Assembly (NCBI GenBank): GCA_029339505.1
Contig: JAQISU010000057.1
Span: forward strand, 8,329,501 to 8,393,500
Reading direction: 5' to 3'
From: Unio delphinus
Taxonomy: Eukaryota; Mollusca; Bivalvia; Unionida; Unionidae
Length of the DNA stretch: 64,000 nucleotides
Below are positions 1 to 64,000 of the stretch, piece after piece. Within the stretch, counting starts at the first letter, position 1; every line of letters begins with the position of its first letter. A program made the translations under genes and the position numbers. The notes under the pieces were generated by a model. It was not told where the DNA came from and searched no databases. It worked only from the letters and a program-made list of their open reading frames with translations.

Positions 1-2760
1 TGCTGATGATTGCAGTAGCATATAATGATATGTCTGGGCGAGTTACAGAAAGTTGTTTTTAGTAGCTATACCTTAGGTACCAAAACGTAAGTGATTCGTT
101 GTCAAAGTTCATTCCGTATATTTTAAACAATTTACAGAGAATTAAAAGTTGTCTGTTCCTTAAATCAGAGACACTGATACTTTTGTATGTGCTGGATCAA
201 TGGACAAAGCTTTAGATAGATAAATGCCAGCGGCCAGACAGACAGACAAATACAAAAAACAGACCGAGGTTAAGACATAAATATGTATAGATACGTCAGC
301 TGTAGATACAAAGGGATGCATTCACTCAATTTGTACAAACATACAACTATGAACTAAAATTACGTGAATGCTTACAAAATTCACTGATCACAAAATTGAG
401 CTATATTTACAAATCTTCACACCTGGTGCAAAAGAGCCCGTACTGTCGCACGCTTGTATTAAATGAATATTCACTTTGACAGTCATACTGTTCCAGTTGA
501 CTTGCCTCTAGTACCAGACAGTCTTACTCATGACCCAACGGCCGATTAATTATCCCCGACCCCTCAGTTGGATGCCATTAGATGAGTCATCGTGCCCCGT
601 CTGTTCATCCTAGTGTTACATATGACAAAGAGGTCGAGACGTAATAAACTGGCATGATTCATAGGATGTTATTTTGGTTTTTAAATCAGGTAAACATGTA
701 AATTAAAATTGTAAACCAGGTAAACGTGTAAATTAAAAATTACTTGGGTTTACTGATACCAGATATCAAAGTGGCATTGTAGTTGTAGTAATGTTTACGA
801 CTCTACGGTCTTAAAATATATCACATAAAAGTGTGAAGACAAACAAGTTCGGTAAATTTGAACAGATAATTTATTCTCTAATATATAAAGTGAAAATTTA
901 GAACTTCAGTATTGTGAACTAAATCCAAAATAGTCATAAAGTTTATCACATGTCCAAATGTATAAAGTTCCAACTACATTCCAGTGGTATTCCAAATACT
1001 AATGTACAAGTACCCTGGATTGTGGTAATGTGCTAAGAGTATTTTGATTATCAGAATATTAACATCCAAAGATGTTCTCGTCTGTATTCACTATAATTCC
1101 AAATTAATGTTTCTGTCCAAGAATATTAATGTTGAACACTCTGTATTTCTAGTTTATAATAATTTGAATGCAACAATAAGACTAACTCCCGACTGCTAAA
1201 AATGTTAATACCAAAATGAGTAATTTCTCAAGTACACAACATTTTACTGTATTTTTTTTTTGTTTTTGCTTTTTGTTTTTTGTTTTAAAAACTAAAAAAA
1301 TAGCAGATCTAGGATGAGGGTCAAACTTTATTTTCCAGAAATTTCTTAGTTATCAGCTAGAAAACAAATATATAAATAAAAAAAATTATAATAAAGAACA
1401 TAGTAAATATCATGTACAACAGGTTTATCCATGGGTAATACCAATGTCTTAGACTCAAAGCACGATAAACATATCTACTGATGTTGATAGTGATCTGAAT
1501 ATTTAACCCACTCTTAGAACAATACTAGCTTGTATTATGCAATTTACGAATCGATGTCTATGTCATGTACACAATGAATTTGATTTTGAAATAAGTACAA
1601 AATACAAATGTATAACATATAATCATTTGGAAAAAGCCAACGAAAATACAATATACATAAATCAGTTATCTCACCTGAGAAGAATACGCAGAAAGTACGT
1701 ACCGTTTTTTCTACGGTGGTGTTTTCTGTGTCATTTGGTATCAATGATGTGGCAGTAGGCATCAAGATTAAGCTTGTTATTTAGCTTAAATTCCCTAAAG
1801 TATACCTTTTAAAGTAATGAAACGTGATCAGTCTGTTCATCTTATGAGATACTTCTTACTCTTACAGAAGTAGGTTACAGTATCCATCACTGTACGCTCT
1901 TTGAATATCTTTAGTCTGTGTATTGTAAAGGTCTATTACTATGACAGTGCCATATGTACAGGCATCAAGCTTGACAAGTCTATTCATTTAAAGGTTGCAT
2001 ATTCTTGCCCTTAAAACTAAGTCACTCTGACCTGTTCTTATTGACTTAGAGACCAATCATGTAGCAGCGAAAACGACAAGACATCTTTCTGCGCAATTCT
2101 CTTTAACTTAACAATGTTAAGGCTTCAAGAAACGGCCCGAGGACCCGTCCACGCGTTTACACTAAAACAGGTTTAATCGATTGCTCCTTACCCCGATAGC
2201 TTGTCTGAATGTTTACTTTATCGATTCTTTCAAAAATCTGTCTTAAAAAGACCTCTAGTCTAATTATTTTGGAAATTATATCATTTTTAAAAAATAGTTT
2301 ATTGATGAATGTATGGGCTAGTACTTGGTATTATTTCGTTGTTTCTACTTTTGATTTGTTTTAATAATATAAATTAAACAACTGAATTTGACAATCTTGA
2401 TGTCAAATCCGGTTGATTGTTTTCTGTATTGTTATGCAGCTAATGAGATAACAGTGTCATCTGTGCCTGACTTCCGTAAAGTATTAGCATGCAAGTCCTT
2501 TCAGACGCCATAACGTATTCAACTCCTGTGAAATTTTGTTTTAATTCACTCTCATTTGCGCTTCCTCTTCGCAAACAATATATGACAAAGTTCCAATTTC
2601 AGGAAAACTTTAATATTTTTAAGTCCGAGTTAAAATAATTGATTCGTTTGCTTTAAGTCAAACCCACTTGTTATCCAGTAAGATTACTTAAAATAACAAA
2701 TAACACAACGTTCGTACTTGAATACTGTTGGAGACATGCAAGCCCAAATTCACGAGTAAC
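1..2760. other. Gene-poor host DNA, left flank
   Basis: AT-rich non-coding sequence. Open frames are short, occur on both strands at the same places (for example near 1540-1760) and show no recognisable domain. I see no RNA gene or mobile element here. A poly-T/TTTTG-rich stretch lies at about 1250-1290. Confidence 0.5.
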
Positions 2761-2991
2761 CAGACTAAATCCATCAGTCCAAATAAAATATTAACCAAGG
2801 CCAGTTTCACGACAACCAAAGTCCATCAGTCCAAATAAAACATTAACCAACGCCAGTTTCGAGACAACCAAAAGTCAATCAGTCCAACTAAAATATTAAC
2901 CAAGGCCAGTTTCACGACAACCAGACTAAGTCCATCAGTCCAAATAAAAGATTAACCAAAGCCAGTTTCACGACAACCAGACCAAGTCCAT

Positions 2992-2995
<4 letters not shown>
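2761..2995. repeat. Tandem repeat, about 52-56 bp unit, ~4.5 copies
   Basis: The phrase CCATCAGTCCAAATAAAA followed by ATTAACCAA recurs near 2771, 2823, 2876, 2932 and 2987, with periods of 52-56 bp. Each unit continues into GCCAGTTTC...ACAACCA. The last unit runs directly into the CT microsatellite. Confidence 0.85.

Positions 2996-3079
<84 letters not shown>
2995..3079. repeat. (CT)n microsatellite
   Basis: Uninterrupted CT dinucleotide run of about 42 copies. The Arg-Glu open frame across it is a translation of the repeat, not a gene. Confidence 0.95.
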
Positions 3080-3082
<3 letters not shown>

Positions 3083-3354
3083 AGCTGACGAATGAAGCCC
3101 CCACCCTCATCCTTAATTAAAATGGTGAGTATATGGCCATTATTATTATGTATACATATTGTGTGCATTTCATTTTCATAATAATAGTTTTTGTACTGGT
3201 CATTTGTTTAATGACATTTTAATGCATACCTCCTATGAGTGTGGTCTGTGCTTTAATGATGTGTCATGTGTAGTGTGTAAATCGTTACATTCATGGGTAC
3301 AAAGGTCGAGTCATACTCTTACTGCAAGTAAGCATCTTACGAGGGCATGGGTTC

Positions 3355-3359
3355 TAATA
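3355..3359. other. Left 5-bp target-site duplication TAATA
   Basis: TAATA sits immediately before the AGCAGCAG terminus of the Polinton-like element. The same five bases follow the other terminus at 18431..18435. A 6-bp match, usual for Polintons, is not present on either side. Confidence 0.75.
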
Positions 3360-3662
3360 AGCAGCAGAGAGGGTGTATCGGACAACATTTTTAGACAAGT
3401 ATTCACTGAAATCACGCTTAAAATCAATGAAACCAATGACATCAGACCCAAAAGTCAATGACATCAGGTCCCAAATATGTGTGTGTTTCATGGATTAGGT
3501 CAAAAAAAAAAATATGAAAAAATCAATGAAATTAATGAAATCAAAAACTTTTCAACTATTACATTTTTTGGGAAAAAGGGACTACAACGTCGTTGTCACT
3601 CACCCTCTCTGCTGCTATGGGTTAACCGAATATTTGATCCAGTCCGATACGATATCGTGTTC
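3360..3662 (+). repeat. Left terminal inverted repeat, 303 bp
   Basis: Reverse complement of 18128..18430. I count one substitution (G/A near 3590) and two compensating 1-nt homopolymer length differences. It starts with AG, as Polinton ends do. Inside, 3360..3375 recurs inverted at 3601..3616, so the outer 257 bp form a module with its own inverted ends. Two near-copies of CAATGACATCAG lie about 22 bp apart near 3435-3470. Confidence 0.95.
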
Positions 3663-3700
3663 CAGACTTGGGGACGAAAATCACTACGACGAAAATCCTC

Positions 3701-5071
3701 TTAGGATTTCACAAATAGACTAATTTGTAAAACCTCCTCTTGTAAATCAATCAGATTATTAGACTGATCTGTGAGTTTGAAATTAATTCTGGTTAATGAA
3801 TTATTATGACATCGCATATAGACTGGATTCACCGGAGACTCAATTATTAAAAACCCTGGAGGAGCTGTTGGTGCAAATGAATACAAAATATATCCTTGCT
3901 GAGCTTGATTTGATCGTTCTAGATTAATTTGATAGCTTCCTTCGATCACATCACATACTAAATTGAGCGCAATCACCGTTGAAATATTCACATTGAACGG
4001 AGCAATATGCCTGCCACCACCATCTGGGTCATTATTATGTTTGAGGATAGTTGTTTGTGGTTGTGATGGTGTTTTTTTCCACGTATCATGGATTTTTTTG
4101 AAACCTTCATCGATGGCATCATCGAGAGATTTTTGTAGTTCTGAGATATTATATCCTGGAAGTTTGACTGTTGGAATATCCTTGACCGGGATATTTAAGT
4201 TCGATGCAAATGCTGTTCTCGATAGGGGGATATTGTCACCTAATACTTCTTGAATAATTTGTGAATGAAATGTTTCCATGTCATTGATGATTTTGTTACA
4301 TGTTTCTATGACGCTGATAAATTCATCTCGGGTGAGAGTACCGGATTTAAGGGATAATAACAACAGTGAAATATCGTTATTGAAAGCTGTGAAATTTTCA
4401 GTGATTTTATCCCAGTTAGCAGAATGATAAACAATTTGGCCTTTCTCATCTTCTACTCTAATGAAAAAATTCAATTTGTCATAATCTCTATAACTCTTTA
4501 ATGGATTATCAGATTTTGTCCTGTCGGTGATATAATCAGTTTTTTGTGGTTCTGGTAATTTAACGGTTTTTCCTCCGGGTGGTAATTCAGGCCATCCTAG
4601 TACTGTTCTTATTGAGCTTTGATAGATATCTACGACATAACCCTCTGTGCTTATTTCAATGGCAGATGATAGTGTCGGCACATGAACTGTTATAGCTATT
4701 TTTGATTCTTTTCCAGTAATCGATTTTATTCTACGCGCGAATTCATCATTGATTTGTTCAATTTGATATGATCCGGTTGGTATGGAAACAACGTTCCAGT
4801 CTGGGGTACCGTCGGGTTTATTCTTATTTGCAAATACCAGTGAATTATTCGGTTGTTGACCACCAAATGGTTTTGACCTAATATTTGGCCAGCTGTGGTA
4901 TACTCGTAATTTTGCTAGCGCTATCTCCTTCACTGGGACCGGAGAGGGGAAATTCACACTGAATTCTGGATTCGTTGAGGTTATTGAGATCATGCTTGTT
5001 TGTACTGGATTTGTGTTCTCCACTATTTGTTGAAGTAATTCCATCTGTGTTGTCATTGTTATTATACTCAT
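3701..5071 (-). CDS. Penton/fibre-like minor capsid protein
   Basis: Predicted virion surface or vertex protein of 456 residues. The N-terminal region (about residues 26-160) has the pattern I associate with penton/fibre-type proteins of Polintons and adintoviruses: a strand-rich stretch ending in YHSWPNI, then SIPTGSYQIEQIN, then a GYVVDI segment leading into VLGWPE. The C-terminal ~90 residues also look β-rich, with a conserved-looking PPGFLI element followed by the pattern LTDQSNNLIDL. No signal peptide or membrane segment is visible. It is the last gene of the minus-strand virion module and stops 38 bp inside the left inverted repeat. The first ATG (5071) makes the gene overlap its upstream neighbour by 194 nt. 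An ATG at 4996, just before the conserved region, would shorten the overlap. Family assignment is from recalled sequence patterns, not a search. Confidence 0.75.
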   Translation of the reverse strand: MSIITMTTQMELLQQIVENTNPVQTSMISITSTNPEFSVNFPSPVPVKEIALAKLRVYHSWPNIRSKPFGGQQPNNSLVFANKNKPDGTPDWNVVSIPTGSYQIEQINDEFARRIKSITGKESKIAITVHVPTLSSAIEISTEGYVVDIYQSSIRTVLGWPELPPGGKTVKLPEPQKTDYITDRTKSDNPLKSYRDYDKLNFFIRVEDEKGQIVYHSANWDKITENFTAFNNDISLLLLSLKSGTLTRDEFISVIETCNKIINDMETFHSQIIQEVLGDNIPLSRTAFASNLNIPVKDIPTVKLPGYNISELQKSLDDAIDEGFKKIHDTWKKTPSQPQTTILKHNNDPDGGGRHIAPFNVNISTVIALNLVCDVIEGSYQINLERSNQAQQGYILYSFAPTAPPGFLIIESPVNPVYMRCHNNSLTRINFKLTDQSNNLIDLQEEVLQISLFVKS

Positions 5072-5522
5072 GTTGTACTTCTAATTTTGACATCGCAGAA
5101 TCATATATATCTACCATCGTTGAAAACTCACTCTCTGATATAATTGTATCATCGAGAGATGACGATATCAATGAGGATAATTGCGAGTATGCAGTGGACA
5201 CAACATGAAATTGAATTATGTAGTCTTGTAGTTTCCGTTGGCTGCATGAGGATATTTTTTTTGTGATTATTGAAATTATTCCAGCGATTGTTGTTGCCGC
5301 AGAAATGCAAATTGGAACAGCTATCGGGGCCATCATTGTCACTGAAGACAGTATAATACCAGCTCCGGTGATTACACCACTCACAGCGTACACAGTAACA
5401 TCAATTGCGGTAATTCTCCTGCGATATTTTTTAATTTTCAATTCATACTCCTCAGACAGGGTTTTGAGTCTAGTTTGATACTCTCTGACCTGATCATAGC
5501 GATATTGCGATGATGAAATCAT
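4878..5522 (-). CDS. Polinton-associated protein with a double hydrophobic segment
   Basis: A 214-residue protein. Residues ~1-40 are charged and helical (KIKKYRRRI). Residues ~43-90 form a long hydrophobic hairpin-like stretch with Ala/Gly/Ile/Val and a short turn around MMAPIAVP. Residues ~95-150 are helical again and contain a DDTIISESEF segment. The last ~65 residues are Asn/Ser/Thr-rich and look disordered. The arrangement (KKYRRR, D-V-T-V, hydrophobic pair, lysine pair, then an S-E-F motif) resembles an uncharacterised family that recurs beside capsid genes of animal Polintons. Function is unknown; a membrane-associated virion protein is an inference. The disordered tail is encoded by DNA that also encodes the start of the next gene. 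A TTTTCAATTGT box lies 23-33 nt upstream of the ATG. Confidence 0.7.
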   Translation of the reverse strand: MISSSQYRYDQVREYQTRLKTLSEEYELKIKKYRRRITAIDVTVYAVSGVITGAGIILSSVTMMAPIAVPICISAATTIAGIISIITKKISSCSQRKLQDYIIQFHVVSTAYSQLSSLISSSLDDTIISESEFSTMVDIYDSAMSKLEVQHEYNNNDNTDGITSTNSGEHKSSTNKHDLNNLNESRIQCEFPLSGPSEGDSASKITSIPQLAKY

Positions 5523-5544
5523 TTTTTATTTTAACAACGCTAGC

Positions 5545-5555
5545 GTTTTCAATTG
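5545..5555 (-). promoter_or_regulatory. Shared upstream box (TTTTCAATTGT on the plus strand)
   Basis: One of three copies inside the element, each about 20-32 nt upstream of a minus-strand virion gene start (here ATG at 5522). It is preceded by the palindrome AACGCTAGCGTT. A role as late promoter or initiator is inference. Confidence 0.45.
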
Positions 5556-5572
5556 TGAAATCCTTTCAATTT

Positions 5573-6493
5573 TCAACTTAAATCCGCTACGAATTCCACA
5601 TACCACGTTGTTGAAACCATAAACAAAGTTTTATCAGTAGTTGTTATAGTGAACTTTTCAGTTGTACCCTTGTCGATGATCGTTGAAATCGTATTGACCC
5701 CGGATGAACTGGACGATGAAATCTTAAATTGAGTTAATGGTGTTACTAGTGTTAATCGATAAATACCCTTAACGGTTGCAGTGATATCTAATGTGTTGCT
5801 TTCAAGTGTCCACGCAAATGTTCCGTGTTGGATTGTGTATACTAAGTTGTTGGTTTTCTCATGAGGAATTTTTGTTTTTTCAATGACTGTTATCATCCTC
5901 GTTGCATCCCCTTTGATGTCTTCGATGAAAGTTTTCGTCTCATCGATGGATTTTTTAATATCAGGGAGTTTTAGTTCAATTTTATCTAACGGGGTTCCAA
6001 TAAATTTATCAATGGCGTCGGTTGTTGTTTTTGTTGCTTCGTTGATAACCTTTTGATCATCAACAAACGTTTTAATTTCAGCGATAGATGGTGTAACTAC
6101 AATTGGGGATCCAAAGAACTTATGAACGACATTTCTACGGAAACTATTGTAGTTTCTTAAATGATCTTCAAATTCCTTATCGTGGTTTGTAAATCGATCT
6201 GTAATCGTCGAAAAAAGTACACCCGGTTTGAGTTTACCCTGATCGGAAAATAGCGCAACAGTGTTCTCGATTGCGTTTTGTTGTTTAACCAAAATATCAT
6301 CCAGAGAAATATTACTGGATTTCAATTTACCCTGGCGATCTTGAAATACAACTATTTCATTCGGGTCAACACTTGTTAAGTTCAACGTCTCAGCGATTTC
6401 ATCTTTAATTTTTTTTTGTATATCCTTGATAGAATCAGAGGTTGCAGTGTCATCGGGTTTGGGTTTCAGAGGTCTCCCCCAAATATCAATCAT
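5573..6493 (-). CDS. Fibre/spike-like structural protein
   Basis: A 306-residue protein that starts MIDIWGRPLKP, an opening I associate with Polinton fibre-like proteins. Residues ~20-215 are rich in Lys, Asp, Glu, Ile and Thr with long amphipathic helical stretches, consistent with a trimeric coiled-coil or shaft region. Residues ~220-306 turn β-rich (Thr/Ser/Val/Ile, with a run of six serines), consistent with a small C-terminal head. No signal peptide or transmembrane helix is visible. The gene lies between the membrane protein and the protease, with 6 nt to the protease stop and 50 nt to the next gene. A receptor-binding or tail-fibre role is inferred from architecture only; no enzyme motif is present. 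Confidence 0.55.
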   Translation of the reverse strand: MIDIWGRPLKPKPDDTATSDSIKDIQKKIKDEIAETLNLTSVDPNEIVVFQDRQGKLKSSNISLDDILVKQQNAIENTVALFSDQGKLKPGVLFSTITDRFTNHDKEFEDHLRNYNSFRRNVVHKFFGSPIVVTPSIAEIKTFVDDQKVINEATKTTTDAIDKFIGTPLDKIELKLPDIKKSIDETKTFIEDIKGDATRMITVIEKTKIPHEKTNNLVYTIQHGTFAWTLESNTLDITATVKGIYRLTLVTPLTQFKISSSSSSGVNTISTIIDKGTTEKFTITTTDKTLFMVSTTWYVEFVADLS

Positions 6494-6499
6494 GATATT

Positions 6500-6937
6500 T
6501 TATATATCTCTCTCTAAAAAGCGATTACTAGTGTAGTCATTTACGACAATGTGTGGTGGTTTTCCCCTTGGGTTACCCAAGGAGTTAGAAATAGCGTCAA
6601 GGACATTTAATACTTCACTGCCGCATATTGGTGGGTCATTGATTTGTTGTGTTGGTAGCGTAGAATACCAAGTCTTCATTGGAAGGGTTTTTATATAACG
6701 CATAAACTCTTTTGGTGGGGCTAATCCATATGAATCAAAATAGACAATCCCACGTGGATCAATAGCGTATGCAACCCAGTGAGTTCCAGGTCCGGTGCTG
6801 TTATCGAGATTAATAATACCTGTTTCAGTTTTGTTTGGTTGATGTGGTAATTGATCTTTCATAAAAACACCTCTGAAATTTTTAATCACTAGTTGTTTAG
6901 CCGCATCCATTAAATCAAAATTGGACATTGGAACCAT
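6500..6937 (-). CDS. Adenain-like cysteine protease (virion maturation protease)
   Basis: Maturation protease of the adenovirus/Ulp1 cysteine protease clan, expected to process capsid and core proteins. With the ATG at 6937 the protein has 145 residues. The catalytic set is visible in the right order: His53 in GTHWVAY, Asp68 in YFDSYG, Gln98 in QQIND and Cys105 in PPICGSE. The spacing is close to adenain. The family N-terminus (FDLMDAAKQL then FRGVFMKDQLP) begins just after this start. An upstream ATG at 7009 would add 24 residues but overlap the PX-like gene by 61 nt, so I prefer 6937 (or 6928), which starts 12 nt after that gene's stop. Candidate cleavage sites occur in neighbouring proteins. 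Confidence 0.92.
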   Translation of the reverse strand: MVPMSNFDLMDAAKQLVIKNFRGVFMKDQLPHQPNKTETGIINLDNSTGPGTHWVAYAIDPRGIVYFDSYGLAPPKEFMRYIKTLPMKTWYSTLPTQQINDPPICGSEVLNVLDAISNSLGNPRGKPPHIVVNDYTSNRFLERDI

Positions 6938-6948
6938 AGATTTCTGAA

Positions 6949-7443
6949 TTAATAAACCGTTCCTGGTAGTCTCAGGCCTGATCCGTGAACGGATCTCCCG
7001 CTGTACCATGAATACGGGGTTCCTGGTAGTCTTAGACCCAATCCTTGAACGGATCGTCTCTTTTTTTTATATCCTTGTCCAGTTGCCTTTTTCAACGCCA
7101 TTCCTGCAGCAGTACCAACGGCTCCTAACGCCGCTGCTTTAGCCACCGCTGGGGCTGCTGCTGCAATCAATGCTGGTAACGCAGCAAACAATGGAAATAT
7201 ACCACCCGTTTTCATCATATTTTTAATAGCAGCCGCAGAGAGAGTAATCTGAACTCCCTTTTTATCCTTGAAAGCATCATTGAAATGTTTCACTTGACGA
7301 GTTGTCAGCGATAATTTATTTTCACCACCAGTCATTTGATTAGGTTTCAACGTGATTGTGGTTCCACATTTTTTAGCCGATTCTGATTGCAATTTTTTGA
7401 TTTGACCAGGAGTTAACGTAACACTAATAACACTATATGACAT
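6949..7443 (-). CDS. PX-like virion core/minor capsid protein
   Basis: A 164-residue protein. Residues ~5-75 contain two or three copies of a strand pattern ending in L-T-x-x-Q (LTPGQIKKL, LTTRQVKHF, LSAAAIKNM). They are followed by GGIFPLF and an Ala/Val-rich hydrophobic stretch (~85-115) that ends in a basic KKKRR patch. This is the architecture I recall for the PX-type protein of adintoviruses and Polintons, compared with adenovirus core protein pX. Residues 37-41 (MTGG-E) match the type I adenain cleavage consensus. The C-terminus has a duplicated GLRLPGT motif with arginine before each copy. The basic patch suggests DNA contact and the hydrophobic part suggests membrane or capsid contact; both are inference. 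Confidence 0.7.
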   Translation of the reverse strand: MSYSVISVTLTPGQIKKLQSESAKKCGTTITLKPNQMTGGENKLSLTTRQVKHFNDAFKDKKGVQITLSAAAIKNMMKTGGIFPLFAALPALIAAAAPAVAKAAALGAVGTAAGMALKKATGQGYKKKRRSVQGLGLRLPGTPYSWYSGRSVHGSGLRLPGTVY

Positions 7444-7482
7444 TATATATAATTGATTGATTCTAATTCAATGAAAAATCAT

Positions 7483-8892
7483 TCAAAGATTTTCTACTGG
7501 GGCATCTACCACTCTCATTCGTCCACCAACACCTTCAAGTAGCATTGATTTATCACTGAGAATGACAGCAACCGCTCTATAATCAGCAATAGCACCAGCA
7601 CCAGCAACAGGACGATTCACATTAGCTCTAAAGTGTATATCAACAACTGACTGTCTTGTCAAATCGAGATGTTCCAGTGAGAAGTAATAGATCGGATACA
7701 GATTTTTAAAATCAAATTGTGATATTTGCAAACCAGTATCGACATTTTGATCGCGTGCCATAAATGACAACAGACGATGATAAACTCGTGCAATATGATT
7801 TTCTGTGTAATTAAGTTGTATATCCTCAGATGGTTCCTGCTGGCCGTTTATTCTCAGTGAGACGTCTTTCACACCTAATTGATCAAATATCATATGACTG
7901 GAGAGTTGATTGCCAACTCGTGTGTTATCTTGGAACGCAATAAATATATGACGTGGCGCAGAAACGCCTTGTTTTGATGCTAGGTTCCAAGTGAATAACC
8001 CGTTGATAGTTGATTGTTTAACATCTGTACTCACGGTTAGCCAACTCAACAACGACTTTCCTCCTTGGTCCATAAATGATAGTAATCGTTGTTCTGCGGT
8101 GATTGCTGGAGTCAACACTGGCATCCACAATGATATTTTTGTTAATTTGACTTTACCGGCATCAGCATTGGGATTTGCAGCATCTGCTGGAATCCTCCAA
8201 ATTGCGTCGTTATCATCACCCTTTCGTACAAGCGATACTGTATGCTTCGCCCCGTAGATAACTTTTCTGACGTTTCTACAGAATCCAAATATGTGATGCA
8301 GTGGAATCGCGCATGAAAATGATTTACGATCTCCTTGCAACATTGCGTTTCGTGTTGCAGCTCCTAGATTGAAATTAGTATCGTTGTTTATAATCATATT
8401 CTCGACATCAGAATCACTATTATCACGTTTTTTTGGTCGTCTTATAATAAATGGATTTCCACCAGCGGTATTCTTACCATCTTTTGCAAACATCATAGAG
8501 GGTCCTGCTGATCTTGTATAATCATCAGAATATCTCGCTAACCCGATGATTGTTGTAGCCACATCAACATCACGATCTATGGACTCAATTTCTTTTCCAT
8601 CAATGAGATATCTAGCACTCTCAAATAGCGCCATAATACCATTATTGACAAAACCGACTTGAGTACCAACTGGATACTCTGTATCATTTGTTCGTATAAT
8701 CTCTCCTTCTACTTCAATAAATGCTTCACAGGGCAAAAAGTATTTACTGGTATCATGGACTTGAAGATCAATTCTTGCTCGACTATTTGAGTCTATGGCA
8801 TGATAGGCGTAATATTGATAATCGCGTACAGAATCATCCTTACCAACTGGGGCGTCTATATCAAATGCTGGATCAGATGATTTTTTGAACAT
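7483..8892 (-). CDS. Major capsid protein (double jelly-roll, hexon-like)
   Basis: Main shell protein, 469 residues, without gaps or stops. The N-terminal jelly roll shows the Polinton/adintovirus pattern: an aromatic-rich entry (YQYYAYHAID), a FLPCEAFIEVEG strand, then GFVNNGIMALFESARYLIDG followed by the acidic IESIDRDVDVAT. A second β-rich half follows, with a C-terminal stretch IYYFSLEHLDLTR and the strand VVDIHFRANVN. It is shorter than the ~600-residue hexons of some Polintons but in range for compact double-jelly-roll capsids. It sits at the centre of the virion module, 54 nt after the pVI-like gene and 39 nt before the PX-like gene. No adenain site is evident within it. The fold is inferred from pattern resemblance and context. 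Confidence 0.85.
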   Translation of the reverse strand: MFKKSSDPAFDIDAPVGKDDSVRDYQYYAYHAIDSNSRARIDLQVHDTSKYFLPCEAFIEVEGEIIRTNDTEYPVGTQVGFVNNGIMALFESARYLIDGKEIESIDRDVDVATTIIGLARYSDDYTRSAGPSMMFAKDGKNTAGGNPFIIRRPKKRDNSDSDVENMIINNDTNFNLGAATRNAMLQGDRKSFSCAIPLHHIFGFCRNVRKVIYGAKHTVSLVRKGDDNDAIWRIPADAANPNADAGKVKLTKISLWMPVLTPAITAEQRLLSFMDQGGKSLLSWLTVSTDVKQSTINGLFTWNLASKQGVSAPRHIFIAFQDNTRVGNQLSSHMIFDQLGVKDVSLRINGQQEPSEDIQLNYTENHIARVYHRLLSFMARDQNVDTGLQISQFDFKNLYPIYYFSLEHLDLTRQSVVDIHFRANVNRPVAGAGAIADYRAVAVILSDKSMLLEGVGGRMRVVDAPVENL

Positions 8893-8946
8893 TTTATTCT
8901 ATTTATCAGAGTCTAAATAGTGAAATCGTAAACGATTTTTCCATTT

Positions 8947-9378
8947 TCATCGACGTAGTTTTTTAAGACCACTCCCCGCTATCATGTTTGCAATATTGCT
9001 TTGGTCCCCTTGATTTACCATCGACGCTAGTTTTTCATCTACTGCGTTATTTATTATTTTACTAACACTTGCAGGCATTTCTTCTGTAGACGGTAACGGT
9101 TTCTTTTTTCGACTCACTAATGATGTTATTTTATCCTTCGCAGTTGAAAACGCTTTCCCGGCAAGATTTCCAACAGTACTAATACCCTTATCACGAATAA
9201 CATCAATGGCTTTCATTGATAACTGTTTAGCTAACGGCATCACTTTTGGGGCCATTCTTGAAAAGAATCCTAAAATGGTATTGCCGAGGCCATCTCCGTA
9301 GTATGCTCTATAAACTGGAAACCGTGAATTAACTACATAGACTGGGGTTGGTTTATCATGATTGTAATGGATGATCAT
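8947..9378 (-). CDS. pVI-like amphipathic minor capsid protein
   Basis: A 143-residue basic protein. Residues ~28-60 contain GDGLGNTILGFFSRMAP followed by an amphipathic helix, an arrangement like the membrane-active N-terminus of adenovirus protein VI and its Polinton counterparts. The middle is helical and lysine-rich (SRKKKPLP). The C-terminus ends with IAGSGLKKLRR, in which I-A-G-S-G fits the type II adenain consensus, so release of a short basic peptide is plausible. The gene lies directly upstream of the major capsid gene, which fits a capsid-interior partner. A TTTTCAATTGT box is 20-30 nt upstream of the ATG. Membrane-lytic function is inference. Confidence 0.6.
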   Translation of the reverse strand: MIIHYNHDKPTPVYVVNSRFPVYRAYYGDGLGNTILGFFSRMAPKVMPLAKQLSMKAIDVIRDKGISTVGNLAGKAFSTAKDKITSLVSRKKKPLPSTEEMPASVSKIINNAVDEKLASMVNQGDQSNIANMIAGSGLKKLRR

Positions 9379-9397
9379 TATTATAAAAACAATAGTG

Positions 9398-9408
9398 TTT
9401 TCAATTGT
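9398..9408 (-). promoter_or_regulatory. Shared upstream box (TTTTCAATTGT on the plus strand)
   Basis: Second copy of the element's box, 20-30 nt upstream of the ATG at 9378. It overlaps the intergenic gap between two minus-strand virion genes. Confidence 0.5.
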
Positions 9409-9411
9409 TAT

Positions 9412-10389
9412 TTAATCGCTATGATACCCATTTGCTAACTCGTCAATGAAATCTCGATAGGTTTTGATATCCATGATACCGCCGGCAAATAACCGTCTAC
9501 AGATATCAGCTGCTTCATTAATTATTTCTGGAGAGTTATTTCCAGCTCGTTTTCCTCCGATGAGAACATCTAATCGTGATATATCATTGATAACACTATC
9601 AGGACAAATGTTTCCAATCCTTGGATTTCCTAATCCACTTCCGCTATAACCAGCTGCTTCATCTAGTTTTTCTAAATCCGTAGTTTGTAAATAATCATCA
9701 TCATCATCATCATCAGGTGGTAGTTGTTGTTTTTTTTGTCTTCTTGTTTGTCTACGTGTTGGTGTTTGACGTTTTAGTTCTTGCCGTTCTTCTATTTCTC
9801 GTTGTCGCTCTTCTATTTGTTCTCTTTTATAATAACTAATTCCCTTTTTAAATTCCTTGTATCCTATCTCATCCTTATTCAAACGACCAATCCCTTTATT
9901 TAGTTTATACAAATTATCAAACCAATCATTACTTGATATTCTATCATTCTTATACTCGTCCTTTAAAAAATCTTTTTTTGAATTATAGCTTTGAGCAGCA
10001 AAATTACCAAAGGCTTGATAATCCTTTGATTTCAATAAACTAGGTTTTTTTATTAATATTTTAGCATGATCAGTAAATTTATTCAACAGAGAAACAGTCG
10101 TTTTTTTCGGATCAGTTTTTTCAGTTTGTTCAGTTTTCGCTGCTAGTTTTTCAAGCTCACCAATAACAGATTTCCCCGTCTCGGGACCATCTCCCAGTAA
10201 AGCACGCTCTACCCCTTTCGTTGCTGTGGTTACTGGTTTAAACAACTCTTCAGACCCCAGAGCAAAATCAGTTTGTAAACCCTGTCGTTGTTGCAGTTTA
10301 TTTCTTACAGAGTCACGAATTGGTACAAATCTCCTGATTGCATCCAGTCGTTCACGAGCCAATCGGGTTGTTAATGCTTCATTGACCAT
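9412..10389 (-). CDS. Conserved Polinton structural/scaffold-like protein
   Basis: A 325-residue hydrophilic protein from the ATG at 10389. An ATG at 10473 would add 28 residues, but these lie in a 130-bp tandem repeat and beyond the TTTTCAATTGT box at 10410..10420, so I prefer the shorter form. Residues ~1-35 are a basic amphipathic helix (LARERLDAIRRF). The middle is charged, with an Arg/Glu/Gln coiled-coil-like stretch, then a run of eight aspartates, then YSGSGLGN. The C-terminal ~60 residues form the best-conserved part (LIGGKRAGNNSPEIINE...IMDIKTYRDF), a pattern I associate with animal Polintons. L-I-G-G-K fits the type I adenain consensus. Enzyme function is not evident; scaffolding or core packing is a guess. 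Confidence 0.65.
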   Translation of the reverse strand: MVNEALTTRLARERLDAIRRFVPIRDSVRNKLQQRQGLQTDFALGSEELFKPVTTATKGVERALLGDGPETGKSVIGELEKLAAKTEQTEKTDPKKTTVSLLNKFTDHAKILIKKPSLLKSKDYQAFGNFAAQSYNSKKDFLKDEYKNDRISSNDWFDNLYKLNKGIGRLNKDEIGYKEFKKGISYYKREQIEERQREIEERQELKRQTPTRRQTRRQKKQQLPPDDDDDDDYLQTTDLEKLDEAAGYSGSGLGNPRIGNICPDSVINDISRLDVLIGGKRAGNNSPEIINEAADICRRLFAGGIMDIKTYRDFIDELANGYHSD

Positions 10390-10409
10390 TATTTGAAATC
10401 GCAAACTAT

Positions 10410-10420
10410 TTTTCAATTGT
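10410..10420 (-). promoter_or_regulatory. Shared upstream box (TTTTCAATTGT on the plus strand)
   Basis: Third copy, 21-31 nt upstream of the ATG at 10389. The constant spacing helps decide the start of the 325-residue protein. Confidence 0.5.
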
Positions 10421-10427
10421 AAAACAC

Positions 10428-10690
10428 TTTCTCCACTTTTTTGACATGTCAGATGATTTTTTAACGCAGTCATGGAAGAGTTATTTCATCCTATAACAGC
10501 TTCTATCAATGATGGGGAAAGTCACATAATTGTATATAAAATAAATAATACTGACAGTTTCCTCACTTTTGTTACATGTCGGATGATTTTTTATATGGTC
10601 ATGGAAGTGTTATTTCATCGTGAGACACCTTCTATCAGTGATGTTGAAAGTATCAAAATTGTATATAAATAAAATAATACTGATAGTTTC
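10428..10690. repeat. 130-bp tandem duplication upstream of a virion gene
   Basis: Two diverged copies, 10428-10557 and 10558-10690, share ACATGTC, GGATGATTTTTTA, TCATGGAAG, GTTATTTCATC, CTTCTATCA and ATTGTATATAAA in the same order with a 130-bp period. The short open frame on the plus strand here is a by-product. The copies lie between the accessory and virion modules and may hold regulatory sites. Confidence 0.8.
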
Positions 10691-10803
10691 AACATTCTAG
10701 TTTTGACCAATCTGACACATCGTCCATCGATTTTGACACCCTTTGAGGGTCGGCTAAAAAAAATGATATGGTCGGGTAATCAAAAAATGATATGGTCGGG
10801 CAA
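10691..10803. other. Short intergenic spacer with a 24-bp direct repeat
   Basis: Contains AAAATGATATGGTCGGGTAATC followed at once by a second copy ending GGGCAATC (about 10758-10806). No coding signal is visible. It sits just after the stop of the minus-strand 133-residue frame, so a 3'-end or transcription boundary role is possible. Confidence 0.4.
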
Positions 10804-11205
10804 TCAAAACTGTTCATTTTCTTGAATTAATGCTCGTAGGTTTCTAATTTTAGAGTTGACTTCTTTTTTCAATTCGTATTCGTTACCTAATTCTTTTCGT
10901 ATTCCCTCTACGATAGTATACAACGGAACGAACACACTGATGTCACTGGAAAATGAAAGAGAGTCTTTAATAGAATTCTGAATTTTTTTGATGAGTGCAT
11001 ATTTCTTGGGTAGCATATATTTATTGTTGTTAACCCCGTATTCTATATCCTGAAAATCAGACACAATTTGGTCAGGATTTAATCCATCTGATAGTTTGAT
11101 ATCCTGATTTTTCAATTTTGCTATTTCAACTATGATGCTATTCATGTTTTCAGAATTCATTATTCTATAAGTATGACATATCTCTAATTGGAAATTATGA
11201 CGCAT
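10804..11205 (-). CDS. Hypothetical protein of the accessory module
   Basis: A 133-residue frame I do not recognise. It is hydrophilic and mainly helical in character: a Lys/Glu/Asn-rich N-terminus, a PKKYALIKKIQNSIKDSL stretch, a more hydrophobic FVPLYTIVEGI segment and a charged C-terminal helix. No Cys/His cluster, signal peptide or membrane helix is visible. The first ATG overlaps the stop of the upstream HNH gene by one base on the coding strand (TAATG). An internal ATG at residue 16 (11160) is a reasonable alternative. Its place between the endonuclease and the virion module suggests a small regulatory or accessory protein, without direct evidence. Confidence 0.5.
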   Translation of the reverse strand: MRHNFQLEICHTYRIMNSENMNSIIVEIAKLKNQDIKLSDGLNPDQIVSDFQDIEYGVNNNKYMLPKKYALIKKIQNSIKDSLSFSSDISVFVPLYTIVEGIRKELGNEYELKKEVNSKIRNLRALIQENEQF

Positions 11206-11711
11206 TAGACATAACTAAATTGAACTTTTTGTCCCGTCTTTTTTGAAATAGCCGATCGATAAATCCCCTCTGCAACGAATCGTACAGAAGTCGGACAGAT
11301 ATTGAAATATTTTCCGGCTTCATTCATAGATGAAAATATTTTTTCTTCATTAGTTATTGTATTCAAAGATGTCACAGGTCTCTTCCCAACCGTTTTGCAA
11401 GTGCCAGTCTTTCCTTGTTTGGAATTCTCACTCAGTGTGATAGCCTGCAGATTGGATACAGAATTATTCTTTGGATTAGAATCCTTGTGATAAATAACAA
11501 AACCATCTTTGATCAATCCATTAAAACATTCAAATACGAAACGATGAATGAGATAATTTTTCGTTTCTTTTCCTCCGCCAACAGTAAACCTCAAATACCC
11601 TTGATTAGTCACAAAACCAACTGATTTTTTCAGTCTACGGTTTCTGACAGTACCATCACTGGATGCTTCATATTTTGTAATCACTGGATGTGGTCTGAAT
11701 TCTTGGTCCAT
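11205..11711 (-). CDS. NUMOD/HNH homing-type endonuclease
   Basis: A 168-residue predicted DNA endonuclease of the NUMOD4-HNH-NUMOD1 type known from phages, giant viruses and mobile introns. Residues ~8-45 fit the NUMOD4 pattern (YEASSDGTVRNRR). Residues ~55-93 fit the HNH core: IHRFVFECFNG, then YHKDSNPKNNSVSNLQAIT with the His-x-Asp and Asn-Asn-x-x-x-Asn-Leu elements. Residues ~115-150 resemble a NUMOD1 helix-turn-helix (FSSMNEAGKYFNI). It lies 10 nt after the Cys-rich gene and abuts the next frame. Such enzymes usually nick or cut specific sites and spread as passengers. Whether it serves the element (for example end processing) or is a free rider cannot be told. The frame is intact. Confidence 0.8.
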   Translation of the reverse strand: MDQEFRPHPVITKYEASSDGTVRNRRLKKSVGFVTNQGYLRFTVGGGKETKNYLIHRFVFECFNGLIKDGFVIYHKDSNPKNNSVSNLQAITLSENSKQGKTGTCKTVGKRPVTSLNTITNEEKIFSSMNEAGKYFNICPTSVRFVAEGIYRSAISKKTGQKVQFSYV

Positions 11712-11721
11712 ATATACTATT

Positions 11722-12117
11722 CTATTGTTTGTCTAATTCAGTGTTTGGTTCAATAATTACATCACTGGAAAATCTTTCGATATAGTCTTGCGGGGTTCTT
11801 ATGATTTTATCCTTGATTTTGTCAGGGTCAAGGGCCTTTTCAGGGTCATAATTTCTGATAGATTGTCCATTTTTTATTCTTTTATCATAATAACGCTTCA
11901 ATTCCCTATATCGCTTACCACCACAATCACTACACAATTGTGATCTTCCCTTAACCCCAACCCCACATCGAATACAGGGTAACGGACCAAGACTTCCACG
12001 TCGAAAACTTTGCATATGATACCTACAGTACTCATTTTTTCTGCATGATTTGTTACACGGGGTTACATTTCCCATCATGAGCCATTTGCAGTGATTCATT
12101 ATACATAAAACTTTCAT
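11722..12117 (-). CDS. Cys-rich zinc-binding protein
   Basis: A 131-residue protein. Its N-terminal half carries a dense Cys/His set: HCKW, then PCNKSC, EYCRYH, PCIRCG and LCSDCG, enough for at least two zinc sites. The first part (C-x-G-x-x-x-x-C...C-R-Y-H) resembles a small Cys-His finger found in large DNA viruses and Polintons. The second (CIRCGVGVKGRSQLCSDCG) is a treble-clef or ribbon-like knuckle. The C-terminal half is charged and contains no motif I know. The start could be the ATG at 12117 or, seven codons later, at 12099. It is transcribed divergently from the polymerase gene, with only 24 bp between the first ATGs, so a shared promoter is likely. Nucleic-acid binding is inference. 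Confidence 0.65.
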   Translation of the reverse strand: MKVLCIMNHCKWLMMGNVTPCNKSCRKNEYCRYHMQSFRRGSLGPLPCIRCGVGVKGRSQLCSDCGGKRYRELKRYYDKRIKNGQSIRNYDPEKALDPDKIKDKIIRTPQDYIERFSSDVIIEPNTELDKQ

Positions 12118-12141
12118 TTAAATGTTTGTTTTGTATATAGC
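12118..12141. promoter_or_regulatory. Compact bidirectional promoter region
   Basis: Only 24 bp separate the ATGs of the minus-strand Cys-rich gene and the plus-strand polymerase gene. The gap is AT-rich and includes TTGTATATAG, a TATA-like sequence about 10 nt before the polymerase ATG. It may act as an initiator for both sides. Confidence 0.35.
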
Positions 12142-15100
12142 ATGAAGGAGTTCAAGAGATTGACTTCGACAAATGCTAAATTCAATGCTGATAGAGAGTT
12201 CAAGAGATTATTGAAAATCAATCCTAGATTTAATCTCGATAGACCAAATAAACGTCAAAAACGTCCAAGAGACGGAAACATGAAAGAATTCAAGAGATTA
12301 TTGAAAATCAATCCTAGATTTAATCTCGATCGACCAAAAAAACGTCCAATAGACGGAAACAAACGTAACAAACGTCCAAGAGACGGAAACATGAAAGAGT
12401 TTAAGAGATTATTGAAAATCAATCCTAAATTTAATATCGATAGACCCAAAAAGCGTAACAAACGCACAATAGACGGAAACATGAAAGAGTTTAAGAGATT
12501 ATTAAAAATCAATCCTAGATTTAATCGCGATAGACCCAAAAAACGTAACAAACGTCCAAGAGACGGAAACATGAGATCATCATGGAAGGATGCTCAATTC
12601 AATCTTGATATAGTTTCTAATACACCCAAGAATAAAATTCTTGATAAACCCATCAGAGACTGTTTTAATGAATTCAAGCGTGATGGAGCATCTTATTGTT
12701 GGTCAACATTTCGAATTGATGGTGTTGTTGACGCTACCATGAATGATGAAAAGGCAGCAGCGATCATTTCACGTGTTGGGGAAAAAAGTCATTTTTTCCG
12801 AATCAAATTCGTTATCCGTGAGAATGGCAAATGGATTATTAAGGATAAATTTGAACCCATTCTCAAGGGCAAAAAAACTATCACCGTGAATCAGGATTCC
12901 AAACCGGGAATTTTGACCGGAATTGATAAACCCTACTACGAAAGATCTTATCCTGTCACAGCAGTTGTTTACGGGATCTATCCGCTCAATGAAAAACCTG
13001 ATATTTCAAAACTAGCACCCATGAAATATTCGACAGGGCTCAATTGTGTAGCAGAACGAATAATAGAACACTTCACAAATGCATCCCGGGGGAATAAACT
13101 AACTGATCTAAGACGAAAAAAAATAACCGAGTGGGAATTAACGGTAAAAGAGCATGGAGCAACAATTCAGGATATAGCCAAATTAGAAACATCATTGAGA
13201 TTTCCAATATCGGTAAGAACAATCACCGGTGAAGTATTATACGAATCGAAATATCAATCAAAAGGAACCCCCATTGAAATTATTGATCATAACGCGCACG
13301 CGTGGTCATCTGCAGTAACAATATTTCCACGGGATAGAACCGTAAAATATCTATCCCCAGCAGGGTTGGGACCTGAAGAATGTTTTACCGAGCAGAAATT
13401 ATTTGATGCTATTTACCATTTGAGTAAAAACGATCCTGTGTCAGCGTGGCTATTTCATAGTAATTCAGACGAAGAATGCAGATTTGATCAGTTTGTAAGG
13501 CCCAACGGAGAATTGTACCGTACTGAAGAACTGCAGAATCAAATGAAACAACTAGCTAGTGAGTTTTCTGAGGACGGAGAAGAAGACGATCAATTATTAG
13601 CAAACTGTTTTACAGTAACATCCATTGCAGCACATTTTGCTAGAAAGAAAAACGCGTGGAAACCAACACGAAGTGAGTTTTTATCAGATGTCAAATTGTC
13701 CTGTCTTGAATACAGCCACGGCGGATTATGGAACACAAAATACACCTCTGATTCCGTTATTTCAGTTGATATGATTGCGTGTTATCCAGGAAGTTTTCTT
13801 GGGTATGGAGAATGCGAGAAATATTTCAAACGATTTGGACACCCTACACACGAAATGACCCGTGTTGCTATTAATGGACCACTTCCTGATTTTGATTTAA
13901 CCGGATTCGCTTGTGTGGTATCATTTGAAATGGCTGAAGGACTTCATCCGTGTAGTTATCTTTGGATTGGTAAACACATGTCTGAAAAACACTGGATGCC
14001 AATAGTGTTGTTACGGTATATGCTTGATTGTAAAATGTTAAAATCATTAATTGTCAGTGAAGCAATTATATCCTATCGGGCACAGAAATCAGTCTGGTTA
14101 CCACAACCTGATCTAGAAAAAATAATTAGCGAAGAGCGAAAACTGTTTCCTGATTTTAATGAACAACAAATCATGGATTGGTCCAGACAGTTATTTGAAA
14201 TCAGAAACAATGAAGCAAAAAATCTTGGACGAAGAATAATCGGTAAATTTACCCAAGGTGGCAAAGATGATAATACGAAATATTCTTCACGATTGATTAT
14301 AGACAACGCTGAATACGATTTTGTAATGGCGGATTTAACGAATAAGGGCTTATATGTCAATCGTAAGGACGCATTTATGTCCGATGGAACCAAATTGGGT
14401 ACAATTGTTACCTACAATGATGGATACCATCCGCAGTACACACACTTAAGAGCTTCTATGCTCGGTTATGCTTCTATCAATCTGTTTTCAATGATCAATA
14501 GATTTCCTACCACCGCAGTTAGAGTTGCTACTGACTCATTTTACATAAATAGCAAAATGGCTGATTTTAAGGCTACTGTCAACGAGAAATGGGGATCATG
14601 GAGAATTAAGAAAGAAATGATTCATGATTATATTCAATCAGCAGATGTTACCATTGAAAATAATTACTTAGAAAGCAATCAGTGTTCAGAATTTTCTAGT
14701 GCACCACCGATTTCTGATCCAATATGCCTGTATAAAACAGTTTATTTAAACGGTTGTGGCGGGTCAGGAAAAACAACCCGGGTAATTGAGTTATTCCGTC
14801 GTGGAAACGCTAGCGTTTCTAACATGATTGTGCTAACACCAACTCATAGACTTGCAAGAGAAATGATACAGAGAGGGGTAAATGCTTGCACTTATCACAG
14901 CTTTTTCCGATGGAAGGGAGATAAATGGACTCCTGAGCGCATGGGAGAGAAATTTATTCCTGAAATAATCATTTGGGATGAAATAGACACAGTGTCAGAA
15001 GATGTCTTAAAAATATTTCTTGAGTGGTTGTTATTGAAGAATACAAAAATCGTTATGTGCGGTGATCACGGCCAACCTCCACCATTTGTCGGTGCATCTC

Positions 15101-16017
15101 CCCATGAATGGCTAAAGGGTTTTGTAGACTATTATGAAGAAATTGATACTGATCATAGATCACTTGATAATGAATTAAAAGAATTGAAGAAACTAATTAG
15201 ATTGCAACCGGATAGAATCCAGTGTGAAATAACCCGTGAAATAATTTCGGAAACTCCCATGAATGAGTTTTGGGAAGCGTGGAGACCAAACGATTTAATC
15301 ATTGCAAGTAGAAAAATAGTCAGGGACACACTTCAGATGAAGTTATTTGAATTGCATAAACAAAAATTTGCAACACTTCCAGTGCCTCTTTGTTATAGGC
15401 CATCGGATACGCGAAAACAGAACATCGAAGTTGATATTCCAGGACAAAGTGAAAAACAGAATTTAGTATTAAATGATATTGTGCTGGTTGATATCAATGT
15501 TGTTGAAGATGCATTGCGTGCTAATAAATCCCCGTGGACGCTAGGTTATGCAGCAACAATACACTCTTCACAGGGATTGACTATATCGGATACAACTCTT
15601 TGGATGGTAGATAATCGCATAGAATGGTCGAATTTAGTCTATCTCGCAGTGTCTAGAGTACGAAAAATAAATCAACTTCGAAGAATTGTCGTTGGCGAAG
15701 CCAGTGGAGATGATGAAATCATTGGTGATGATAATGACACCACAATAGATGATATTATTGATAAAAAACTCTCCGGTTACAAACAACAGGACAAAAAAAA
15801 ACAACGAGAATTTGATATTGATGCTGAATTAATAATCACTTTGAAGAAACAACAGAATAATCACTGCGCGAGTTGCAATTGTATAATGCGTTGGCAGTAT
15901 TCGGATAAGGATCCTCGCCAATTCACCGTGGACAGAAAAAATAACAATCTCGGTCATGTCAGAAATAATGTGATGTTGACTTGTCTTGAGTGCAATAGAC
16001 GCAAGGGTGCTAGTTAA
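12142..16017 (+). CDS. DNA polymerase B-SF1 helicase-HNH fusion protein
   Basis: Replication protein of 1291 residues that joins three enzyme modules. Residues 1-145 are tandem basic repeats (EFKRLLKINPRFN...). Residues ~390-820 hold a divergent family B polymerase: motif A with Asp543 in SVDMIACYPGSF, a motif B-like IIGKFTQGG (699-707), THLRASMLGYASINL, and motif C as RVATDSFYI with Asp798. The first Asp of the usual DTDS is Ala here. Residues ~865-1180 form an SF1 helicase: Walker A GCGGSGKT (871-878), TPTHRLA, Walker B IIIWDEID with Asp946-Glu947, GDHGQPPP and motif V-like ATIHSSQGLTI. Residues ~1240-1290 form a Cys-rich HNH nuclease (CASC, FTVDR, GHVRNN, CLECN). I cannot place a 3'-5' exonuclease. 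It is the only plus-strand gene in the centre and its stop overlaps the convergent integrase stop by 8 nt. I recall the same fusion in invertebrate and arbuscular-fungal genomes. Confidence 0.9.
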   Translation: MKEFKRLTSTNAKFNADREFKRLLKINPRFNLDRPNKRQKRPRDGNMKEFKRLLKINPRFNLDRPKKRPIDGNKRNKRPRDGNMKEFKRLLKINPKFNIDRPKKRNKRTIDGNMKEFKRLLKINPRFNRDRPKKRNKRPRDGNMRSSWKDAQFNLDIVSNTPKNKILDKPIRDCFNEFKRDGASYCWSTFRIDGVVDATMNDEKAAAIISRVGEKSHFFRIKFVIRENGKWIIKDKFEPILKGKKTITVNQDSKPGILTGIDKPYYERSYPVTAVVYGIYPLNEKPDISKLAPMKYSTGLNCVAERIIEHFTNASRGNKLTDLRRKKITEWELTVKEHGATIQDIAKLETSLRFPISVRTITGEVLYESKYQSKGTPIEIIDHNAHAWSSAVTIFPRDRTVKYLSPAGLGPEECFTEQKLFDAIYHLSKNDPVSAWLFHSNSDEECRFDQFVRPNGELYRTEELQNQMKQLASEFSEDGEEDDQLLANCFTVTSIAAHFARKKNAWKPTRSEFLSDVKLSCLEYSHGGLWNTKYTSDSVISVDMIACYPGSFLGYGECEKYFKRFGHPTHEMTRVAINGPLPDFDLTGFACVVSFEMAEGLHPCSYLWIGKHMSEKHWMPIVLLRYMLDCKMLKSLIVSEAIISYRAQKSVWLPQPDLEKIISEERKLFPDFNEQQIMDWSRQLFEIRNNEAKNLGRRIIGKFTQGGKDDNTKYSSRLIIDNAEYDFVMADLTNKGLYVNRKDAFMSDGTKLGTIVTYNDGYHPQYTHLRASMLGYASINLFSMINRFPTTAVRVATDSFYINSKMADFKATVNEKWGSWRIKKEMIHDYIQSADVTIENNYLESNQCSEFSSAPPISDPICLYKTVYLNGCGGSGKTTRVIELFRRGNASVSNMIVLTPTHRLAREMIQRGVNACTYHSFFRWKGDKWTPERMGEKFIPEIIIWDEIDTVSEDVLKIFLEWLLLKNTKIVMCGDHGQPPPFVGASPHEWLKGFVDYYEEIDTDHRSLDNELKELKKLIRLQPDRIQCEITREIISETPMNEFWEAWRPNDLIIASRKIVRDTLQMKLFELHKQKFATLPVPLCYRPSDTRKQNIEVDIPGQSEKQNLVLNDIVLVDINVVEDALRANKSPWTLGYAATIHSSQGLTISDTTLWMVDNRIEWSNLVYLAVSRVRKINQLRRIVVGEASGDDEIIGDDNDTTIDDIIDKKLSGYKQQDKKKQREFDIDAELIITLKKQQNNHCASCNCIMRWQYSDKDPRQFTVDRKNNNLGHVRNNVMLTCLECNRRKGAS
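12199..12570 (+). repeat. In-frame tandem repeats encoding a basic N-terminus
   Basis: Four close copies of a 90-111 nt unit encoding EFKRLLKINPRFNLDRP followed by Lys/Arg-rich KKRNKRPRDGN, preceded by one degenerate copy (12142-12195). The units differ in length by multiples of three, so the frame is kept. Confidence 0.9.
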
Positions 16018-16954
16018 GCCCATGGGGTGGCAATTGAGTATCCTCGGGTATCACTTGTAATTGTTGTCTAGTAAAACCCCGTTGAGGGGCAGTTGAATCC
16101 AGTTTATAGATTGGAGGTCTACCCGTAGATCGTGTTATACTAGATATCTTATGCGTAGTGACGCTCCAAATAGGATCAGTAGCCCTTTTTGTACCACCCT
16201 CAAGCTCTCCTGGTTCGTATAAGTACCTCACAATGACATTACTACCAAGAATTGGTTCTTTGAAATCTTTTTGTGGTTTTTCAGGTATCGACTTCTTTTT
16301 AATCGCGTTGATAGGTTTCATGTTGATGGTTCTAGTAATCTCGTTATTCAGTGCGGTAACTACACCTGGTAATCTCTTAACCCATTCACGGGATCTTTTT
16401 TCTTGGATGAATTCTTTTGCATATTGATATCCAAATAACCGCTCAGCAAGGGTTTTATTAAACCGTTCTACAATGGCCTGATCACGATGCAGTGCAGTAT
16501 GCCCTCGTCTGATAGCGACATTGTGATATTTCATTGTAGATAACACTGCACCCTGAAATTCCTTGCCCGGGTCAACTTGTAACAGATTTGGCCAGTGCAA
16601 AGGACCTCGTCGATAAATTCTTTCAAATGCAGAAGCGACTTCAGTGGCCGATTTTGTTTTTAACGGTTCTGCTTCTTTGTATCGACTTGCAATATCAACT
16701 ACAGTTAACGCATATTTGTAACCACGATCATGTGGCAGAAATAATAGATCAGCCTGATGAACTTCATTGGGTCCGGTTACATCAAAATGCGAGAATTGAA
16801 TTTGTTTAGGCGGTGGTAGATAAATTTGCCATAGTGCCTGTTTGGATAACCAATGAGCCGCAGTGGTTTTTTTCACTTTTGCGGCGCTAGCGAGTTTACT
16901 GATTGCAGCGTTACCCCTCCAGTATCCTCTTGGGGAATAATAAATAGATTCCAT
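16010..16954 (-). CDS. Retroviral-type DDE integrase (Polinton INT)
   Basis: Integrase expected to insert the linear element into host DNA. The start I prefer is the ATG at 16954, giving 314 residues; the frame stays open upstream but only to a GTG. The N-terminal helical part (KVKKTTAAHWLSKQALWQIYLPPPK) matches the Polinton type rather than a clear HHCC zinc finger. The catalytic core has Asp69 (HQADLLFL), Asp128 (LLQVDPGKEF) and Glu163 (QAIVERFNK), with 34 residues between the last two by my count. The C-terminal ~80 residues (ATDPIWSVTTHKI...YKLDSTAPQRGFTRQQL) form an SH3/chromo-like tail seen in Polinton integrases. The ATG is 7 nt after the stop of the phospholipase-like frame. The frame is intact. 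A 5-bp target duplication fits integrase chemistry. Confidence 0.93.
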   Translation of the reverse strand: MESIYYSPRGYWRGNAAISKLASAAKVKKTTAAHWLSKQALWQIYLPPPKQIQFSHFDVTGPNEVHQADLLFLPHDRGYKYALTVVDIASRYKEAEPLKTKSATEVASAFERIYRRGPLHWPNLLQVDPGKEFQGAVLSTMKYHNVAIRRGHTALHRDQAIVERFNKTLAERLFGYQYAKEFIQEKRSREWVKRLPGVVTALNNEITRTINMKPINAIKKKSIPEKPQKDFKEPILGSNVIVRYLYEPGELEGGTKRATDPIWSVTTHKISSITRSTGRPPIYKLDSTAPQRGFTRQQLQVIPEDTQLPPHGLN

Positions 16955-16961
16955 GTTGCTA

Positions 16962-17321
16962 TTAATTACCAGCACCTAACATCAATTTACTTTTCATAGC
17001 CGATTTTATCAAAAATGAAGCCAATTTTTCTTTGAAGGATTGATCAGTGATAGAATTCAACGCATGAATTAATTTCACATCTGCTAGATGCCTGTGTTGC
17101 AAATTGCTGCTTTTATAAGCAACATCATGAAGGTGACAGGCCTTATCAATAGCGTTTATTGGTTCCTCACCGGGTCGGGGCTGATTTTGATCATTGAGTC
17201 TGATATCAAGTCTTGTTCCCGGTCCACAATAACTATACCCTGGAAGGTGTTTTTCTCCGGGGTATTTTGCCCATGGGGTTCCAGGGAGTTTTGCTAATTT
17301 GGCAGCGATATCACCTCCTCG
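16962..17321 (-). CDS. Phospholipase A2-like domain (parvovirus VP1 type), no own start codon
   Basis: A 119-codon frame on the minus strand with a parvovirus-type phospholipase A2 signature: the Ca-loop GYSYCGPGT (Gly33, Gly35), an Asn/Pro-rich linker, then INAIDKACHLHDVAY with the His65-Asp66 catalytic pair. In parvoviruses this domain helps the particle escape endosomes; a similar role here is inference. The frame has no ATG before the active site; the only Met codons are in the last 11 residues. Upstream it stays open only to a TAA near 17355. It lies in the -1 frame of the zinc-ribbon gene and begins right after the slippery heptamer A AAA AAC (17327..17321, minus strand). The simplest reading is expression as a zinc-ribbon-PLA2 product by -1 ribosomal frameshifting. 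Splicing or non-AUG initiation are alternatives. Confidence 0.75.
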   Translation of the reverse strand, partial: RGGDIAAKLAKLPGTPWAKYPGEKHLPGYSYCGPGTRLDIRLNDQNQPRPGEEPINAIDKACHLHDVAYKSSNLQHRHLADVKLIHALNSITDQSFKEKLASFLIKSAMKSKLMLGAGN

Positions 17322-17491
17322 TTTTTTTTTAAAGGTTCCTTGGGTTCCTTGGGTTTAGAAACAAATCTAAATTTCTTTGTACTACACTGTACGCATTTAC
17401 CAGAAAGCGCTGATCGGTTATTTTTAGTTGTAATCGTCGTCAAGTCATCTGTACCAGTACGCGCCTTACACTTCACGCAATATAGATCCAT
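17294..17491 (-). CDS. DUF5679-like zinc ribbon protein
   Basis: A 65-residue protein. Residues 3-43 (LYCVKCKARTG...SALSGKCVQCSTKKFRF) match the DUF5679 pattern, a two-CxxC zinc ribbon common in large DNA viruses and Polintons: Cys5 and Cys8, then Cys33 and Cys36. The last ~20 residues are Lys/Pro/Glu-rich (KPKEPKEP) and look like a linker. Codons 55-57 on a run of nine A residues form A AAA AAC, a canonical -1 slippery sequence. In the 0 frame the protein ends eight codons later; in the -1 frame the phospholipase-like domain follows. Its ATG is 5 bp from the divergent ATPase ATG. Single-strand nucleic-acid or protein binding is a guess. Confidence 0.8.
   Translation of the reverse strand: MDLYCVKCKARTGTDDLTTITTKNNRSALSGKCVQCSTKKFRFVSKPKEPKEPLKKNEEVISLPN
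17321..17327 (-). promoter_or_regulatory. Candidate -1 ribosomal frameshift site A AAA AAC
   Basis: On the minus strand the zinc-ribbon reading frame reads AAA AAC here, preceded by A, inside a run of nine A. A slip of one base back enters the frame of the phospholipase-like domain with no intervening stop. I did not find a convincing downstream stem-loop or pseudoknot by eye. Confidence 0.6.
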
Positions 17492-17496
17492 AATTT
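17492..17496. promoter_or_regulatory. 5-bp gap between divergent start codons
   Basis: The ATGs of the zinc-ribbon gene (minus, 17491) and ATPase (plus, 17497) are separated by AATTT only. Transcription starts must therefore lie inside the opposite gene's coding region, or one or both genes use a downstream ATG (17509 for the ATPase). Confidence 0.4.
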
Positions 17497-18168
17497 ATGT
17501 ATAGAGATATGAATATAATTGATTTTTCAGCGACTAAAACAAGAGAACCAGTGAAGCATCATGCAGCGCTACCAAACTCTATCCGCGCAATTATAATCGG
17601 GCCATCTGGATCCGGTAAAACGCAATTGTTGCTCAATTTAATAATGAGATGGATGAAGTGGGATAAGTTGTATTTAATTGCCCCTAGCGTAGACGACCAA
17701 CGATGCTATGAAGTGCTAAAAGATTTTAATGAAAACGCTTCAGAGATTGCCGGCGAGGATGTTATTGAATTTATAACCGATATTGACGAGGCGCCATCCG
17801 TGAATGACCTCGATGGAAGTATCAACAATTTAGTTGTATACGACGATGTCATGTTAGATAAACAAAAAAATCCTGCTAGAATATTTTCCCGAGGCAGGCA
17901 TAAAAACACAGATGTGATTTATGTCACTCAACGATACACTCAGATTCCAAAAGTGATTAGAGATAACTGTAATATGCTTGCTGTATTCAACGGCGTTGAT
18001 ACACATACGCTACGAAATATTTGGCAGACATGGTGTTCTGATATGGACTTCAATCAATTTAGAAATTTCTTTAGTCATGCTCAGTCTGCCCCCCACGGAT
18101 TTGTAACAATAAATTTACATGACCCTCGAACACGATATCGTATCGGACTGGATCAAATATTCGGTTAA
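17497..18168 (+). CDS. A32/FtsK-HerA-type DNA packaging ATPase
   Basis: Genome-packaging ATPase of the FtsK/HerA superfamily, the A32-like type shared by Polintons, virophages and nucleocytoplasmic large DNA viruses. It is 223 residues from the first ATG; an ATG at 17509 (residue 5) is equally plausible. Walker A is GPSGSGKT (residues 35-42). Walker B is LVVYDDVM (112-119, Asp116-Asp117). The downstream VTQRYTQIPKVIRDNCN (~143-159) is the sensor/arginine-containing motif of this family. The C-terminal region (FFSHAQSAPHGFVTINL) is also typical. The gene is divergent from the zinc-ribbon gene with 5 bp between the ATGs. Its last ~13 codons lie inside the right inverted repeat, so the left repeat holds a matching gene-end fragment that is not expressed as such. 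Confidence 0.92.
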   Translation: MYRDMNIIDFSATKTREPVKHHAALPNSIRAIIIGPSGSGKTQLLLNLIMRWMKWDKLYLIAPSVDDQRCYEVLKDFNENASEIAGEDVIEFITDIDEAPSVNDLDGSINNLVVYDDVMLDKQKNPARIFSRGRHKNTDVIYVTQRYTQIPKVIRDNCNMLAVFNGVDTHTLRNIWQTWCSDMDFNQFRNFFSHAQSAPHGFVTINLHDPRTRYRIGLDQIFG

Positions 18169-18430
18169 CCCATAGCAGCAGAGAGGGTGAGTGACAACGA
18201 TGTTGTAGTCCCTTTTCCCAAAAAATGTAATAGTTGAAAAGTTTTTGATTTCATTAATTTCATTGATTTTTTCATATTTTTTTTTTTGGACCTAATCCAT
18301 GAAACACACACATATTTGGGACCTGATGTCATTGACTTTTGGGTCTGATGTCATTGGTTTCATTGATTTTAAGCGTGATTTCAGTGAATACTTGTCTAAA
18401 AATGTTGTCCGATACACCCTCTCTGCTGCT
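18128..18430 (-). repeat. Right terminal inverted repeat, 303 bp
   Basis: Reverse complement of the left repeat with three differences. Its inner end encodes the last ~13 codons and stop of the packaging ATPase (stop at 18166..18168). Internal 16-bp inverted ends lie at 18174..18189 and 18415..18430. Confidence 0.95.
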
Positions 18431-18435
18431 TAATA
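18431..18435. other. Right 5-bp target-site duplication TAATA
   Basis: Directly follows CTGCTGCT and matches 3355..3359. Confidence 0.75.
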
Positions 18436-19827
<1,392 letters not shown>

Positions 19828-21501
19828 ACCGATTCGCTGTTGCTATAATGCTTATTTGGGAACTTATGTTGACCAAATGCATAAAGAACGGCAATTTTAA
19901 ACTATGTAATAAACAACGAAGATGAATACAGATGATTGCCAAACGTGTAAAGCCTGTTCCGCAAACCTGCCACTTTTATGATGATATAATTATTATTTAT
20001 CCATTACGTAAACTCGAAATTCTGTGAAGACATACCAAGTGATGCTGCTAAAATATGTTCTATTCAATGCGATCTAAAATTAAATCCAAAGCATCTCCAA
20101 CCTTACAAATATGTACCAAACCTACAAGTCATTTTAAACGGACTTGCAGCTTGACACCTAACAAAATGAACTAAGCATGACGTCACGGTACAGACTATTA
20201 CTGTTTGCACAGATGAAGAGCTTACAAATATGGCGACTTATGCGTTGGGAACGTCGACTAGGTATCAGGGAACAGGTTTTATGTACAAACTTAATGCTGC
20301 AAGCACCGGCCTAGTATAAAAAAATCAATTCTAAAAAATCAACAAGTGAGGTCAAACCTGTCCATATTTTTGGATACCTATATGAAAACAAAGCATAAGA
20401 ATATTATCCACTTGACCAATGGCAGGCAGTTCATAGCAGAAGAAGTTTATGCACCCAAATCCCAAATTTATACCTGCAATGTTCATCTCCGAAGGTCATT
20501 TTTGACACATTGTGACGTTGACAATGCAAACACAACCCCATTTCATAGGTTATAATTCTGTAAAACATTGTGTGTACTAAACAGGCTGATGCAATTAAAA
20601 AATAGTTTGCTGTTATTGTGAGGCTAGCTCTTCTTCCTTACCGACTATTGGTATTTCACTATCTACATACTGCAAAGTAACTGAGGAAGGTGTACATGCT
20701 TGACATTAATGTCAAGAAGAACACCAGCCTGAGACACCAAGTTTATAGATATATCCATATCTTTAATTAGTCAAGTAAAGTAATGAATAAGAGCTGAAAA
20801 AGTCACACCTTTACCTTAAGTTAAGAAATTTACGAAACTATCCCCTGCCACCTGTATACGAAAAAGAAGCCATTATCCAATACAAGAGAAATAAATGTGG
20901 GTTGTCATAAGCAGTTCGTTTGCCTCTAAATGAAAATGAACCAATAAAGAAAGTTTTTGTCTGGACATAAAAAATATATAATTGAACGCCTTACATATGG
21001 CGAGTAATTCTAAATTGGTAATGGAATGTATATAATTAAAATAGAAAGACAAGGAATACATAAATTTAAGATAAGTTGTGTACTTATACCTAATTAGATC
21101 AACCGACACATGGTTACGAATGTTGTAAATGGCTGTTTATATCAATCATTTTCTCAACCCCTAACAGTATCACTGTGAAGGAAGATCCAAATCTAGGACA
21201 CGTCAAGGCAGAAAGGGAAAGGTTTGTACTTTTGGAGTCTAAATTTTGAAAGAAACAGAAAGTTACTTTATATTTTGATTTGTGATAAGTGCTAAAGTTT
21301 TAAAAATTTTAATAAACGCATTAAAGAGCAGCAGTTGTGAAGTGTGATCTCGAATGAAATGGTAAATGAAAGAGGAATACTCCCCCACCCGCCCCCAAAG
21401 GAAAGAAAAAAAAACAACAAACAAGCATTAGTTATGCGCGATAGACAAAGATATGAAACGATACTTTACAACTGGAATACATTACTTTACATAAAAGTAA
21501 A
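19828..21501. other. Gene-poor host DNA
   Basis: No gene recognised. A perfect 18-bp palindrome CTTGACATTAATGTCAAG occurs near 20699. Otherwise plain AT-rich sequence. Confidence 0.4.
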
Positions 21502-21752
21502 GGGGACCCGAGTGACCGACTGGTCTAAAGTGCATTCCGTTACGGATCACTGCCATCTCACCTCTGTCTGCGTGGGTTCGAGTCTAAGATTCGACTAATG
21601 TAGTTATGTGAGAAAGCTTGCCAGTAGCTTTTCGTGGGTCGGTGGTTCTTTCCGGGGGTTTTCCTGGGTTCTTCCTCCACCAATAATACTGGCCGCCATG
21701 TATAGCCTATCGTGTGCTGAAAAATGGCGTTAAACTGTACAACAACAATATA
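21502..21752 (+). mobile_element. tRNA-derived SINE
   Basis: The 5' part has pol III-like boxes: an A-box-like GACCGACTGGTCTAA and a B box GGGTTCGAGTC. The body contains GCTTGCCAGTAGC, GGTGGTTCTTTCCGGGGGTTTTCCTGGGTT and a 3' domain with TGGCCGCCATGTATAG...GGCGTTAAAC, followed by an ACAACAACAATA tail. The 3' domain resembles those of widespread molluscan SINEs. Confidence 0.75.
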
Positions 21753-22791
21753 AAGGTAAAGAAGACTACAGCATATATTTTTATCAAAAGAAAATCAGAC
21801 CGCACCAAGAATTGGAACTGAAAATTTCAATTAGCGTTAACTTGAAAAACTTCATGAAGTCTTCTCCCGACACAGTGTTTTCGGAATCAAGCAAAACATT
21901 TTCAAAAATACCTGATTTTTAGGAACGAGTATGATCTGTTAAGTTAGCCTGAGAACAGATTCAATCAAAAACGTCTGTCGCCATTGTTTCAAGGTTTAGA
22001 ACACCAAGTATTTAAAAAACAAATGGAGGGACAACACAATAAATTATGAGGATACCTGCTCTTACTTCATTACCCGATGTCCTATGACGATTTTTACTAT
22101 TACAAATCAGTCATCACAAAAATATATGAAATAGCCTGGTTTAGCTGAACAAAAACTGCTGATACGTACTCTTCTGTGTTTCAGTACCATTGATTCGATA
22201 TGGCGAAAGCTTTTTCTCGAATTATATTATTTCTCGTGCTCAACTGACTTGCATGCGTTAAAACATGTGCAAATAGGTTTTAAATTAGATACCAAATGAG
22301 TATCGAATACTAAGTTTTACAGTACCTTGCTTGAAGGTGTGAAATGCATTATTAAACAATGAATAGATAGACCTTTAGCTGGACTGGAACACAGAGCAGA
22401 AAGTAATTAATGATTTACGTGATCAGCCAACCTGATAAGTGTAAACAAACCCGCTGTCATGAACTACAGACAGAAGCACATGTTTTCACTTTTTATTATC
22501 GCAAAGTTGCTCTCATTTTCCTTCCAGTCAGGTCTGTGGTTCCGTCGTGTGATAAATACTAGCTATTCTGTTCTAATAATAGAACAGTAACAATCCAAAT
22601 ATGTTTACAGCTGGACGATTTCATGTAAATTTGCTTTATTTTATTTTAATTAAATTTAATTTAATATGTAGTGCGATGGTTTGCTTATTTTAAAGACAAT
22701 ATTTTATAGCCCCTAAATAACCTCCCAAAAAACATTATTTTGATATGTAAATCGAAACAACTGAAATGTGCACTTTTCTCGCAAAAAGTAT

Positions 22792-22992
22792 CTAGTAACC
22801 CAATACGCACTTAACACGACAGTAATTTTCCTAGTAACTAAAATATTCACTTTACACAGAAGTCAGTTTCTTAGTAACTCAATGTGCACTTTACACGGCA
22901 TTAATTTCCTTAGTAACTAAAATGTACAGTTTACACAGAAGTAATTTCGTTAATAACTCAAATGTGCTCTTTGCACAAAAGTAATAAACCTT
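22792..22992. repeat. Minisatellite, ~39-bp unit, 5 copies
   Basis: Units read AGTAAC(C/T)CAAT..GCAC(T)TTACAC..AGTAATTT, diverged from each other. Confidence 0.8.
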
Positions 22993-23102
22993 AGTAAATG
23001 TTCACAAGTACCGTACTATGAACAAATCTTTGGAATAATACTTTTCGTCTGTTTCACTTGCACAACAAAATAAAGACGAAATATAATAATGACCATTTTA
23101 AT

Positions 23103-23470
23103 CATCTCGTCACGACAGCAGTTGTAGTGCCGTTTCATCTCGTCACGAGATCAGTCGTATTGCGATTCCATCTAGTCATGAAAACAGCTGTAGTGCGTCG
23201 TAGTGCTATTCCATCTCGTCAGGATAACAGCCATATTACGATTTCATCTCGTCTCGATAACAGTCGTAGTGCTATTTTATCCTGTCACGAGAACAGTCGT
23301 AGTATGATTTTATATCCTCACGACAACAGTTATAGTGCGATTTCATCTCGTCACAAGGACAGTCGTAGCGTTGTTTTATATCCTCACGATAACATTCCAA
23401 GTGCGATTTCATCTGGTCACGATAGCTTTTTACAATGTATCTCATCATCACAACAGTCGTAGTGCGAGTG
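23103..23470. repeat. Minisatellite, ~33-bp unit, ~11 copies
   Basis: Degenerate units of the form CATCTCGTCACGA.AACAGTCGTAGTGCGATTT. The unit length is a multiple of three, which explains the long open frame; I do not regard it as a gene. Confidence 0.85.
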
Positions 23471-23493
23471 TCTCCGTTAATACCATCGTCACC

Positions 23494-23535
<42 letters not shown>
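23494..23535. repeat. (GTA)n microsatellite
   Basis: Fourteen GTA copies, nearly perfect. Confidence 0.9.
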
Positions 23536-23536
<1 letters not shown>

Positions 23537-23627
23537 AAGCATCTTTGTTACCTAAGAGTTGATGAAAGTGGATTCACACATCTTGCTAGATAAAACGAAG
23601 TAGTAGTAATGATATCGGCAGTGTTAT

Positions 23628-23935
23628 TGTTTTCGTAATGATTTTTGCACTCACTGAGACTTGTCTTCGTAATGATTATTGTACTCACTGAGACTTGTCT
23701 TCATAATGATTATTGCACTCACTGAGACTTGTCTTCATAATAATTATTGCACTCACTGAGACTTGTTTTCGTAATGATTATTGTACTCACTGAGACTTGT
23801 CTTCATAATGATTATTGCACTCACTGAGACTTGTCTTCGTAATGATTATTGCACTCACTGAAACTTGTCTTCGTAATGATTATTGCACTCACTGAGACTT
23901 GTCTTCATAATGAATATTGCACTCACTGAGACTTC
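23628..23935. repeat. Minisatellite, 34-bp unit, ~9 copies
   Basis: Units CTTCGTAATGATTATTGCACTCACTGAGACTTGT with few substitutions (CATAATG, GTACTC). It is the third unrelated array within 1.2 kb. Confidence 0.9.
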
Positions 23936-24703
23936 AATTCAGAGATGGATTTATATAATGATGCATTAATACAAAGCACGTTCACTATGATTTTGACTAA
24001 ATATGTCAATTTTAATTTGATTGACAAAGGTAGAACTTTTGCTCATTCTTCTAAAGTCGTCAGTATATTGCTTTATTGTCATGGTCGTCATCATTATCAT
24101 CATCATTTCTTAGTTTTAACAGTTCCAAAAAAAGTCATAATCATCAACCATAGCGGCTATTCCCCTTGTGATAACAGTGAAACTGAATGCATCTAGTCTG
24201 ACTTGACTATATATCCGAGTTCTGTCAAATTATAAATGTAAGTCAGTAAGCATAATATGCCGTGAAAACTTTCAGCATATTCTATAAATGGTTATTGAAT
24301 CGCAAAATAGCAATTTGCACCGTCGCAGGCGACAACCTGCTTCTCTCCATTTTAAACTATGATTGCATTCGACAAGATGTCGCTCGTTTTTCATGGATGC
24401 GCATAACAACGATATATTTTCAACAACACAATGCAACAATCACCTACATATTATTGATAGACCTTTGTATTGAACGCTAGGAGACCGTGATTGGCTCATT
24501 CGAACAACATGAAATGTCAAGTCGGGTCAATATTGCGAGAATTGTTTTCTCTCGTATTTAAGCAGGAGAAACAAGGAAATCTTATTGCAGGCAGCAACGG
24601 GAAACGTGAGAGAGAGATTAGCGGTTTTTGTCCGTAGTTTCTTATGATTTATCATTTATGGACTTACTGATATCAGTCTCATAAAAATCGAGATGTTCAT
24701 CTG

Positions 24704-24707
<4 letters not shown>

Positions 24708-24796
<89 letters not shown>
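24708..24796. repeat. (GA)n microsatellite
   Basis: About 44 uninterrupted copies. Leu-Ser open frames on the minus strand are translations of it. Confidence 0.95.
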
Positions 24797-24799
<3 letters not shown>

Positions 24800-27119
24800 T
24801 TGGTTTCAGATGAAGTAACAATGGAGGGGACAGGCGTCTGCCTTGCGATAAAGACAAGGTTTAGTACCAGATGCGCAAGTTCTAAAGCTTTAAGGAAATC
24901 GTGTTCCGAGGGAAAGGGGACTCGACAGTCTAGAGAAGAAATCCGAAGAAGAAAAAAAAATTCGGAAAACAAAAATATTACATTATGCTCGCCAGACATT
25001 TCTTTGCAAAATAGAAACCGCGATTAGTCGGATCACCGATGCCATTTATAAAGATAAGCGACGAACTCAAAAACAGTTTGATGAATTGGAAACTTCTCTA
25101 TCGATCCTTGTGTCGTAAGTAATAGAGATGGTGTGATTCCGAGGCCCCCACAGAATTGTATTCAGGGCAGAAGGAGAAAAACATGTAGTGGTCAGCTATT
25201 ACGTTTTACGAATGTTGACCAATACATGTTTAGAGGTAAAGGGGGGGGGAGTGTTAAGATCTTACGAAATTTCAACATTTGCAACTACATTAAATAAAAT
25301 TATGTCGTTTGGTCTTTTAAACAATTATCCACACTAGTGTTTAGTCAACATCATAACATCTACTCAGGACAATTCTGACGCGTACTTCGATGACGTCATC
25401 GTCAAGAAACATCAAGTGGAAACATCATTTGGGAACCAATCGGAAATTCTTTGATCGACTTCGTGAAGTAAATCGGATTATTAATTTACTTATAAGTACG
25501 TTTTGCCGAGCCTGTTTTACAATGTTAGGACACATTGATGGACACGGTCAAGTTGAAGCGTTTGAAGTTAATGCCTGGGTTATATCCTAATCCCCAGTAC
25601 TTTTCAGAAAAAAAGCAACGGATGCGGGAAAAGGTCATTAGGGTTGGTATCACCCAGTACGGTAACTCATGGTGTCACCCCATGAACCTCCTTCCTGCAC
25701 AAAAATTCAAACATTTTTAAGACAGTCATGTGCGGTAACTCAGAGTGTTGCCTCCATGCCCGCCACCCTTCCTGCACAAACATTCAAACATTTTATAGAC
25801 AGTTATGTGCGGTAACTCATGTTATCACCCCCATGTTAATGTTTCTCTCCATTGCGTAAATTTGCCATCAGTTCTAATCTCAGGACCCGTGACAGACGGA
25901 AGAGTGCTTCTTTTCCCATCCAAGAAATTAATTTATTAATAAGCAAGGACTCACTGGAGATAATGTAGTTGTTATTCCACTAAAAACACATATGCCTTTT
26001 CGGATCCAAACAGACTATCCTACTTTTTATGTATATTTGGTTTATTTTTTTTTTTCATTCTGTGAGAAATGTACATTTGTATCTTGAGGCTGACTTAATC
26101 AAAAATCTAACTTATTGTCTACCGGCCAAAATGCATTGATTTTTGTTAAATATATATTCTATAAACAACTAATACTTTGCTAATATTTTCTTTATAAGGG
26201 TGGGTTTAATAATATGATCATTATCAATAGAAATAGAATAGTTATCTTTGAGTCAAGAACGTTGTGTTCATTGTGCTCTCTATTATAATTTTAGTAAGAT
26301 ACTTTATTTAATTCTCAGCAAGTTCAAGAAATAAACCTTTTGTCCTATTCCTGGCTCTTTATTTGTCTTAGTTTTTTTATTAATCGTTTATTATTAATCG
26401 TATTATTTAATCGTTTTCTTTTAATAATCGTGTTTACCGGGGGTAAAATATACTTGATATAACATCTGGGCAGAATTCGTTTATATTGTTGTAATTATGT
26501 TTCGATTTGGGTGAAATTATTTGTTATTCTCCGGAAATACAAAGTGCTCAGTAATATTCTTGGGAAGAGATATTAACTGGGAAACATAGTTTATTCAAAC
26601 AATGCAATCTTGGCTTATAGTACTGTGAATCGACATAACACTATTGGCATGCAAACAAGATTCAGGTAATTAGTTAGTACATTAGAGACTACAGGCCACT
26701 ATAGGCACTCGACATCTACAGCGCTGAAACTTTTTTAGAAATGCCATAAAAGATTATTCAGAACTTTATTTATAACTACTTGTGTAAGTAATTCTTCGAT
26801 TATGTGGGATTTAATTCGAAACACCTTCAGTTCCTTTTTACATTTACACTTTTTTTTCTATGGAAATTAGTTATTTGTTGAATTTTACAAAGCTTGTTGC
26901 CTCTCACTCTTTTATAATACTTATTTTAAGATCATTTTAGCGCAGTAATTGAAAAAGACATTCCTGACTTGGATTTGCTAGATCTGTGGAAAAAGATCTT
27001 TTGAGAATGATGTTGATCAGAAAGTTATTACTTTAGTTGATGTATTTATTGGTCAGTCTTTCAATGAGGTCACGTTTGCTCCTCGTATTGATCAAACAAG
27101 AAGTAACGACCAATGTGAT
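24797..27119. other. Host DNA with a short tandem repeat
   Basis: Mostly featureless. Near 25650-25830 a ~79-bp unit (GTGCGGTAACTCA...CCTTCCTGCACAAA.ATTCAAACATTTT) occurs about 2.5 times. TTATTTGTTGAATTTTACAAAGCTTGTTGCC at 26870-26905 has diverged relatives near 28092 and 28735, suggesting an old dispersed repeat. Sequence just before 27120 may belong to the Ty3 relic. Confidence 0.4.
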
Positions 27120-27790
27120 TCTCGTAGTATCACCCATTCTCTTAGTTCTGCTCAGGGTGACAAAAGACAATCACTCATTTTCGAACAGGAACAAGATTCT
27201 TAGATCTCCTACTTGTTTCAGAAGGTTACTAGCGAAACTGAAGCAAACAAATGCCTGTGTATTCTTTTGTGGAGAATGGGGTCCTTATTGAGAAACTGGA
27301 GACCCACCTGAGATACCCGCTGCTGACCAGCGGTCAGTGAACTATCAAATTGTTGTTCCTATGTCATATCGTCAGGAACGTCTCAATCAATCCCATGAAA
27401 TTATTTCGGCTGGTCATTTATGAATCATTAAACGTATCACAAAATCTTTAATCATTTGTATTGGCGGACGATTACAAGTGATGTTTCTAAATATTGTAGA
27501 TCTTGTCAAACTTATCAAATGGTAGAAAAACCCAATACTTGTTGACCATAATGTCCAAAAAGATTGGCAGAGGCAATTACGTTGATGAATATTAAACCTA
27601 TAAATAAACTAAATAAACGTTTTGATAAGTTTTTACACACTTTGACATTCCCAAATCTGTCCAATCGGATTAACGGTCAAAGTTTTTATCTAGAATTTTC
27701 CAGCAAGCTGTGTATAAATACAGCATCCAATAGTTTAGGTATTCTCCCTATAACCCTGACAGTCAATGGCCTTTATAATGATTTCATCCC
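27120..27790 (+). pseudogene. Ty3-type retrotransposon integrase relic
   Basis: Read across frames, the plus strand recalls a Ty3/Gypsy pol segment: an ENGVL element and a VVPMSYRQERLNQSHEI...AGH block, then a YCRSCQTYQMVEKPN zinc-finger end (CxxC) near 27497-27535, then a degenerate integrase core resembling the GSNF region near 27660. Frames are broken by stops and frameshifts and part of the core is missing. No long terminal repeats were found. It is clearly dead. Confidence 0.65.
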
Positions 27791-28295
27791 ACTCTGAAGA
27801 CAATGCATCTGTCATAATGATGTCATACCGGAAGTCATACCGGAAGTCATACCGGAAAGGATTGGGACTAGAGTGTTAATTTAATGTTTGATTTTAGGGA
27901 CTCAATAATCATTCAGTTTTAGTCCTTTTATACTAATTCGTTTAAAATTAAAATTCAGTTGGAACACCGCTAGAATTCATTCCAAATACTCTATACTTTT
28001 GCACTTGAGATAGAACGTTTATTACTTTTTGAGATTTAACACACAATGCTGTAAGTTGTTTTTCAATTTTTATTTTGTATTATAAGAAAGTATTTGTTTT
28101 ATTTTACAAAACATGTTGGTTTTCGCTCTTTTCTGTTATTTAGTTTAAGACCATCGAGTCGTAAAACTGTTGAATATTAAAGTACCGGATATAGGATGAA
28201 TATCGGTTTATATAAATCCTCCCTCTCTATATTCATACAGCTTAAGCCCTCGATCTTGATATTTGTTTTGGACGTAGAGGTCTTACTGCCCAAAC

Positions 28296-28557
28296 TAACG
28301 GCGCTGTGTAGCGTGTTCCTATGCTGATAACATCTGAACAGAAAGTAAATTTTCAGGAATATCTCATACACCTGGCAGCCCATATCAGAACGATTAGAAA
28401 TAAAGACATCAGAGTAAGTAAAGTCTGACTTAAACATTATGACTTCAATTTGTTGAAAAGCTTCGTTTTGGGCTGCCAAGGGTGTGAGATATTCCCGAAA
28501 ATTTGATTTTACTTAAGATGTTAGTCGATATCAAATCACGCTACAAAACGCCGTTAT
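28296..28557. repeat. Fold-back (inverted) repeat, arms ~88 bp, loop ~85 bp
   Basis: 28296-28382 and 28467-28557 are imperfect reverse complements. The best core is AAATTTTC(A/G)GGAATATCTCA...GGCAGCCCA (36 bp, four mismatches), and the arms extend outward through AACATCT, TAGCGTG and AACGGCG. Probably a miniature fold-back or MITE-type element; no target duplication was identified. Confidence 0.65.
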
Positions 28558-28971
28558 TTAGGCCAAAACATACATAACAGGGTTGAGAGTTTACATTGTT
28601 GGACTACCCTCTTATATCGATAAGTGAGTTTATCGGTAATGGTAAAATGATTGATGCATCGATATATCGATGACTCGTTTCACCCCAAACTATAACTTCA
28701 TTTGAAATTTTCACTTTAATTTTAGAAAAATAAATTATTTGTGGAATTTACTAAACTTGTTCCGTTTTGTTTGTTTTTTTTTTCTTTCTGCTACTTTGTT
28801 TCAGACCATAGAGTCACAAGAAATCAAATGTACGTGTATTCTTAGAAATGTATTGGAGGCTATTTCTCGAGCGTACAGAAATCGTTGAGTGATGTTCCGA
28901 TTATCATTAATAATCACATGTACTTACATGCTTGTTTTGCTGGTTTGCCTCAGTACTAAGTTACAGCCTGT

Positions 28972-29237
28972 GTCCCGGCCGAGTCATACCAAAGACTTAC
29001 AAAAATGGTACTAACAGCTGCCTCGCTTGGCACTCAGCATTAAGAGATTAGTGTTAGGACTGGTGGGCCTGGTGTCAGGATAATGTGACTGGGTGGGACA
29101 TCATGTTATATGTCTGCGGCATGATGCCCCAGTGCTAGACAACACTATAAACGGCCTCACTGCAGACATCGTAGCGATATGATTGAAACATTGTTAAAGC
29201 TACTTAAAATCCTATTCAAACCAACAAACAAAAACTA
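28972..29237 (+). mobile_element. 5'-truncated SINE (same family as 48951)
   Basis: Starts within the tRNA-like end at CCCGGCCGAGTC and follows the 48951 copy through CTGCCTCGCTTGGC, AGTGTTAGGACTGGT, TGTCTGCGGCATGATGCCCC and CATCGTAGCGATATGA to an ACAAACAAAAA tail, at roughly 85-90% identity by eye. Confidence 0.85.
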
Positions 29238-32312
<3,075 letters not shown>

Positions 32313-32763
32313 CTCAGCCCTGGACCGATTAGCTTTTACACACATTGGATTTTGTGGTTTTTCCTTCGAGTGTCCATAACATAATATTATAATTGATTCC
32401 AAGCAAGAGTTTGTTTTGGGGTTGAAGCAAATTCGAATTACTTTCGTACTAATCTCACCCCTTGTTTGATCGATTGGTTGTAATTTGTATGTCATGATTC
32501 TGTTCCAATATCCAGATTATGTTTGTGTCTAGTCTGCATATAATACCGGTACATTTTATTATACAGTTTAATTCCTTACATTGGCTTACACTGATGGGAC
32601 ATCACATGTAATCAAAGAAGTATGAAAGAGTTCCGGCTTGATGTAAAAAATATTATGTTTGAAGTACTTTTATCAATCTTTGCTTTGAATTAAAAAAAAT
32701 TGACAAAGCATTAGCACAATTAACTGTTGAATTTATGTGCTGCTGGTTTACATGTATTTGTAT

Positions 32764-33575
32764 CTTTTGTTGCTCAGTTGGAATCAAAAGAGGGCGGATG
32801 AAAATATACTGGAAGTATATAGTGTCCACTGAGCATAAATCAGGGTGTGGCGATTATATTGGTGACGTCATTCAGCAAAATGTTCATAAACGTCAACTCG
32901 ATTGCCACACACGTTCAAAGGCAATGGTTGAACATGAATATACTTTGGGGATTTTTCTGGGGAAGTTGGGGGGGGGGTATTTTATGCAGTTCGTTTCGGC
33001 CAAGTCACAAGGAAAATATTGTATTCTGTTTAGTCCTTTGAAAGTAAACTTTTGTGCAGATTGCTCAGTTTGTTAAGCATGTCGATTGTGATTGGGCACA
33101 TTAAGCACTTCAGATTTGAAACTTACGTTATTTGGATTTATGTAGCAGTCATTCCACACTGAACATTGCCTTATCTATGGTTGCAGATCTTAACATGTAT
33201 AAACAAACGAACCTTATCCTCCTCTAGATATCGTCTGTAAAGTGCCGTGTCAGCAAAATTTATCGTGCTGATTTTGTACACTATCGTAATGATTTTGTAC
33301 ACTTTTGCAAAATAACCTCTCACGATATAATTGTTTTCGGTGGTCTGTAAGTGATAATATATTTGGTACAAACATGTCCATTTGAAAAGGCAAAAGGGGA
33401 CATCCATAAATGACGTCACGCAATTTTGGCCGATTTTGACCCCCCCCTCCCCTATCCTCGTCACACGTCGTCACAAGAAGTCAGACCCCCTCAAATATGA
33501 CGTCACAAAGCTCTGCTACCCCCTTCCCCCGAAAAAAACGTATTTTCGATTTGAAAATTAACATGTTTCAAATCA
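32764..33575 (+). repeat. Tandem duplication, copy 1 (812 bp)
   Basis: Begins CTTTTGTTGCTCAGTTGG and is followed without a gap by a second copy. It holds a poly-G tract near 32969 and a TGACGTCA-rich 3' part. Its frames (~64-113 residues) are repeated in copy 2 and have no known domain. Confidence 0.9.
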
Positions 33576-34397
33576 CTTTTGTTGCTCAGTTGGAATCAAA
33601 AGAGGGCGGATGAAAATATACAGGAAGTATATAGTGTCCACTGAGCATAAATCAGGGTGTGACGATTATATTGGTGACGTCATTCAGCAAAATGTTCATA
33701 AACGTCAACTCGATTGCCACACACGTTCAAAGGCAATGGTTGAACGTGACTATACTTTGGGAATTTTTCTGGGGAAGTTGGGGGGGGGGGGGGGTAGGGG
33801 TATTTTATGCAGTTCGTTTCGGCCAAGTCACAAGGAAAACATTGTATTCTGTTTAGTCCTTTGAAAGTAAACTTTTGTGCAGATTGCTCAGTTTATTAAG
33901 CATGTCGATCGTGATTGGGCACATTAAACACTTCAGATTTTAAACTTACGTTATTTGGATTTATGTAGCAGTCATTCCACACTGAACATTGCCTTATCTA
34001 TGGTTGCAGATCTTAACATGTATAAACAAACGAACCTTATCTTCTTCTAGATATCGTCTGTAAAGTGCCGTGTCAGCAAAATTTATCGTGCTGATTTTGT
34101 ACACCATCGTAATGATTTTGTACACTTTTGCAAAATAACCTCTCACGATATAATTGTTTTCGGTGGTCTGTAAGTGATAATATATTTGGTGCAAACATGC
34201 CCATTTGAAAAGGCAAAAGGGGACATCCATAAATGACGTCACGCAATTTTGGCCGATTTTGCCCCCCCTCCCTTATCCTCGTCACACGTCGTCACAAGTC
34301 AGACCCCCTCAAATATGACGTCACAAAGCTCTGCTCCTCCCTTCCCCCGAATAAGCTGTATTTTCTATTTGAAAATTAACATGTTTCAAATCACTTT
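33576..34397 (+). repeat. Tandem duplication, copy 2 (~822 bp)
   Basis: Near-identical to 32764..33575, differing by a longer poly-G tract near 33781 and scattered substitutions and small indels. Ends at TTTCAAATCACTTT, the same sequence that ends copy 1. Confidence 0.9.
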
Positions 34398-35395
34398 ATT
34401 GTCATTGTAGTATGTATTTAGTGTGGCGCTGCACTCTGATATTGTAGGAGAAAACAGGAGGCAATCGAAAGCTGAAATTGGTATAAAATTCTTTTGAAAA
34501 TATTTGTCGTCTAGCTAAAACTGTTGATGTTCAGAATATTGTATTCAAATTCTCCTATAATTATCGAATAAAGAAAGTAATTATAACAAAAAAATACTTT
34601 GAAACTTTGTAGTAGAACACAGAATATATATAAAGTTTAATTATTATATTATTATATTTCTTAAATGTAGAATCTTTTATAATAGAAATCTGAAAAAATA
34701 TCAACCTTTATAAATTATTTACTTTTCTATCAAACTTATAACTTATATACCTTTCTATCAAACTTTTCAAATTTAATTTTATAGCACAAAAAAAGTTTAA
34801 AATTAAATTAGTTTGGCGAGAAAAGATCATTCCAACCTCGCTTTGTCGACACCAGCGGACTGGAAATGGAAGAATGCTATTTGGAAAAGCCACTATTGGG
34901 GCTAGTAGCGATGTTACTAGTTCGAAGACGAGTCCATCTTAATTTGAGGTAATGTACGACACAAGTAGCGTGAAGCTACTTAAAACGTCATTAAATAAAT
35001 TGTAAGCAATAAAAAAACATTAGGTGGAACTTTTATTTTTTATGTGACGTCACATTTCTTAAACACCCCTCCCTCCCCCTCGTCACACATCTTCACAAAT
35101 GTGTGACCCCCTCCCCCCATAGGTGCGTGACGTCATTTATGGACGGCCCCTAACAGATATTGTTCTCGTGAAATCCTTAATCCTTCCCACCCACTCAGTC
35201 CACATATCTAGGCTTTGTATCGGGAAAACTGACACTGTAATCTCCTTGATATGCCTTCATAAACCGAGCGTTAGACGCAAGAATAGTTACTTTTCCCGTT
35301 TACTGCCTTCCGCTGAAACTGCTCCATCCTGCTCCATATCAAGGTATAGATAAAACCTTGGTAGGTACCTACAACGGATGCCAGGCAGATACGAA
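34398..35395. other. Host DNA with a TGACGTCA-rich repeat fragment
   Basis: Near 35043-35150 the sequence GTGACGTCACATTT...GTGACCCCCTCCCC...GTGACGTCATTTATGGACGGCCCC resembles, inverted, the ends of the 812-bp duplicated unit (CATCCATAAATGACGTCACGCA). It is probably a terminal repeat of a DNA transposon. The rest is plain. Confidence 0.45.
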
Positions 35396-35548
<153 letters not shown>

Positions 35549-35879
35549 ACAACGAAAAATATACTATTTAACTAAGATTTGATAGTAGTGAGGTTAAGTG
35601 GTAGCATCAGTCACATGCATTCTGGTGCAGACAAGAATTCGGTACCAGTGTTGATGTATGAATCGTATGTTGCTGTGCTCCTGATTCGGTTAACTCATTC
35701 GTTTCTCTGTTACCACATTGTATAATTTAAACAAATAATAATCTAAAAGAAAATTCCACATGACCCATTGACCTATACAATGAGTAGTAGTCAAATATTG
35801 GTAGTCTCTCGAGCCACTGAAGACAAGTTGTGCGATCTCATCGACGATATATGTGCATGTGTCTCTGGAGTACAAATTT

Positions 35880-38440
35880 CGACGCACACAGGCGGTTGCA
35901 GGTGGGGCATGGGAGACGCTGACGACGGTCATCCTCGAAGGTGAAACTTGCAAATTCTGGTCAGGGCTGGCCAGTGACTTCTGTCTGAGGAAGTGAGCTC
36001 GAGCTGGTGGGGTTGATGTGAGTCTTGAGATTGTATTTGTACCTCTTGCGAGGACAGACTTGGTTTCGGTTGACCTGGGCTAGCTTGCCAAAGAACAGCT
36101 GCATTGGGATTCTGTTTTGATCCATGCGGGTGACATGGCCAATGCAACGAAGCTAGGCCTGGATTATTTTGGTTTTGATGCTTGTTGTGTTGGCTCTATC
36201 AAGGACTTCCTGGTTGGTGATTCGGTCCTGCCACTTGATCTGCATGATGGATCTCAGAGAGTGCGTGTGCAATTGTTCCAACGGACTGGTATCCGTTTGG
36301 TAAACAGTCCACGTTTCACAGCTACAAGATATACATGAGGACAACTGCACTGGACGCCTTGATCTTTGTTGACAGGCATATGTCCTTAAGCTGCAAGACC
36401 ATGGAACAGAGCCGTACGAGTGCTTGACTGCTCTTTTCGATCATCGTAGTAATCTCTTTGTCCAGGGAGCCATCATTGGATTTTGTGCTGCCTATGAAAC
36501 TGGCCACATTCGTCACTTGCGTGCCGCTAATTGTGATTCAGGGTTGTGAGGGGACAGTGCTTAGGGCGGTCTGGAAGAGGAGTTTTGTCTCTCCGTGCTA
36601 ATTGTGAGTCCAAATAGATTGGAGGCTTCAGAGAGCCTATCCACGGTTACCTTTAGGTGGGTCTCTTCATTGGCCACAATGACACAGTTATCTGCAAAGA
36701 GTGCTTCAGTGATGAGTCTTTCTAGCGTCTTGGTTTTTTCAGCATGGCGACGGAGATCTTACACTGAACCATCCAGGCGATATCTAATGTAGATAACAAG
36801 GTCAAGGTCACGGATGCATGGAGAAGTACCAGTGTGAAGAAGAGGTTTAAGTGTACTGAAGCGAGTACACAGCTACGTTTGACACCGTTGGATTTGTGGA
36901 ATTTCTCAGAGGTTTCACTGTCTGAGAATCTCGCCAGTCCTGTCATCGTGAGAGAGCTAGATGAGGACAACCAAGCTTTTTGAGTACTACCCACAATACG
37001 TCTTTGTTGACTCTAACGAAAGCGGTTTGTTTTAGGTCTACGAAGACAGAATATAGAGTCGTGTTCTACTCAAGGCACTTCTTTTGGACTTGTCTCACCT
37101 CGAAGATCGTGTCAGCGGTGCTGTGGTCTGGGCGAAAACCATAATGAGACTCAGGAAGGTTTTCTTCTGACACTGCCGCAAAAAGCCTGTTGATAATGTT
37201 GCTTGAAAGCATTCTGTCAGCAATGGAGAGCACGGAGATCTCTCTGTAGTTACTGCAGTTTGCACGTGTGCCTTTGTCTTATATAGGGTCACAATTGATG
37301 CGTCGCGGAGATAGTCTGGCGACTCATCTTCCGTCCAGATGATGGAACATCCTGAAATGCCTCCAGAGTCTGTTCACTGAGAAACGTGTACACCTCCGCT
37401 GGGATACCATCCTTTTCAGGTGCCCTGCCACAGTTCATTTGTTTAATGGCCGTCCTCAACCGCTCTAACGATGGCGAATCTTCCAATTGGTCGTGCTTTG
37501 GCTGTTGGGGTATTGGTCAGGAACAGATTGGCTAACCGATGACGGCAGGTTTAGGAGCTGAAGAAAGCGTACTTTCCATCTGTCTTTAACGTCAGCCTTG
37601 TCCTTTATTAGTGTACTCCCATCTGCAGCAAGCGCAAGAGGGCATAAGCATACTTTTCTGTCAAGATGCATGACCAATGGTGGGAAAGGAAAGCTGGTGA
37701 AGTTCAACGCTATGTCAATGCTAACAACTCCAAAGAGTTCTACAACGCCATCAAGTCACTCTTCTGTAAAGCAGATATTCAATGACACCGTTGTTCTCGT
37801 CGAACCAGTCATGTTAGGTTTGCTTCTTGGGAACCAGAGTCACCATATCTATTTATTTTTTCCCTGACCTGGTTCCATTTCTATTTATTTTTTCCCTGAC
37901 CTGGTTCCATTTCTCGGAGGAATCTCCACGTATAAGTCCGTTCTTGGACAGCTTGTCATTTAGCTCTTCTGTAAATTGAGACTGGTGGAAGGTTCCTGGT
38001 GTTTGACAATGTTGAAGGCTGTACGCACAAGCATCTGACGCCTTTGGGTGATGTGGGGGAAATGCGCAGCTTCAATGTATTTCGGACAAGTCTGTTGACT
38101 GTCCTGCATTCCGGTCCTCTCATGGCCGTGGGGATTAGGACACGATAAGCATTGCGGTGACGGACTATTACATTGTCTGTTAAACGCCACTGGTGAGATC
38201 TTGGGTGCATCCAGATGCTCTTATATTTGTTCGCCATTCCAAATATTGAGTTTGTGATGAGTAGGTTAAGTTCTGAGCATTTGCTAAGTAAACGGAGGCT
38301 GTTGTTATTCATCTTGCCGACACCGTGCTTGCCAAGCACACCATTCTATCGAATTTCAGCCAACACGGACATTGAAGTCTCCCATTACTATGATCTGATT
38401 TCCGCATAGAACTGCTCTATGGTTTCCGCTGAGCCCGCTG
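35880..38440 (-). pseudogene. RTE/CFDP2-like non-LTR retrotransposon, frameshifted
   Basis: Reading the minus strand from ~38440 down, consecutive but frame-broken pieces match the endonuclease-reverse transcriptase family often annotated as craniofacial development protein 2-like. An endonuclease tail comes first (GKHGVGKMNNN...WMHPRSHQWRLTD, ~38200-38340). A linker follows (LAADGSTLIKDKADVKDRW, ~37600), then the RT start (IKQMNCGRAPEKDGIPAEVY, ~37380-37460) and the RT middle (NGVKRSCVLA, ~36870). The C-terminal region has CETWTVYQ and IKWQDRITNQEVLDRA (~36190-36330). At least five frame changes separate these pieces, so it is inactive. A 34-bp tandem duplication (CTATTTATTTTTTCCCTGACCTGGTTC) interrupts it near 37850-37918. 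Confidence 0.85.
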
Positions 38441-38467
38441 ATGGTTACGTGGCGTTTGTGGCTGACA

Positions 38468-38468
<1 letters not shown>

Positions 38469-38530
<62 letters not shown>
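38469..38530. repeat. (TAA)n microsatellite, likely LINE tail
   Basis: About 20 copies immediately 3' (in minus-strand sense) of the LINE fragment at 38545..39170, consistent with a microsatellite-tailed LINE 3' end. Confidence 0.9.
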
Positions 38531-38533
<3 letters not shown>

Positions 38534-38544
38534 GACTTTGTACA

Positions 38545-39170
38545 GCGCCTAATCTTTCGAAGCTCTAAGCGCTTTACACCATCAATAATGATATGACTAC
38601 ACTACAGAACAACAAATGACAAAAACAATGAAATTGGAAAACAAAACAAAAAAAAACATGCTGAAAACATATAAGATACAAAACATGATCAGGTCACTAA
38701 GTTTGTCCCTGCAGTCGAAACAGGTGAGTCTTAAGAGCACTCTTAAAAGAGACCACTGTGTCTTTGTGTCTAATTTCAATGGGCAATTCGTTCCTCGACG
38801 CCAGGCCCTGGTGTTCAAACGAACATTGTCCGTATGACTTTGTTTTCACCTTGGGAACAATGAGTATACGATTATCAGAAGAAGAGCGTAAGGATCTAGC
38901 TGTTGTATGCACATGGGTGAGGCTGGATAGGTATGTTGGACTGGAGTCTGTTATTGAAACATAGCACAGAGAACAAATTTTATGTTTTATTCTGTATCGA
39001 ATTGATAGCTAATGTAGGGTACAGAGCAGTGGTGAGGTGTGCTCTGATCGAGGTACTCTAAAGATGATCAGTGCAGCTGTGTTTTGAACTTTTTAAAGTT
39101 TCTGGAGTAAATTATGTGACGAACAAGACGGAATTGAGTTACAATAGTCCAGTCTTGAAAGCACTTCTTC
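38545..39170 (-). pseudogene. 3' fragment of a CR1/L2-type LINE
   Basis: The minus strand encodes, across broken frames, the C-terminal end common to these reverse transcriptases: an LHWL-like segment near 39010, then an intact stretch with PKVKTKSYGQCSFEHQG, ELPIEIRHKDTVVSFKSALK and THLF (38697-38912). Everything 5' of this is missing. The LINE class is by resemblance only. Confidence 0.7.
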
Positions 39171-42164
39171 CCAGTCTGTCAAAACTGGCTTGGCATGCAA
39201 GGTTAGACACGCTTCTAACTCAATGAGGGTTTGAGGCTAGTCAGCTACCACCAACCTGGTTTAGCCGGCTAGTCGAAGCCGTTCCGCGTGGTGTGTGTGG
39301 CCGCTGCTCATGCTACATATGTTTGGATCCACAAGTGAGAGCGTGAAACCGGGCGGGGACCAAAGGTGCACGAGCTGCTTGCTACTCCAGAAGGAGCACG
39401 ATGTGCCCTTCCCTCCCTCCCCCCCCCCCAGGTACTACCCATTTCAGAGCACCCCGAAGAAGACCACAGTGGTCAATCAGTACATGGCATATAATACATG
39501 TCATATTGTATTACTTACTATATCTCAATCGATTTAAATCGATCGAATAGGTAAGCATATCACCATATCCAACAATTCACCATATCGTACAATGTTTCAG
39601 TTGTTGACTATTAGGGTCGTAATATACCCAATGATTGAACAAGAACAGTACTGAAAGTGACTTATAACATTTACGACAGAAATCCGAAACTCATTTTATC
39701 CAAAGTATCAAAACGATACACTTCTTGTCTGTTTATTGATTCCCACCTTATTACTATTTTTGTGGTATTAGTTTACCTTCGCTATTAATGCATAAACATG
39801 GGTAGTGATGTTTAATATGTGTAAGCGACTGGATGATTACTATATTTATTATATTTGGTCACGTAATTGTGTCTTGGGCTCGCCTGTCTTCTGGGTGCCT
39901 CCTAAGGTTTAATATTTATTTATTCTTCGTTTAATATGATTCACTGCGCGGTTCTGAAGCCCTCGCCTTGGACATATGTAGATTTTCATATGCGATTCAC
40001 TGTCTGGTTTCCGAGCTCTCTGTTCAAATGTATATTAAAAACCGGGATTCTTACATTTTCCTCATATATATTACTGTTTTACTCTCTTATAAGACGACTC
40101 CAACTGCTAACTGCAGAGACCCAGATCTGCAGGCGCAAAAGGCGCAGACAAATATGGCTCCGCGCAGCAGTTTGTTAGGAAATCAGAATAATAATAAACA
40201 CAAAGACCCTATTCTGCAAGCGCATTGTATCTCGGCAGATCAAACTCTTTGTTGTTTATAGTTTTACTCGACTCGCAACGGGATATAAATGGCAAATGAG
40301 GACAACATACGAAGCAATAACATGCAACAGCATCTTGTTTGTGTTTGTTTTTTTTTCCAAAAAATAATGCAGTATATTGAACAGGAGACATGGTGCACGC
40401 AGGCCAGTTTGGATTCTTATGTATGCATTTTATATTTGCTTGGTTCAAAATCAATTTCGGCCCGCCCCCAGGTACTGCTTTATGCATGTCGTATTCATTT
40501 ACACGTAAATTTCCCGATGACAGGTGAATAAGTACTTGATAATTTTCGAGTGAACGATATACATGGAATAATTCTTCGGAAATGGATTATTGCAACTTAA
40601 ACGTTATAGACGAGAAAAGAAAGGATTTGATAAACAGACGGCGGCGTTTTTAATATGTCATGTCAGCAGTAATAAACAGCAATATTCATTGTTATAAGAA
40701 TTGATATGCATAATGTAGGTATTTTCTTCTGACATCTCAATTGACAATTCTTGCTGTACCTGTCCATTTAGGAAATGTATGATTCCTTGATAATTTCGGA
40801 AATTCGCATTCCGGGTGTGTAACATGTTGAGAAACGAAAATTACATTGAAAAAGCATTTTATATTAACGGTGAAAAGTGCACGGAATCACATTTCAAATC
40901 TTGAGCTGCTTCGAGATCAGTTATGTAACATGGGTGTATGTGTACATAGTTTATAATGCTTAACGTATAATAAAAGACAACCGTTTCTCGTGCACCAAAA
41001 TACACAGTTTGTAACCACTCGAAAAGTATAGATCAGGTGACACGTGAATAAGCTTGATGCTATTCAGATGAATGATAAAAAAACAATCCCCTTTTTAGTG
41101 ATTACTTATTGCATTTTAACTTAAGAAATAAAAAGAAAAAAGGATTTGGAAAAAAAGATAGTTCTTTGAAGATTATATTTCAAAAGAGTTGCCGTCAATC
41201 CGCGGTATAATAGGTATGGAAAGATGTAATTTAGACGATTGAATTAGTATCCGGTAGACTATCGCATCTTAATAGTCGTGTGCATTTATATTTGCACACG
41301 TTTTGCTCATCGTTTGGTATATGGCGACGTGTTCATGACAAAACGTGTGCAGTGTATCTGAATATAATGCAAGTATATTTAAATACAATTGAAATTGATG
41401 TAGGAAGGAATGGAGCCAGGTGGAAAGAAATATGGAATATCACCAATTCATATACCTAACAATTAAACAGACTATAAACTCTTGTTTTACATTCTTTTGT
41501 ACACCTTTATATCAAACTATGATTCGGTCAAGCTCTGAAAAGTTAATATACACCGAAGAAAAATACAAGGAAATCAAATATAGTCCGTAGCCACTGTAAC
41601 CAAAACATCGACAATTGACCACTCTAACCACACAAGTCTTCAGAAAACTATAGTTTCGAGCAAGTTCGCAAATATGAGGCAATGATTTAATTAAATATCG
41701 TCTTGCTTTTTCTTATAATATTTAAAAATTTCAGTCGTTCAGTCAGTCCATATGGAATTTGAAATGACATTGAGGGAACAACACTGTTTCCATGTGCATC
41801 GTGAATTTTATCGTTACAAACAATCAAGTGGCCGGCATCACTTGAATGATAATTGGATTTCGAGTTAATGTTCGTTTAACAAGAGTTATAATCGAACGAG
41901 TAAAGTAATACTTCATGACTGTGACCATGGTCATTTATGTAGATGATCAGGGCTGCTATTGTTGAAATGCAGAATTGTAAACGTCTCCATTATCATACAT
42001 CGTTTCCGTTTTGATAGCGGGCATGTTCACGCAAGTGCAGAGATGTCATTCGCACTTAATCGAATATCCGAAACAACAGACTCCAAAATAAACTTGGTCG
42101 TTATCTAGCAGGCCCGTATTTTTGCATTCTGATAGGAAACATTATTTGTCCCAATTTTAGGAAG

Positions 42165-42166
<2 letters not shown>
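39171..42166. other. Gene-poor host DNA
   Basis: No gene or named element recognised. A small hairpin GTGTGCATTTATATTTGCACAC lies near 41279. Confidence 0.4.

Positions 42167-42223
<57 letters not shown>
42167..42223. repeat. (AT)n microsatellite
   Basis: About 28 copies. Confidence 0.95.
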
Positions 42224-42225
<2 letters not shown>

Positions 42226-44113
42226 ATCAATAACATTCGAAACTAAATGTTAATATCAGGTAATAATTTCAAAGATAGATATAGATATCTCATCCCTGTA
42301 ATCCACGGCTCTAGAGTTTATGAGAAAAATGAGTCATATCAGTAAATCCTACAAACCAGTTTAATATGTTTTTCTCAGTGGAATATTATGACGACACAGA
42401 AAGTCATATCATCAATCATAGCTAAAAATTCTAGACAGCGTTTAAGTATGGATAAAAGTTGTTCTTAATTTCTTTTAAGTTTATCAAGGATGATACATTA
42501 CAATGAGCTAACGCAGACTTTTATGATCTCATTTATGACAATGGACACTTTAAGAAACAACTGTCATCTTGTAATACCACCCACACTCACAGCGTTAAAT
42601 CATGGAAATATAACTATCATATAATTTGAGTAATGTTGGAGAGTAACCGACGACACTGAGATGTGGTTAAGGCCAGCAAAGGACTGTGAAGGGATTAAGG
42701 CCATTTCTTATAGAAATGTATGATACACAGATGGAGTTAAGGCCATTCCAATAAAGAGATGTATGATACACATATGGCGTTAAGGTCATTCCACACGGGA
42801 CTGTCATGACAACAGGATGGCTCAAAACACATGTGGAGGTGTTGATGAGCTGGTTGGTGTTTAAGAATGTATCAGTACATGTTGGACCATTTAGTGCCGA
42901 GGCAATGAATGCAAAGTGCCTTGTCCACTGACAAGAGCTAATTTGGACACGAATGAATCTGTTGATTGTGGACAAACCCCACTTCCGCAGATGAAATTAA
43001 CAAATACAACAAAACTCCTGGTGGCATACAATGAATTACAAAGTTTCCTAAATTGAAATAGCTTTGATACCCCTAATTACAAAGTATCATAAAAAGAAAG
43101 TTTTTGTATCACTATTTAAAATAATGTTCAAGAAAAAAATAGCCTTGTATCCCTAATTACAAAGTATCCTACAACAAGGTTTGGTATCCCTAATTACAAA
43201 GTATCCTACAACAAGGTTTGGTATCCCTAATTCGATCAAATTAATTTTTACTCTGACATACATCCCAATGCAATGGATGAAAGACGAGTAAGGGAATATC
43301 TCAGCGCAAAATAGTATTAATAGAAGTGAAGTCCCCTTTCCTCCAACTCGTCTCCTTTGAAAATCTGCCACCATATCCGCATATTTATGTCTGAATTTTA
43401 TGTCCTTGCTCTCATCAGTTCAGGTAACCGATGACTCAGATTGCTCCAGTTATTACTTTCAACATAGCTGTAGCGTTTTTTTTCAAAATCAATTTTCTAG
43501 TGCGTAGAATGACGTCATGTCTAATTTGACATATACAACCTCAAACGTAGTAGAAAAGGCATTATGCAAATCTCACCTGTATTATCGACGGCCTGAGTGT
43601 CAGAAACATACAAATTTTACCTGTTGACAGTTGAGTGCTGAAAATGACAACTTTTAAGTCCGATATTTGAAAAGGCTGCCGTACTTACACGACTGTAGAG
43701 CAGCTTCTCATTAGGAACAAAAGAAGGCTTCACTCGTGGCCATGTTTGATCGTCTGTTTTGTGCTTTTGCGTCTTTATCTGTTTATATTCTGATGCAAAA
43801 TCATCTATCTATCTACAATCTCCCATTCACAAATCAGTGTACTCGAGATACGCATTTACTTAGAGTTGCATATTGAAATGTACGGTGCCTCTAAAGCTGT
43901 CAGCTTGTATGCTTTTTAGTGTTTACTCTAAGATTTTCTATTTACCTTTGCTATTGACCTATAAAAAAGAGTACCATACACTTGTTACCTGTAAGCTGAT
44001 GACCTATTTAAAACAGAACCGAATCGAATAGGCTGCAAAATATTATCATTCATTTTGCGAGTTAATGGAACATTGTGTTCGCTGCATAATGATTTTAGAA
44101 AGGGTGTTGGGGA
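42224..44113. other. Host DNA with two short tandem repeats
   Basis: A ~50-bp unit (GTATGATACACA.ATGG.GTTAAGG.CATTCC) is repeated twice near 42717-42792. A 37-bp unit (AAGGTTTGGTATCCCTAATTACAAAGTATCCTACAAC) with degenerate relatives covers about 43065-43232. No gene seen. Confidence 0.5.
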
Positions 44114-44288
44114 CAACGTTCCCTCTAAGTGAATGGTAGATGTGCGAGCAGTGATCGCTGCATTGCGCTAGCATTACGGAGACGAGCAAAATTTAACATT
44201 GAATTGAGCAAATTTAACGTTGGATTGACAATTCAGCTGCACGGGGATGCCAGAGCAGCTGCGCGCCCGCAGCTTAGAAGGAACGTTG
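44114..44288. mobile_element. MITE-like element, 175 bp
   Basis: Ends CAACGTTCCCTCTAAG (44114..44129) and CTTAGAAGGAACGTTGG (44273..44289) are near-perfect inverted repeats enclosing a GC-rich body with CAGCTGCGCGC. The sequence type is familiar from many animal genomes. I could not identify a clean target duplication. Confidence 0.6.
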
Positions 44289-44289
44289 G

Positions 44290-48950
<4,661 letters not shown>

Positions 48951-49283
48951 CAACCGCTCCGATGGCCTAGTGGTTCGAGCGTCCACCGCCGAAGCGGGAG
49001 GTTGTGGGTTCGATCCCCGGCCGAGACTTACCAAAGACCTACTAAAATGGCACTAACAGCTGCCTCGCTTGGCGCTCAACATTAAGAGGTTAGTGTTAGG
49101 ACTGGTCGGCCTGGTGTAAGGATAATGTGACTGTGTGGGACATCATGCCACATGTCTGCGGCATGATGCCCCAGTGCTATACATCACTATAAACTGCCTC
49201 ACTCCAAACATCGTAGCGATATGACTGACAAAAAATTTAAAACTACGTTAAACGTCCTAATCAAACAAACAAACAAACAAGCC
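48951..49283 (+). mobile_element. tRNA-derived SINE, full-length copy
   Basis: The 5' tRNA-like part has an A box in GATGGCCTAGTGGTTCGAGC and a B box GGTTCGATCCCC, spaced as in a tRNA. The body runs through CTGCCTCGCTTGGCGCTCAA, AGTGTTAGGACTGGTCGGCC, TGTCTGCGGCATGATGCCCC and CATCGTAGCGATATGACTGA. It ends in a (CAAA)n tail. A truncated relative lies at 28972. Confidence 0.9.
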
Positions 49284-50596
49284 TCACACTTCCATGTTTG
49301 GAGACTAACAGCCGTCATCTTTGAACAATGTAGAAAATAGGCCTACGTTTAGGTATTATACTATTATTATACTATTATTATACTATTATTTCACGCTTAC
49401 ATCAAATCGTTAATATTCAGCTGGAAGTTTCCAAATGTCTTTTTAGAACGGCGTCACTGTTATGCGAGTGATCTTCATTGACTATAGTAACCGATCTGTT
49501 AAGACGTTACTAGCGAATGTCCATTCATATTTGAGGTGTGCATGAAAAGAATATTATTTTCCGCTGTGTAGTCGTTTTAATTTTCTGACCATATTCATAC
49601 AGATGTCCACTCCGGGTAAGAAATTACGTGGTCAGTTAATATTGATCCAATAATAGAGATCATAGACATTTCTGAAAAATAGGATTGACATTTCCCACAG
49701 CTGAGATCTCGAACGTACTCAAAACCCTTTTCGTTCCATAATGAAACAGTTTTCATCCATTTGATAGGGTTCTGCCATTTCTTCTGTTAACGACTTTATA
49801 AGTCAACTTATGACGTGCTTCAGTGATCAAACGAGGGATTATCACGAACGAAATACATCATATTTTGCCAGTTTAATCGCATGAATTCGTCTATAACATT
49901 GGGGTCAACTGTATTACCAGATATGCCAACTAATTATGAGACGTTTGATATACGTTTCTCGGCGCTGTTCGTGGAGGAAAGGAAGAGATAATTAGATCTA
50001 CACACAAAATTTTATGAAGGAAGGATGTCCATGGGGGTGACACCATGAATTGCTTCACTGAGTGACACTAACCCTAGTGACGCTACTGGTCAACACACAC
50101 TCTTAAGACAATACGTGTGCTTTAAACGCATTCATTTGGTATATCCAACATAACAGGGATATAACGAACACCAAATACGAGGTGATTTGTTGTTTAATGC
50201 TAGATCTACCAATCAATACAGGTTTTAAATCATGAAAATACTAATTCTGAACATATCATTTTTATCGATAACTTTCCCAATCACGAACTGTAACTCTTTA
50301 TCCGATAGGTTACTAAGTGAATCAGAAAGTCCAAATGTCAGCAGAATATGAAACTTTATCGGTGCCTGTCAGATCTGCTTATTATAAATAGATCTCGATT
50401 TCAGCCAGACTGGATTGCCCTATGTTATGTATAGTTTAATAAAGCGCAGCGACGTGCCGATTCTGTGTAACCATAATTTACCGTATACGTAGAAAATGTA
50501 CAATACAGTACAACCAACAATAACTGTCACTTCAATTAAGCATAAAAAAAATCTCTTATATCCAGTCAGGGTATAATGTTCCTATAATTATACACA
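49284..50596. other. Gene-poor host DNA
   Basis: No gene recognised. A short ACTATTATT repeat lies near 49359-49390. Confidence 0.4.
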
Positions 50597-50739
<143 letters not shown>

Positions 50740-51488
50740 GATGTTAATTATATCTTTATCATAAACTAAAGTGATACTATTTTATCGCTTATTTGCCAAA
50801 AAGCATCAATTAAACGTTTTCGATCTCTGTCTTATCACTTTTTTTTCAAAATCTCACTCTTTATTAATTACTTCAAACATTGCTGAAGTGACTTGATAAA
50901 TAGGCAATGTAGTTAGAATATATCATATTTCCTTCTACAGTTCGTTGATTGTGTTTGTTACATCGATCGTCTTGCCAGGTTTATAGAATAGACTCTGCAC
51001 TCTCCTGCATGTTGTAAGATGAGACATTTGTTTTGCCGTGAAATTCGTGTCTTGATGATATTCAGCAGGAACTGTTCTCAGTTAATCTTCTTGTCACATG
51101 CTAACATATGTTTAGGACCTGCTGCATTTTTAAAGCCGCTAGTACAGTTACGTTACGGGAGTATTTCGCTATTACAGATCTTTTCCAAAACATTTGCATT
51201 TAATATGCATGTTATACTCACACGCATGTATTATGCACATTGGTTCGATATTAACGGAACAAATCATTCGACAATATTTTAGTTTCCAGACAGGTATAGT
51301 GAAATTCATGATGATTATATACGATATATAAATGTCCCCCGTTAAGATGTATATTGTACACAGTTTGCTTTCATTACGATAAGAGTAACATGATTTCGTA
51401 ACTTCATGTTCCTACAGTCATCTGAAGTTGTGCATGAACCAGTTACTGTGTTTTTCAGATTCGTGATGTAGTATCAAACTCTTGTTGT

Positions 51489-51665
51489 CTAGTAATATAG
51501 ACAGTAATCTGTGCTTTTCAGTCTCATGCAGTCTATTAATACAGACAGTAATCTGTGCTTTTCAGTCTCATGCAGTCTATTAATACAGACAGTAATCTGT
51601 GCTTTTCAGTCTCATGCAGTCTATTAATACAGACAGTAATCTGTGTTGTTTTGTCTCATACTGTC
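51489..51665. repeat. Minisatellite, 44-bp unit, ~4 copies
   Basis: Units CAGTCTATTAATACAGACAGTAATCTGTGCTTTTCAGTCTCATG. The first and last copies are diverged. Confidence 0.9.
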
Positions 51666-51869
51666 TTGTCCTACATATAGTAATCGGTCTATTTCGATGT
51701 GCACTCATATGAAATCTTTACGTTTCTCTTGAAAGCGTTCCTTTGTGAATATATATGGTATGGGTGAATCATTATGCTTCATTCATAATCTTTTGTGTAC
51801 TTGCTTAATTCATGAAGGAAGTTAATATACCCATATTATTGCAAAACTACTTTGTTGAAAGTTAAAGTC

Positions 51870-51982
<113 letters not shown>

Positions 51983-52685
51983 GTCATGTATACATTGTAA
52001 GTAGCATGTATAGAAAGATGCACTGAGAGTACACTGACATATTAAATACGTTGTTGTTCCCATGATACAATATATGTGTACTTTCAAAAATGTAGCAGCA
52101 TTGTCATTATTTCTGACTTAGCAAATCATTTGATAAATGTGCTTTGGAACAAACAGAGTTTGAACTGACGAGGTTGCCAGCGGATACCATTCTTTGCTAG
52201 ATCATTTCGTTGAGTTTATTAACGATAATCTTTATGTAAAGTTTCTTTTTTTATATACATATTGTTACTTCTGAAAAGGCTCTTCATTGTATGACAAGCC
52301 TAAAGTCCTCGATATCAATCATGTTTACGCTACATTAACCAGGCAATGCATACATTGACGTGAAGTCAGATTTCCGTATGCGCATGCACTTTCATACCAG
52401 TGTTTAGCAACATGCTGGTTTTATATACAATACAGTGATTCTAGATAACACAGAATAACGCGTTCACATTTGCATCATTATGGGCTTGGGTTCAATCTCC
52501 AGTCCCGACACGTGCAAGCGTGTGTGATCTTCCAACCGAGGTCGATGGTTTATTGTGGGTTACTGTGTTTCATCTGCGTCATGACAATATCTGAAACGAA
52601 GAGATCACACCGTTTCAGTTCTTACAAATTAGGTTACAATCTACTTAAAAAGGACGAAAGTTAATAAAGTTTATACAAATAATAG

Positions 52686-53162
52686 GTCTATATAGGATAA
52701 GATGTGAGATAAACAAGATTATACAGGTATCATATATGAAAACTGTAAGATGTGAGATAAATAAGGTTATACCAATAATATATAGAATAAGATGTGTGAT
52801 AAATAAGGTTATACCAATAATATATAGAATATGATGTGAGATAAATAAGGTTATACCAATAATATATAGAATATGATGTGAGATAAATAAGGTTATACCA
52901 ATAATATATAGAATATGATGTGAGATAAATAAGGTTATACCAATAATATATAGAATAAGATGTGAGATAGATAAGGTTATACCAATAATATATAGAATAT
53001 GATGTGAGATAAATAAGGTTATACCAATAATATATAGAATAAGATGTGAGATAGATAAGGTTATACCAATAATATATAGAATATGATGTGAGATAAATAA
53101 GGTTATACCAATAATATACAGAATAAGATGTGAGATCCATAAAGTTATACAAGTAATATACA
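52686..53162. repeat. Minisatellite, 42-bp unit, ~11 copies
   Basis: Units GATGTGAGATAAATAAGGTTATACCAATAATATATAGAAT(A/T)(A/T), well conserved in the centre and degenerate at both edges. Because 42 is divisible by three and the unit lacks stops in two minus-strand frames, frames of 186 and 140 residues appear (14-residue periodicity). I regard both as by-products. Confidence 0.9.
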
Positions 53163-56094
53163 GTGTATTATAAAGAGATGCATACGTTGTGATTAAGAGG
53201 TTCAATGGAAGGTTGTATTATTATCCATTATGGTCATTAAACCAACACTTGTATCATTTATAGGAATTTAATCACGTGAACAGTAAACATGGAAGAGTTA
53301 AGTGTGTCACGAATTAACTTGACATGATTAGAAACGCAGACAGTTAGTGTGTATCTAACACATTTATAGATAAGTGTGGTTTTATTCTTCCACATCTTAT
53401 CCTTTGCTTCTTTCCTCTGCTCCTCATCCTCCTTTTCTTTCTTATTTTCCACTTTTTATGCTGTTTTATTCTACATCCTCTGTTCTTTTCCTTCTTTCGT
53501 CATTCTGTCCTCCTTTTCCTTCTCCATCTCTTCCTGTACTTCGGTTTTTATATTATCCCCTTCTACCCATCAACCTTCAACACCAACATAATTTTTTTTC
53601 ACCTTCCTTCCTCATATCCTGTTCCTTCCTTTCCTATTCTTCTTCAATGTTGGTTAAAAAAATATATCCTGATATGAATTTCAAATAAATTTAGTCGTGT
53701 ATGAGAGTTTGAAACACCTGGGACTAAAATTGTATTTAAAAAATCCTTTGAAACACTTAGCAGTCTACTTATCGTACATTTAACACGTTCAAGTTTTGAA
53801 GTAACTTAGAGTGGTCCACTCGTTCGGTCTACCTTTAGTACTATCGTACACAAACACCTCAATCTAAACTCTCAAACAAATCAAAGTAATGATATACTGT
53901 ACCTAAACAAACCTAATCAATGATATACTACACTATCAAATGCTATCACTGACACTGTGCTCTTGGTTAACCCCACGTTGATACTTATTGGTGTTTACCT
54001 CATATTCACTATCTTAAATACCTGGTCGTAAGAGTATAATTATGGGCAACTACGTCATGCGTAAACAGTTCTGATAAAAGCGATGTCATTGTTTGTCATT
54101 TTATCGTGTATTATGATATGGGCCGACAAATCGATGAAATTTAATGCTAATTTAAAGTCAGTTTTAAAGCATGTACCTGTTTCACGCGATATCAATACGA
54201 CTGCAGGTGACTCCGGTTTGTAGCCTCACGTCACTGCTAGTAGGCCCCCAAGAAACACTGGTAATACTATTGCAATACACCAAAACATGGTCCCCAAGAA
54301 ACACTACTAATATTTCTTTTGTTCTAAATTTTTTTGGAAAGACATAGGAGATGGGTGCTTTTTTATAGCTGTTTTTGCTTACCAAGCGAAAAGTATTTCG
54401 ACCTGAAGGCGTGGTGGGTGGCAATGAATCCTGAGGTATGGTTATTTAGGGTTGCTGTTTTACGGATAAAGCAACACAGTTGGGTTATTTAGGTGCAAAG
54501 ACAAATAAAGTAATGTGCATACCGTGGTAGCCCTTCTGGGCGAATCCGATGGTCGGATCTGAAGTCGCACCATTCATGACGCGACTGCAGCAGTCTACAA
54601 GTGAGCAGCCACAGTCCCTTCCCTGATGTACGAAAATGTACTTTGAGTAGGTTCGAGGTTTAATGTGGTTTGTTTTCCTGAAAATATACTTCGAGTGGGT
54701 TCGATTTTAGGGTGGTTTGTTTTGCTGGAAGTAGCTCAGTTTTCTTTGCTTTTCATTGAAAGGTGTTCCATTTTATCATGGTGTACCGTGAAACATTCAA
54801 CTGAAAGAAATCCATTTTATCTAAACCTGGAGTGGTTCAAAATCCCATATGGATCAGTCACTGAAGGTTTGCTTTGAAGTGCTTCTAAACGTTGTCGTCA
54901 CAAGCACCGGGCAAAAATTCGCGACGCCCTCTTTTCTTGGCTTGCGAAGTTTGCTTGAAAGATATGCTGCATATCAAAGGTATGATAGATGTACAAAATG
55001 GCTTGTGTATCTTCTTAGAGATAATTTACCAAAAACAATTATTTGCAAAAATGATCGTATGATTAGAACTTAAGACGAAAGGCTGTTCAACTTCCTGTTG
55101 AAATGATTATCCAATAATAGTTCTGACGCGATACTCTTCACTTCAGTTCATTTTATGTGGCAATGTGTTATGTTTAAAGTATAGTGTTTTACCCTACTGT
55201 TTGAGAAAGTTATTTGCCCTGAAAAGTACTTGCCCTACTGTTTAGGACAGGTTGACTATATTTTTGCTTTTGTTCGATGCAGGTGTAACCCCCATGTTTC
55301 TGTTTATAATAATGGATCATGGTTATACACACTGGTTGTCGCGATAATTGTCTGTCAAAATCACAGCTTCTCTTCTATTATTGCAAGAAATTATAAACTT
55401 TATGGCCAAAGTCGTCAGGTCTCTTTTTGCTTTGGCTTGGGTTTTTCTTTTTCTTTGTAACTGATGAATGAAACCTGCACTGTAACGAACCCAATACATT
55501 GTCCTAGGTCTTTATTCATAATATAGATTAACCCGATATTTACACGTGTCAAATCTTGGACTTGAAATATCTTTTTGTGTATCAATTTACTTCAGAATTC
55601 ATAGCCCATACTTGCGTGTTAATTGAGTGCCAGTCAAAAATAATTGAAGGAAACAAGGAACTAACAGAATGCATTTGTACAGAACTCAGATAAGCGTTTA
55701 ACCCACAAAACTGATCGGTGATGTTCAATTAGACTCTCGCGTGATTTAGAGAAAGGCATACATCTATCTCTTGAAGTCACCCGAGAGTTATGTAAAACCT
55801 AGATAATGGTATTGTCTCTTTATCACGGCTCTCGAGATAGAGTGGGCTATTTTGGGTTAATTGATATCTCTCTAACATGACTTTAAACGTCATCTTTTTA
55901 ATCTCCTTTAAAAGTTTTGTAGGTCATATTTCATCATGAAATGACTGAAACAAATCGCAAATCTTTCAGCAAATTGCCGAACTGTCCTTGGTTTGCGAAT
56001 GTGCAGCAAAAATTGCGTTTATATGGCCTCCTTTGAAATATATCGTCGTAATTTCACAAATTTAATATTCACCTTTCTTGAAACTAAACCTACT
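53163..56094. other. Gene-poor host DNA
   Basis: Includes a T/C-rich tract (53390-53660) and a ~50-bp two-copy repeat near 54625-54725 (AAAATGTACTTTGAGTAGGTTCGA...GTGGTTTGTTTTCCTG). No gene recognised. Confidence 0.4.
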
Positions 56095-56816
56095 ACTTAT
56101 CCCGAAGTGACAAACTCCAGAAAAAGGCCGCCCGTATATTTCTGAAACTTCCTATTACGACTTCCCACGAATGATTCGCTTCCGCTTCTACAATGGCTAC
56201 CTTTGTGAAAACGTATTGTTGTTATTTTTAAGGAATCGTGGCATATAAGTCTTTAAACGATATTTCTTCAGATTATTTAATTATTATCATCAAATACTCG
56301 GTGTAATCTCAGATAAAAATAACGTACAACAAACTCCAAATTTCGTGGCCAAATAACAATCTTTTCAAACTCCTTTATTATTGCAGCACCTACCTTTTGG
56401 AATTATTTACCCCTGATGATACGTAATCAAATTCCTTTGGTCCGTTTGAAACTTCATAAAAGACTTTTTTTCTGAACCAGCTGGAATTACATATTAAGGT
56501 CTTCCTAAAGTGAAATGTATCATTGTGTCCAGAAATAAAATGCGCGTTTTATTTTTTTTAAAGTTTATTTCATGATTTATATACAATTTCTGACATGCTG
56601 AAAATGTATGTACCTGTGTATCGTATATTGTTCATATATGAATATGTTGCCGATTATAGCTACACATTATTAACTTGTTTAGAGTATGTGTGAGTACGTT
56701 TGCGAGCATACTTGAGTGTGTCTAAGTGACTTCTTTTATATGTAAAAATATATTTAAAAAATTGAGGACCATGTGGCAGATGGGTCTTTTATGACCAAAT
56801 GTGTTATCCTGGTTAA

Positions 56817-56876
<60 letters not shown>

Positions 56877-56880
56877 GACG
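56095..56880 (+). pseudogene. 3' end of a LINE with (TTA)n tail
   Basis: The plus strand near 56110-56480 reads, across broken frames, like the C-terminus of a LINE reverse transcriptase: a LQKKAARI-like element at 56118, a PFGIIYP/IRNQIPLVRLKLHK-like element at 56395-56460. Then follows a 3' untranslated region with GAGGACCATGTGGCAGATGGGTC...TGTGTTATCCTGGTTAAAT, a typical LINE 3' end, and about 19 TTA copies (56818..56876). The 5' part is missing. Confidence 0.65.
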
Positions 56881-58560
56881 TGTGTATCTTTTGCATTCTT
56901 TAAAGGGGTCACGAAAATTTCTTTACGTTAAATGCTAAATAAAGATATGGATGGATATATTACTAATGCTCAATAAAATTTCTTCTTTCGTTTCTTTTTC
57001 TGTCTGCGCACAGTGACTTCTACATTAAATGTGTGTAGTCAATACTTTTCTTAAATGTATAACAAAGAATAACATGTTACACCCGAAATAGAGCACAATT
57101 GAAACGGGAGAGCATTCCATAAATCGTCTTCAACAATATGTCTTTTTAGGAACACAGTTTCGAGCAGACGGCATTTGATAGTTCTTTATACCATTCATGT
57201 ATCAGAGACTGGTTAACCGTGCTCTTTTTAAATACAGGGGTTAGGTATTATATTACGTTCCTGTATATTTGATAACGTCTCTTTTTTGCTGCCATGCTTC
57301 ATCGTGGTTTAAAAGTGTGAAAAACTTTTCCATCTGTTGATAAATTTCATCCGGGGTAGGTACAAAGCTAGGTAGGTGGGTAGATATATAGTAAATAAGT
57401 TTCGTATAAAATAGGTATCTTTTTCACTCCGAAGTCATTGTCCAGCCTTAAGTCTGATGTGAATAATTATGTTGATACTGAGTAATGCAACTCCTTCTCC
57501 GATTACTGCCCAAGCTTTGTTTAATCCCTCAATGTGTTTCTATCTCTGTTACTCTAATTAATTTTTATGTCAAACAAGGGAATGTATTCTGTCGCCTTTC
57601 TGGCAATTTATGATCACCGATACCATGTAATTATCTTCCAGGATCACAGGTTACTTTTTTATTTTGTACAAAATTCGTTTATAGAAAGATATCAGATCAC
57701 ATACATAAGCTCACAGATATCAAGAAGCCTGAACTTGATCGCTGATTCCCTCATTTCAGTGCCTTTAATTTTTTACCTAATTCGCTTCGTAACACAAATA
57801 TATAGTGTTAATGTTTTTCTTCACAAAAGATTAAGTATATTACGCAACCTGAAGAAAATGCGTCTCTTCAAAAATATCTGGATATAACAGTGTGTAACAA
57901 ACTCGAGTGTTTTATTTACCCACAGAAGCCCATGGCGGAAAATTAAGAAAGCCTGTTTAGAAATTTTCCGCTACACAGATCATCTTGACCTAAATTGTTT
58001 TCCTTTAATAGATTTAGAAAAATACTCAAACAACTTGAAAACTGCATGATATGTTTAGACATCAAACATGCAGATCTGTCCGAAAACTAACTAATGATAG
58101 TTGAGAATAAAGCAGAGGTGTAATATTTCATCGACTACACTACGTCTTCCTCACCACTACCATCGATAGTCTCAACTACAGTATTAACCTCGATATTACA
58201 CAATGTCAAGTAAACAGGTACATTAATTTAGTCAAGTTCTACGGAGACAAGAATTCTGCGGACTGTTATATCTCTCGTCACTGTAGCCTACTTCTGCCCG
58301 TGTATGTGTTTTGGGTAACACAAGTAGATTATTTAGTGATGGGGCTACTGGAGTAAAGTGCACTGCACATGGGCACAGCACGATAGCGATGATCTGATGA
58401 TAGAATTCTAGCTCGCACCCTTCCTTTCGGCTGCGAGTCTGACAAACTAACCACCGAGTTTTTCCTCGTATATAGTAATACCCACCAATGCGATACATCA
58501 AATAGAACCACTGTTGATATAATAGTAAAGAAAGAACAAACTAAAACAAACGCAAAATCT
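56881..58560. other. Gene-poor host DNA
   Basis: No gene, RNA or element recognised. Confidence 0.35.
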
Positions 58561-58564
58561 TAAC

Positions 58565-58755
58565 ATTATCAACTGAGCTTAAACAGTAGGTCATATCAAC
58601 TGAGCTTAAACAGTAGGTCATATCAACTGAGCTTAAACAGTAGGTCATATCAACTGAGCTTAAACAGTAGGTCATATCAACTGAGCTTAAACAGTAGGTC
58701 ATATCAACTGAGCTTAAATAGTAGGTCATATCAACTGAGCTTAAATAGTAGGTCA
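58565..58755. repeat. Minisatellite, 27-bp unit, 7 copies
   Basis: Units CATATCAACTGAGCTTAAACAGTAGGT, almost identical; the last two have TAAATAG. The nine-residue repeat frame on the minus strand is a by-product. Confidence 0.95.
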
Positions 58756-59835
58756 CTGTGTTTAATTTGGCCTGTAATCACTAGTATCCTTCAAGATTTA
58801 CACACCCATCAAGACAATAGTATCAGAGCTAAATGCAAAAACACAACGTTCACGTCTACGCCAGCAACACAACGTTCACGTCTACGCTAACAACACAAAC
58901 GGCAACAGTGCGGTCTGAAAAGTGAACCCTATTTCTGGCCTGTGCTTGGCAGGCGATACAAAAACTAAAGCATCCGCACACTATTATCGACCCTTTAGCC
59001 GTCCGAGTCAGTCGCATCAACATTAAACTGGACACATCGGCCATGGTTATCAGCACACTATTAACAACCCTGTAGCAGTCCGACTCGATAACATCAAAAA
59101 TGAGATTGGATACGTCAACCATAGATCCCTCTATCCTTGCAAATTCATGTGTTGTCTTCCTCTCTTTTATAAAAGGGGCATTTATGCGTGCTTCTCAAAG
59201 AACTATAATTACCTGTTCGCTTCTAATAAAACTGGCTATATTGGTTTCAATATACATCACATACCTGTTAAATTGAGCAGTCTGTTTCTGTTGGTGGTCA
59301 ATAATTATCTTGGACTTTATTTAAGGATTAACCATTTTACAAGGAATTTACTCCATACTCAATAAATGTTTTAGTCCCGTACGAATTTCAACTGTGTTAT
59401 TTGATCCCTATTAGTTTAAAAACGAAACAAAACTAAACTTCAAGTTGACATTTAAGCAAGTTTGATAGCACGAGTATGTTCATTGCTAAGATATGACTAA
59501 TATATTTGGAATCAAAGTAAACAAAAAAATCGAAAATTATTAATTCATTCAATTAGACTTCAGTTCACTGATCCATAATTACCGTAAACAGTGTCATTTT
59601 AAAAAATACGTTAAAATATAAACTACCGTTTGGGTCACATCTTGGGATTGACTACGAGTTCATTGACCAAATTGCGTATATATCATTTGTCTACTATCGG
59701 CTAAGGACTCGGAGAATTCAGTATGTCAAAACCTCCAAGTCATTTGGAATACTTTTGCTACTCAGAGAAATTATACTAAGGTCTCACAGGACAGATTTTT
59801 GCCAAATTTTCAACCGACGATGACCTATTGCTGAA

Positions 59836-59837
<2 letters not shown>
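58756..59837. other. Gene-poor host DNA
   Basis: A 20-bp two-copy repeat (AACACAACGTTCACGTCTACG) lies near 58841-58887. No gene recognised. Confidence 0.4.
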
Positions 59838-59886
<49 letters not shown>

Positions 59887-59916
59887 CAGTAATAATAATA
59901 ATAATAATAATAATAC

Positions 59917-59968
<52 letters not shown>
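59838..59968. repeat. Compound trinucleotide microsatellite
   Basis: (AGT)n, then (AAT)n, then (ATT)n, about 43 trinucleotides in all. The (AAT)n and (ATT)n parts are mutually complementary and could fold into a hairpin. Confidence 0.9.
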
Positions 59969-60552
59969 TTTATTACATTAAAGATACAAATAAAAAATAA
60001 CATACTTTTTTGAAAGGATGCTTGTAAGATTCTGACTGAGGCGACCAACCCCTCTTTTTTGCATTCATTTTTGACAGGATATAGCTATTTTTAATATTTT
60101 TCATCTGACAAGACAGCTAAACGAATCAGCATGTGCCTTTTGCATGAATAAAGTTCACTAGTACTGTAACAAATTAGCATATTTTTAATCACCCCTCAAC
60201 CATCTAGATTTTATATATTTACCTTTGTAGCAGACACAGGTACCGTAAATACGTAAGCCAAATCGGCTGATCATTTGCAGTCCAAGTTACGCATTTGATC
60301 CACAACGCTGGTCTAACTGTAATAGGCAGTCATCAACAAGTCAACCTATTTCCAAGCTTAAGTAAATGTAAACCACATTACAGATTTAGATTATATGTGA
60401 ATTTATAAATGTTAGGAGTGTGATAATTGGGCTCATACGTTCTACGTTAAAAATAAGGGATATGTCAAAATACGAAACTTCCTGAGACCTAAAGGTTTAA
60501 AGTTACAGGATCTCTTTATCATAATAATCTCATTTTAAATAGCTCAAAGCCA

Positions 60553-60670
60553 TAAAGGGATCCGATTGGTCGAGTGGTCTAAAGCGCTAACAGCTATGAT
60601 CACTCAGAGACATGCCAGTAGCTTCCCAAATATCGGTTTCTTTGTTGCTTTTGTTTGTTTGTTTGTCTTT
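60553..60670 (+). mobile_element. SINE fragment related to 21502
   Basis: GATTGGTCGAGTGGTCTAAAGCGCT (A-box region) followed by CATGCCAGTAGCTTCCC, the same order as in the 21502 copy, with the B-box part lost. It ends in a TTTGTTTG-rich tail. Confidence 0.5.
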
Positions 60671-63305
60671 TACTCTGGCTAAAGCCTCCAAGTGTGTGAT
60701 AAACTTTACTTTCATTTGAGGTATTGATAATTTTTACATACGGACTACACCAGACTTGACACCCGTATCCGATAATTGAAAATATTTGGTTTACACAGGT
60801 CTTACTCATGCCCTTCATCTTGCCTTACCAGTCTAATTTCGGTATCATATAATTTCTCCAAACATCATGCTTGAGGGATTTTCCTCGCAAAGATCTTAAA
60901 ACATAAAAACAAAGTCAATGACCTTCTCGAATGAGTCAGATAGCGGTGTTTGATTGGTTAAATGCCATCGATGACGTCAGTTCGATATTTATTAAGCACT
61001 TTTGACCACGATAATTTCAGAATCGCTTCTTGACAAGGATGTCACTTGTAAAGGATGAAAAGTGTGGCATATACCAACTTTTATTAGGTGACTTTAATAT
61101 CACCTCAAATTTCAAGTCACGTGAATGTTTCAAACTTAGAAGAGCACAGTGTACCTAATCATATGTCATTCGGAATGATCATCTGTAAATTGTACAGATA
61201 CTAGTATCGTGTCCGATTGTTTGTTAGTTTGGCAATGTGACTCTGGTTATGAATTGGTTTGCTTTGATCAGTCTGAGGGTACAATGAGTGTTTGCTTCAG
61301 CGAAAGAGAGGCAAATATGTCAATGAAAGACAGCTTTTACGATGTCTTATCTACAATCGTTTCAGATTGAGTGTAGCTGCCTTTGTCTGAAATGAAAGTG
61401 ACAACTATTTGCCGGTCTCTTGTTTAGTATCGTGCGTTTTAAAGAGAAAGCTAATCTTGTTACACACATGTGACCAGAGTAGGTTATACGAGCCTGTCTT
61501 TAGAAAATACGATTTATAATTGAAAAAAAATCCTGAAATAGGAGGTATCTCTATTATGTTTTATTTAGTTTTCGAAATATATTAGGATATATCAGTGATA
61601 TATATCGCTGCTGTAGAAAGGTGTTGTTTTCTGTCGATACGAAATAGACAAACGATACGTTCTATTCAAAAAGGCAGTAATTCCTGTTAAGGCCACTTCT
61701 GTTCGTATTTCTGTTTTAAATCATCGTACGGTAGGTTTTGAAGTGATCTACCATAAAAAGAAACACACACAAGGTAACTTTCGTGATTTTCCGGAATTTT
61801 GATGCTTGTAATCGCATCGGTTTTGTATTTTAGTATTAGAAAAGAAAGGTCGCAATCAGTCAAACGCTTGTCAATCGGAGACAGTGGTTCCATTATGAAT
61901 GTTTTTAATATTTTAAGCTAAACATGTTGAATCGGGAAGACGACTGAAAAATGGGACAACGAACACATCTTGCAGAATTATGTTTTACAACTGGAGGACC
62001 AGACCTTCTCACAGTTGTTAGAATGCATGTGCATCGCGAACGCCCAATCCATTGCTACCACTACAGCTGCGTGTCCTTCCGGGATTAAGTGTGGATAGGT
62101 CAAAGTTTAAGAGTATTATTTCTTGCTTCAAGCAGGAACCATCTAAGGTCAGTGATGAAAACCGCACGAAGGTTAGTCTCGATTTACCGGTTATGACGAC
62201 GTCGAGAATCTTCAGGTCGTTTATACAATTTGGAATATATATAATTAAAAAAAAAACATATTAAAAAGCAATGAGATAATGTGGTTTGAAAATTTGACTG
62301 GACGTGAAACAAAAATTAAAATCAGACACGGTCAAAGAACAGTTTTTATTTTCGAAACAGTATATGATCCATCCTAATGAACATGTAAACAGAAAATATG
62401 TAGGTAATCATCATTGAGTTTATTTAACCAGCATGCAGTACGTAGTACCCCAAATAGAGAAAACCTCAACAAACCAATTTTGTAAAGTTGGCAGTTATCT
62501 CCTTATTACTTTTTGAATAAATTTACTCAGCTCTTAGACTTTGCTTCTTGAGGTATATATTTAATTTTCGATGTCAATGTTGTCTATTTTGAAGACAGGT
62601 AGCTAAATGATAACATCCTGACACACTTCTTGCCGATAAACTGACATAAAAGTCGCCATACCGCAATAAAAATACTCATGGACTATATAAACATCCAGTT
62701 ATATAAAGTATATACTTTATTGTCTGCATTATATATTTTTTGGTTTGAAACATTAATACATTAAAGATCAACAATGTCACACAACTCTTAATAGCGTAAG
62801 CACTGTTCTATACCGTACACATTGTGAATAATTGTTTATAATACACGTACAGTTGCTAACAACATGAGCCCACTTCCATCAGTAATGTGACTGCCAATCT
62901 GGGTCTGCCTTGCTCGTTGTACACAAGATTTCCAGCCAACTGCATAAACCCTAATATGCGGTCGCAAAATGTGCCGGCAGATCTAGATGTAATTTTTTTT
63001 TTGTTTTTACCTGGGATTTCCATTGAACAGTGTAGACTGATGTCAATGCGCACTATTGGACGGCAAATCTGGATGTACGCTGGTCTTAATTAGGTGTATT
63101 ATATACATGCGCAAATACAGCATTTAATAAAGAAGTAAAGGAATCAAATGATTAAAGGTCAAACTGACTCGTCTACGGAGATACGTTTTTAATTATGTAC
63201 TTTTCCTCGCTTAAATACTCCATGCACTGATTTTTTTTTTCTTCTCTAGCAAGTTTCAAGTTATTTAGTATGACTAAAGTTGTGTATGTTTTTATTTTAT
63301 TTTAG
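60671..63305. other. Gene-poor host DNA
   Basis: No gene recognised; the few open frames above 60 codons show no domain pattern. Confidence 0.35.
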
Positions 63306-63387
63306 ATTTTGATACTAGTCTCTTCAGCGACCCCTACCGACCAAAGATCAAAAGATGACTCTGGCTTGAGAAAACAGTATTCTTTGG
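63306..63387 (+). CDS. Candidate host exon (partial)
   Basis: An 82-nt open segment between a good acceptor (TTTTTATTTTATTTTAG) and a good donor (GGTAAGC). It reads hydrophobic residues (ILILVSSA) then a polar stretch (TPTDQRSKDDSG), like the end of a signal peptide and the start of a mature secreted peptide. There is no start codon in the exon and no neighbouring exon was identified, so this is a weak call. Confidence 0.25.
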
Positions 63388-64000
63388 GTAAGCAATATTC
63401 TGTTTTTTTGGTTCTATGAAATTAGTTTCTGGTATCACCCATACCTGAACTTCATGGAATATATTTGAATTTTATAAATTGAGATTGCCAGTGTTGTTAG
63501 CTTGAACATACATCGACAGAACTCGAGCGGTATACACAAAACAACGATTACCCGTGTGTGTTTTTAGGTAACAGCTGTGTTTTCTCTAAGTTACAGAACT
63601 CAGTTGTTTTTATTGTACCATGGAGCCGCTTATTGCTACCGTATATACTCACTTGAAACTCAGCTCCAAATGAAAACTAACAAGACCCTGATTTTCTGTC
63701 GCATTATGCAGACTCGTGTGTTTGTTTGTTTTACTAATAAACTGTAGGGACAATATTCTGGGGCATTCTGCGACAACAGTTCTGTGTCTGTGCAGTATGC
63801 ACTTGGAGTCGAACACGGTCACGAATCTAATAAATACGACAATTCTCGTAGAGCACTGAATACCTTATCAAACAAACTTACTTTGCGCTCGGATAAGCAT
63901 GGTGAAAATATTTTTACTCTCCTGTTGTTGCTCTGTACAAATAAAATTATGAGACTGAAAATATAAATCTGAAAGTAAACTTTTAAATTTTCACAAAGTT
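63388..64000. other. Right edge of the window
   Basis: No further exon or element recognised. Confidence 0.35.

What the first reader, a model, noticed from the sequence alone, without database searches (positions are those of the whole stretch)
16962..17491. Phospholipase A2-like domain reachable only by -1 frameshift from a zinc-ribbon gene
The minus-strand frame 17321..16962 has the YCGPG calcium loop and the His-Asp catalytic pair of the parvovirus VP1 type, yet no ATG before the active site. It is in the -1 frame of the DUF5679-like gene and begins at a canonical A AAA AAC heptamer. A zinc ribbon joined to a membrane-active enzyme by programmed frameshifting would give a low-abundance virion protein, analogous in logic to parvovirus VP1. 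I do not know of a described case in Polintons.
Basis: partly seen in the sequence, partly recalled or inferred. Interest (0 to 1): 0.88.

Follow-up and report, generated by a model that had tools for sequence, protein, structure and literature searches.

The report
Frameshift-split phospholipase gene in a Polinton
A virus-like mobile element (a Polinton) carries a phospholipase domain that no usable ATG start codon reaches and that lies one reading frame back from a small zinc-ribbon gene at a run of nine A's; many relatives show the same split, so the enzyme is likely made by slippage at that run, which would be a new way for such elements to ration a predicted cell-entry enzyme.

Summary
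A 65-codon zinc-ribbon gene (DUF5679, 17491..17294, minus) ends shortly after an A9 run with an in-phase A AAA AAC (17327..17321). A phospholipase A2-like frame (PF08398, 17354..16962) lies at -1, with no usable ATG. In many relatives the two domains form one protein. In the window's own subfamily the -1 split recurs: of 61 rows I assigned 30 (window included) to -1, 20 to one frame, 11 to +1 (partly by eye). On the poorly resolved zinc-ribbon tree the -1 state clusters (0 of 500 shuffles as low; 1 of 500 with automatic labels) and +1 does not; on the PLA2 tree -1 does not cluster. In 18 split copies the phospholipase frame is strongly conserved while the zinc-ribbon frame's tail drifts. The element looks otherwise whole: TIRs 98.7% alike, 17 other A-runs of 7 or more in open ORFs. 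I judge an inherited split expressed by slippage more likely than decay. But no split relative's DNA could be read, no clear downstream RNA structure was found, 3 of 30 -1 rows lack the slip site, and A-run length change is a real rival. PLA2 in Polintons is already known; the split was not found in the papers searched.

The parts
3360..18430 (.). Polinton-like element, about 15.1 kb, between TIRs
   Evidence: TIR arms 98.7% alike over 309 aligned columns, 2 mismatches and 2 gaps; TAATA on both sides (3355-3359, 18431-18435) read from the sequence printed; integrase, packaging ATPase and double jelly-roll capsid by Pfam
3360..3662 (+). left terminal inverted repeat
18128..18430 (-). right terminal inverted repeat
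17294..17491 (-). zinc-ribbon ORF (DUF5679, PF18930), 65 codons
17322..17330 (-). run of nine A's at which the frames part
17321..17327 (-). A AAA AAC heptamer in phase with the zinc-ribbon frame (candidate slip site)
16962..17354 (-). PLA2-like frame, open stop to stop, -1 relative to the zinc-ribbon frame, no usable ATG
17013..17252 (-). PF08398 Phospholipase A2-like domain
   Evidence: residues 24-103 of P0001
17217..17231 (-). YCGPG calcium loop
17124..17129 (-). His-Asp catalytic pair
16010..16954 (-). integrase (rve), first ATG 7 nt after the PLA2 stop; PLA2 and integrase are one ORF in locus L001
17497..18168 (+). packaging ATPase (Pox_A32-like), divergent neighbour

Best explanation
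The zinc-ribbon and phospholipase A2 frames correspond to two domains that many relatives carry as a single protein; in this element and many of its subfamily they are split by -1 at an A-run, and the split is likely an inherited, expressed state in which slippage at the run (predicted -1 ribosomal slip on A AAA AAC, or RNA polymerase slip on A9) would make a zinc-ribbon protein plus a minor zinc-ribbon-PLA2 protein. Shown: the split, its recurrence at the same junction in many diverged copies, and strong constraint on the PLA2 frame among split copies. Inferred: that the split state itself has been inherited, that slippage happens, which machine slips, that the product is minor, and that the enzyme helps virions cross a membrane at entry, as parvovirus VP1 does.
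For: One-frame relatives: 19 of the 75 hits and 67 of the 120 listed (of 378) carry both Pfam domains. Split relatives: tails of zinc-ribbon-only proteins fit PLA2 in the -1 frame (P0077 over 54 residues, score 19.8; P0079-P0086, 8.3-19.3; at most 3.3 for 10 shuffles each), and six PLA2-only proteins carry the zinc ribbon in the other frame upstream (4.7-5.9 against at most 3.0 for 20 shuffles each). On the zinc-ribbon tree of 61 rows the -1 label needs 12 changes against 20.6 shuffled (0 of 500 as low), +1 needs 10 against 10.4 (242 of 500); with automatic labels 10 against 17.0 (1 of 500), and with only the 25 well-scored -1 rows against in-frame rows 8 against 15.0 (0 of 500). Neighbour test on 53 of the 61 rows: -1 concordance 21.1 of 28 against 0.52 expected (25 of 2000). 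PLA2-frame constraint: 18 split copies, 153 pairs, 1786 differences in the zinc-ribbon frame but at least 192 in the PLA2 frame (null 865-945 in 40 simulations); 9 disjoint pairs, 55 against 8 (null mean 28, none of 1000 as low). The window's nearest rows are -1 on both trees (P0077, P0002). The element's other 14 listed ORFs are open and hold 17 other A-runs of 7 or more, two of them A9; an A11 run has the same length in both TIRs.
Against: +1-split and in-frame copies occur in the same subfamily (11 and 20 of 61 rows by my assignment), as A-run length change would give; P0098 (-1) and P0109 (+1 by eye) have identical zinc ribbons. On the PLA2 tree the seven -1 rows do not cluster (7 changes, 500 of 500 shuffles as low; starred branches force 2), and P0013 (-1) pairs with in-frame P0046 (97/77). 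In the neighbour test in-frame rows do not cluster (1.7 of 14). No clear downstream structure. P0095, P0096 and P0101 are -1 without an in-phase slip site. Relatives other than L001 are known only as predicted proteins, most from short unnamed contigs: no DNA. PLA2 constraint could predate recent independent breaks.
Confidence: 0.55

Rival explanations
1. Decay at a hot spot: the gene was one frame in the active element and the A-run, the most mutable spot of the gene, changed length after insertion, silencing PLA2. Recurrent identical breaks arise because most copies carry a run.
For: In-frame, -1 and +1 forms coexist (20, 30 and 11 of 61 rows by my assignment), a ratio that biased slippage could give; splits are scattered on the PLA2 tree; one pair with identical zinc ribbons differs in state; some copies change frame elsewhere (P0071, P0076, P0104); 3 of 30 -1 rows have lost the slip site; no clear RNA structure.
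Against: -1 clusters on the zinc-ribbon tree while +1 does not; -1 copies with long tails keep the PLA2 frame, though this could predate the breaks; the window's element has 17 other A-runs of 7 or more in open ORFs and no other evident break; the closest relative on each tree shares the -1 state.
Confidence: 0.3
2. PLA2 is made separately, from its own start: an ATG in the -1 frame inside the second CxxC of the zinc ribbon (leaky scanning), or a spliced leader.
For: Six relatives (P0002, P0004, P0011, P0013, P0017, P0022) have an open PLA2 frame that begins with Met within the zinc ribbon.
Against: In the window that frame has three stops after its ATG (17396) and no ATG between the last stop (17357) and the domain. 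Gene callers look for a start, so such Mets are selected for in a protein database (inference). Splicing was not testable here.
Confidence: 0.08
3. The run is tolerated at any length because polymerase slippage on it yields transcripts in all frames; the junction is a length-variable switch between a zinc-ribbon-only and a joined product.
For: All three frame states occur among relatives with a Lys/A-run at the junction; run lengths inferred by eye from peptides differ between copies.
Against: The +1 state does not cluster on the tree, as a viable state should; at least one -1 copy (P0087) allows a run of only about six A's by its peptide (by eye); no DNA or RNA data.
Confidence: 0.04
4. Sequencing or assembly error in the A9 run of the window.
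For: Homopolymers are error-prone; reads could not be seen.
Against: The same -1 split is seen in many separate database clusters; the other A-runs lie in open ORFs.
Confidence: 0.03

Closest known systems
PLA2 genes of Polintons/Mavericks (PMC4642659, one passage read; PMC5803895, passages read: Sf Maverick CAP with PLA2)
   Same: parvovirus-type PLA2 domain in a Polinton; entry role proposed in PMC4642659 by analogy
   Different: no split or frameshift is mentioned in the passages read; here the domain is -1 to a zinc-ribbon gene and has no usable ATG
Parvovirus VP1 unique-region PLA2
   Same: calcium loop and His-Asp pair; the A1 profile meets parvovirus (AAV-type) capsid chains in register, weakly (best E 0.083; single sequence about 0.6)
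   Different: VP1 places PLA2 at the N end of a capsid protein, and its low abundance comes from splicing and start choice (recalled), not from frameshifting
-1 ribosomal frameshifting on A AAA AAC (retroviral gag-pro type, recalled)
   Same: in-phase A AAA AAC at the junction of an upstream short and a downstream longer domain
   Different: no clear downstream structure found; no measured shift
Slippery sites proposed by KnotInFrame near the end of adintovirus Penton genes (PMC11071296, passages read)
   Same: -1 shift proposed to add a C-terminal domain in an animal virus of this broad group
   Different: different gene; the passages read give a prediction only
PLA2-integrase fusion in locus L001
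   Same: same PLA2 family beside the same kind of integrase
   Different: there PLA2 is joined downstream to integrase in one frame and no DUF5679 was matched

Membership tests
Polinton/Maverick elements | terminal inverted repeats and short target duplication | tested here: met
   98.7% over 309 columns; TAATA (5 bp) on both sides
Polinton/Maverick elements | retrovirus-type integrase | tested here: met
   PF00665 32.7 bits, cut-off 32.6
Polinton/Maverick elements | packaging ATPase and double jelly-roll capsid | tested here: met
   Pox_A32 45.2 bits; DJR-like 66.7 bits
Polinton/Maverick elements | adenovirus-type protease | tested here: inconclusive
   Peptidase_C5 17.9 bits, cut-off 21.3
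[quoted passage not shown]
   the 1291-aa ORF matched helicase and AAA models only; polymerase-like motifs seen by eye, recalled
Phospholipase A2-like (PF08398) | profile match above the curated cut-off | tested here: met
   47.6 against 23.9 bits
Phospholipase A2-like (PF08398) | calcium loop and His-Asp pair | tested here: met
   invariant or nearly so in 31 rows
Phospholipase A2-like (PF08398) | PLA2 fold | tested here: inconclusive
Phospholipase A2-like (PF08398) | lipase activity | not testable with these tools
   none
Programmed -1 ribosomal frameshifting | in-phase slippery heptamer at the junction | tested here: met
   A AAA AAC 17327..17321
Programmed -1 ribosomal frameshifting | stimulatory structure a few nt downstream | tested here: inconclusive
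   five stretches, z -0.36 to -1.36; pseudoknots not modelled
Programmed -1 ribosomal frameshifting | frame relation and slip site conserved in relatives | tested here: inconclusive
   -1 recurrent and clustered on the zinc-ribbon tree, not on the PLA2 tree; in-frame and +1 copies exist; 3 of 30 -1 rows lack the site
Programmed -1 ribosomal frameshifting | joined product made by slippage | not testable with these tools
   no expression data

The most novel reading that the evidence does not exclude
A whole subfamily of Polintons encodes its PLA2 entry enzyme only as a frameshift extension of a zinc-ribbon protein, a conserved slippage switch that sets how much membrane-active enzyme each virion gets: the first comparatively supported programmed frameshift in Polintons, and a different route to what parvoviruses do with VP1.
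Probability: 0.45. Interest if true: 0.8.

Novelty: new variant of a known kind. Interest (0 to 1): 0.6.

Why it matters
Whether Polintons still make infectious particles is an open question (recalled). If a predicted entry enzyme is kept under selection in a frameshifted state, that points to recent life as a virus and gives a concrete protein to look for. It would also be a test case of two virus groups limiting the same enzyme by different means, and it warns that gene prediction splits or drops this gene in frameshifted members.

Tried and rejected
Viral contigs: five scans gave no relative. Genome contigs: one scan gave one locus, L001. Phage records: none. The genome search on the window's own assembly did not complete, so other copies in the host and their DNA were not seen, and the host was not identified. 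The PLA2 tree does not resolve the split copies; I do not claim one origin. A first zinc-ribbon tree of 35 rows gave -1 8 changes against 10.8 (25 of 500). PDB by sequence gave only weak parvovirus capsid matches among others. Papers: no held paper has the term DUF5679; adintovirus with phospholipase A2 or PLA2: none; polinton+frameshift+phospholipase: 2; polinton+ribosomal frameshift: 2; polinton+zinc ribbon+PLA2: none; polinton+phospholipase A2: 7; maverick+PLA2+parvovirus: 3; adintovirus/polinton/maverick, two of three: 143, 20 listed, listing only. I read passages of PMC11071296, PMC5803895, PMC3671162 and PMC4642659; the other papers were seen as listings only. The last list (impossible residues) was one residue out of register and is replaced. 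One search failed and was rerun, where 13 of 60 proteins had too little upstream sequence to score. Of the 378 hits only the 120 listed were seen, and I read the sequences of 42 of the 83 new ones. Assignments: the automatic score (58 rows) gave 31 proteins plus the window as -1, 20 as in frame, 6 as +1, with weak scores on short tails. By eye I moved P0102, P0109, P0117 and P0156 from -1 to +1; dropped P0111, P0121 (scored -1) and P0106 (scored in frame) as unclear and P0114, P0143, P0161 (in frame) as another subfamily; and added P0087, P0089, P0097 and P0126 to -1, P0113 to +1, and P0010, P0014, P0019 and P0046 to in frame. P0124 was left out as unclear. Of the 30 -1 rows, 25 score 16 or more; of the 11 +1 rows only P0135 does. 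One search repeats the tree count with the automatic labels. The heptamer count (27 of 30) was judged by eye from peptides. The neighbour test used 53 of the 61 rows, leaving out P0095, P0105, P0005, P0007, P0010, P0012, P0014 and P0027.

Full report
What is there. The window holds a 15.1-kb Polinton-like element at 3360-18430, bounded by TIRs 98.7% alike over 309 aligned columns and by TAATA on both sides. Pfam identifies an integrase, a Pox_A32-type packaging ATPase and a double jelly-roll capsid protein; the protease match is below its cut-off, and the 1291-aa replication ORF matches helicase and AAA models only. Between ATPase and integrase, on the minus strand, lie the zinc-ribbon ORF 17491..17294 (DUF5679, E 1.3e-13) and the PLA2-like frame 17354..16962 (PF08398, E 2e-12). 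The PLA2 frame is -1 to the zinc-ribbon frame; the two part at an A9 run that contains A AAA AAC in phase. No ATG can start the PLA2 domain: the one at 17396 runs into three stops.

Relatives in one frame. A search with the PLA2 frame alone gave 75 proteins; 19 carry both Pfam domains in one protein. In the profile search 67 of the 120 listed hits (378 in all) do. By my sorting, 54 of the 56 listed hits outside the close subfamily carry both domains, so one-frame fusion looks like the usual state elsewhere; I read the sequences of only some of these.

Relatives that are split. A search with the zinc-ribbon ORF alone gave 14 short proteins. Most run past the Lys codons into the same kind of tail as the window's. 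Back-translating those tails into all possible codons shows that the -1 frame can encode PLA2: P0077 over 54 residues, score 19.8, and P0079-P0086 (8 proteins) at 8.3-19.3, against at most 3.3 in 10 shuffles each; the short tails of P0078 and P0087-P0090 score 1.8-3.8, near their controls; the +1 frame scores no better than its controls in any. Conversely, of the 60 hits that I had not set aside as fused references (some of them fused all the same; 13 too short upstream to score), six (P0002, P0004, P0011, P0013, P0017, P0022) carry the zinc ribbon upstream in the frame expected for a -1 split (4.7-5.9 against at most 3.0 in 20 shuffles); P0059 points weakly the other way (3.1 against 2.5), and P0021 breaks further upstream.

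Census. With the third search I assigned 61 zinc-ribbon rows, window included: 30 at -1, 20 in one frame (of which P0039, P0071, P0076 and P0104 look broken further down), 11 at +1. Part of this is by eye and short +1 tails give weak scores; the changes against the automatic one search are listed under Tried and rejected. On the 43-column zinc-ribbon tree the -1 label needs 12 changes (shuffled mean 20.6, 0 of 500 as low), the in-frame label 11 (17.1, 0 of 500), and the +1 label 10 (10.4, 242 of 500). With the automatic labels (52 of the 61 rows) -1 needs 10 (17.0, 1 of 500), in-frame 10 (14.0, 4 of 500), +1 5 (5.8, 86 of 500); with the 25 well-scored -1 rows against the in-frame rows, 8 (15.0, 0 of 500). 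The tree is poorly resolved and near-copies inflate such clustering. A neighbour test on 53 rows gives -1 concordance 21.1 of 28 (25 of 2000 shuffles), and 19.5 of 28 when neighbours must differ by at least 4 residues (75 of 2000), with no clustering for +1 or in-frame rows. P0098 (-1) and P0109 (+1 by eye) have identical zinc ribbons, so the state can change quickly. On the PLA2 tree of 35 rows the seven -1 rows do not cluster at all (7 changes, 500 of 500), and P0013 (-1) pairs with in-frame P0046 at 97/77. So -1 has arisen or been lost more than once, but near the window it may well be inherited: the nearest rows are P0077 and P0002, both -1.

Constraint. In 18 split copies with 36-codon tails, 153 pairs differ at 1786 positions in the zinc-ribbon frame but need at least 192 differences in the PLA2 frame; neutral simulation gives 865-945 (40 runs). 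The +1 frame shows 1158 against 796-884. Nine disjoint pairs give 55 against 8 (null mean 28, minimum 17 in 1000). At most 3 of 35 window PLA2 residues are impossible in any of the 18 copies. The PLA2 frame has thus been under selection for most of the divergence among these copies. This cannot by itself exclude that each copy split recently.

The window's own copy. The other 14 listed ORFs of the element (16 with zinc ribbon and PLA2, 14.2 kb in all) show no evident break and hold 17 other A-runs of seven or more, two of them A9; several of these ORFs have no known relative, so a truncation there could be missed. An A11 run is equally long in both TIRs. A lesion only at this run is possible but would be something of a coincidence if it were decay.

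Mechanism. I favour slippage at the run: -1 on A AAA AAC by the ribosome, or by polymerase on A9. RNA folding downstream is unremarkable (z -0.36 to -1.36), so an efficient classical signal is not shown, and low-level slippage is more in line with the sequence. By eye, 27 of 30 -1 rows can carry the in-phase heptamer; P0095, P0096 and P0101 cannot. The entry role is inferred from parvoviruses and was proposed for Polinton lipases by others (PMC4642659, passage read).

Noticed in passing
L001:912-2120 (+): PLA2 and integrase are one 402-aa ORF (PF08398 and PF00665) on a 7.2-kb contig binned with a bacterial MAG (Muriicola), probably a stray Polinton-like contig. In the window the integrase ATG lies 7 nt after the PLA2 stop.
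   Followed up: partly
window 12142-16017 (+): A 1291-aa ORF with helicase matches (AAA_19, AAA_30); by eye a polymerase-like first half and an HNH-like C end, perhaps like the HelPol type named in PMC11071296. No polymerase model matched in Pfam.
   Followed up: partly
window 12195-12636: The start of that ORF holds a repeat of about 90 nt coding for a basic unit.
   Followed up: no
window 11205-11711 (-): HNH_3 endonuclease with a weak NUMOD1 match, perhaps of the homing type, inside the element.
   Followed up: no
window 6949-7443, 8947-9378, 9412-10473 (-): Several small proteins carry GG or GxG stretches that resemble adenovirus protease sites (motif recalled); in many relatives DUF5679 and PLA2 are joined by a GGD.
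   Followed up: no
relatives P0071, P0076, P0054, P0104: Copies that change frame at other places (by eye), some falling back into the zinc-ribbon frame downstream; signs of real decay in part of the family.
   Followed up: partly
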